From an uncultured Desulfobulbaceae bacterium (GTDB lineage Bacteria > Desulfobacterota > Desulfobulbia > Desulfobulbales > CALZHT01), in NCBI GenBank assembly GCA_945787445.1, contig CALZHT010000015.1, positions 1 through 40,407 of the forward strand: DNA of 40,407 bases. Reading direction: 5' to 3'. Both the position numbers and the translations under genes were made by a program. A model generated the notes under the pieces. The model saw nothing but the letters and a program-made list of their open reading frames with translations. It was not told the DNA's origin and did not search any database. This document shows positions 1-40,407 of the stretch, piece after piece; the stretch's first letter is position 1, and each line of letters starts with the position of its first letter.

Positions 1-69
1 GGACGGGGAATGTGCTCGCTGGTCGTGTTCATAGATCAATACAACGATCGTTAAATATGTTTCTGTTCA

Positions 70-330
70 CCACCGCCTTATTCCAGAAATCAAACACCGA
101 ATGCATGTGGAGCCGCTTCTGCCAACCCTTTCGTGCAAACAAATCCCCCAACACACTATTAATAGAGCCGAGTCCCCTATTTTCATTCATCCCAAAAATT
201 CTCCATTACAGTCTTGGATAGATGGATAAGTTTTGCCGAAAACAGACAGAAAGACAGGCAGGAAAAGCGGAACAGTGATCAACTGTAATCTACCCTTGCC
301 GGTTTTTAAAGAAATCATTACCTAGTGCCA
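70..330. repeat. Left copy of a diverged direct repeat flanking the EPS locus
   Basis: Two segments match the region 28,030-28,535 in the same order and orientation. The first (about 74-220) shares the stretch AAATCAAACACCGAATGCATG and a following run of TTCGTGCAAACAA and ACACACTATT. The second (about 241-330) shares AACAGACA, then AATCTACCCTTGC and GGTTTTTAA with GAAATCAT. The spacing differs, so one copy has gained or lost about 250 bp. No convincing protein is encoded; the short open frame at 12-221 has no recognisable features. A 10-bp palindrome AACGATCGTT lies just before it at 43-52. The origin of the repeat (old IS, integration boundary or duplicated intergenic DNA) is not resolved. 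Confidence 0.7.
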
Positions 331-620
331 CAGTTAAAGAGAGTGTAAACAAAAATGACACCAAATTGCTCTTAATCTTAATAATAGTAAATTACTAGCA
401 AGAATCTGGTGAAGCCATCGCTTATGTAAACTTTGTTTCCTTATTATAGGCAGTAGCTTGATAAGGAATACCTCAAAATCATTATACCATTACATTTAAT
501 TTTAAAAAAATGTACAGGATTAAAAAAAAATTTTAACAATTCTAATATATTGTAGCCAATTTGTTGTGTTCTTATATCTATTGGCATCATGTTTGCTGTT
601 TCTTCTTAACACGGACAGAT
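331..620. other. AT-rich intergenic region
   Basis: No gene is visible. The stretch is very AT-rich with several A and T runs around 490-560 and could hold the promoter for the riboswitch leader that follows. No promoter hexamers stand out well enough to call. Confidence 0.5.
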
Positions 621-624
621 TATT

Positions 625-715
625 TTTTAATCCGAAAAGGCAAACCATCCCAAAGCATGGGACACAAAGTCACCGGCCTAAATCCGACCAAAACAAGCGA
701 TGATTTTCAGGCAGA
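625..715 (+). ncRNA. Candidate cyclic-di-GMP-I (GEMM) riboswitch aptamer
   Basis: The core at 638-692 matches the GEMM-I consensus closely: GGCAAACC, a short hairpin CCATCC-CAAA-GCATGG, then GGGACACAAAGTC, then ACCGGCCTAAA. In the known aptamer the equivalents are GGCAAACC, a GNRA-capped hairpin, GGGACGCAAAGCC and CCGGCCTAAA. The G-C to A-T change inside GAC-A-CAAAG-T-C is covarying. After it, CCTAAATC (about 678-685) can pair with GATTTTCAGG (about 702-711) as the third helix, followed by CAGACGC. Oddities: the tetraloop is CAAA rather than GAAA, and the hairpin carries one C-C mismatch, so the element may be a divergent or weakened version. It lies about 170 bp before the secreted beta-helix gene at 882. 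Confidence 0.62.
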
Positions 716-847
716 CGCATCAGGGATGATCTGAGAAGAACTGGGAACTTCTGCGCGCCTGACTGATCCAAGCACACTGATCCTGACAACCCTATCACTT
801 ATAGTTAGCAGTGCCAACATAGCAATTGTAAATGGACAAAAAAATAC

Positions 848-874
848 CTCCTCAAACCGTGCATGATGAAGGAG
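848..874 (+). promoter_or_regulatory. Possible ribosome-site sequestering hairpin (riboswitch expression platform)
   Basis: CTCCT at 848-852 is exactly complementary to the Shine-Dalgarno AGGAG at 870-874, seven bases before the ATG at 882. The two arms are separated by 17 bases. The hairpin would hide the ribosome-binding site and could be the output of the upstream c-di-GMP-like aptamer. This is inference from complementarity; five pairs alone are weak. Confidence 0.4.
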
Positions 875-881
875 TTAAAAA

Positions 882-2531
882 ATGAAAAAATTAACATTTT
901 TAATTATATTTTTATTTTTTTATCAGATTTGTTATGCCACAACATATTATGTGCGCGAAGATGGCACTGCTGCCATTGGCTCTACTACAGGCTGTGGATC
1001 TGCTGGAACGGCTGCAAATATAGCAGCATATGATGCTGCCACTTATATCCCTGGTGATACTATTTGTCTATGTAGAGAGGGCGGAATTTTTACTTCACAG
1101 TTGCGATGGCAATCCGATGGCGGAGTTGGAACCGAGATAACTTACGATGGCGATTGTGATGGCGATGGTCTAAAAGCATCTTTTGTGGTTCCTAATAACC
1201 ATGCAATATACACCAATAGATATGATAATGGCACTATCAAAAATATAGACTTCCCAACAATAGAGGATGGCAAGGCAGGCATTTTTATTCGTGATGGATC
1301 GGACAATGTTGAGATTACAGGCATTGATTGTTCATATACCACTGCTTCTAGAGCCACTTTCTGCATCAATGCATATCTTGCAAACAATGCAGACGGAGAT
1401 TCGACTGATATAAGGATTCACCACAACAATATCACTGGAAATAGTAAATTTGAGGGCATAAGATTTGGATTTTTTGCAACCACATATCTGCACACGTTTG
1501 GAAATGTGAGTATACATGATAACACAATTACGAACGTCAGGCAGGGGATTAGATTTTTCCTCGCTCCCACCAGCACAACCTTTGCTCTCACAAATGATTT
1601 GAGACCGTATAATATTAAGATTAATGATAATACTATTACAAACACGCATTCTGTTGCTATTGACATAGCAACTGGAGCTAAAGAATCCGGTGGGAGCTCT
1701 TGGATAAATAGCAATTTAATTACTGATTGTGGTGATTCAACTGAAGCATTAGTAAACTGCTTTCAGCTACACTGGATAGACGGGTTTGATATTCTCAATA
1801 ACACAATTGATGGGGTTAATACTTCAGAGTGTGATGGGGCAGCGATAATATTAGATTACAAGGTGACAGATCATACCTATAAATCCACTAATAATATCCT
1901 AGCCTATAATACAATTAAAAATACCAACGCATCCTGCGGTGGTAAGGGGATTGGCGTTTGGAGTGGAGCCAATAATATTATTCAATATAATGTAATCTCC
2001 GGCGCAACACTTGCAGGGATAAGGTTAGCCAATGCGGAATCAACAGGGAATAGTTTCTATAATAACACTGTTTACGGAACAACCAATTGTTTTTATCTTT
2101 CTGGGTCAGCTCCAACATCAATCTGGAAAAATAATATTTGTTCGACAGTGACAGGGAAAGGATTTCTTGTCAATGGTGGCGCTGCAGACCCGACTGAAAG
2201 TAATAATCTCATATTTAATGCTAATGGCGGAAATGATATCACCTTAGATAGAACTGATGTTACTAGTGATCCTACATTTGAAAATGTTGGATCCAATAAT
2301 TTTGATCTACTGACTGGCTCACACGCAATAGGTGCTGGTATTGATTTATGCTCCACATTGACAGATGCAACAGATATATCAGGGAATGCTGTTTGTTCAA
2401 ACGGCTCTTATACAGGAAATAAAAATAACCCGGATATCGGAGCTTATGAGGCTCAGACAACAGAATACTACGAAAACAATAAGTATAGTCTGCTCCCAAT
2501 CCCAGGGATTAGATCTATCTCAATTCGTTAA
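882..2531 (+). CDS. Secreted right-handed parallel beta-helix protein
   Basis: A 549-residue protein with a clear Sec signal peptide (charged MKK, hydrophobic residues 5-18, cleavage after CYA near residue 19). The body is rich in N, G, T and I with regularly spaced IxxNxI motifs such as NNITGN, DNTITN, NNTIDG, YNTIKN and YNVISG. This is the pattern of stacked beta-helix rungs found in polysaccharide lyases, epimerases and surface adhesins (Pfam Beta_helix/NosD type). The C-terminal part has the DPTFENVGSNNFDLLTGSHAIGAG motif region usual in predicted exported beta-helix proteins of this class. The start is supported by AAGGAG at 869-874. A truncated paralogue lies downstream at 3348. Its position at the head of the EPS locus and behind a candidate c-di-GMP riboswitch suggests that it binds or modifies the polysaccharide. 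Catalytic activity cannot be read from the sequence. Confidence 0.85.
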   Translation: MKKLTFLIIFLFFYQICYATTYYVREDGTAAIGSTTGCGSAGTAANIAAYDAATYIPGDTICLCREGGIFTSQLRWQSDGGVGTEITYDGDCDGDGLKASFVVPNNHAIYTNRYDNGTIKNIDFPTIEDGKAGIFIRDGSDNVEITGIDCSYTTASRATFCINAYLANNADGDSTDIRIHHNNITGNSKFEGIRFGFFATTYLHTFGNVSIHDNTITNVRQGIRFFLAPTSTTFALTNDLRPYNIKINDNTITNTHSVAIDIATGAKESGGSSWINSNLITDCGDSTEALVNCFQLHWIDGFDILNNTIDGVNTSECDGAAIILDYKVTDHTYKSTNNILAYNTIKNTNASCGGKGIGVWSGANNIIQYNVISGATLAGIRLANAESTGNSFYNNTVYGTTNCFYLSGSAPTSIWKNNICSTVTGKGFLVNGGAADPTESNNLIFNANGGNDITLDRTDVTSDPTFENVGSNNFDLLTGSHAIGAGIDLCSTLTDATDISGNAVCSNGSYTGNKNNPDIGAYEAQTTEYYENNKYSLLPIPGIRSISIR

Positions 2532-2548
2532 TAATACTTAATTATTCA

Positions 2549-2564
2549 GCAACAATGTTGCTTT
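2549..2564 (+). terminator. Weak intrinsic terminator-like hairpin
   Basis: GCAAC-AAT-GTTGC (2549-2561) followed by TTT lies 17 bases after the beta-helix stop codon. A second inverted repeat, TGTGGGG/CCCCACA, lies at 2573-2600 without a T run. The stem is short, so termination strength is doubtful. Confidence 0.35.
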
Positions 2565-2866
2565 ATCAAGGGTGTGGGGTCTCTGTCCCCATGCCCCACA
2601 ACTGTCAATGTCAGTGACTTTGACCGGAGTTAAAATTATTTGGCACGTCAACCGATTTCCCGACTTTTTGCGGGGTCATCATAAATCACACAAACCCAAA
2701 AAAAGCTATCCCCGGCCCTTGGTCACATACTCAAGCCATATTGCATCAAGGCCTGTTTCATTTTCTCATCTTTTATTTCTGATATAACTGACTTAAAATC
2801 GGCAAACCGTTTGGCATCACCTTTATTTGCTTTCTGCACAGCGCTCTTTTCCGCTTTCTTCTTGCG

Positions 2867-3223
2867 TTGAAGCTGGCCATAGCAGAAATGAATTTTAAGG
2901 ATGCTTCTACTTGCAAGGTAACGGACATTATGCAACAACTCTGCGGTTTGGAAGTTACCAAAATCCAAGTGAGCCGGGCAGCGAATCTTCCGGAAGGCTT
3001 TACTGTTTTCAAATTGCCGGCATGGCAGCGTCGCCAGTTACCTAGCACCAACATGCTGGAAAGAATGCATAAAGAAATCAAACGAAGAACCAGAGTCGCA
3101 ACCCTGTTCCCTAATGATTCTTCAATTTTACGACTTGAAAGAGCAATTTTAATGGAAATCGGCGAGGAATGGGAAACAGGAAAAAGATATCTCAAGATGG
3201 ATACTGAAGAGGCCCTTAACTGA
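2867..3223 (+). pseudogene. IS256-family transposase remnant, internally deleted
   Basis: This 118-codon frame joins two separated parts of an IS256 (Mutator-type) transposase. Residues 1-39 resemble the N-terminal region (LAIAEMNFKDASTCKVTDI followed by a QQLCG and QVSRAA motif). Residues 40-112 are the C-terminal region, with RRQLPSTNMLERMHKEIKRR, then a LFPND motif, and LMEIGEEWETGKRYL near the end. About 200 residues between them, including the two catalytic Asp of the DDE triad, are missing, and only the NMLER Glu remains. The upstream N-terminus is also missing. It cannot be functional. It sits between the two beta-helix paralogues, and recombination at such an element may have accompanied their duplication. 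Confidence 0.85.
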
Positions 3224-3347
3224 AATTACAGAAAAAAAGTTGCTTATTCAAAAAATGGTTAGTATTCTCTGCCTGGTCTTAACGACGAGCATAAATTGCG
3301 AAAAACAAGAAAAGACATTTTAAATTTGCAGATAAGGATCAAGAGAA

Positions 3348-4805
3348 ATGGCAAACAACCAATTAAGTCCTTGTAAGTGGCCGCCCTTTCTTGGGCCCAT
3401 AGATTTGAATATGTGTATTTTTAAAGTTTTGGTTTTTATCGCTTTAATATCTATGTTTCCGCAGGTAGCTTTTTCTACAATTTATATCAGGCAAGATGGA
3501 GTTGCTACCATATCTTCCACTACCGGATGCAATAATGTTGCATCCGCAGTCAATTTAGAAGATTACAACCGCTCTGATCATGATAACAGTGAGATTGTAT
3601 GTCTTTGCAGAGAAGGCGGCAGATTTACATCTAAGCTGAAACCTAGAGCACACTCCACAATATATAACGGGGATTGCGACGGAAATTTCCTTAACGCTCA
3701 GTTTAAAGTGGAAAATGATGACGCAATCGTAACAAATTACAAAGATAACTTGATTTTCAAGAATATAGACATTCTCTCCATAGCTGATAGGAAGGCCGGG
3801 ATAAATATTCAAGACGGGTCTGATAACACTCAGGTGGCCAAATGTAATATAGATGATTTGTTTGCTGCGCTGCCATCTTTTGGCATTAAGGTTTATCTAG
3901 GAGACGCAAACGATGGAAATACTGTTGGAACTTATATACACCACAGTACTTTTCGTCTGAATCCCCTTTCTGAGGGTATAAGATTCTCACATCATTCAAG
4001 TATATACCAAAATACTTATGGTAATACGAGGATTATAGATAACTATATCATAAACAGTAAATATGCTATTAGGCATTACTTGTCACCAGAATCGAGGCCG
4101 AATGTGATGAGTAATGATTTAAGAGCATTTAATATTAAGATAAACAGCAATAGAATCCATAAGACATTAAGGTCTGCTATAGACCACGCGATTGGTGTTG
4201 TGGGTAATTCTCAAATTAATAGAAACGTAATCACAGATTGCGGAGACGCAGAAACTCCTTCCGTAAACTGCATACAGCTTCATTGGGTAGACCGTATGCT
4301 TATCAGGGGTAATGTGGTGGATGGAACTAACACCTCTAAATGTGATGGGGCAACCCTCATATTCGATTGGACAGATAAAAATGATCTGCATATCTCGACT
4401 AATAATGAGGCTAGCTATAACATATTTATGAATGGAAATGCCGCTTGTGGATCTAAAGGTATCGCTATATGGAAAGGAAAGAATAATTTTATTCATGATA
4501 ACTTTATTTTGAATTTTACTGGACCGGGTATAAAATTATCCAATGACAACTCTACAGATAATGTCTTCTCTAAAAATAAAATATTTAATGTGAAGGATTG
4601 TTTTAAACTGTCTGATCCTCTATCACGTATAGGAGTACCGGAGTCCACTTGGGTTGAGAATTTATGTCTTGGCGCTTCTAGTAAAGGATTTAAAGTGCTT
4701 CATGGGTCAATGGAGCCCATAGCTGAAGATAATATTATATATGATGCAGTTGAGGGTAATGATGTGGAACTTGATTCAAGTAATGAAGTATATAATGTAA
4801 ACTAA
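3348..4805 (+). CDS. Beta-helix protein, C-terminally truncated paralogue of the 882 gene
   Basis: A 485-residue protein clearly homologous to the 882 product: STIYIRQDGVATISSTTGC against TTYYVREDGTAAIGSTTGC, and a shared VCLCREGG/ICLCREGG, NGDCDG, QDGSDN, LRAFNIKIN and CDGAT pattern through the whole length. A hydrophobic signal segment lies at residues 24-43. The ATG at 3348 has an AAGGA-type site upstream; a start at 3411 (Met22) would give a more standard signal peptide. The reading frame stops at VELDSSNEVYNVN, just where the longer paralogue continues into its DPTFENVGSNNF terminal region, so about 90 residues are lost. The break lies about 50 bp from the end of an IS481-type remnant. 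It may be a decaying copy or a shorter functional variant. Confidence 0.75.
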   Translation: MANNQLSPCKWPPFLGPIDLNMCIFKVLVFIALISMFPQVAFSTIYIRQDGVATISSTTGCNNVASAVNLEDYNRSDHDNSEIVCLCREGGRFTSKLKPRAHSTIYNGDCDGNFLNAQFKVENDDAIVTNYKDNLIFKNIDILSIADRKAGINIQDGSDNTQVAKCNIDDLFAALPSFGIKVYLGDANDGNTVGTYIHHSTFRLNPLSEGIRFSHHSSIYQNTYGNTRIIDNYIINSKYAIRHYLSPESRPNVMSNDLRAFNIKINSNRIHKTLRSAIDHAIGVVGNSQINRNVITDCGDAETPSVNCIQLHWVDRMLIRGNVVDGTNTSKCDGATLIFDWTDKNDLHISTNNEASYNIFMNGNAACGSKGIAIWKGKNNFIHDNFILNFTGPGIKLSNDNSTDNVFSKNKIFNVKDCFKLSDPLSRIGVPESTWVENLCLGASSKGFKVLHGSMEPIAEDNIIYDAVEGNDVELDSSNEVYNVN

Positions 4806-4850
4806 TATGTCCTGAACGAGGCATGACCTGACAGTTGCCGGTTTTAAGAA

Positions 4851-5147
4851 GGTGTCTGTCATTTCAAGTTTAAGTTTAAGCTACAAATTTTTCCTCCCAA
4901 AGACTTTTTCCGTCTTCAAGTGTTTCAATAGGCGTTCTTCCACAACACATCACATTTTGCCTTGATGTGTTCGGTCATTATTATAATATTTCAACCATTC
5001 GTCCAAGTCTTCCTGATAGGATTCCAGATCAGCATATGGTTTCTTTCTAAAATCCACCTGGTAGAACTCCTGTAATACAGTCTTGTGAAAGCGCTCGCAG
5101 ATCCCATTTGTCTGCGGCGATTTTGCTTTGGTCTTCGTATGGTCAAC
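4851..5147 (-). pseudogene. IS481-type transposase 3' fragment with frameshift
   Basis: Read on the minus strand from about 5147, the frame encodes VDHTKTKAKSPQTNG then ICERFHKTVLQEFYQVDFRK, ending near LDEWLKYYNNDRTHQGKM. This is the integrase-core C-terminus (the region around the catalytic Glu) of IS481/IS3-like transposases. The frame then breaks because ATGTG is duplicated (about 4944-4953, +5 bases). After the break the expected CCGRTPIETLEDGKSLWEEK resumes in another frame and ends at the stop at 4876-4878. The element terminus TGTCTGTCA lies at 4853-4861. The N-terminal part is absent, so this is a dead remnant. It lies directly behind the truncated beta-helix gene. Confidence 0.85.
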
Positions 5148-5357
5148 CTAATCTGCTCCAAAATGCGAATAATTGTATAAATAGCATATGGATCATGTTA
5201 TAAGGTTCGTGGGAATACGAAAAACATGAATTGTATAGCGTGCTAAATCGAAGATAGTAGCCCATGAAACTGATTATTCAAAACCTGCCACCTAATCTAC
5301 ATAATCCCTTTGCTCGCATCCGGTTTACATCTTTAAAAATCCAACAATAAACAACTA
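5148..5357. other. Intergenic region before the flippase gene
   Basis: No gene or repeat was recognised between the IS481 fragment and the Wzx gene. The sequence is AT-rich, and a promoter for the sulfotransferase-containing block is likely here because the block must start transcription somewhere, but no site can be called. Confidence 0.4.
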
Positions 5358-6821
5358 ATGACTGTTAGTAAGAGCAACGGAAGCTTTTTAAAAAACACAC
5401 TCACGCTTACTTCTGGAAATATTGGGGCGCAGGCGATAAAAATTGCACTGGTCCCAGTTGTTACTCGGCTATTTCCACCTGAATCTTTTGGCATTTTTTC
5501 AACGATAACTGCCATTATAATGGTAATATCTTCTGTTTCCCATTTCAGATATAATGTTGCTATTCAACTGCCAAATAAGGACGCTGACGCAGACTCTCTA
5601 GCATTACTATGTATTTCCCTTGTTTTTTTAACTTCTGCTACAGCCCTGATACCAATTTTGATTTTCAGGGACCAAATAGCACCTTTTTTAAAAATTAAGG
5701 ACAGCACTTATATTCTCTTATTTATCCCTTGCGGAATAATGTTAAGAGGAACGGTAATGATATTTAATCAGTGGCATCTTCGTTATAAGTCATTTGCTGG
5801 GATGTCAAAGGCATTAGTTTTTGGAGCGGTTTGTGACCGGATTATCACCCTTTTCTTTGGTTTCCTTGGAAGTACTGGTCCAATCGGCCTCCTGTCAGGG
5901 AGATATGCTGGAGTGTTTCTGACAAATATTTATCTGTTCTTTCACAGGGGAACGCGAAAGTTAATTTCCATATTCAAAAACGCAAACTTAGATTTAGTAA
6001 AAACTAATGCTGTTCACTTCAAAAAATTTCCTTTATACAGTTGGTCAGAATTTCTCCTTGAAGCAACAAACCATTTGCCTGTCATCCTGCTTGCATTTTT
6101 CTTCAATCAACAAATTGTTGGATATTTTGCGTTAACCAGGAGAGTACTCTCAGAACCGCTTCTCCTGTTTGGCAATGCTCTATCCAGAAGCTTTTTTCAA
6201 AAAACATCAGAGTTATACAGGGAAAATAAAGATGTAAGGGGATTCACTCTGCGCACGTTACATTTTCATTGTTTTGCATTAATCTTCCCAATGCTCTTTG
6301 TGGGCATTTTTGCGCAGGATTTATTTAAAATCATTTTTGGGGCACAATGGGTTCATGCTGGTTTATTTACTCAGCTCCTAATACCACTATTTATCATCGA
6401 CACTCTATTACGGCCAATGATGGGGCTTTTTGACATCCTTGTCAAACAAAGAGAACGAATGCTGTTTAATATCGCCTTATTTGTTAGTACCATCACTTTT
6501 TTTTCTTTAGGTGGTGTTTCAGAAAAACCATGGCTATCCCTTCTGGGCTATTCTGTATTCAACACGTTTATTATCTTGCTCATACTCTTTTGGATTTCAA
6601 AGCAGATAAACATTTCACACATCAAAATTGTCAAAATTATTGGTTCATATACGTTAAAAGCAGGATTTCTAATTACTATTTTGCTTGCTATTAAATTGCT
6701 TACCAATAATGTATATTTTAACCTCTTTACAGGACTAGTTGCTTGGGTAGCTTACTTACTATATTATCGCTTTATTGATGGCTATATGAGTAAAGAATTA
6801 CTCACATTATTAAAAAAATAA
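5358..6821 (+). CDS. Wzx-type polysaccharide flippase
   Basis: A 487-residue integral membrane protein of the MATE/PST (MOP) superfamily. The N-terminus shows the family pattern: a short polar lead, a first helix with TLTSGNIGAQAIKIALVPVV, then TRLFPPESFGIFSTI, the typical LxxPEDFG-like motif after TM1. About 12-14 hydrophobic segments follow, including a C-terminal pair near residues 430-475. In Wzx/Wzy pathways this enzyme moves lipid-linked oligosaccharide repeat units across the inner membrane. It is the first gene of the AT-rich block carrying the polymerase and sulfotransferases. The ATG at 5358 gives an N-terminus of normal length, but no strong Shine-Dalgarno is visible. Confidence 0.88.
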   Translation: MTVSKSNGSFLKNTLTLTSGNIGAQAIKIALVPVVTRLFPPESFGIFSTITAIIMVISSVSHFRYNVAIQLPNKDADADSLALLCISLVFLTSATALIPILIFRDQIAPFLKIKDSTYILLFIPCGIMLRGTVMIFNQWHLRYKSFAGMSKALVFGAVCDRIITLFFGFLGSTGPIGLLSGRYAGVFLTNIYLFFHRGTRKLISIFKNANLDLVKTNAVHFKKFPLYSWSEFLLEATNHLPVILLAFFFNQQIVGYFALTRRVLSEPLLLFGNALSRSFFQKTSELYRENKDVRGFTLRTLHFHCFALIFPMLFVGIFAQDLFKIIFGAQWVHAGLFTQLLIPLFIIDTLLRPMMGLFDILVKQRERMLFNIALFVSTITFFSLGGVSEKPWLSLLGYSVFNTFIILLILFWISKQINISHIKIVKIIGSYTLKAGFLITILLAIKLLTNNVYFNLFTGLVAWVAYLLYYRFIDGYMSKELLTLLKK

Positions 6822-7542
6822 TTGATTTGCCAACAACTTAAATTCAGAAACCTTAGTAACCAACTTATTTGTTCCATGAACAATGAAAGCCTCTCTAGTT
6901 TTATTAAAAGTACCGCTAAAGATTTTCCTCATGCCAAAATTATTTATATTTGCAGGGATGGCAATGTAGTATAATCTCCAAAAAAGGACTGTTAAGATTG
7001 GAATCTGGTTATGGATGTCAGCCCGATTCAAGCTATAAAATTTGGGTTGAAATCGAAGAAACGATGTAAAAAATTAGCAAGGACCATAGAATTTATTGAA
7101 GTAAAGTATGGATTGTGCTAACAATCCCCAAGATGGTAATCATCAAATTTCTGATTACCATCACACGGAAGAAAAAGGCTAAAAACATGATAATTATATC
7201 ATATCAAACGATAAGAATGATATTATCCCAGCAAACTAAAGACATTCACACACAAATGCAGGAAAAGCGCCCATGTTGTCGCGAATAGAGGGATGGCAAA
7301 ATGAAATCAACTATGCCGAGTGCTTCTTTTGCGAGAAGATAGTGAAGAAAAGGCTGCAGAACAGGAGCTAAAAACTTCTATGCCAGGATCAGAAAAATCT
7401 TTTTCAAGATTTATCTCTACTTTTTTTTAGAATAATACTTTTTCTCCGTTCGTTGCTTCACGTATCAAACAGGTTTCTGTATTATCTTCAAAATTTACAG
7501 CATTTGATGCAAACCTAGTTCACTAAAATAGGCAAACACGTG
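6822..7542. other. Long intergenic region with a perfect hairpin
   Basis: About 700 bp without a convincing gene. A minus-strand open frame at 6810-7031 (73 codons) has no recognisable homology to me. A perfect 11-bp inverted repeat, GATGGTAATCA (7132-7142) and TGATTACCATC (7152-7162) around a 9-base loop, is not followed by a T run. The region may be the remains of a deleted gene between wzx and wzy. Confidence 0.5.
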
Positions 7543-8805
7543 ATGGTTATTTTTGCAAAACTTCTAGCTATTCTTTCTTCAATAATCTTATTACTCTTTT
7601 TATTTTCTCCCAGAAAACTTGCATCTATTTACTACTTTATAAGGCCTCTAAGCCAGCCGGCTGCAAACGTTGGTATTTCATTAGTAGGCTTGCCAATTAC
7701 ATCATTTTATTCTCTTGTTGTTATTCTTTCTACAGTAGTCAATATTGCTCGAAGAGGAGCTCATTATATATTTGTAAAACACTCAATTATTCTGTATATA
7801 TTGATTTTATTTTCATCTTTATCATTTATAAACAGCGCAAATTATTCCATATCATTCTCAAGCATTATTAAAATTTTAACAGGGTTAAGCTTTTTTCTCT
7901 TGATCTATTCTAGTATAGAGACTTCAGATGATGGCTTATCTCTACTTAAAATGATTTCATATTCATCACTATTACCGTTATTTTTTGGATTTTATCAGTA
8001 CATTACCGGCATTGTGTTCATTTCCGGGAGTATTGGGCTTAAGGAAACAGACAGGATTAATAGTTTTATGGGGCAAGCTAATGCCTATGGTATTTATTTG
8101 ACCCTAGCGCTAATAGCTACTCTTATAGTAATATTTCACGAGGCAAATAAAAGAAAAAAAATAATCTTTATATCTATTCTAATAATGATAGTGATTGCAG
8201 AAATTCTTGCTAAGAATAGAGGCACATGGATTGCACTTCTTGCTGGGTTTACCCTGAGCGGCATTTTTTACAGAAAAATTATCAAACTTCGGTGGTATAT
8301 TGTTATTCTGCTAGCTATTGCCATACTTTTTTCAAATAATATTTATAATCGCTTTCAGGAATTAAACGAATTGAATGCAGCCGGACGTGTTCACAACACC
8401 TTCGCAGGCAGAGTCAACTATTGGAAAGAGTTGACTCCTCTTATTATGAAACATCCACTCATTGGCCACGGCATAGGCACATCATCTTTAGTCACTTCAC
8501 GGTATCTTAAAACAGAATTAGCACCCCATAACGACTATTTAAGGTTAGCGTTAGAAATTGGCATACCAGGTTCGTTCTTGTATTTTCTTTTCCTATTTTT
8601 CGAGTTATTCCGTAACATTAGGCTTGCATTAAAGAAATCATATTGGCAAGTAAACTACCCCATTCTTGCCTTGGCAATTTATTTTCTTATAATCAGCATG
8701 ACCCAGAATATTATAAATAATCTTATTAACTTTCCATTATTCACATCATTAGTTGCAGTGTCAATGCGAATGAATTCAATCTCCCGTTCAGAGTTGTCCT
8801 ACTAA
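7543..8805 (+). CDS. O-antigen ligase/polymerase family protein (Wzy-like)
   Basis: A 420-residue polytopic membrane protein with about 10-12 hydrophobic segments. The signature region of the O-antigen ligase family (PF04932) is present: KNRGTWIALLAGF near residue 225-240, and a large periplasmic loop with HPLIGHGIGTSS and APHNDYLRLALEIGIPG before the last helices. In a locus with Wzx and a phosphoglycosyltransferase but no other candidate, it is most likely the EPS repeat-unit polymerase, although WaaL-type ligases share the fold. The ATG at 7543 is preferred over the GTG codon immediately before it. It is followed after 28 bp by a sulfotransferase gene, consistent with co-transcription. Confidence 0.85.
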   Translation: MVIFAKLLAILSSIILLLFLFSPRKLASIYYFIRPLSQPAANVGISLVGLPITSFYSLVVILSTVVNIARRGAHYIFVKHSIILYILILFSSLSFINSANYSISFSSIIKILTGLSFFLLIYSSIETSDDGLSLLKMISYSSLLPLFFGFYQYITGIVFISGSIGLKETDRINSFMGQANAYGIYLTLALIATLIVIFHEANKRKKIIFISILIMIVIAEILAKNRGTWIALLAGFTLSGIFYRKIIKLRWYIVILLAIAILFSNNIYNRFQELNELNAAGRVHNTFAGRVNYWKELTPLIMKHPLIGHGIGTSSLVTSRYLKTELAPHNDYLRLALEIGIPGSFLYFLFLFFELFRNIRLALKKSYWQVNYPILALAIYFLIISMTQNIINNLINFPLFTSLVAVSMRMNSISRSELSY

Positions 8806-8833
8806 TAATTTTACCTTCCGTCGAATTGCACCC

Positions 8834-9739
8834 ATGAATAAAAAAAACTTGCCCAATTTAATTATCGCCGGGGTTACAAAAGCAGGAACAACCTCAATTT
8901 TCACCTATCTTGCTGCCCATCCTGAAATATGCCCGGCAAGCATAAAAGAGGTGTGCTACTTTCTGCCTTTACGATTTAATGAACCCATATTGCCGATTAG
9001 CAACTATCATAATTATTTCAATCATTGCAGCACCCAAAAATACCTGATGGAAGCATCACCAGCTTATTTTTTTGGTGGCAAAAAAATTTCTCACACTATA
9101 AAAAAAGAAATAAAATCACCCAAAATAATCATTGTGCTGCGCAACCCGGCAGACCGACTCTTTTCCTTTTTTAAATTTCATAAAAATATGCTTTCGCTAG
9201 ATAAAAATCTTTCATTCAGCGACTATTTACAAATCTGCCAAAACTTTGATTTCCATGATTCGCAAGATAAAGATAATTATATATATTTCAACTTGGCAGG
9301 AGGCATTTACAAGGATTACATAATTGATTGGCTTGAAGCATTTAGAGAAGACCTCAAAATTCTTTTTTTTGAAGATTTAAAGGATGACACCCGTCATTTC
9401 ATTAAGAATTTATGCGAATGGATAGATATTGATTCAGCTTTCTATGACTCTTATGACTTTCAGATTGAGAACAAAGCTCAATCCTATAAATTCAAATTTT
9501 TGCATCAAGTTTCTTTGACCATTAACCAAAAATGCGAAAAATTTTTTAGAAAACAAATTGCCTTGAAGAGACTTATTCGACGCCTTTACTACTCGCTTAA
9601 CAGTTCTTCTCGAAAAGATATTATGCAAAATAATGAGGAGCAATTTCTCCTTCAATATTACGCCCCCCATAACAAGGAGCTATATGATATTCTCAAACAA
9701 GCAGGGTATCGCCGCTTACCGGACTGGCTATTACATTAA
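8834..9739 (+). CDS. Sulfotransferase (PAPS-dependent), first of three
   Basis: A 301-residue protein of the Sulfotransfer_1 type. The 5'-phosphosulfate-binding loop is IIAGVTKAGTTSIF (residues 10-23), followed by LAAHPEICPASIKEVCYF, typical of heparan/carbohydrate sulfotransferases in which Lys16 contacts PAPS. The 3'-phosphate-binding motif is IIIVLRNPADRLFSFFKFH near residues 97-115. The C-terminal third is helical and basic. These enzymes move sulfate from PAPS to sugar hydroxyls in the cytoplasm. Lying between the polymerase and another sulfotransferase gene, it probably sulfates the EPS repeat unit. The acceptor sugar cannot be deduced. Confidence 0.88.
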   Translation: MNKKNLPNLIIAGVTKAGTTSIFTYLAAHPEICPASIKEVCYFLPLRFNEPILPISNYHNYFNHCSTQKYLMEASPAYFFGGKKISHTIKKEIKSPKIIIVLRNPADRLFSFFKFHKNMLSLDKNLSFSDYLQICQNFDFHDSQDKDNYIYFNLAGGIYKDYIIDWLEAFREDLKILFFEDLKDDTRHFIKNLCEWIDIDSAFYDSYDFQIENKAQSYKFKFLHQVSLTINQKCEKFFRKQIALKRLIRRLYYSLNSSSRKDIMQNNEEQFLLQYYAPHNKELYDILKQAGYRRLPDWLLH

Positions 9740-9769
9740 TATCATTACTCAAATCAAAAACAGATAACT

Positions 9770-10636
9770 ATGCTAGATAGCTTCCGAACAAGGCTAAGGG
9801 ATGTGATTTTTGGCAGGACCAAAATTCAAGTTGTTCAACAAGAAGTCCTCTCAAGAAAAGCACCCCCTCCGATTTTTATTATTGGGTGTTTTCGTTCAGG
9901 CACAACCTTATTGCGGTATTTCCTTGACAGTCATTGTAAGATCGCCTGCCCCCCTGAATCAAAATTTTTAGTCCATCTTGCCTCAATCTATAACACAGAA
10001 TCAACTATGGCCGCTTTTAATTCGCTAGGGTACGACCAAAATTATGTTAAGGATAGGATAAAAGAGTTTGTTGATAGTTTTTTCCTAGGGTATATGACTG
10101 CTCATCAAAAAAAGAGATGGGCTGACAAAACACCTGATTATGTTCGAATTTTAGAGTTTATCGAATGGCTCTATGGTCCAAACTGCCAATATATAATTAT
10201 TTACAGGAATGGCCTGGATGTTGCCAACTCAATGAACTCAACCTATATTGAAGCAATAGAAGGTGACAATAAAAATATATATAAGGCTTTTGAGTACTGG
10301 TATCATGACACAACAATCATACATAACTGGGAAAAACGTTATCCTGACCGGTGCTTCTCATTACATTATGAAAAATTATGTTTACATACTGAAAGTATGC
10401 TTAAGCAACTATTTTCTTTTCTCAATGAAGAATGGGACGAAAACGTTTTACAGTGGCATAAAATCAGCCATGAACGGGGGCAAGAAGATATAAAAGCTAG
10501 AAGGCAGCGTAAAATCCATCTTAGTCATGGATCATTTAAGCAATGGGATGCGACGATGCAGAATGATCTGAAATCCAAAAGTGAACAATTACATAGTCTA
10601 ATTGGATACGACCCAAAAACACTAATGCCAAAATGA
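9770..10636 (+). CDS. Sulfotransferase family protein, second of three
   Basis: A 288-residue protein of the Sulfotransfer_3-like group. The PAPS loop FIIGCFRSGTTLLRYFLDSH lies at residues 36-55, with Arg replacing the usual Lys of the first enzyme (RSGTT form). The 3'-phosphate motif YIIIYRNGLDVANSMN lies near 142-157. The middle contains the KRWADKTPDYVR stretch common in this group and the end has WHKISHERGQED. It differs from the 8834 gene throughout, so the two are separate lineages rather than a recent duplication. It begins 30 bp after the previous gene and is likely in the same transcript. An internal frame at 10,263-10,493 is a shadow. Confidence 0.87.
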   Translation: MLDSFRTRLRDVIFGRTKIQVVQQEVLSRKAPPPIFIIGCFRSGTTLLRYFLDSHCKIACPPESKFLVHLASIYNTESTMAAFNSLGYDQNYVKDRIKEFVDSFFLGYMTAHQKKRWADKTPDYVRILEFIEWLYGPNCQYIIIYRNGLDVANSMNSTYIEAIEGDNKNIYKAFEYWYHDTTIIHNWEKRYPDRCFSLHYEKLCLHTESMLKQLFSFLNEEWDENVLQWHKISHERGQEDIKARRQRKIHLSHGSFKQWDATMQNDLKSKSEQLHSLIGYDPKTLMPK

Positions 10637-10669
10637 GCAGCGTAATTACAAAATAGACAGACACTTTTG

Positions 10670-12727
10670 ATGGTACTTATATTCTTTCTTTTATTTATTA
10701 GTCTCTCTAGCGCTTTCCTTGTTGAACCTATCGCAGTAATTGCAAGTGACTACTCGTGGGTTTCCATCCCTTTAAGAAGCATGAAACAAAAAGAAAAAGG
10801 ATTATCTGGAGGCGAGGGCTTTCAAATGGTGATGTCTATCGTATATTCTCCAACGAATCCAGAAATTGTTTACATAGGGACTGACACCAGCGCGGTCTGG
10901 AAATCAATAGACGGGGGACAAAACTGGCATCCCCAATTCAATGGTTTTTTAGCGAAAGGTGCGGTCTCTCTAGGGGTCGATCCAGCAAACCATGATATTG
11001 TATATGCCGCAGGCATTGTTGGTAAAAAAGAAAAAAAATCCAGTAATCACCAATATGAAGGTAGAGGAATTTATCTCACAAAAGATGGGGGTCAATCATG
11101 GGTACAAAAGAAAAAGACTGATTTTTTCAAAAAATCGTCAAAAGGAAATCTCTTTGCCTTTGATTCACGCTCCATGGGTAGTAATAAAACCACGGTGGTT
11201 TATGCCGGAACTGACAAAGATGGTCTGCTTCGCTCTCATGATACAGGAGAAACTTGGAGCAACATCGGCTTAAAAGGTTTAGAAATCACAGACATTAAAG
11301 AAAACCCACACCATAAAGGCGAGTTCCTAATTGCCACTCAAGAGGGACTTTATTCATTATTGAACAACCAGATTTACAAAAAAAATACTAACTTGCCGGC
11401 AACGCCGAGCACCATTTCTTTTTGCCAGAATATTCCCCAAACAATATATGCCGCACTAGGGAAATGGGGCATTTACAAATCCATTGATAATGGCTCGACC
11501 TTTTCAGCATCTCATCATGGCCTGCCCAAGAAAGAGTTTAATGATGTATGCGTAAGCCCTGTTAATTGCAATATCGTTTATACTCGTGGCCATAATGCGT
11601 CTTTGGGCCCTTTCTACAGCCATAACGGAGGTAAAAAGTGGAATTACCCAAAGGATACAGACTATGGCGATCTTATTGAAAATGAAGGATTTTGGTTTTC
11701 AAGCCCATTCGCAGCCCATCCTGTTCTTGAAAAAGAAGCTCTCCATGTATCTAATGGCCGGGCAAAGATTCTAAAAACGACCGATGGCGGAGTCAATTGG
11801 TCATATTCAGGTTCTGGGTACACCGGAGGACGAATGATAGATATAGCTTTTATTTCCAACAAATCCATGATTTTCAGTTTGACAGACCATGGTCTATGGT
11901 TAACAGAAGATGCTGGTGCAACTTTCAAAGAGTTAAAAGTCAATAAAAGATTTGGACGAAAGTCATCCTCAGCAGTCAGTGTATCCGGTAACACTATAAT
12001 CACTTCCCTAGGACGTTGGGAAAAACAAGCGATACAAGCCAGTTTTGACAGGGGAGAGACCTGGAAGTCTTTTAATAAGTTAACCGGCGCTAAATGTTTT
12101 ATTAAGTTTCACCCTCAGCAAAAAGAAACTATCTATGGCGGGAAATATAAGAGTATTGACGGGGGATATTCGTGGACTGATCTTGAATATGAAGTCCTAG
12201 GTATGTTTCCCCTAAATGGCGATATATTATATGCTGCAACGGCTGAATCCAATAAATTCAGTATTATTATGAAATCTACAGATGGGGGAGCATCATGGAT
12301 TCAGTTCGGGGATAAATTGCCTATCCCTCGTAAAGCTATTAATGATCTGGCAATAGATCCTGCTGATCCGAATCGAATTTATTTAGCTACAAATAAAGGA
12401 TTGTGGTTTCTTGACAGCAAACTTAAATGGAATGCTAGGAACGAAAAACACGGCATTGAAAAAGATGCCTTTAGCAAGGATTTTATTGTGTGCGTAGAAG
12501 TTGATCCCAACAATCCGGACATTGTTTATCTTGGCAAAAGTTCTCCCGGCAGCGGCAGATCGAACGGAGTGTTCCGTTCAACAGATAAAGGTAAGACATG
12601 GATCAATTTCAATCAAAACCTTTCTCCCGGAATAACTGTATGGACAATAGAAATTAGTCCATTTAACAGCTCCGTATTCTTAGGTACGTCTCTCGGTACT
12701 TTTACACTTAGGCGGGATAATTATTAA
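10670..12727 (+). CDS. Secreted Asp-box (BNR) beta-propeller protein, sialidase-like fold
   Basis: A 685-residue protein with an N-terminal signal segment (hydrophobic residues 2-25). It carries at least eleven Asp-box repeats of the SxDxGxxW/F type, among them SIDGGQNW, TKDGGQSW, SHDTGETW, SIDNGSTF, SHNGGKKW, TTDGGVNW, TEDAGATF, SFDRGETW, SIDGGYSW, STDGGASW and STDKGKTW. Preceding strands have the DPxNPDIVY pattern. This is the layout of VPS10/sortilin-like and oligoxyloglucan-hydrolase-like propellers. No catalytic Asp/Arg-triad of true sialidases can be assigned. Placed between sulfotransferase genes, it may bind or process the EPS outside the inner membrane. The ATG at 10,670 is preferred to the adjacent TTG. 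Confidence 0.82.
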   Translation: MVLIFFLLFISLSSAFLVEPIAVIASDYSWVSIPLRSMKQKEKGLSGGEGFQMVMSIVYSPTNPEIVYIGTDTSAVWKSIDGGQNWHPQFNGFLAKGAVSLGVDPANHDIVYAAGIVGKKEKKSSNHQYEGRGIYLTKDGGQSWVQKKKTDFFKKSSKGNLFAFDSRSMGSNKTTVVYAGTDKDGLLRSHDTGETWSNIGLKGLEITDIKENPHHKGEFLIATQEGLYSLLNNQIYKKNTNLPATPSTISFCQNIPQTIYAALGKWGIYKSIDNGSTFSASHHGLPKKEFNDVCVSPVNCNIVYTRGHNASLGPFYSHNGGKKWNYPKDTDYGDLIENEGFWFSSPFAAHPVLEKEALHVSNGRAKILKTTDGGVNWSYSGSGYTGGRMIDIAFISNKSMIFSLTDHGLWLTEDAGATFKELKVNKRFGRKSSSAVSVSGNTIITSLGRWEKQAIQASFDRGETWKSFNKLTGAKCFIKFHPQQKETIYGGKYKSIDGGYSWTDLEYEVLGMFPLNGDILYAATAESNKFSIIMKSTDGGASWIQFGDKLPIPRKAINDLAIDPADPNRIYLATNKGLWFLDSKLKWNARNEKHGIEKDAFSKDFIVCVEVDPNNPDIVYLGKSSPGSGRSNGVFRSTDKGKTWINFNQNLSPGITVWTIEISPFNSSVFLGTSLGTFTLRRDNY

Positions 12728-12748
12728 GGAAATTAATTACTTTACAAT

Positions 12749-13765
12749 ATGGCAAGTAATAATCTGGAACCAATTTATATTGTTGGAAACAGCCGGAGTG
12801 GCACAACCATGATGGCAACAATATTAGCAAAAAATCCTCTGGTATATACATTTAAGGAGATCCACTTTTTTGAGAGGATTCTACACCCTTCCATTGACAA
12901 ACAACCGTTAAGCCGTAACCAAGCAGAAAATCTTGGTGCCCTATTACTAGGAATTGAATTTGAGGGCCATTTTTTTTTAAAAAAACCTGAAAAGTATCTT
13001 GAAGAATCTCGTAAAATGTTAACTAGTTGTAATAATAAGTCTCTAAGCCATACAGAAATCTACAAGATATTTCTTTCATATGTATCAACAAAAAACAGTA
13101 AAAAACGTCCTTGCAAACAAACACCGCAGAATATTTTTTATATTAAAGATATATTAAAAATAATTCCTCGTGCAAAATTTATTCATATTGTAAGAGATCC
13201 CCGGGCTGTTCTACTTTCTCAAAAATATAAGTGGAAGCGAAGGTACAGAGGAGGAAGTACACCTTTTTGGGAGTCGTGCCGGACATGGTCGAATTACCAC
13301 CCTCTTGTCATCAGCAAGCTCTGGAAAAGTTCCGTTGGAGCCGGATATAATTTTTTAGACCATCCACATGTCTTCACGATCCGTTTTGAGGACCTTGTTA
13401 TTAGCCCTCAAAATCAGCTTCGAAAATTATGTAATTTCCTAGGATTAGAGTACAGTCATCAAATGTTAGATATACCACACAGAGGATCATCAAATGCTGA
13501 AGATAACCACAATAAGAGGGGAATAAATCCCAGCATAGCAGAAAAGTGGAAAAAGGGATTATCTGCAACAGAAATATACTGGTGTCAGGCTATCAACAAG
13601 AACCTCATGAACAAGTTTGATTATAGCATTTTGCCAATACAGATTAATTATTTTTCAATAGCGTGGTCTTGCTTATTGCTACCATGCAAATTACTATTGG
13701 CAATAATCTTCAATTATAAGAGGTTCAAAAGCATCTTTCATGTAATAAAAAGGCGCATCTTGTAA
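12749..13765 (+). CDS. Sulfotransferase family protein, third of three
   Basis: A 338-residue protein with PAPS loop YIVGNSRSGTTMMATILAKNP at residues 10-30 and 3'-phosphate motif FIHIVRDPRAVLLSQKYKWK near residues 143-162. The stretch RFEDLVISPQNQLRKLCNFL matches the family's downstream helix. Unusually, the C-terminus (about residues 295-325) has a hydrophobic segment flanked by basic residues, ending in KRRIL, so it may be membrane associated. It begins 21 bp after the Asp-box gene and closes the AT-rich block. With the genes at 8834 and 9770 it argues for several sulfation positions or several acceptor sugars on the EPS. Confidence 0.86.
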   Translation: MASNNLEPIYIVGNSRSGTTMMATILAKNPLVYTFKEIHFFERILHPSIDKQPLSRNQAENLGALLLGIEFEGHFFLKKPEKYLEESRKMLTSCNNKSLSHTEIYKIFLSYVSTKNSKKRPCKQTPQNIFYIKDILKIIPRAKFIHIVRDPRAVLLSQKYKWKRRYRGGSTPFWESCRTWSNYHPLVISKLWKSSVGAGYNFLDHPHVFTIRFEDLVISPQNQLRKLCNFLGLEYSHQMLDIPHRGSSNAEDNHNKRGINPSIAEKWKKGLSATEIYWCQAINKNLMNKFDYSILPIQINYFSIAWSCLLLPCKLLLAIIFNYKRFKSIFHVIKRRIL

Positions 13766-13885
13766 AAAAAGCACCTCAAAACACTAATATTTCCAGCAAT
13801 ACAATGTGGCAGAAAGCTCGTCTTTTAATTTAATTCAACGCAATGACATAAAGTCTCACTTTCAATTTAACGTTCAAATTTTCTT

Positions 13886-15085
13886 GTGAAACTCCTACTT
13901 GTAAATAAATTTTTCCATTTAAACGGTGGCTCAGAGAAGGTATTTTTTCAGGAGCGTACCTTTTTGAAGGGAAAGGGTGTAGAGATCGTTGATTTTTCAA
14001 TGCAGGACGACAGAAATTTTCCATCTCCCTACTCCGAGTATTTCGTTCCCAACATTAGCTATAACAATGACAGAAGTGCCCAAACTAGGTTTCAGCATGC
14101 AATATCCTTTGCACATTCGTCGATTGCGGTAGAACGTCTTGAAAAACTTCTCCAGCAGGAGCAGCCGTCGATCGCTCATCTCCACAACATCTACCATCAA
14201 CTCACTCCCTCAATCATCCCGGTATTGAAACGGCACGGGATTAAGGTTGCCCTGACCCTGCATGATTACAAGCTCGTGTGTCCCAGCTATCTTGCCCTGA
14301 ATGGCGAGGAGATCTGCACAGCGTGTAATGGCCGTTTTTTCTGGAAGCCGTTAACCACCAACTGCCAGGGAAGTCGCATTAAAGGACTGCTTCTGGCAGT
14401 GGAGGCTTTTTTTCACAAATGGCGGAAGAGTTACGAGGCGGTAGATCTTTTTATCTCACCCAGCCGGTTTCTTGCCGATCTGACCTCTTACCGCATCCCG
14501 CAGAATAAGATCCGTATTTTGCATAACGGTATTGATGTTGCCGAATACCTGCCAAATCTTAATGACCAAGGATATGGTCTTTATTTCGGCAGAATTTCAA
14601 GAGAAAAAGGCATTGAAACTCTTCTGAAGGCTCATGCAGCCATGGCGACATCGGTGCCGCTCAAGGTGGTGGGCACTGGTCCCCTGCTGGAAGAATTGCA
14701 TAGCAAGTATACTGGAGCGGAGTTCCTTGGCTACAAATCCAGTGATGAGTTGAACTGCATTATTAAAAACGCTGCATTTGTGGTTGTTCCCTCGAAGTGG
14801 TATGAAAATTGCGCAATGGCCATATTAGAGGCCATGGTCTTTGGCAAGCCGGTTATCGGCAGCCGGATTGGCGGGATACCCGAACAGATCCAGGACAATA
14901 AAACAGGCTTTCTTTTTGAGATGGGGAATAGCGAGGAGTTGGCTGAGAAAATGAAAATCCTGGCCTGCGATCCAGAGATGCGCACTCGAATGGGTCATGC
15001 TGCAAGAAAGAAACTTGAAAAAGAATATTCCCTTGCCTCGCACTGCAAGGGTTTAATGGATATCTGCAATGAACTTCTTCAATAA
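13886..15085 (+). CDS. Glycosyltransferase family 4 (GT-B fold), paralogue of the 19,583 gene
   Basis: A 399-residue GT4 enzyme. The N-terminal half begins KLLLVNKFFHLNGGSEKVFF (the glycine-rich acceptor-side loop), with HLHNIYHQLTPSIIPVL near 93-109 and LTLHDYKLVCPSY. The C-terminal donor domain has GRISREKGIETLLKAH, and the EX7E signature ENCAMAILE followed by AMVFGKPVIGSRIGGIPE, which binds the nucleotide-sugar. The start codon is GTG at 13,886, aligning exactly with the ATG of the equal-length paralogue. It is the first gene of a compact operon (14 bp, then 6 bp gaps) with the radical SAM gene and another GT4. Base composition is clearly richer in G+C than the sulfotransferase block just upstream. 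Confidence 0.9.
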   Translation: MKLLLVNKFFHLNGGSEKVFFQERTFLKGKGVEIVDFSMQDDRNFPSPYSEYFVPNISYNNDRSAQTRFQHAISFAHSSIAVERLEKLLQQEQPSIAHLHNIYHQLTPSIIPVLKRHGIKVALTLHDYKLVCPSYLALNGEEICTACNGRFFWKPLTTNCQGSRIKGLLLAVEAFFHKWRKSYEAVDLFISPSRFLADLTSYRIPQNKIRILHNGIDVAEYLPNLNDQGYGLYFGRISREKGIETLLKAHAAMATSVPLKVVGTGPLLEELHSKYTGAEFLGYKSSDELNCIIKNAAFVVVPSKWYENCAMAILEAMVFGKPVIGSRIGGIPEQIQDNKTGFLFEMGNSEELAEKMKILACDPEMRTRMGHAARKKLEKEYSLASHCKGLMDICNELLQ

Positions 15086-15099
15086 AGGACAATTAAGAT

Positions 15100-16092
15100 A
15101 TGGAAGCCTGTCTTATAGTCACCTATCGCTGCAATGCCAAATGCTATATGTGCAATACCTGGCAGCATCCGAGTAAGAAAGAAGAGGAGTATGGCCCTGA
15201 ACTGGTCGACAAGCTGCCCGATGGCCTTGATTTCATTAATATCACCGGTGGCGAACCCTTTCTTCGCCAAGACATTGAACAGATCGTTGAAAAAGCCCTG
15301 ACAAAAACCAAACGCCTGGTAATCTCCTCCAATGGGTATTTCACTGAAAAGATAATCAAACTTTTTCAGCGGTTCGGCAACCAGCTCGGGATTCGCATTT
15401 CCATCGAAGGTTTGCCTGCTGCTAACGACGAACTGCGAGGTATAAAAAACGGCTTTGACCACGGTATCCGCACTCTGACCACTCTGCATGGCATGGGCAT
15501 CAAGGATATCGGATTCGGCATTACGGTTTCCGACCGTAATGCCAAGGATATGATCGAGCTTTACCGGCTGGCCGATGCAATGGGCCTGGAGTTCGCTACT
15601 GCCACAACTCATAACTCCTTTTATTTTCATAAGGAGGATAACCGATACCAGGATGCGGAAATGGTGGCTAAAGAATTTGAGCGTATCGCAAAGGAACTCC
15701 TTAAGTCGAACCGGCCCAAGAACTGGTTCCGGGCCTATTTCAACATGGGTCTGGCGCGAATGGTACGGGGGCAGGAGCGAGCCCTTCCCTGCGAGGTGGG
15801 CACCGATATGTTTTTTGTCGACCCCTTTGGCAATATCATGCCCTGCAATGGTTCCGACGAGCCCATGGTCATGGGCAATCTGTATCATGAATCATTTGAA
15901 TCAATATGGAACAGCCCCCAGGCTGAAATAATTCGGCAACAGGTGAGGGAATGTCCGAAGCAGTGTTGGATGATCGGCTCTGCTGCACCGGCCATGAAGA
16001 AGCGCATCACTGTGCCGCTCAAATGGGTGGCTAAAAATAAGTTAAAGGTGATGAAGGATGGCGACAGGGCCTGCCTGGACCCCATCGCGTAA
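15100..16092 (+). CDS. Radical SAM protein with C-terminal cysteine (SPASM/twitch-like) region
   Basis: A 330-residue radical SAM enzyme. The [4Fe-4S] motif CxxxCxxC is at Cys11, Cys15 and Cys18 (VTYRCNAKCYMCNTW), the SAM-binding TGGEP at residues 49-53 and a VISSNG strand at 74-79. The C-terminal part has Cys231, Cys249 (in the FVDPFGNIMPC motif), Cys285 and Cys289, consistent with a shortened SPASM or twitch domain holding one auxiliary cluster. The sequence GNLYHESFESIWNS is typical of SPASM proteins. It sits between two glycosyltransferase genes with gaps of 14 and 6 bp, so it is surely co-expressed with them. It probably modifies a sugar or lipid-linked intermediate, but substrate and reaction are unknown; no RiPP precursor-like small gene is adjacent. 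Confidence 0.88.
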   Translation: MEACLIVTYRCNAKCYMCNTWQHPSKKEEEYGPELVDKLPDGLDFINITGGEPFLRQDIEQIVEKALTKTKRLVISSNGYFTEKIIKLFQRFGNQLGIRISIEGLPAANDELRGIKNGFDHGIRTLTTLHGMGIKDIGFGITVSDRNAKDMIELYRLADAMGLEFATATTHNSFYFHKEDNRYQDAEMVAKEFERIAKELLKSNRPKNWFRAYFNMGLARMVRGQERALPCEVGTDMFFVDPFGNIMPCNGSDEPMVMGNLYHESFESIWNSPQAEIIRQQVRECPKQCWMIGSAAPAMKKRITVPLKWVAKNKLKVMKDGDRACLDPIA

Positions 16093-16098
16093 ACGGCT

Positions 16099-17217
16099 AT
16101 GAAGATTTTTGTCACTGGCACCAGGGGCATTCCTGATATACCGGGCGGGGTTGAAAAGCACTGCCAGGAGCTTTATCCCCGCATTGCCGCCCTGGGCCAC
16201 GAGGTTATTCTTGCCACGCGCACGCCCTATATCCCCGATAAGAGAGAGGATTGGGAAGGAGTGCGCTTGTCCCACATCTTTGCTCCCAAGCTCAAGAGTT
16301 TGGAGGCCATTGTCCATACATTTCTTGCTTTGCTTAAAGCTCGGTTGATCTGTCCTGATGTAGTTCATATCCATGGTGTGGGGCCAGCTCTTCTTATCCC
16401 TTTTGCCAAGATCGTGGGGCTTAAGGTGGTTTTAACCAATCACGGCCCGGATTATGATCGCCAGAAATGGGGGAAACTTGCCAAATGTGCACTTCAGTTC
16501 GGAGAAAAACTAGGTGGAAAATTTGCCTATGAGATTATTGTTATATCAAAGGTTATCGACGATATCATGAGCCGGCGATACGGCCGAAAAAGTCACCTAA
16601 TCTATAACGGCGTCACCCTTCCGGCCCCAAGCACCGATTCTGACTACCTGGAAAAACTTGGCTTAAAACCGCAAAAATATATTCTTGCTGTGGCCCGCTT
16701 TGTTCCGGAAAAAGGCTTAACCGATCTTCTTGAGGCATTTATTCAACTTACAGGAGATTTTCAGTTGGTCATCGCAGGTGACGCGGATCATGAAACCGAG
16801 TACAGCATGAAGGTAAAAAAACTTGCAGCCGGTAATAATCGGGTTGTGTTGGCCGGATACATCACGGGTGAGAAGCTCAACCAAGTATTTTCCCATGCGG
16901 CATTATTTGTTTTACCTTCGTATCATGAGGGATTACCGATTGCTCTGCTGGAAGCTCTTAGCTTTGGATTGTCGGTTCTGGTCTCTGACATACCTGCAAA
17001 TCAGGAAGTTAACCTGCCTCCGGAAAGATTTTTTCGCTGCGGAGATCTTATAGACTTACGGGATAAAATTAAGAAGCTTTTAAAGCATCCCATACGTCAG
17101 GAAGAACGGAAAGAATATTTAGAAATCCTGGCGGAAAAGTATGATTGGAGCCGGATTGCCCTTCAAACAATAGCCGTGTACCAAAAAGTTGTTACTGGCA
17201 AATCGAAATCTTATTGA
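16099..17217 (+). CDS. Glycosyltransferase family 4
   Basis: A 372-residue GT4 enzyme. The N-terminus MKIFVTGTRGIPDIPGGVEK with HCQELYPRIAALGHEV belongs to the group with DUF1972-like N-terminal domains seen in EPS clusters. VHIHGVGPALLIPFAK and LTNHGPDYDRQKWGK mark the acceptor domain. The donor domain has LAVARFVPEKGLTDLLEAF and the EX7E motif EGLPIALLE followed by ALSFGLSVLVSDIPANQE. It transfers a nucleotide-activated sugar to the growing lipid-linked repeat unit on the cytoplasmic face. The start is six bases after the radical SAM stop. It is the last gene of the GC-richer trio, followed by a repeat element. Confidence 0.9.
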   Translation: MKIFVTGTRGIPDIPGGVEKHCQELYPRIAALGHEVILATRTPYIPDKREDWEGVRLSHIFAPKLKSLEAIVHTFLALLKARLICPDVVHIHGVGPALLIPFAKIVGLKVVLTNHGPDYDRQKWGKLAKCALQFGEKLGGKFAYEIIVISKVIDDIMSRRYGRKSHLIYNGVTLPAPSTDSDYLEKLGLKPQKYILAVARFVPEKGLTDLLEAFIQLTGDFQLVIAGDADHETEYSMKVKKLAAGNNRVVLAGYITGEKLNQVFSHAALFVLPSYHEGLPIALLEALSFGLSVLVSDIPANQEVNLPPERFFRCGDLIDLRDKIKKLLKHPIRQEERKEYLEILAEKYDWSRIALQTIAVYQKVVTGKSKSY

Positions 17218-17358
17218 AGCTCCCCGCGGCACCGTTTAAGTGGGATTTCAGCTTCGCTACAACAAGCTGCAGGGAATCTCCGTATGTTAGGACTTTTTGA
17301 CTATATTACATTCACTCCTTTACCCCGCAGTCCCGATGAAGCGGGAAGGGGAATGCAC
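17217..17358. repeat. Non-coding repeat element, copy A (shared with 19,066-19,296)
   Basis: Begins AGCTCCCCGCGGC immediately after the GT4 stop codon. The best-conserved part, 17,275-17,357, contains AATCTCCG, AGGACTTTTTGACT, TATTACATTC, GCAGTCCCG and GGGGAATGCA, all found in the same order at 19,213-19,296. The 5' arm can pair with AGCTGCAGGGA (about 17,265-17,275) as an imperfect hairpin and may act as a processing or termination structure. No protein is encoded. The first bases of the window (GGACGGGGAATG) resemble the end of this element. Confidence 0.65.
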
Positions 17359-17565
17359 TTCGCTATGCATGTTCAACTAAAGTTCTATAATAAGCCAACC
17401 AACAGTTAAGGCTTTTGTGGAATTGGGAAATGTGTTATCCTTTTAACCTAGGGTAAGAGGATAACGACTCAAAGCTGCTAGTTAACAATTAAGACAGCCA
17501 TGGAAAAAATAAGCGGAAAAAATTCTCATACCGCCTCCTGATTCTCCAAGCCAAAAGCTCATTTT
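17359..17565. other. Intergenic leader of the sugar-phosphate transferase gene
   Basis: No gene. An imperfect 32-base palindrome lies at 17,434-17,465: GTTATCCT and AGGATAAC arms around CCTAGG. It has no T run and could be an operator or a small RNA hairpin upstream of the initiating transferase. This is inference only. Confidence 0.4.
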
Positions 17566-18969
17566 ATGTTCCAGCAGCAAGTTTACATTATTAACACAGT
17601 ACTGATGATGCTTGATGCGCTTTGTGTCATTGCAGCAGGGTATAGTGGCTATTATCTAAGGGCGTTTTTTTTTGAAAACAGTTTGTATCTTGATGGTCAA
17701 ATTTTTATCGCTTCCGTTTTAGTTGTAATGTTCATTAATAACTACAGTATGGGGAAATTTGAGCTCTATAGCGACAATACTCCTCCCAACACCCTCAGTC
17801 TGTTATGGTCAATATGCAAAGCTGTTATCGTGACCTTTGTTTTTATCACAACGGCCATCTTTTTGTTACAGATAGAAGAGTATACCAGGACATTTTTACT
17901 TCTTTTTTCCGCTTTTACTTTTATTTTTATTGCTCTACAAAGAATTATTGCACGATTCTATATAGATAGAATATCCAAAAATAGATTTAATGCCCGCAAG
18001 CTCCTTGTGGTGGGCAATCTAAGTAGGGGGAAAATTGTATCGGATATGCTGGAAAACCAGTTGAGTTGGGGGCATGAAGTAGTTGGCAGGTTAACCTCGC
18101 ACCAAGAAGAAAATGGTATAGGCGAGACAATGGGAACCATTGACGATCTTCCCAACGTTCTCCGTGAGAAGGCAATAGACGAAGTTATATTTACTCTCAG
18201 TGGGGATCGAAATATCAATTTAACCCGTCATATTGATATCTGCAGAAAAATGGGAGTGCCGGCCAGGATTTTACCAGCTCTCTGGACTCCTGGGATTCAC
18301 CCCCTTTCAGTGGAAAAATGCCAGGAAGTCCCCTTTCTCACCTTGCATGTGGATAATTTTAATGCCACAGGACTACTCTACAAAAGGATCCTTGATATAG
18401 TTGGCAGCCTGGTTGGAACAATCACCTTCCTTATTATGTATCCCTTTGTTGCAATCGCAATAAAATCGGATTCCTCAGGACCCGTTCTTTTCAAACAACG
18501 GAGAAAAGGGCAGCATGGCCGTGTTTTCAACCTCTATAAATTTAGGTCAATGTACATCAATGCAGAAGAGCTGAAACAGGACTTAATGAGCAAAAATGTA
18601 ATGAATGGAGCCATGTTTAAACTTAAGGATGATCCCAGGATTACTCGTGTCGGCAAATGGCTTCGAAAGAATTCTCTAGATGAATTTCCGCAGTTTGTAA
18701 ATGTCCTCAAAGGAGAAATGAGCTTAGTTGGCACCCGTCCTCCAACTTTAGAAGAAGTTGAAAGATACAATCCTGAGCACCTAAAAAGAATTGCGGCAAA
18801 ACCCGGGCTCACGGGATTATGGCAAATTTCAGGGAGAAATAAAATCACTGACTTTGATAAAGTTGTGGAATTGGATTGCAAATATCTTGAAAATTGGCGT
18901 TTTGTGGATGACATAAAAATTTTAGCCAAGACAATTTGGGTTGTTTTGCATCGTAAAGGGGCACTGTAG
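17566..18969 (+). CDS. Polyprenyl-phosphate sugar-1-phosphate transferase (WcaJ/PglC-type initiating enzyme)
   Basis: A 467-residue initiating phosphoglycosyltransferase. Four to five N-terminal membrane segments (about residues 1-130) are followed by a Rossmann-like region (KLLVVGNLSRGKIVSDML, about 145-162). A membrane hairpin at about 272-300 leads into the catalytic bacterial sugar transferase domain (PF02397). Its motifs are intact: FKQRRKGQHGRVFNLYKFRSM, DDPRITRVGKWLRKNSLDE with FPQ after it (catalytic Asp-Glu), LVGTRPP, and KPGLTGLWQISGRN. It loads the first sugar phosphate, often glucose or galactose, onto undecaprenyl phosphate at the inner membrane. A repeat element lies on each side, so the gene is isolated from the GT operons but clearly part of the locus. 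Confidence 0.93.
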   Translation: MFQQQVYIINTVLMMLDALCVIAAGYSGYYLRAFFFENSLYLDGQIFIASVLVVMFINNYSMGKFELYSDNTPPNTLSLLWSICKAVIVTFVFITTAIFLLQIEEYTRTFLLLFSAFTFIFIALQRIIARFYIDRISKNRFNARKLLVVGNLSRGKIVSDMLENQLSWGHEVVGRLTSHQEENGIGETMGTIDDLPNVLREKAIDEVIFTLSGDRNINLTRHIDICRKMGVPARILPALWTPGIHPLSVEKCQEVPFLTLHVDNFNATGLLYKRILDIVGSLVGTITFLIMYPFVAIAIKSDSSGPVLFKQRRKGQHGRVFNLYKFRSMYINAEELKQDLMSKNVMNGAMFKLKDDPRITRVGKWLRKNSLDEFPQFVNVLKGEMSLVGTRPPTLEEVERYNPEHLKRIAAKPGLTGLWQISGRNKITDFDKVVELDCKYLENWRFVDDIKILAKTIWVVLHRKGAL

Positions 18970-19065
18970 ACATCAGCAAACAGTGTTTATTATATTATTG
19001 GTTGAAATAATTACTCTCCTGCGATGTGACAGAGATAAGAAAAAATAAAAAACAGATCTTCAAAA

Positions 19066-19296
19066 TTGAAAGCTCCCCGCGGCCGCTTGCGCACGCGAAG
19101 CGTAACCAGCGGGGAACGTGAACAACAATTTTTTTAAATGCCACGCTAGAATTGCTGCCAGCTACCTTTTCATGTATGGATTAATCGCGTCCGCGCAACG
19201 GAGTGAGCAGACAATCTCCGCTTACAAGGACTTTTTGACTTTATTACATTCGTTCATTTACCCTGCAGTCCCGCAGAAGCTGGACGGGGAATGCAC
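19066..19296. repeat. Non-coding repeat element, copy B, with hairpin
   Basis: Shares with copy A both the opening AGCTCCCCGCGG and the 3' core at 19,213-19,296. About 90 extra bases lie between the two parts. The opening forms a strong hairpin: TCCCCGC (19,074-19,080) with GCGGGGA (19,109-19,115), and an inner CGCTT/AAGCG stem. The open frame at 19,118-19,432 falls inside the element and has no recognisable protein features, so it is not called as a gene. Both copies lie directly after a glycosyltransferase-type gene. Confidence 0.65.
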
Positions 19297-19582
19297 CCCA
19301 AAGGAAGTGCTCTTAGTTCACTTCCCTAAGCATCTACAAAACACCAGAAAGCAGAAAGTTCGCAAAGCGACCTTCAAAGACGTGTTACTCTATATATCAA
19401 AAGTATGTATGTGTGCTGAACAAGTATCTTAAAAGCTTTCTTCTTACATAAACAGTGATGTTCATAATATCATTCGTGCGAGAAACTCAGCAGAGAAACT
19501 AGAGTGTGCCTTTAATCGTTTTAAACGATTACAGATCAGACAGAACGCTGTATACCCAAAGGTAATAAATTTTCATACATAA
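19297..19582. other. Intergenic region with a perfect palindrome before the second GT4
   Basis: No gene was recognised. AATCGTTT-T-AAACGATT at 19,514-19,530 is a perfect 8-bp-armed palindrome 52 bp before the GT4 start, a possible operator-like site. No promoter can be called with confidence. Confidence 0.4.
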
Positions 19583-20782
19583 ATGAATATACTACTAGCA
19601 AACAAATTTTTTTATTTAAATGGTGGATCAGAGAGGGTTTTCTTCCAGGAACGTGATTTCCTTTTGAGGAATGGAATAAAAGTTATTGACTTCTCAATGG
19701 AAGATCCGAGGAATTTTTATTCGCCTTATTCCTCGTTCTTTATTTCTCAAATCGATTATAAAAATTCTTCCGGGCTTATCAATAATGTAAAAAGTGGAGC
19801 AAATTTTATTCATTCATCAGAATCTGTAAAAAAAATAAAAAAATTGATTACAAAAGAAAAACCGCACATTGCACACCTGCATAACATATATCACCAGATC
19901 ACACCGGCAATTATTCCAGTACTCCATGAATATGGTGTTAAAATAATCCTTACATTGCATGATGGAAAACTGATATGCCCTTCGTATTTAATGTTAGATA
20001 AAGGGAATATATGCACGTCATGCGCTGGTCGATATTTCTGGAGATCGATGACAAGGAACTGCCAAGGCTCCTATATGAGAGGGGCGTTATTCATGCTTGA
20101 AGGTTTTTGGCATAAATGGAAGAGGAGCTATCAACTTGTTGATCTTTTTATTGCACCGAGCCAATTTCTTGCCGACTTGACACGCCTAAGAATTCCTGAA
20201 AACAAGATTATTATATTGCATAATGGAATTAATACTGATGCCCCCCCTCCTCATCCACAGGATGCAGGATATGCTCTGTATTTTGGCAGGCTCTCAAGGG
20301 AAAAGGGAGTTGAGACACTTCTGAAGGCCCATCATCTACTATCAAATGGCATTGAATTAAAAATAGTCGGCACCGGCCCTCTGGAGGATAAATTGCGTTC
20401 TAAATTTCCTTCTGTAGAATTTCTTGGCCATCTGGAGGGAGATGCATTAAATAATGCTATTGTTCACTCCTCTTTTGCCATTGTGCCTTCCGAGGTGAAT
20501 GAAAATTGCTCTATGGTGATTCTCGAAGCCATGGCTATGGGAAAACCAGTAATCGGAAGCAGAATCGGGGGGATACCAGAACAAATTGAAGATGGGGAAA
20601 CCGGACTTTTGTTTGAAATGGGAAATGCGAAAGATCTTGCCAGTAAGATACAATTTCTCATGAAAAATCACCCCACGCGGATAGATATGGGTAAGGCGGC
20701 AAGGAAAAAGCTGGAAGCAGAATATTCACTCACCGATCACTGTCGCAACTTGCTGAAAGCATATGAAAATATCCTGAAGTAG
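19583..20782 (+). CDS. Glycosyltransferase family 4, paralogue of the 13,886 gene
   Basis: A 399-residue GT4 of exactly the same length as the 13,886 product and alignable without obvious gaps: NILLANKFFYLNGGSERVFF against KLLLVNKFFHLNGGSEKVFF, and HLHNIYHQITPAIIPVL, ICPSYLML, GRLSREKGVETLLKAHH and the EX7E motif ENCSMVILE with GKPVIGSRIGGIPE. The shared CxxCxGRYFWRSMTRNCQGS region suggests similar acceptors. Codon use is more AT-rich than in the paralogue, so the two were probably acquired or have evolved separately rather than arising from a fresh duplication. It probably adds another residue of the same sugar type to the repeat unit. Confidence 0.9.
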   Translation: MNILLANKFFYLNGGSERVFFQERDFLLRNGIKVIDFSMEDPRNFYSPYSSFFISQIDYKNSSGLINNVKSGANFIHSSESVKKIKKLITKEKPHIAHLHNIYHQITPAIIPVLHEYGVKIILTLHDGKLICPSYLMLDKGNICTSCAGRYFWRSMTRNCQGSYMRGALFMLEGFWHKWKRSYQLVDLFIAPSQFLADLTRLRIPENKIIILHNGINTDAPPPHPQDAGYALYFGRLSREKGVETLLKAHHLLSNGIELKIVGTGPLEDKLRSKFPSVEFLGHLEGDALNNAIVHSSFAIVPSEVNENCSMVILEAMAMGKPVIGSRIGGIPEQIEDGETGLLFEMGNAKDLASKIQFLMKNHPTRIDMGKAARKKLEAEYSLTDHCRNLLKAYENILK

Positions 20783-20896
20783 TGATGAGGATACTTTGAA
20801 ATTCTTCTTGCCGTTTCTGCTTTGCCGGGGGTCTTTTAGACTTGCATACGACACATCCCGTCTTATTGGAATACGTCATCTTCTATAAGGAATAGG

Positions 20897-21868
20897 ATGG
20901 ATACGAAAAATATTTTACGAAAAGCAGATTGTTTTCTGAATCACACAATCCTCAAACGCTTCGGAGATAAGCCCTCTTTGCTTATTCTTGCCTTTCATTC
21001 AATTCTAGAGGATGGTTTGAAAGAATCCCGTGCGAACATTGATCCATATGCGAATCATGGCATTACCGATTCGGTTTTTCGCAGTTGTGTCGATTACTTT
21101 TACTGCAAAGGGTATACCTTTATTTCGCCGGTCGACATCCTTAAAGGATTGTATCCTGATAAACCATATATCATGATTACCTTTGATGATGGGTACGCGA
21201 ATAACTCTCGCGCCCTGCCTGTTCTGCACGAGTATAAAATACCGGCGGTGTTTTTTATCACGGCAGAAAATGTACGCATTAATCAAAGTTTCTGGTGGGA
21301 TATTGCTTGGCGTAAACGCAAGGAACAAGGATGGATTGATCAGCGCATTTTAAAAGAGCAAGATAGTTTGAAACAGAAGACGGCAGAAGCAATCGATGCC
21401 TATATCAACGAAAGCTTTGGCACACAGGCATTCTCTCCCCAATCAGCGCATGACCGACCGTTTACACCCGATGAATTGCGTGCATTCTCTCAGGATGAAT
21501 TCGTGCATATCGGAAATCATGCCTTTCGCCACGCCCTGTCTCTAGCGTATACTCCTGAACAATGGAGTAAGCAGATTAGCCAAGCACAGGAGTATCTTGC
21601 TTCTTTGACCGGTTATGATCCGTTGATCTTCGCCTATCCTGATGGATACTGGGACGATGCAGGAGTGAGCGCCTTGCGGGCGTGCGGTATTCCACTGGCA
21701 GTGACGGTGGATTGGCGCAAAAATTACCTGCCGCTTGAAGAAACCGGCGACGGATTGCTCAAACTCGCTAGATTTGTGCTCAATGGCCACCAGGATGTTG
21801 TCCTCCAATGCAGACTATTTCGCTGCGATTTTTCAGTATATGGTATGTTAAAGAGATTTGTCGGCTGA
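20897..21868 (+). CDS. Polysaccharide deacetylase (NodB homology domain, CE4)
   Basis: A 323-residue protein with the NodB domain. The catalytic base and metal ligand motif TFDDGYANN is at residues 95-103 (Asp97, Asp98), and the metal-binding HxxxH is His208-Ala-Phe-Arg-His212. ILAFHSI near the N-terminus and FAYPDGYWDDAG near 245-256 are also family features. It removes N- or O-acetyl groups from sugars of the EPS. No signal peptide is visible, so it may act in the cytoplasm on lipid-linked intermediates, as with the deacetylases attached to PEP-CTERM-type EPS loci. It follows the GT4 after about 115 bp; AAGGAATAGG precedes the start. Confidence 0.88.
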   Translation: MDTKNILRKADCFLNHTILKRFGDKPSLLILAFHSILEDGLKESRANIDPYANHGITDSVFRSCVDYFYCKGYTFISPVDILKGLYPDKPYIMITFDDGYANNSRALPVLHEYKIPAVFFITAENVRINQSFWWDIAWRKRKEQGWIDQRILKEQDSLKQKTAEAIDAYINESFGTQAFSPQSAHDRPFTPDELRAFSQDEFVHIGNHAFRHALSLAYTPEQWSKQISQAQEYLASLTGYDPLIFAYPDGYWDDAGVSALRACGIPLAVTVDWRKNYLPLEETGDGLLKLARFVLNGHQDVVLQCRLFRCDFSVYGMLKRFVG

Positions 21869-22434
21869 ACGGTGCATGCAGATAATATCTAGATAAATTC
21901 CTTGAGGTTGATGGAAATTAACAGTAAAAGAATTCCGGAATGGATAAAGATAACTTATGATCGTAATTAGGTCCGGCGATCTGAATCGTGACGATGCTAT
22001 TAAACGCTAGGGAATTACTTTTGAAACCGCCAGGAGTGAATGTTTCCCGGAATCATGCGAGACTTTTAGGATTGACCGGGAAAATGGTAATGAAATCGTA
22101 TCCCAAGAGATGGAAGATTAATGCCCCTTTAGACTGCTTGAATCAAATTGCAATTTGTCCTTGCGGATATTGTAACGCAGTTTACGCAACCACTCACAGA
22201 GAGCTTCGGGAGTATGGGTGTTACTATGATGAACAGGCTTTCCGCCAGGTGCGGAGACGAAGCCGAAGTTATGCTTACAATGAGACAAGCAGACTCCCAC
22301 AAGTGCTGTAAATTTGTTTGTTTTATTTTTCTCCTGGGGGAACAACTGTAAGGGCACTTTAATTGGGCGCAGATCGGACCTTTATGCTTAATCACCCCGA
22401 TATTTTTTTACAAGTACATCAAGGAAGGAAGTTT
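21869..22434. other. Intergenic region, possible decayed element
   Basis: About 560 bp between the deacetylase and the export gene. Several short frames overlap on both strands (21,988-22,311, 22,148-22,351 and 22,129-22,395 reverse), none with motifs I recognise. CCGC-CAGGT-GCGG at about 22,244-22,256 is a short hairpin. Open frames on both strands over the same 200 bp, with moderately high G+C, suggest a remnant of a mobile element or an RNA-coding repeat, but this is not established. Confidence 0.4.
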
Positions 22435-23025
22435 ATGAAATTTAACAAAAAAATGTTTGTATTCTTTATCTTCATTATAATGAGCGCATTACCTGCCTGG
22501 ACGCTTGGGCAAGAAAACAAGCCGGCAGAATCGAGCCAGGGATTAGACTATGTTCTCGGCCCCAGTGATATTCTCGATATTTCCGTTTGGAAAAATGATG
22601 CTCTTACTAAACAATTGCCTGTTCTTCCTGATGGCAAAATTTCCTTCCCCCTAATAGGTGAGGTCATGGCCGGCGGAAAGACGGTTGCCAAACTCAAGGA
22701 AGAACTGGAAAAAAAACTTACCAACTTTATATCAAGCCCCGTCCTCTCTGTTGTGGTGACCCAGGTTAATAGCATGCAGATCTATGTTATCGGCAGAGTC
22801 AACAGACCTGGGCGCTACCAGATAAACACCGACATTAATACGCTCCAGGCCCTTGCCCTGGCTGGTGGGCTGACCCCTTTTGCAAAAAGAGAAAAAATTA
22901 AATTATTCAGAGAAGTAGATGGCAAGACTCGGATTTTTTCATTCAATTACGATAAGGTCTCACAAGGAGAAAATCTTGACCAAAATATCCAACTCAAAAG
23001 AGGAGATGTGATAGTTGCCCCCTAG
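22435..23025 (+). CDS. Polysaccharide export protein (Wza-like, PEP-CTERM locus type)
   Basis: A 196-residue periplasmic/outer-membrane export protein. A signal peptide (about residues 1-23, ending before QENK) is followed by the Poly_export domain (YVLGPSDILDISVWKNDALT, LPDGKISFPLIGEVMAGGKT) and an SLBB domain (YVIGRVNRPGRYQINTDINT, LQALALAGGLTPFA). There is no lipobox cysteine, unlike E. coli Wza, and the protein is short, as in the subfamily attached to PEP-CTERM EPS loci. The ATG at 22,435 is chosen over the longer frame from 22,363 because of AAGGAAGGAAG just upstream and because it gives a clean signal peptide. It opens the export module and is followed after 23 bp by the outer-membrane protein. 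Confidence 0.9.
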   Translation: MKFNKKMFVFFIFIIMSALPAWTLGQENKPAESSQGLDYVLGPSDILDISVWKNDALTKQLPVLPDGKISFPLIGEVMAGGKTVAKLKEELEKKLTNFISSPVLSVVVTQVNSMQIYVIGRVNRPGRYQINTDINTLQALALAGGLTPFAKREKIKLFREVDGKTRIFSFNYDKVSQGENLDQNIQLKRGDVIVAP

Positions 23026-23048
23026 CCTATCACCACAGAAATTTATTC

Positions 23049-24230
23049 ATGCATTTGTATAATAAGTATATATTATTACTCATTTTTATTTCATTGCCAA
23101 TAATATCCCCACAAGAGGCCATCGGCGATGATTTTCAAATTATTCCTTCTGTTTCATTACTGGAGGAATACAATGACAATATTTTATTCCGCAATACTGA
23201 TGAGCTTGATGATTTTATCACTACACTTTCACCCGCCCTTGAACTCATTGAGCGGACAGAAAGACTTGACACCAGGCTCGAAGGAATTATTGAAGCAATT
23301 GCCTATACAGACAATGACGAATTTAATAGCGTAGACCAAAATTTTTCCTGGATTCTGCAGTACCTGCTTAGTCAAAACGTCAATGTAAAGACTGATATAG
23401 AGTATGTTAAAGATTCCCGTGTTGATCGTGATATAGAAACCACAGGTCTGATCCTAGGTACTGCCACACGCGAACAGGAAAAATATTCTTTAACAGGAGA
23501 ATGGGGATTGTCAGAAAAAACTTCAACAGAAGTAACCTACAGATATTTTGAAGAGGACTATGATGATCCGGAATTTAATGAGTATTATTCACATTATATA
23601 ACATTCGGCTTGTCCCATTTCCTCAGTGCATTTACCAAGCCCACCAATTTTAAAACAAATGTCAGCTACGACCGATATGAATTTTCTACATCTTCTGTGC
23701 AGAATTACGCCTGGACTTTTGGAGTTGAAAGATCCCTTTCTGAGATCTTCACGCTCAATGTATTTCTGGGACCACGGTATGCAGAAACAACGTTCGACAC
23801 AATTCAATTTATCCAGCAAACAAATGAAGATTGGGGAGGAACAGGACATATTTCTTTGGATTACCAAGGGGAAGTTGCAAAGGCAACCATTACCCTGATG
23901 CATAATTTACAGGCGGCCTCTGGAAGTGATGGGACAACGGAAAGAACCGGCGCTATTCTTGATATCAATCGAAGGTTTTCGCAAGAGATACGAGGGGGCT
24001 TCTGGACCCGATACTTCAGAAACCAATCAAATTCGCAAGTCCCTACGGTAGAAAACATCGATAAAAACAACTATCATCTTGGATCCTACATCAACTATGC
24101 ATTCACCGAAAACCTTGCCCTACGATTTTCTTATTCTTTCACTGTAATCGAGGATAAGGAAGCAGATACGGAAAGTTTGCGAAATCGATTCTTTATTCGC
24201 CTGTATTATCAATATCCATTATTTGAATAA
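23049..24230 (+). CDS. Outer-membrane beta-barrel protein of PEP-CTERM-type EPS loci
   Basis: A 393-residue protein with a signal peptide (hydrophobic residues 8-20) and then an alternating polar/aromatic pattern typical of transmembrane beta-strands, for example YNDNILFRNTDELDDFITTL, FKTNVSYDRYEFSTSS and FSYSFTVIEDKEADTESL. It ends with RLYYQYPLFE, an aromatic-rich last strand. This matches the TIGR03016-like 'PEP-CTERM system associated' family, which sits at this exact place in such loci. It probably forms or supports the outer-membrane pore for EPS. It lies 18 bp before the chain-length gene, with AAGGAG between them. Confidence 0.82.
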   Translation: MHLYNKYILLLIFISLPIISPQEAIGDDFQIIPSVSLLEEYNDNILFRNTDELDDFITTLSPALELIERTERLDTRLEGIIEAIAYTDNDEFNSVDQNFSWILQYLLSQNVNVKTDIEYVKDSRVDRDIETTGLILGTATREQEKYSLTGEWGLSEKTSTEVTYRYFEEDYDDPEFNEYYSHYITFGLSHFLSAFTKPTNFKTNVSYDRYEFSTSSVQNYAWTFGVERSLSEIFTLNVFLGPRYAETTFDTIQFIQQTNEDWGGTGHISLDYQGEVAKATITLMHNLQAASGSDGTTERTGAILDINRRFSQEIRGGFWTRYFRNQSNSQVPTVENIDKNNYHLGSYINYAFTENLALRFSYSFTVIEDKEADTESLRNRFFIRLYYQYPLFE

Positions 24231-24248
24231 ATAAGGAGAAAAACGTAT

Positions 24249-25826
24249 ATGGAAACAAATGTAATGTCGGTACAAGACATTATGGACATAGTGAAGCGGA
24301 GGAAATGGAGTCTCATCCTGCCGGCACTGCTAATTTTTTTGATAGCGGCGAGTGTTTCTTTTGTTCTACCGCCCATTTATAAATCCATTTCCACCATTCT
24401 CATTGAGGACCAGGAAATTCCCTCTGATCTTGTAACGTCTACCATAACAAGTTATGCCGAGCAGCGCCTGCAAACCATCAACCAGACAATCATGAGTACC
24501 ACCAGACTTCTCGATATCATCAATGAGCATAAACTTTACGAAGATCGTAAAGGAAAATGGACAATAGAGGAAATTGTAGACAAAATGCGGGAGGATATCT
24601 CTCTTGAACCTATCAGCACAGAAATTATTGACCGGAGAACCGGAAGGCCAACCTCGGCAACGATAGCCTTTACGCTATCATTCGAAGGAAAAAATGATCC
24701 GGAAATGGTCCAGAAGGTTGCCAATGTCCTCGCCTCATTATTTCTGGAAGAAAATCTTAAGGTCAGGGAACGGCAGGCCCAGGAGACATCCAAGTTCTTT
24801 AAGGATGAAATGGAACGGGTTAAAGCGGACCTTGATAGGCTGGAGAAAACCATAGCCGATTTCAAAGAAAAAAATGTCGAAGTACTTCCTGAGGTTTTGC
24901 AGGTCAATATGCAAAACCTGCATAACACCGAAATCACTATTGAAAGAATCAATGAGCAACTTCGCACTCTCAAAGAGCGTGAAGGCTATCTCCAATCACA
25001 ACTTTCCAGCATTTCTCCGGAGTTAGAGGAAATAGTCACTGATAAAAAAAGGCTCAACGAATTAACAACGGAGTTGCGCCATCTTCAAGCAAGCTATTCC
25101 GACCAATATCCTGATGTTATCCTGCTGAAAGAAGAAATTAGCAAACTTGAAGAAAAAATTGAAGGTTCAGCAGCCTCAACCAAATCCCCGACAGCCATTC
25201 CTGACAACCCAGCGTATATTAATTTGTCCGCCCAACTTGCCGGCGCCAGGGTGGAAATCCAATCGAAAGAACGACAGATTACTGAATTGCTGAAGACAAG
25301 GGAACTTTACAGTAAAAGAATTGCCGCCACCCCAAGCGTCGAAGGCAAATATAATGCGATTGTTATCGAACGGGACAGGACCCAGAAAAAATACGATGAC
25401 CTGATGAAAAAGTATATGGAAGCAACAGTGGCCCAGGGGCTGGAACGAGAGCAAAAAGGAGAACGATTTACCTTGATCGACCCTGCAAATTTACCTGAAA
25501 AGCCCTATAAACCAAACCGGCTGGCTATTATGCTCATCGGTCTTGTTTTTGGTATTGGAGCGGGCATAGGTTTTCTATCATTGCGAGAGTACTCCGATCA
25601 CTCGGTGCGCAGCGCCAATGCTCTGGCAATGGCTACTTCATTTCCCGTTCTCGCCAGTATCCCGGAAATTTATTCCGATAAGGACCTGGCCCGCAGAAGG
25701 ACAACGCTCTTGAGCCAGATTCTTTTGGTTTTTCTCGTTATTGGCATAGGCTTGGCAAGTTTTCACTACCTGGTCATGGATTTTGATGAATTTTGGGCTA
25801 AATTAATGCGCAAATTTACACTATAA
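24249..25826 (+). CDS. EPS chain-length determinant protein (Wzz/Wzc periplasmic type)
   Basis: A 525-residue inner-membrane polysaccharide co-polymerase. TM1 is at about residues 19-40 (RRKWSLILPALLIFLIAASV), and a long periplasmic coiled-coil region follows (about 170-400, Glu/Lys-rich with heptads). The C-terminal PxxPxxP-like motif LPEKPYKPNRLAIMLIGLVF leads into TM2 near 425-445. An extra hydrophobic segment lies at about 490-510, a feature of the PEP-CTERM locus subfamily. There is no kinase domain; it is supplied by the separate gene at 25,875. The pair controls polymer length and export through phosphorylation-dependent oligomer changes. Confidence 0.9.
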   Translation: METNVMSVQDIMDIVKRRKWSLILPALLIFLIAASVSFVLPPIYKSISTILIEDQEIPSDLVTSTITSYAEQRLQTINQTIMSTTRLLDIINEHKLYEDRKGKWTIEEIVDKMREDISLEPISTEIIDRRTGRPTSATIAFTLSFEGKNDPEMVQKVANVLASLFLEENLKVRERQAQETSKFFKDEMERVKADLDRLEKTIADFKEKNVEVLPEVLQVNMQNLHNTEITIERINEQLRTLKEREGYLQSQLSSISPELEEIVTDKKRLNELTTELRHLQASYSDQYPDVILLKEEISKLEEKIEGSAASTKSPTAIPDNPAYINLSAQLAGARVEIQSKERQITELLKTRELYSKRIAATPSVEGKYNAIVIERDRTQKKYDDLMKKYMEATVAQGLEREQKGERFTLIDPANLPEKPYKPNRLAIMLIGLVFGIGAGIGFLSLREYSDHSVRSANALAMATSFPVLASIPEIYSDKDLARRRTTLLSQILLVFLVIGIGLASFHYLVMDFDEFWAKLMRKFTL

Positions 25827-25874
25827 CTTCAAGAGATTTAAAAAATGAACTTTGTTATTTAGGGAGCAGATTCC

Positions 25875-26696
25875 GTGAAAATTCGAAAAGCGCTGGAAAA
25901 AGCGAAAACAGTTCGGGAAGAAGATATCCTTACAGGTCCAAAATCCTTTGCAGGTACAAGTTCTGCCGGCACAGATGTGAATACAGAAAACTTAATCCCA
26001 GATTACTCTGAATCCACCGAAATTACTCTTGATTACAAAAAAATCAATAAAAACCATTGCGTTGCTTTCTTTGCAGACGCACCGGAAAACAATTCATACA
26101 AGGTTCTTCGCACCCAAATTCTTCAACGCACCAGAGTAAAGAATTGGAACACCATAATGATAACCAGTGCTCATAAGGGAGAGGGAAAAACCCTCACCTC
26201 CATTAACTTAGCCCTCACTTTTGCTAAACAGTTTAATCAGACTGCCCTCCTGGTGGATGCCGATCTGTTGCGACAAGATATTCATAAATCTTTAGGCTTT
26301 GCGAGCAATAAGGGTTTAGGCGATTATCTTATGGGCAAAAAGCCTCTCAAAGAGCTCATATATTGGCCGGGTATTGAAAAACTGAGTATCATTTCCGGAG
26401 GCAATTCTATACAGGAAAGCACCGAACTCCTCGAATCACCAAAAATGTCGAACCTTGTCCATGAAATGAAAAATCGTTACAAAGATCGTTATGTTTTTTT
26501 TGACGTCCCTCCTCTACTGGAAAAGGCTGATGCCATTGCCTTTGCACCCATGGTTGATTGTGTCCTTATGGTAGTCCAGGCAGGGAAAACATCCATGGAA
26601 GATGTAAAAAAAGCCTTGGAGTATATTCCAAAAGAAAAATTCCTGGGCTTTGTTTTAAACCGCCAGAACGAGCAAGAATCAGTCTATTATTATTAA
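25875..26696 (+). CDS. BY-type tyrosine autokinase of the EPS locus
   Basis: A 273-residue cytoplasmic protein of the CpsD/CapB family. Walker A is SAHKGEGKT (about 98-106), Walker A' is ALLVDADLLRQD (about 124-135) and Walker B is YVFFDVPPLL (about 206-215). The C-terminus ends SVYYY, a tyrosine cluster that is the usual autophosphorylation site. The start is GTG at 25,875 after an AGGGAGCAG site. It partners with the preceding co-polymerase, which lacks a kinase domain, and the order matches PEP-CTERM EPS loci. The N-terminal 60 residues are poorly ordered in composition, as usual for this subfamily. Confidence 0.92.
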   Translation: MKIRKALEKAKTVREEDILTGPKSFAGTSSAGTDVNTENLIPDYSESTEITLDYKKINKNHCVAFFADAPENNSYKVLRTQILQRTRVKNWNTIMITSAHKGEGKTLTSINLALTFAKQFNQTALLVDADLLRQDIHKSLGFASNKGLGDYLMGKKPLKELIYWPGIEKLSIISGGNSIQESTELLESPKMSNLVHEMKNRYKDRYVFFDVPPLLEKADAIAFAPMVDCVLMVVQAGKTSMEDVKKALEYIPKEKFLGFVLNRQNEQESVYYY

Positions 26697-26861
26697 TAGG
26701 TGAAGAACATTCATGCTTGACGCATCACGCTCATCTCCATATAATTCGACTCATCTTATGGAAGAGTCTTGTCCCGCTTCATTGTTATTTCTATGAAAAA
26801 AACATTCATGGGCATTATTCTCCCTTTTTCCTTATAAGACTAACAAATAAGGATATTCGAA

Positions 26862-27932
26862 GTGTACGAAAAATTTTACGGGTTAACTGAAAAACCATTT
26901 CATATCGTTCCCAACCCAAAATTTCTTTATCTTAGTCAGAAGCATCAAAATGCATTGACATACTTGGAATACGGCCTCTTGGAGCACCAAGGATTTATCC
27001 TGCTCACTGGCGAGATAGGCACCGGCAAAACCACATTGATTAGGCATTTACTGTCGCAACTCAAAGCCGACATGGAAGTGGGCGGAATCTTCAACACCAA
27101 TGTCTCTGCTGACCAGCTTCTTGGCCTTATCCTCCGCGAATTTGAGCTTCCGCCGGCGGACAATAACAAAGCTGAGGCCTTGGATATTCTTTACCAGTTT
27201 CTTATAGAGAAATATGAGCAAAACATCCGTGTTTTGCTCATCATTGATGAAGCCCAGAACCTTTCGGATGAAGCCCTTGAAGAAGTTAGAATGCTTTCCA
27301 ATATTCACAGCCACAACAAGGTGCTCTTACAGATCATTCTCATTGGGCAACCTGAACTGAAGAACAAGCTTAAAAGCCCGAGGCTTGTGCAATTAATGCA
27401 GCGTATCGCTGTACACTATCATCTCACGGAACTCAACAGAGAAGAAACCGGTCAATATATAGTCACCCGCCTAAAAAAGGCCGGCGGCAGGCCTGACCTT
27501 TTTACAACCAAGGCAATTGACTTGATCTATGAGGCATCCAAAGGTACGCCACGATCCATAAACATACTTTGCGACACCGCCTTGGTGTATGGATTTGCCG
27601 ATGAACTCAAGGCTATTAATGTCCAGGCCATAAAGCAAGTAATAAAAGACAAAGTAGGCTTCGGACTCGATGATGATACGGGTGGTGAAACCAGATCTTC
27701 CCAGATCCTGTCTTCCCATTCAGCAGCCAATAATGAAATGATCCTGCAACGAATGGACACGCTGGAGGCCCGTATGCACGATCTCAAGCAGCAGATTGAT
27801 TGGCAAAATAAAGAATTGGATAGAAGAGCTGAGAAATTTGCCAATGAACTGATAAATAATTTAAAAAAACAGCTTTCATTACAACGAAAAAGCAAAAATT
27901 CATATCCTGACGAAGATTCCCAGCTCAAGTAA
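26862..27932 (+). CDS. ExeA-like AAA ATPase of PEP-CTERM-type EPS locus
   Basis: A 356-residue ATPase. The N-terminus MYEKFYGLTEKPFHIVPNPK is characteristic of ExeA/GspA-type ATPases. Walker A is GEIGTGKTT (residues 50-58), Walker B is VLLIIDEAQ (about 124-132), with sensor motif IILIGQPELKNKL and GTPRSINILCDTAL. A predicted coiled-coil tail follows from about residue 290. It corresponds to the TIGR03015-like 'putative secretion ATPase, PEP-CTERM locus'. The start is GTG, eight bases or so after AAGGA. It is the last gene of the EPS locus; the flanking repeat begins about 100 bp later. Confidence 0.9.
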   Translation: MYEKFYGLTEKPFHIVPNPKFLYLSQKHQNALTYLEYGLLEHQGFILLTGEIGTGKTTLIRHLLSQLKADMEVGGIFNTNVSADQLLGLILREFELPPADNNKAEALDILYQFLIEKYEQNIRVLLIIDEAQNLSDEALEEVRMLSNIHSHNKVLLQIILIGQPELKNKLKSPRLVQLMQRIAVHYHLTELNREETGQYIVTRLKKAGGRPDLFTTKAIDLIYEASKGTPRSINILCDTALVYGFADELKAINVQAIKQVIKDKVGFGLDDDTGGETRSSQILSSHSAANNEMILQRMDTLEARMHDLKQQIDWQNKELDRRAEKFANELINNLKKQLSLQRKSKNSYPDEDSQLK

Positions 27933-28029
27933 AGAGACGACTCCCTGTTGATAGTATGTATCTTGCGGCAATCGTCAAAACCTTAACCCAAAACCCGGTC
28001 CCTATACACGATCGCCAATCTCGCTCCCC

Positions 28030-28535
28030 GGTGCCTTATCCCGGAAATCAAACACCGAATGCATGAGAAGCTTCTTCTGCCAGCCTCTTCGTGCAAACAA
28101 TTGCCCTCACACACTATTGCTACTACCCAGCTCCCTTTTTTTATGCACCCAAAAAATCTCCGCTTTTTTAAAAGTTGATGTATTAGCCCGGATTATTCAT
28201 GACTCTGGACTACTATTTTTTATCTTGTTTATATTTAGTCGAGATTGAATATGTTCTCAGTGCTTAACAATACGTAGAGTGCTTTTGGCATGTTCCGTAA
28301 CTGCATCTGATAAGAGTCACCTTGCGGGGGCGGCGATTTAGCTGAAACTGCTTCGTCATTGGGCGGTTCGCGTAGCTAACTACTGCGAATCACCCTCTTC
28401 CTCACATTTTCAGCCAACTCACCACCTGAATAAACCAGGTTAAGTTGCAAAAAAAAACAGACATATACACATGTCGGCAGGCTTTTCATTGCAATCTACC
28501 CTTGCTGGTTTTTAACGAAATCATATATAGTGGCC
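28030..28535. repeat. Right copy of the diverged direct repeat flanking the EPS locus
   Basis: Matches 70-330 in two blocks: about 28,031-28,170 (AAATCAAACACCGAATGCATG, TTCGTGCAAACAA, CACACACTATT) and about 28,456-28,535 (AACAGACA, AATCTACCCTTGC, GGTTTTTAA). Between them lie about 280 bp not found in the left copy, including a structured unit at 28,331-28,420. The open frame at 28,063-28,248 is not considered a gene. Confidence 0.7.
28331..28420. other. Structured palindromic unit inside the right repeat
   Basis: GCTGAAA (28,341-28,347) pairs with TTTCAGC (28,408-28,414). Between them is a hairpin made from TTCGC and GTAG arms (28,367-28,375) with CTAC and GCGAA (28,380-28,389) around a CTAA loop. 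The nested arrangement resembles a small mobile palindromic element or a structured RNA. No coding frame matches it. Confidence 0.45.
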
Positions 28536-28567
28536 CTTAAAAACAATCAGATAAAAGGTGGGCTATA

Positions 28568-29449
28568 ATGCGTATAAATAAAGAACAGCTTGTTTGTCAG
28601 TCGGTTATCGGTGAAATCACCTCGCCGCTTGGCGGAATCAATCCATACAGGGTGAGTCCGGACGGCCATGCTGATGTGTATCCGGGGGTGGGAGGAATTT
28701 CCTACAATGTACGGATCGGTGATCCGGCCTGCGGTTTATTTGCCGACCACGTGGAACCCGGGGTGAGCATCAGCAATTTCACCCAGTTTCAAGGGCAACC
28801 CGGACCGAACCGGGCCCTGAACCTTTTTTCCTGTGTCGGCAATACGGCAACTGTGGTAAGCGGTGATGCCAAGGGGAAGGTTGGTATGGTCACAGGAAAG
28901 CATGGCGGCATCGAACATGTGCTCATTGATTTTGAATCCGATGTGCTTGACCAGTTGGTGATTGGTGACAAGATCCAGGTGAAGGCCTTTGGCTGTGGGC
29001 TCAAACTTCTCGATTTCCCGTCAATCAAGGTGTTCAACCTGGACCCGAACCTTCTTGAAGTTATGAATATTAAGGGTAAAAGTAAGAAACGTCTGGAAGT
29101 TCCGGTCACCCATATTGTCCCTGCCAAGATCATGGGTTCAGGCATAGGCTCAGCCCACAGCCACACCGGGGATTATGACATTCAACTGTTCGACGAACCC
29201 ACGGTGGAGGAACATGGTTTACACGATCTGAAGCTTGGTGATTTCATTGCCATCACCGACGCGGACGCCACATACGGCAGGATTTATAAAACCGGCGGTA
29301 TGGTAATCGGCATCATTGTTCATTCGGATTGCGTGCTGGCGGGCCATGGTCCCGGAGTAATGACCGTCATGACCTCCAAGGATGGGCATATTGTCCCGAA
29401 AAAAGACAATCGGGCCAACCTGCGATATTTTTCAAAACTCAAGTCATAG
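28568..29449 (+). CDS. DUF4438 domain-containing protein
   Basis: A 293-residue soluble protein resembling the DUF4438 family (known from a Thermotoga structure, function unknown). Recognisable stretches are the N-terminal SPLGGINPYRVSPDGHADVY, then PGVGGISYNVRIGDPA, and CVGNTATVVSGDAKGKVGMVTGKHGG, which looks like an SH3-like/KOW strand set. A histidine-rich segment, GSGIGSAHSHTGDYDIQ, lies near residue 195, and VHSDCVLAGHGPGVMTVMTS near the C-terminus. These His, Asp and Cys residues could bind metal. No signal peptide or membrane segment is visible. AAGGTGG precedes the ATG. It stands first after the EPS boundary, in front of an EamA transporter gene. Confidence 0.82.
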   Translation: MRINKEQLVCQSVIGEITSPLGGINPYRVSPDGHADVYPGVGGISYNVRIGDPACGLFADHVEPGVSISNFTQFQGQPGPNRALNLFSCVGNTATVVSGDAKGKVGMVTGKHGGIEHVLIDFESDVLDQLVIGDKIQVKAFGCGLKLLDFPSIKVFNLDPNLLEVMNIKGKSKKRLEVPVTHIVPAKIMGSGIGSAHSHTGDYDIQLFDEPTVEEHGLHDLKLGDFIAITDADATYGRIYKTGGMVIGIIVHSDCVLAGHGPGVMTVMTSKDGHIVPKKDNRANLRYFSKLKS

Positions 29450-29479
29450 CTTGCCAGGTTATTGAGTTTTACACAAACA

Positions 29480-30406
29480 ATGCAAAAACAAGAATCCACC
29501 GCCATCCTCAGCGCCATTGGCGGCGCTTGTCTCTGGGGCATTGTATGGTACCCCATAAACATTCTCGACACCTTTGGTGTATCGGGACTCTGGACAACCT
29601 TTCTGGTCTTTTCACTTCTTAGTTTCGCATCGTTTCCATTCCTGGTTTTGGCATACCGGAAAGGTTCTTTTTCTATCTCTATGCTGCCCGCCCTGGTCAT
29701 CATGATTTTCGGAGGGCTGACCAACCTCCTTTTTTTCCTGGCTTTATCCCACACATCAGTGGTCAGGGCCCTCATGCTCTTTTATCTCTCACCGATCTGG
29801 AACCTTATTGCCAGCCGAGTGGTGAAAGGCTTTCCCATGGCACCGAAAAAAATTGTTGTCATCATCATTTCTCTTTCCGGAACCGCAATTCTTTTAGGGG
29901 CACATCAGCTTGTAGTGCCTTACTGGAATAACGGTGATACATTTGCCCTTGTTTCCGGTTTATGCTTTGCTATCTCGGTGATCGGTCTGCAGGTGAGCAC
30001 CGGTGCTCCAAGCTGGGTACTTACAGTAATCCATTGGTTTGGAGCTGCCTTTCTTGCTCTACTGGGCATCATAATCATGTCACCTCCCTCCCCTGCCTTG
30101 GGGAATAGTAACCTCTGGTTGCCTGTTCTAGTAGCTTTTGCCTTAGGCAACCAGGCCACTGCTTCGCTCTTGATACTGTATAGCCTTACCAAGCTTGAAA
30201 GTTATCGGGTCAATATCCTTATGCTCCTTGAAATTATTATTGGAACCGTGACCTTTGCTTTATGGTCCGCTGAAGCCATCACCCTGAATGAACTGACTGG
30301 CATCTGCTTTATTCTTGCCGCATCGCTCCTGGACAATCTCAGTAAAAGCAGGCATGGTCCGCAGCTGCTCTGGCACAGTAAAGCAGCCGGGATCGTGAAA
30401 AAATAA
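29480..30406 (+). CDS. EamA/DMT-family transporter
   Basis: A 308-residue inner-membrane protein with about ten hydrophobic segments in two five-helix halves, the layout of the drug/metabolite transporter superfamily. The N-terminal half begins SAIGGACLWGIVWYPINIL and includes SVVRALMLFYLSPIWNLIAS, a typical EamA repeat. The second half has GLCFAISVIGLQV and LTKLESYRVNILMLLEII. The ATG at 29,480 is used instead of a TTG at 29,462. The substrate is unknown. It starts 30 bp after the DUF4438 stop and may be co-transcribed with it. Confidence 0.85.
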   Translation: MQKQESTAILSAIGGACLWGIVWYPINILDTFGVSGLWTTFLVFSLLSFASFPFLVLAYRKGSFSISMLPALVIMIFGGLTNLLFFLALSHTSVVRALMLFYLSPIWNLIASRVVKGFPMAPKKIVVIIISLSGTAILLGAHQLVVPYWNNGDTFALVSGLCFAISVIGLQVSTGAPSWVLTVIHWFGAAFLALLGIIIMSPPSPALGNSNLWLPVLVAFALGNQATASLLILYSLTKLESYRVNILMLLEIIIGTVTFALWSAEAITLNELTGICFILAASLLDNLSKSRHGPQLLWHSKAAGIVKK

Positions 30407-30531
30407 AGAATCTGGGCCATGAGGACCAGATTTTCATAGTCTTAATAAAATATTATTATGTGCACTCCTTGCGCTCTGTGGTAAAAAAGCCTTTTACGAT
30501 TTCATCAAATTTAAATATAAGGATTACAACC

Positions 30532-31083
30532 GTGGATGAAAAAAAACGACTCAAAGAACTTTTACTGGAAAAATCATACCGCAAGGGGACCTTCACCTTG
30601 TCATCCGGAAGGGAATCTGATTTTTACATTGACGGCAAGCAGACTACTTTATCTGCTGAAGGCGCCTATCTTTGCGGCAAACTCATCTTTGACCTTATTA
30701 AATTAAGTTCCACCCCCATTAATGCAGTGGGCGGTATGACCCTGGGTGCAGATCCCCTGGTTACCGCAGCATCAATTGTCAGTTATCTTGAAAAACTACC
30801 GATCCCCGCTTTCATCATCAGAAAAGAATCTAAGAAACACGGAACAGAGGATTATCTTGAAGGAAAATCAAATATCCCTGCCGGAGCGACCGTGGCGTTA
30901 GTAGAAGACGTTGTAACCACCGCCGGCACCCTTATTAAGGTAATCGACCGGGTTGAGGCCCAGGGATACAAAGTCGGATTGGTGATCACCGTGGTGGATA
31001 GGCAGGAAGGTGGGGCTGAAGCCTTGGACGACAAAGGTTATACCCTTGAATCCATTTTCACCAGAGAAGAATTGCTGAGTTAA
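30532..31083 (+). CDS. pyrE: Orotate phosphoribosyltransferase
   Basis: A 183-residue PRTase of pyrimidine biosynthesis that converts orotate and PRPP to OMP. The N-terminus (LKELLLEKSYRKGTFTLSSG then RESDFYIDGKQTT) is diagnostic for PyrE. The PRPP-binding motif VALVEDVVTTAGTLIKVID follows, as well as the flexible loop with RKESKKHGTEDYLEG. The GTG at 30,532, with AAGGA about ten bases upstream, is preferred to the longer frame from 30,460, whose first 24 residues look unlike the family. It converges on the methyltransferase gene. Confidence 0.93.
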   Translation: MDEKKRLKELLLEKSYRKGTFTLSSGRESDFYIDGKQTTLSAEGAYLCGKLIFDLIKLSSTPINAVGGMTLGADPLVTAASIVSYLEKLPIPAFIIRKESKKHGTEDYLEGKSNIPAGATVALVEDVVTTAGTLIKVIDRVEAQGYKVGLVITVVDRQEGGAEALDDKGYTLESIFTREELLS

Positions 31084-31123
31084 ACAGGAAGGGAGCTGGC
31101 CTGACACCAAATTCAAATGCTTG

Positions 31124-31882
31124 TCATGAATTTTTTCTACCCACTCTCAGGGATAAAGGCCAGGTGACTTCTCTGAAAACATTGGGATCACCCCACACTC
31201 TGTATAAATCTTCCTTCACCAAATCAAGGGGATCCTGGCATTTACGTTCCTTGTAACATTTTACCGCAGACCAGGTGTTCAAATAGCCAATGAGATGTGC
31301 AAATGACCATTGTGCCTGCATATGAAAATCCGGTGCAGCAATTTGGGTGAATGGAAAAGTAATTTCCCTGTACCCATTTTCCACATACTGCCTTTCAGGA
31401 GGCCAAAACGGCCCAACTGTTTCACGATAGAATACAATGATTATTTCATCAAGTTCTGGCGTTATGGACAATAAATTGTAAGTCCAAACTGCCAGTATTC
31501 CTTTTTTTCGCAACACTCTTTCGGCTTCAGCAAAAAATGGTTCCATGTCAAACCAATGCAGAGCTTGAGCAACGGTTATCAGATCGATTGCATCTTTTTT
31601 GATAGGCGCTTGATCTGCATACGCCAATGCATAAATAATGTTGGCGTGTTTAGGTGTATTCTGTAACTGGTGAACGCTGGCGTCGGTTGCGATAATTTGC
31701 TTAAAATGATGTGCGAGTTTTCTTGCCGATTGTCCTGACCCTGTTGCGCAATCCCATGCAGAATTGGTACGGGGAGAAATGGCAGATAAGTAGTGGAATA
31801 ATGTATCGGGATAATCGGGCCTGAAATTATTATACCCTTCTGAATTGCTAGAAAAATGATCTTTAAACGTCGAATTCTTCAT
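31124..31882 (-). CDS. Class I SAM-dependent methyltransferase
   Basis: A 252-residue protein with a Methyltransf_11/25-type fold. The N-terminus has the NSEGYNNFRPDYP motif of the trans-aconitate/UbiE-like group. Motif I is AWDCATGSGQSA (about residues 42-53), followed by IATDASVHQL (post-I acidic residue), DLITVAQALHWFD (motif II) and AERVLRKKGILAVWTYNL (motif III). The substrate is unknown. It lies on the minus strand downstream of the toxin gene and convergent with pyrE, with about 40 bp between stops. Confidence 0.85.
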   Translation of the reverse strand: MKNSTFKDHFSSNSEGYNNFRPDYPDTLFHYLSAISPRTNSAWDCATGSGQSARKLAHHFKQIIATDASVHQLQNTPKHANIIYALAYADQAPIKKDAIDLITVAQALHWFDMEPFFAEAERVLRKKGILAVWTYNLLSITPELDEIIIVFYRETVGPFWPPERQYVENGYREITFPFTQIAAPDFHMQAQWSFAHLIGYLNTWSAVKCYKERKCQDPLDLVKEDLYRVWGDPNVFREVTWPLSLRVGRKNS

Positions 31883-31900
31883 AGATGTCAGCTGATAACA

Positions 31901-32221
31901 TCATTTCAAAGAACTGTCCTTAGTTTCAGGGACACGGCTCAGCCAATATCTTGGATTGCGCTTTGTGTGCGCGACTGCAATGATACGAATATGGTTCGGT
32001 TCGATAGAATACATGACTGCATAGGGAAATTTATGCAAAAGATACCGTCTGAAAGGTGCATGTAAAATACGGTATCGGAATGGCGCCTCGGCAACTTTCT
32101 GCACTGCAGACTCAACAACAAGGCGGAAACGACGACCTAATCCAGGTTGGCAATCCTCGTAATATCGGATAGCTGATAAAAACTCATCCCGGGCATCAGG
32201 ATCAAAAATAACCGAGGTCAT
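31901..32221 (-). CDS. Type II toxin of the RelE/ParE superfamily
   Basis: A 106-residue protein with the ParE/RelE fold pattern. It starts with SVIFDPDARDEFLSAIRYYE, then GLGRRFRLVVESAVQKVAEA, and ends with RRYLLHKFPYAVMYSIEPN and IRIIAVAHTKRNPRYWLSR. The FPYxVxY and AVxHxxRxPxYW motifs are typical. Its ATG overlaps the antitoxin stop by four bases (ATGA at 32,218-32,221), giving translational coupling. The target (gyrase or ribosome) cannot be told from sequence alone. Confidence 0.9.
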   Translation of the reverse strand: MTSVIFDPDARDEFLSAIRYYEDCQPGLGRRFRLVVESAVQKVAEAPFRYRILHAPFRRYLLHKFPYAVMYSIEPNHIRIIAVAHTKRNPRYWLSRVPETKDSSLK

Positions 32222-32448
32222 TTAAGTATCTGGTCTGCTTCGGAAAACACTTCCTGTGAGTCAACGCCCGGTCTTGTGCCTCCCTTGTATTCCTGGTAGC
32301 GACGTTCAGCTTCTACTATCCAGGCGGCATCTATGTCCGTCATCACTTCGCCGTCAAGAGAACTTAGTAAGCGGTCAGCTAAAAATGCACGTTCTTGCCG
32401 TGAGAGACGAAGGGCCTCATCTTCTAATTTTTCTAATAAATCTGACAT
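32218..32448 (-). CDS. Antitoxin of the addiction-module (PF09720) type
   Basis: A 76-residue protein whose pattern LEDEALRLSRQERAFLADRL then LLSSLDGE, followed by IDAAWIVEAERRYQEYKGG, is that of the putative addiction module component family usually found upstream of ParE/RelE toxins. It should neutralise the toxin encoded by the overlapping next gene and probably represses the operon. AGGAG lies eight bases before its ATG on the minus strand. Confidence 0.9.
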   Translation of the reverse strand: MSDLLEKLEDEALRLSRQERAFLADRLLSSLDGEVMTDIDAAWIVEAERRYQEYKGGTRPGVDSQEVFSEADQILK

Positions 32449-32675
32449 ACAATGACTCCTAAAGTGATTATCAACACATAGAAAATAACAATTTTTTTCT
32501 CATCTTCCAATGATTCTTTCTTGCGTTCAATTTTAAATATTACCTAGAATTTGCTTCTTTTATTAGTTTGGTCATCTAATTCTTGGGAAACGTTAACAAA
32601 AAAACTTAACAGGGCATTAGAAGGCTGAAGCTAAAAAAATTGTGAGGTGTGATGAATTAAGGGAGATTGAATAAA
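32449..32675. other. Intergenic region upstream of the toxin-antitoxin operon
   Basis: AT-rich, no gene recognised. It should contain the minus-strand toxin-antitoxin promoter. No operator-like palindrome is obvious. Confidence 0.4.
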
Positions 32676-32714
32676 AAAAAGGAGCGGCCGGGTAAGTTCC
32701 CAACCGCTCCTTTT
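32673..32714 (-). terminator. Strong intrinsic terminator of the multihaem cytochrome gene
   Basis: AAAAGGAGCGG (32,677-32,687) pairs perfectly with CCGCTCCTTTT (32,704-32,714) across a 16-base loop. On the minus strand the stem is followed by a run of eight T residues (A8 at 32,673-32,680 on the plus strand, four of which are in the stem). It begins 24 bases after the cytochrome stop. Confidence 0.88.
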
Positions 32715-32737
32715 CATTTCATGTGATTAATTAATTG

Positions 32738-33532
32738 TTACTTATTCAAGTCATGGGCAAGACCATGGCAATCTCCGCAGTTCGGGAATTTTGTCATCAT
32801 TGCGGCCGGATGCGGACTGCCATGACAATCCGAACATTTCGGGATCGTCATATGTTTTTCCTTATGGCAGGTAGCGCAAAGGAGTTCCTTATGCTTGTAC
32901 TGGCTGGCAATCAGAAGCTCATATGCTTCGTCATGACATGCTGCACAGCTCTTGGACGGCGTATCTTCAGGATATGTAACAGCAAGAGGCATATGCGGCA
33001 TATGACAGGTTAAGCAGTCCTGATTAGTCATTTCTTCGGTATGCGGTGAATGGCAATGCGAACATTCCGGGATAAAGCCGTGCTTTTCACGATGGCACTT
33101 GGAACAGGCAACCTGGGTATGGGCGCTCTGGTTCTGCTGCAATTGCGCCATCTGCTCCGTATGACACGTAAGACAAGGATCCGTTAAATTGTCTGTCAAT
33201 GAAATTGTAAGCGGAGTATGTGGATTGTTGTGGCATGTCATGCACCCTTCCAGTTCAAAATGCGGCGTGTCTGCATGGCAATTGCTGCATGGCGGGATGA
33301 TATCAAGATCTCTGGGCGGATGGCCCTCATGGCAATCAACACATGTTATATCTGTCTTATGTCTCCTGCCGTCAGTGTCAATGTCCATCGGCGCCTGATC
33401 ATGACATTTGATACAATCATCCGGGCTCAGTGCCGCAGCAAATGAGGGCTGGACCGTCAATAAAGTTGCGACCAGGAAGCCCGCCCCTAAAAAACAAGCT
33501 AAAGTCATTATCCCTTTCATTCTCCCAATCAT
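32738..33532 (-). CDS. Secreted dodecahaem c-type cytochrome
   Basis: A 264-residue protein with a Sec signal peptide (hydrophobic segment about residues 6-28, ending near PSFAA) and twelve CxxCH haem-attachment motifs: CIKCH, CVDCH, CSNCH, CMTCH, CLTCH, CSKCH, CSHCH, CLTCH, CAACH, CATCH, CSDCH and CGDCH. Many extra His residues can provide second axial ligands. It should be a periplasmic or extracellular electron carrier; the NapC/NrfB and cytochrome c3 families share the motif spacing. The start is the ATG at 33,532 after AAAGGAGG; a TTG five codons upstream lies on the ribosome site itself. It is transcribed alone with its own terminator, divergent from the CBS gene. The partners (metal, quinol, or interspecies electron transfer) are unknown. 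Confidence 0.92.
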   Translation of the reverse strand: MIGRMKGIMTLACFLGAGFLVATLLTVQPSFAAALSPDDCIKCHDQAPMDIDTDGRRHKTDITCVDCHEGHPPRDLDIIPPCSNCHADTPHFELEGCMTCHNNPHTPLTISLTDNLTDPCLTCHTEQMAQLQQNQSAHTQVACSKCHREKHGFIPECSHCHSPHTEEMTNQDCLTCHMPHMPLAVTYPEDTPSKSCAACHDEAYELLIASQYKHKELLCATCHKEKHMTIPKCSDCHGSPHPAAMMTKFPNCGDCHGLAHDLNK

Positions 33533-33877
33533 ATCTCCTCCTTTCAAATCAACGAGTTAAATCTGATTAAACCCAAGCCATGCCCTCAAAAGGCTACGTT
33601 ACAAAAAAAATGAATACACATTCAATTTCTAGTGTGCTCAGCTGCTCTTGTCAACAAAAATATGGAAAAAATTAGCCCTAAATGACAGCTCAAAACGACA
33701 ATACGATCATCGTCTTGACAAGCATCAGCCTACATAGTAAGCAAAGGGTGATTTATTAGATGCGTTTACATCTTCTTCAAGATAAAGGCAAGTGCCTCTT
33801 AAAAAGAGGCTCCATCAGCGCAGGCCTTTAAAGATACTTCGGATCGACTGGTCAAGTTTTATAAGGGGAGAAACAGA
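33533..33877. promoter_or_regulatory. Divergent intergenic region with a nested hairpin leader
   Basis: Between the cytochrome and CBS genes. On the plus strand, TAAAGGC (33,783-33,789) pairs with GCCTTTA (33,824-33,830), and inside it GCCTCTT (33,794-33,800) pairs with AAGAGGC (33,804-33,810) around AAA. The structure ends 47 bp before the CBS ATG and could be a leader RNA. It does not match a riboswitch class that I recognise. Confidence 0.5.
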
Positions 33878-34477
33878 ATGGAATATACAGAAAAAAAGGT
33901 TAAGGACATCATGTCCCACATTGAAGAATACGAATTGATTGATGGAGAGGCGCCTCTCTGCAATGCCCTGGAAATATTAAGAAAAAATCATGAAAAAATT
34001 CTATCCACTCCCCTGGGCAAGGTTCACAAAACCATGTTTGTCAGTGATTCGTCGGGGAAAATTATAGGAAAACTCTCCTTTTATGACATGATCCGCGGCT
34101 TGGTTCCGGAGCCCGCCAAAAAGGTGGAGCTTTCAAAGGCTTTCTCCAAGAGGGTGTCTTCACGGGCGCTGGAAGTAGCCGATGAAGTTGGTGATATGCA
34201 GAGACGCTTCAAATGGCTCCACAGCAGTTTTGCCGACCTGGTAACACAGGAGGCGCAGAAGAAGACTAAGGATGTCATGGCGCCTATTCATCCATTATTG
34301 TTGGAAGACGATCCCATCAACAAGGCCATCTATATAATGTTCAAGGAGAATATCCGTCAGCCCCTGGTAACGAGTGATGATAAAATTGTAGGGGTGGTGA
34401 CCCTGATGGATATCTTCCCTGAGCTTATACGAATTGCCGGGGACGAATGTTTCTTGCCACAATCAAATAATTCTTAG
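33878..34477 (+). CDS. CBS-domain pair protein
   Basis: A 199-residue cytoplasmic protein with two CBS motifs. The first starts KVKDIMSHIEEYELIDGEAP with KTMFVSDSSGKIIGKLSFYD and MIRGL (residues about 7-75). The second starts TKDVMAPIHPLLLEDDPINK with RQPLVTSDDKIVGVVTLMDI and FPELI (about 128-190). A helical, charged linker joins them. Such stand-alone pairs bind adenine nucleotides and regulate partner proteins. AAGGGGAG precedes the ATG. An ion transporter gene lies two genes downstream, which would be a sensible partner, but that is only inference. Confidence 0.88.
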   Translation: MEYTEKKVKDIMSHIEEYELIDGEAPLCNALEILRKNHEKILSTPLGKVHKTMFVSDSSGKIIGKLSFYDMIRGLVPEPAKKVELSKAFSKRVSSRALEVADEVGDMQRRFKWLHSSFADLVTQEAQKKTKDVMAPIHPLLLEDDPINKAIYIMFKENIRQPLVTSDDKIVGVVTLMDIFPELIRIAGDECFLPQSNNS

Positions 34478-34494
34478 AAAAAGAAGATATAACT

Positions 34495-34962
34495 TTACAT
34501 ATTCACTGGACGATCCTCCATGCCGCCCATAGGTTTTCCGTTCACGATGTCAATGGAGACGCCAAGGGATTTCATAGTATCCAAAGCTTTCGGGCCGCGA
34601 ACCTTTAAGCTTGTATGGGCGGCAAGTTGAAAATAATAAAGCTTTTTCATTTTTCTGACACCGCCCATATAGAGGTGGATTTTCCAAGGAGTATTCGGCG
34701 GCAGGCTGGAATTTTTCAGAACGGAAAAAAAGCCATAATGTATTTTAAGGCCCTGGGGACTGACGGTCACTGCGCTGAAACCCCACATAGGGCTGTTGAA
34801 AAACCAAAAAACGATCAAGGCCCAGACAATAACCGCGATACTGTGCCGAGTTTTTTGCTCTTTAATGAAATAGATGAGCAGGACAATAATAATAGCCGCA
34901 ATAACACCCATAATAAGGTTTTGCACCGCAACCGATCGAATATAAAAAGTTTGGGCGTCCAT
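34495..34962 (-). CDS. Hypothetical small membrane protein
   Basis: A 155-residue protein that I do not recognise. Two hydrophobic segments lie at about residues 14-33 (LIMGVIAAIIIVLLIYFI) and 42-60 (IAVIVWALIVFWFFNSPMWG). They are followed by a soluble C-terminal part with short strands (AVTVSPQGLKIHYGFFS, KLYYFQLAAHTSLKV) reminiscent of a small PH-like domain. It is antisense to and converges with the CBS gene, with 17 bp between stops. Its codon pattern and the complete TM/soluble layout favour a real gene over the plus-strand frame at 34,615-35,226, which runs into the palindromic element. Confidence 0.65.
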   Translation of the reverse strand: MDAQTFYIRSVAVQNLIMGVIAAIIIVLLIYFIKEQKTRHSIAVIVWALIVFWFFNSPMWGFSAVTVSPQGLKIHYGFFSVLKNSSLPPNTPWKIHLYMGGVRKMKKLYYFQLAAHTSLKVRGPKALDTMKSLGVSIDIVNGKPMGGMEDRPVNM

Positions 34963-35035
34963 GTGGTATCCAAAAATTTACGCGATAAATGTATACGAAA
35001 CGTCTGCGGCCTCGTTATTTACTGCATGCTTAATC

Positions 35036-35224
35036 AGTTCCCATCCGGAAAGCCAAAGACTTGGAGAATGCTGGAACAAGTTGTTTCCAATTCGGAAACC
35101 GACAATTTTGCGAAAGGTCAAGGAGACCAAGGAATTGCGCGGAGACGTACACAAGTACGTCGCACAAACAATTCCGCAAATCGACGTAGAGATTTCGCAA
35201 AAGGGGCGTTTCAGGATGGAAACT
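35036..35224. mobile_element. MITE-like 189-bp palindromic element
   Basis: Imperfect terminal inverted repeats, AGTTCCCATCCGGAAA (35,036-35,051) and TTTCAGGATGGAAACT (35,209-35,224), match at 14 of 16 positions. AATC flanks both ends directly (35,032-35,035 and 35,225-35,228), as a target duplication would. Inside, TTTTGCGAAA (35,106-35,115) pairs with TTTCGCAAAA (35,193-35,202), GGAATTG (35,131-35,137) with CAATTCC (35,169-35,175), and GACGTAC (35,144-35,150) with GTACGTC (35,155-35,161). Almost the whole unit folds into one long hairpin. It encodes no transposase, so it would need one supplied in trans. Located between the small membrane protein gene and the transporter gene. Confidence 0.75.
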
Positions 35225-35347
35225 AATCAATACTATCAGACTGAAGTAACTCTTCAATGAAAAACGCATTTTTATTTAGCAAAGAAAAACAAGAAAAATC
35301 CAATGCTTGGATTCTACTATTCTTAAGCACTGCAGGGGATGAATTTC

Positions 35348-37096
35348 ATGCGTACGATTATATCTTTTACATCAATGGCTCTGGTTCTCATGGTTTTTAT
35401 AGTTACTCCAGCCTATTCCAGCGGTGGCGGTAGCAAGAAGGCCCACAAAATGGTTACAATTGAGGGTGGGGAGTATGTAACCATTTCAGGCACAATTCTC
35501 GATTCCCACAAGGAACCGGTTGGTGAGGCAGCTGTCGGTGTGAGGTTGAACGGCCATGATATTATGGAGGCGGAAACGGCCCATAACGGTCATTACATCG
35601 CCAATTTCATGGTTGAGAGAGATGCCATGTCCGATGCATCCCTCGAACTTGAGGTCCACAAGACCAGTTTTGCCGCCAAGGCTATGCATTTTGCCGGCAG
35701 CGACTTCGCTCAGAAAGGGGACCATTATTTTCTTGCTGAAGATGTTATGCTTGACCGGGTGTTGGGCCCTGCCTTCTGGATCTCCACCATAGTATTTATC
35801 CTCGCCTATGTACTGATCGCATTCGAGTTGCTGCACCGGACGGTAGCCGCCATGCTGGGCGGGGCGCTCATGATGCTGATCTCCTACACCATCGGCACCA
35901 TCAATCCTGACTTCCGCATATATTCCTTTGAACGTGCTATTTCAGCCATTGACATGAATGTGATTTTCCTCCTGATGGGGATGATGATCATTGTCGGCAT
36001 TCTGAAAAACACCGGTGTTTTCCAATGGTGTGCCTATATCTCATACAAGATTGCCAAGGGAAAGGTTTTTCCGCTTACCGTTATCCTGATGATTTTTACC
36101 GCAGTAAGTTCCGCTTTTCTCGACAATGTAACCACCATGCTGCTGCTTACCGGGGTGGCCATTGAAATTGCCCTGTCCTGTAATCTCAATCCCCTTTATC
36201 TGCTCGTTCCTCTGGTTCTGGCTTCCAATGTCGGGGGCACCGCCACCTTGATCGGCGACCCGCCCAACATCATGATCGGCTCCTACGCCGGCCTCACCTT
36301 CATGGATTTTGTTGTTGCCCTGGCCATGACCTGTGTGGTCACCATGGTGGTTTTGACATTTTTTGTCAAGATGGTCTGGGGCCGGGTGTACTCCAAGGCC
36401 GAGGCATCGATCAGCAACGTGGAGGAGTTTACCGCTGAACTGAAGGAAAAATATAAAATTTATGATATGCCGCTGCTTTCCTATGGTCTGGTTATTCTCG
36501 GTTTTGCCGTATTCCTTTTCCTGTCTCACGGTTACTGGCACATGGAGGTGAGTGTGGCAGCGCTCGCCGGCGCCAGCATCCTTACCACCGTTGCCCTGCT
36601 CACCAAAAAAATAGATCTGCTCCATATGATTGAAAAGGATATTGAATGGCCGACGCTCATGTTCTTTATTTTTCTGTTCATCCTGGTAGGCGCTGTGGAG
36701 GAGGCCGGACTGCTGGCCGTAATCGCCGACTGGATCCTGGATGTTTCGGGCGGCAGCTACCTGATCTCCATGACTTTGATCTTGTGGGTTGCGGCCATCA
36801 TGTCCGCCTTTGTCGATAACATTCCCTTCACCGCCACCATGCTTCCCATTGTCGCCTATCTCAGCACGGTCATACCCGGCGCTGAAAACACCCTGTGGTG
36901 GGCCCTGGCCCTTGGCGCCTGCTTTGGTGGTAACGGCACCATTATCGGGGCGTCAGCAAATGTGGTTACCCTGGGAATCGCCGAATCCCAGGGCCACAAA
37001 ATCTCCTTCCTGGGATTCATGAAGACGGCCTTCCCCTTCATGATTATCAGCATCATAATCTGCCAGGTCTGGCTTATGCTTTTCAAGCCGGCGTAG
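35348..37096 (+). CDS. ArsB/NhaD-family ion transporter with exported N-terminal domain
   Basis: A 582-residue protein. A signal peptide (about residues 1-24, ending near AYSSGGG) is followed by a soluble region of about 110 residues that looks like a carboxypeptidase-regulatory/Ig-like strand sandwich (ISGTILDSHKEPVGEAAVGV, HNGHYIANF). Then comes a membrane part of about 430 residues with some 11-12 helices of the CitMHS/ArsB/NhaD ion transporter superfamily: RAISAIDMNVIFLLMGMMII, AFLDNVTTMLLLTGVAI, LASNVGGTATLIGDPPNIM and AFVDNIPFTATMLPIV. The two DN(V/I) repeats and GDPPN loop are the transport core. The ATG at 35,348 has AGGGG eight bases upstream and is preferred to the ATG at 35,339. 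Na+/H+ exchange is likely; an oxyanion is possible. Confidence 0.88.
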   Translation: MRTIISFTSMALVLMVFIVTPAYSSGGGSKKAHKMVTIEGGEYVTISGTILDSHKEPVGEAAVGVRLNGHDIMEAETAHNGHYIANFMVERDAMSDASLELEVHKTSFAAKAMHFAGSDFAQKGDHYFLAEDVMLDRVLGPAFWISTIVFILAYVLIAFELLHRTVAAMLGGALMMLISYTIGTINPDFRIYSFERAISAIDMNVIFLLMGMMIIVGILKNTGVFQWCAYISYKIAKGKVFPLTVILMIFTAVSSAFLDNVTTMLLLTGVAIEIALSCNLNPLYLLVPLVLASNVGGTATLIGDPPNIMIGSYAGLTFMDFVVALAMTCVVTMVVLTFFVKMVWGRVYSKAEASISNVEEFTAELKEKYKIYDMPLLSYGLVILGFAVFLFLSHGYWHMEVSVAALAGASILTTVALLTKKIDLLHMIEKDIEWPTLMFFIFLFILVGAVEEAGLLAVIADWILDVSGGSYLISMTLILWVAAIMSAFVDNIPFTATMLPIVAYLSTVIPGAENTLWWALALGACFGGNGTIIGASANVVTLGIAESQGHKISFLGFMKTAFPFMIISIIICQVWLMLFKPA

Positions 37097-37145
37097 TCGG
37101 TATCGGTAAAACGCAGATTATCAGCCCTCCCTTGCATAGGACAAT

Positions 37146-37191
37146 AAACAAATATCGGGTCCGGTCTTCCGAACCCGATATTTGTTTTGGG
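37146..37191 (+). terminator. Intrinsic terminator after the ion transporter gene
   Basis: AAACAAATATCGGGT (37,146-37,160) pairs perfectly with ACCCGATATTTGTTT (37,173-37,187). The 12-base loop contains CGG/CCG around TCTT, and the 3' arm ends in TTTT. It begins 50 bases after the stop. Confidence 0.88.
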
Positions 37192-37354
37192 ATACCAATG
37201 CTGTTTGTAACTATTTATTTTTAGACCAAACACTTTTGCTTTGAAGTAAATAGCCGCTCACTTCCCAGACTTTATTTTTTCAACTTTTTCGTGTACTGTA
37301 ACAAAGATTTCTCATCTTATCGCAATCTGTAACGACAAAACTAAAATCCTATTG

Positions 37355-37534
37355 ATGCAAACCATGCAGTGCAAAAAATGTGATGGAAAACTTGAAGTTT
37401 TGAGAATGTGCCGGAGAGTGCGCCTGCACTGCACAAAGTGTCGCCGTGAATATCAAATCCACGAGATGGCTGATAGACTTGATGCTGAGACCGAAGCAAA
37501 ACTCGAACAATATACTTCAATTATCTACGACTGA
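37355..37534 (+). CDS. Small dual-CXXC zinc-ribbon-like protein
   Basis: A 59-residue protein with CKKC near residue 5 and CTKC near residue 26, plus one extra Cys (MCRRVR). The tail reads EYQIHEMADRLDAETEAKLE and ends IIYD. The two CXXC pairs form a probable zinc ribbon. It resembles the small dual-CXXC (seleno)protein family known from deltaproteobacteria, in which some members have selenocysteine; here all positions are Cys. No clear ribosome site decides between TTG at 37,352, ATG at 37,355 and ATG at 37,364. The function is unknown. An overlapping frame at 37,446-37,682 is a shadow. Confidence 0.75.
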   Translation: MQTMQCKKCDGKLEVLRMCRRVRLHCTKCRREYQIHEMADRLDAETEAKLEQYTSIIYD

Positions 37535-37702
37535 CAGGAAGAATACATTTATCCTTTCAGCCATAATAAATCGACCGCCAGATGTTAATGGCACCTCTTT
37601 AAAAAGGAATTCTTTGGAGTTTTTAAAACGGCCGCTTGTCATAGTAATACCAAAAAAAGAACAACGAGAACCCCTCTCATAACTCCTTACCCCTAATAAG
37701 AT

Positions 37703-38620
37703 ATGAAAAATATTGTAACAGCGAAAGTTATCCTGTTCGTATTACTCTTCCTCCCATCTCTTGGAATGGCCAATCATCATGCTGAAAGAGTCATCCATAA
37801 AGAAAATTCCCTCTATCAATATCTCGCGGTTATTGAGGATGTCGAAAAAAATGAGAGGTATCTGTCAACCCTTGATACGGGATTCTTTCAAGGCGGCATT
37901 CTCCTAGATTCTCCTGACTTCCTGCTTTTTGAATATACCCAGATATCCTTTATCGCCCTCGCCTTTCTTGATAAAACACCCGAAGATGCTTTGTTTGTAG
38001 GCCTTGGCGCCGGAGTCATGCCTCGGTACATGAGCAGGTTTTATCCTGAGGTCAATATGGATGTAGTTGAGATAGATCCTGCTGTTCTGAGGCTGGCAAA
38101 AAAATATTTCTTTTTTGATGAGGCCGGCAAAATCAAAGTCTATGTTGCCGACGGCCGGATGTTCATCAAAAGAGCAAAAAAGAAATACGATGTCATCTTT
38201 CTCGATGCCTATCAGGGCGCCACAATCCCCTTTCACTTGACGACCAGAGAATTCCTGCAGGAAACCAAGAAAAGGCTGAACAAAGGCGGCATTGTTACCT
38301 CAAACATCCTGGCATCCTCCAAAAACAAATTCTTCTATGCCATGCTCAATACCTTTGAGGAGGAGTTTTCCCACGTTTATGTTTTTAAGGGAGAAAAATC
38401 GGTGAATTACATCCTTGTCGCAGCAAATAGTGCGACCAGAATGGACATGGATACGCTGTCAACCAGGGCAAAAGCCCTGCGGGAGGAAAGGAAACTGGAC
38501 ATAAATTTCTCACAGGTCATTGCGAGCTACAAACCATCGACCTATTACGAATTCAGTAAGAAAGTACTCACGGATGATTTTGCGCCGGTCAATATCTATA
38601 AATATATGGAGGCGAGGTAG
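37703..38620 (+). CDS. Exported spermidine synthase-like methyltransferase-fold protein
   Basis: A 305-residue protein with a signal peptide (hydrophobic residues 8-22, cleavage near GMANHH). It has a spermine/spermidine synthase fold: YQYLAVIEDVEKNERYLSTL (N-terminal strand domain), LFVGLGAGVMPRYM (motif I), MDVVEIDPAVLRLAKKYF (acidic residue that binds the nucleoside), VYVADGRMFIKRAKKKYDVI, and FLDAYQGATIPFHLTTREFL where true synthases have the catalytic D-x-x-D-P region. The catalytic DP is missing, as in the spermidine-synthase-like half of fused MFS proteins. The membrane half is encoded separately by the next gene, four bases downstream. The export signal and missing residues argue against classical polyamine synthesis. 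Confidence 0.85.
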   Translation: MKNIVTAKVILFVLLFLPSLGMANHHAERVIHKENSLYQYLAVIEDVEKNERYLSTLDTGFFQGGILLDSPDFLLFEYTQISFIALAFLDKTPEDALFVGLGAGVMPRYMSRFYPEVNMDVVEIDPAVLRLAKKYFFFDEAGKIKVYVADGRMFIKRAKKKYDVIFLDAYQGATIPFHLTTREFLQETKKRLNKGGIVTSNILASSKNKFFYAMLNTFEEEFSHVYVFKGEKSVNYILVAANSATRMDMDTLSTRAKALREERKLDINFSQVIASYKPSTYYEFSKKVLTDDFAPVNIYKYMEAR

Positions 38621-38623
38621 AAG

Positions 38624-39223
38624 GTGATCAAGGTAATAGTTTTTACCTGCGGCGCCCTGGTTATGTCCTTTGAAATTCTGGGGAGCAGGATACTTGCCCC
38701 GAACTTCGGATCTTCGGTTTTTGTTTGGGGCAGCCTGATCAGCGTCTTTCTAGCCGGCCTTTCGGCCGGATACTATCTTGGCGGTAAATTTGCCGACATA
38801 AAGCCTTCCACCAGAAAGCTCGGGCTTATTATCCTTTCCCCCGGCATACTCTTTATGACCTTCCCGCTTTATGGGTACCCGATATCCAACTGGATTTTTG
38901 ACCTTGATCTGGGCATACGGATGAGTCCGCTTTTCGCCTCAATGCTCCTTTTTTTCCTGCCCTCCGTTTTCCTGGGAGCGGTCAGTCCCTATACGGCCAA
39001 ATTGATGATATGCAGTCTGCATACATCCGGAGCAACCGTCGGCACTCTATACGCCCTTTCCACTCTCGGCAGCATCGTCGGCACCCTGCTCACCTCTTTT
39101 TACCTCATCACCATTGCAGGCACAAAAACGTTGATAATGGTCGAAGGGGTGATCCTCATCGCTATCGCATTACCGTTTCTTATCATGAATATTCGCTGCA
39201 GTAACGAACAATCAGATGGGTGA
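38624..39223 (+). CDS. Membrane half of a fused-MFS/spermidine synthase-type system
   Basis: A 199-residue integral membrane protein with about six hydrophobic segments. The sequence VMSFEILGSRILAPNFGSSV, then FVWGSLISVFLAGLSAGYYLGGKFAD, and later FLGAVSPYTAKLMICSLHTS and GTLYALSTLGSIVGTLLTSF is the N-terminal membrane domain found in 'fused MFS/spermidine synthase' proteins. Here it is a separate gene placed after the catalytic-like half, with only three bases between them, so the order is reversed with respect to the fused form. The start is GTG at 38,624 with a GAGG-rich site. The function is unknown; no other membrane domain is attached. Confidence 0.83.
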   Translation: MIKVIVFTCGALVMSFEILGSRILAPNFGSSVFVWGSLISVFLAGLSAGYYLGGKFADIKPSTRKLGLIILSPGILFMTFPLYGYPISNWIFDLDLGIRMSPLFASMLLFFLPSVFLGAVSPYTAKLMICSLHTSGATVGTLYALSTLGSIVGTLLTSFYLITIAGTKTLIMVEGVILIAIALPFLIMNIRCSNEQSDG

Positions 39224-39286
39224 CAATTAGGGATTGGTGACCCAAAAAATCCGGCCCTGGAAGTTGCTTCTGCCTCTGTGCCTTCC

Positions 39287-39371
39287 TACCTTTACCTTTA
39301 CCTTTGCCTTTACCTTTACCTTTGCTTTCTGCCTTCTGCCTTCTGCCTTTGTGCCTTTGTGCCTTTGTGCC
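39287..39371. repeat. Short tandem repeats, TACCTT/GCCTTCT/TGTGCCTT-type
   Basis: Runs of related 6-8 base units in sequence: TACCTT repeated five or so times with one GCCTTT variant, then CTGCCTT three times, then TTTGTGCC three to four times. The strand is strikingly pyrimidine-rich. It fills the gap between two convergent genes and ends at the stop codon of the flavoprotein gene. The open frame at 39,234-39,620 crossing it is not a gene. Confidence 0.8.
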
Positions 39372-40407
39372 TTAAAGCATGATGCTCGCCGCCGCCCTGG
39401 CGCCATCCTGCGCCGCACCCACCCATTGCTGGTGGCCATTGTGTTCGGAATGCCCGAAGGCTATACGGCCAAACGGTTTTCTAATCACGTCCGGCGGCGC
39501 CGGGCGGCCGGCGCGGCCGAAGTAGAAACCGGGTTGGGGATTCACATAGGCGTGTCCCCATCGATTGAGAATTATACCGGCTATATCTCTGCCTGGATCA
39601 AAACCCGCCCTGCTGAATAGGCGGACCATCTGTTGGCGAATTTGTATTTCATAATCTCGGAAACTGGTGGCCAGAAGTTCTTTACGGCCATTAATGCCCT
39701 GGAGCCTGTTTGAAATTCCGGGGTAATAGAAAGGCACGTAAAAGGTGAGAACAATGGGCTGATCGGGATGAAAAAGAGGGCGATAATCGCCTACCATCAT
39801 GGGCCGCCGGATATTGCATGAAAAGCCGAAACCATGAAACCACCGGCAGGACGTAAGCCCAAGCCGGGCAAGGAAACGCCAGTTTGTAAGGGCAACATTG
39901 GCGACCAGCAGCGCGGACCGCTTAAAATGACTATACGCTTGCTGGTAATGATCCGGCAGGTCCCGAACCACCCTGCGGGCCACCCAACTGCCGGAGGCCA
40001 TTACCACTGCGCGTGCTTTTACCCGGTAAGTCTTTCCATCCTTCTCATAGGTAATCCACACAAATTCCGACTTATCGGGTGGGGCATCGTGTTCCACCCG
40101 CACCGCAGTCGAGGCCAGCCGCATGCGAATCCGGTTGCCGGGTGTGTCCAATTTGTCGAAACGTATGCCCCTATTGTGGATGTCCGCAAACGTATTATTT
40201 CCTTGAATTGCCTCGGGGATGAGTGATTTCACAAAAAAACGGGATATGGCGTCATTTCCTCCGGGAAATGAGTGCCATGAATGGCGCCGGTTTGCGGCCC
40301 CTACTTTAAAGCGGCCAAAGCCGGGCATTCCGACCTGGTAGGCGCCATAGGCGGAAATGGCATCACACCCAAGTCCGATAACGCTTGCCAGAATCGGGTC
40401 TGCAAAT
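39372..40407 (-). CDS. Spermidine dehydrogenase-like FAD/NAD(P)-binding oxidoreductase, 5' end missing
   Basis: The minus-strand frame stays open to the window edge; the residues before the first internal Met read FADPILASVIGLGCDAISAY and GAYQVG. Further features are GRFKVGAANRRHSWHSFPGG, then NDAISRFFVKSLIPEAIQGN, and ARAVVMASGSWVARRVVRDL, a strand leading to the FAD site. The C-terminal GRIAFGHSEHNGHQQWVGAA is the usual flavin-contacting end of amine-oxidase-type flavoproteins. This arrangement is that of spermidine dehydrogenase-like proteins. At least 345 residues are visible, and the N-terminal GxGxxG dinucleotide loop lies outside the window. The exact substrate is uncertain, although a spermidine-synthase-like gene pair lies next to it in convergent orientation. 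Confidence 0.82.
   Translation of the reverse strand, partial: FADPILASVIGLGCDAISAYGAYQVGMPGFGRFKVGAANRRHSWHSFPGGNDAISRFFVKSLIPEAIQGNNTFADIHNRGIRFDKLDTPGNRIRMRLASTAVRVEHDAPPDKSEFVWITYEKDGKTYRVKARAVVMASGSWVARRVVRDLPDHYQQAYSHFKRSALLVANVALTNWRFLARLGLTSCRWFHGFGFSCNIRRPMMVGDYRPLFHPDQPIVLTFYVPFYYPGISNRLQGINGRKELLATSFRDYEIQIRQQMVRLFSRAGFDPGRDIAGIILNRWGHAYVNPQPGFYFGRAGRPAPPDVIRKPFGRIAFGHSEHNGHQQWVGAAQDGARAAASIML

Follow-up and report, generated by a model that had tools for sequence, protein, structure and literature searches.

Three divergent sulfotransferases and a GH74-like protein in a Wzx/Wzy locus of a Desulfobulbales bacterium point to a multiply sulfated exopolysaccharide

Sulfated polysaccharides are well known from animals and seaweeds. 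To our knowledge, few groups of bacteria are proven to make them, chiefly cyanobacteria and certain marine bacteria.

Synechan of Synechocystis PCC 6803 is among the closest described systems. Its xss genes form a Wzx/Wzy cluster whose two sulfotransferases belong to distinct subfamilies, and sulfate has been measured in the exopolysaccharide (EPS) (PMC8205485). The wps-1 locus of Actinoplanes missouriensis (PMC13390465) is a predicted Wzx/Wzy locus that combines two sulfotransferases from different families with a glycoside hydrolase; sulfation is a prediction there too. Vibrio sp. KMM 8419 (PMC11641403) and Cobetia marina KMM 1449 (PMC11766843) carry sulfotransferase and PAPS genes in polysaccharide clusters, and their sulfated capsules have been chemically characterised.

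Here we analyse a window of 40,407 nucleotides (the whole stretch of DNA under study) from an uncultured Desulfobulbaceae bacterium. With synechan it shares a Wzx/Wzy locus that holds sulfotransferases of distinct subfamilies. However, synechan has two sulfotransferases and its own regulators and lies on the megaplasmid of a cyanobacterium, whereas the window has three sulfotransferases, a GH74-like protein and PEP-CTERM-like export genes in a dsrA-bearing Desulfobulbales genome. The Actinoplanes locus differs in its host, an actinomycete, in its link to the sporangium matrix and in its hydrolase, which is a GH26 and not GH74-like. The Vibrio locus has three sulfotransferase genes like the window, but they are scattered over 95 kb, and in both Vibrio and Cobetia the capsule is made by ABC-transporter-type synthesis, unlike in the window. 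In its predicted workings the locus resembles these systems; it is set apart by three divergent sulfotransferases in one tight run, a GH74-like putative enzyme and a dsrA-bearing Desulfobulbales host. The best reading of this locus, predicted from genomics and with a probability of about 0.75, is that it makes a multiply sulfated repeat unit.

The window holds a nearly complete Wzx/Wzy locus, and all genes described here lie on the + strand. It includes a Wzx flippase (Polysacc_synt_3; 5358..6821; PF13440, 51.2 bits) and a Wzy polymerase (Wzy_C / O-antigen ligase family; 7540..8805; PF04932, 62 bits). The polymerase opens a tight co-directional run, Wzy-ST1-ST2-AspBox-ST3, in which four open reading frames lie exactly at 8834-9739 (ST1), 9770-10636 (ST2), 10667-12727 (the Asp-box protein) and 12749-13765 (ST3), with gaps of 21-30 bp. 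Then follow a GT4 glycosyltransferase (13886..15085), which neighbours the Asp-box gene in relatives (63-64% identity in loci L019 and L021), and a radical SAM/SPASM protein (15100..16092), also a conserved neighbour (73-80% in L019, L021 and L065). Family searches identify two further GT4 glycosyltransferases, at 16099..17217 and at 19583..20782, the latter a paralogue of the enzyme at 13886-15085. Between these two lies the initiating sugar-phosphate transferase (Bac_transf; 17566..18969; PF02397, 218.8 bits), and after them a polysaccharide deacetylase (20897..21868; PF01522, 85 bits).

The export genes comprise a Wza-type outer-membrane export protein (22363..23025; PF02563, 79.8 bits; TIGR03027, 140.9 bits with a cut-off of 180), a protein like the PEP-CTERM-system outer-membrane protein (23049..24230; TIGR03016, 56 bits, cut-off 90.85), a Wzz-type chain-length determinant (24249..25826; PF02706, 31.4 bits; TIGR03007, 257.7 bits, cut-off 278.85), a tyrosine-kinase-type ATPase (25875..26696; PF13614, 45.3 bits) and a PEP-CTERM-associated ATPase (26862..27932; TIGR03015, 323.3 bits, cut-off 324.5). 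The defining families of a Wzx/Wzy locus, PF13440, PF04932, PF02706, PF02563 and PF02397, thus occur together. The models of the XrtA/PEP-CTERM EPS locus (TIGR03007, TIGR03015, TIGR03016 and TIGR03027) all match clearly, and all four stay under their NCBIfam cut-off. Hence we call the export group only PEP-CTERM-like. An exosortase is encoded on another contig, C27 (PF09721, 215.9 bits; TIGR02602 above cut-off; XrtA subtype TIGR03109, 177.9 bits with a cut-off of 208).

All three sulfotransferases exceed their Pfam cut-offs: ST1 matches Sulfotransfer_1 (59 bits, cut-off 22), and ST2 and ST3 match Sulfotransfer_3 (95 and 99.8 bits, cut-off 27). The 5'-loop for PAPS is intact in each (TKAGTTS, FRSGTTL and SRSGTTM in ST1, ST2 and ST3), with the basic residues K16, R42 and R16. 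The 3'-loops are intact as well (RNPADRLFS, RNGLDVANS and RDPRAVLLS), keeping Arg and Ser as RNP..S, RNG..S and RDP..S. A Glu aligns across the three proteins (E39, E63 and E37), and in ST1 and ST2 it also aligns with the Glu region of NST-1 and TPST. We take these residues to be candidate catalytic bases. ST1 and ST2 have neither signal nor membrane segment, while ST3 has a C-terminal hydrophobic segment at residues about 301-323. ST1 and ST2 look soluble, and ST3 is perhaps attached to the membrane.

The three enzymes share 20-24% pairwise identity and have different nearest solved structures. ST1 is heparan NDST/3-OST-like: it comes nearest to the bacterial sulfotransferase 3rnl and to heparan NDST (N-deacetylase/N-sulfotransferase) and 3-OST. 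For ST2, which is TPST/NoeE-like, the nearest is protein-tyrosine sulfotransferase TPST1 (71 bits); the match to the model of NoeE, the Nod-factor fucose sulfotransferase, is weaker (59.7 bits). For ST3 the nearest are sulfotransferase domains from the CurM and olefin-synthase pathways. The original prediction, three sulfotransferases of different subgroups with intact PAPS loops next to a polymerase and a large Asp-box protein, is thus borne out by profile searches and gene order. The families concerned also include peptide, lipid and small-molecule enzymes; TPST, nearest to ST2, and the polyketide-synthase sulfotransferases, nearest to ST3, are examples. A phage search with ST1 gave no match. 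In the whole genome of 4.46 Mb, family searches find five sulfotransferase genes. Since three of the five lie within 5 kb, the clustering of ST1-ST3 is not due to chance.

The host belongs to the Desulfobulbales, the order of Desulfobulbus elongatus DSM 2908. Its genome contains dsrA, which encodes the sulfite reductase typical of sulfate reducers; hence the bacterium most likely reduces sulfate or is metabolically close to organisms that do. The genome also has a gene for a bifunctional ATP sulfurylase/APS kinase of 574 residues (872.7 bits, cut-off 669), so PAPS can presumably be made. In a sample of 194 Desulfobulbales genomes, sulfotransferases (matches to PF13469 or PF00685 with E at most 1e-6) occur in 109 and APS kinase in 139. 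Of the 194 genomes, 101 have both, 8 only a sulfotransferase, 38 only APS kinase and 47 neither (Fisher p about 9e-14, uncorrected for kinship and genome size). Loci with three sulfotransferases and polysaccharide genes are also present in G016, G060 and G007. The original prediction called a multiply sulfated exopolysaccharide a rare feature in bacteria. For this order, with its several multi-sulfotransferase loci, that is overstated, and synechan, Vibrio and Cobetia are characterised precedents elsewhere.

The orthologous locus is found in DeMMO2_17 (G021), a related MAG. Its contig C90 ends with Wzy and the front part of a sulfotransferase. Contig C12 starts with a sulfotransferase gene of which only the rear part is present; next come AspBox-GT4-APS kinase-radical SAM-GT4 and then exosortase, initiating transferase, Wza, Wzz and kinase genes. 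We searched for an exact sequence overlap between C90 and C12 and found none; the adjacency is therefore deduced from the split sulfotransferase gene and the gene order. Most likely the two contigs are one locus split by an assembly gap, with the gene order of the window and an APS kinase of its own. In G122 an ST2-like gene adjoins a GT4-radical SAM pair, whose radical SAM and GT4 proteins are 80% and 62% identical to those of the window, and an ST3-like gene lies on the same contig. Read across the contig gap, the order in DeMMO2_17 is Wzy-ST-AspBox-GT4-APS kinase-radical SAM-GT4. In the other genomes searched the set of three sulfotransferases is not conserved as a block, and exactly ST1+ST2+ST3 occurs in none of them.

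D. elongatus (G071) has a run of Wzy, Wzx, acyltransferase, Asp-box, GT4 and radical SAM genes. No sulfotransferase was detected in its genome (PF13469/PF00685, E at most 1e-6). An acyltransferase thus takes the place that sulfotransferases have in the other loci. Hence the Asp-box protein goes with the polymer locus rather than with sulfation itself. Its family is rare, present in 3 of the 194 genomes of the order and in 2 of 395 genomes of a broader phylum sample. In G476, from another family of the phylum, a flippase and a sulfotransferase lie about 4 kb away from the homologue. A scan of a genome collection yields only D. elongatus, DeMMO2_17 and two distant matches, in Dehalococcoidia and Thermoanaerobaculia, that have no EPS context.

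The Asp-box protein starts with a signal-like hydrophobic segment, as a secreted protein would, and contains 11 Asp boxes (Pfam Sortilin-Vps10, 90.9 bits; BNR, 48.8 bits). GH74 enzymes consist of tandem seven-bladed Asp-box propellers (PMC2716378) and have two catalytic Asp residues, which in PoXEG74 are D70 and D477 (PMC10317168). The AlphaFold2 model of the Asp-box protein (pLDDT 78.6, pTM 0.74) is predicted to have the same tandem seven-bladed architecture. Its best Foldseek matches are GH74 xyloglucanases (E 1.5e-27), and in VIA GH74 fills the top ranks with Z 29-32 over about 590-605 residues (best 31.9 over 599). Single-propeller rows in VIA reach Z near 25-27 and span only half of the protein. 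A profile-profile comparison between the Asp-box family and GH74 gives E 3.5e-31.

For the residue comparison, five plasmid-encoded GH74 sequences served as the reference set. Every MAFFT and hhalign setting tried places the two catalytic Asp residues of GH74 on D73 and D407. In real GH74 the pair has a spacing of 412, in line with D70/D477 of PoXEG74 (PMC10317168). HMMER on short fragments had first suggested that D407 corresponds to a TGYGIW stretch; the real GH74 sequences settled the matter for the catalytic Asp. Compared with the GH74 xyloglucanases (2cn2, 6p2m, 7kn8), the protein shares the tandem propellers and the candidate catalytic pair, but identity is about 16-20%, the D73-D407 stretch is about 80 residues shorter, and it sits in a locus for polymer synthesis instead of xyloglucan use. 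The NCBIfam model F510_1955 scores 128 bits (cut-off 175). A different substrate groove is expected from the shorter stretch.

The original prediction left open whether this protein is a lectin or a processing enzyme. The GH74 fold match and the conserved Asp pair shift the balance to the enzyme: on model and alignment we favour an endo-glycosidase or chain-trimming hydrolase, and not simply a lectin. Its substrate would be the polymer of the locus itself, as its gene position suggests.

Taken as a pathway, the locus would work as follows. The Sat-APS kinase would make PAPS in the cytoplasm. Bac_transf and the three GT4 enzymes, judging from their families, would build up a short repeat unit attached to a lipid carrier. 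With one initiating transferase and three GT4 genes, we estimate about four sugars and up to three sulfates per repeat. ST1, ST2 and ST3 would each sulfate a different position of the unit, with PAPS as the donor. PAPS is cytoplasmic, and ST1 and ST2 lack signal and membrane segments; sulfation therefore most likely precedes the flip by Wzx. Wzy would then polymerise the units, while Wzz, Wza and the PEP-CTERM-like proteins would control length and export. After Wzy, the exported GH74-like protein would cut the chain in the periplasm or outside, and the cutting could set polymer length or clear stalled polymer. We consider it likely that the locus builds and exports a Wzx/Wzy EPS sulfated at up to three positions of its repeat unit, with the GH74-like protein cutting the chain.

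This reading has four competitors. A sulfated polymer would also result if the Asp-box protein were a non-catalytic lectin or assembly scaffold built on the GH74 fold. Such a role would fit the low identity to real GH74, the shortened stretch between the two Asp and the G476 homologue, which is strongly divergent around the second motif. Yet D73 and D407, unlike most surface residues, are invariant across all four homologues, and we regard a pure binding protein as possible, if rather unlikely. Nor must three sulfotransferases add three sulfates. Some might be inactive or redundant on one position; a possible decayed sulfotransferase nearby suggests that such genes can be lost at the locus, and in the synechan system deleting xssE had little effect on bloom formation or on the amount of EPS (PMC8205485). 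The frames, PAPS loops and candidate bases of ST1-ST3 are all intact, though, and fewer than three sulfates seems to us a minority prospect.

Less probable still is that the sulfated glycan is an O-antigen or a capsule and not a free EPS. Wzx and Wzy serve these as well, and the Wzy match is to a ligase/polymerase superfamily; but the Wza, Wzz, TIGR03016-like and TIGR03015-like genes indicate a PEP-CTERM-like export system. A target other than EPS, be it a lipid, a secreted protein (through tyrosine sulfation by TPST-like ST2) or a small molecule, is the least probable of these alternatives. The nearest structures of ST2 and ST3, TPST1 and the CurM-type enzymes, would allow it. However, all three genes belong to one tight run flanked by Wzy and a glycosyltransferase, NoeE is a further match of ST2, and homologous sulfotransferases of relatives are located in polysaccharide loci. 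The original prediction of a multiply sulfated EPS thus gains support from genomics: the operon-like run in a Wzx/Wzy locus, the Sat-APS kinase, the APS kinase and sulfotransferase of the relative, and the recurrent multi-sulfotransferase loci of the order.

We found no paper on sulfated EPS in Desulfobulbales in the open-access literature, the scope of our search. About half of the genomes sampled from the order have sulfotransferases, and if the multiply sulfated EPS is real, sulfated-polysaccharide chemistry would extend to anaerobic sediments. Such polymers would be an organic-sulfate store in the sulfur cycle, and their loci a source of new carbohydrate sulfotransferases and of a hydrolase that may cut sulfated polymer. 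A broader reading, which we offer tentatively and think doubtful as a whole, joins these points. Sulfate-reducing Desulfobulbales would widely make densely sulfated, glycosaminoglycan-like EPS, so that sulfate would serve them in two ways, in respiration as the acceptor and in the matrix as a decoration. At this locus a new branch of the GH74 fold would have been taken up as a hydrolase that is linked to synthesis and acts on sulfated or acylated polymer, and sulfotransferase and acyltransferase genes would be exchanged in the slot between Wzy and hydrolase.

 Between Wzx and Wzy, a broken frame (6876..7118, + strand) with in-frame stops and what resembles a 3'-PAPS-loop remnant may be a decayed fourth sulfotransferase. 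A tblastn search of the Wzx-Wzy gap against the local sulfotransferases found nothing. The frame matches PF13469 weakly (14.9 bits, E 0.033, under cut-off), and its best phmmer score against the local sulfotransferases is 12.4 bits, with shuffled controls (n=100) at most 8.2. As the signal comes from profile methods only, the pseudogene call is tentative. Furthermore, GC content is 0.33-0.40 from Wzx to ST3, whereas it is 0.40-0.51 in the downstream genes; the AT-rich stretch looks as exchangeable EPS cassettes usually do.

The genome of the window contains two further sulfotransferases besides the three in the exopolysaccharide (EPS) locus. They lie on contigs C27 and C177 (L004:9598-10581 and L005:462-1406) and are accompanied by Wzx-like and glycosyltransferase genes. 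Because homologues of both are grouped together in L031, a locus of genome G060, the genome may carry a second sulfated-glycan locus. Contig C27, which holds one of these sulfotransferases, also encodes an exosortase (L003:14180-15016).

Other Desulfobulbales genomes have glycosyltransferase clusters in which sulfotransferase genes occur together with APS kinase genes (L032 and L038 in G004 and G028, L037 in G128). The presence of APS kinase genes inside these clusters suggests that PAPS is supplied locally for glycan sulfation.

Long proteins with a C-terminal Sulfotransfer_3 domain are a separate, common kind in Desulfobulbales. Such proteins (550-760 aa) occur in many genomes of the order; the frame at L039:8375-10516 is one example, with similar frames elsewhere. 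Several genomes have an APS kinase gene no more than a few kb from the long frame (for example on G036 C19, G134 C73 and G137 C75).

Immediately 5' of Wzx in the window, two similar secreted proteins are encoded at 882-2531 and 3348-4805. The former matches a right-handed beta-helix model (33 bits); the latter has no match in Pfam or NCBIfam. For both, possible roles in the EPS locus are polymer lyase, epimerase or surface protein. Between Wzx and Wzy, 6876-7118 is possibly the remnant of a fourth sulfotransferase.

The most conserved local gene encodes a radical SAM/SPASM protein (15100-16092, within the EPS locus), with 73-80% identity in the related loci L019, L021 and L065. A GT4 gene adjoins it in each case, and the radical SAM/SPASM protein perhaps modifies a sugar. 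The EPS locus lies immediately 5' of a gene for a DUF4438 protein (28568-29449) with both domains (196 and 157 bits).
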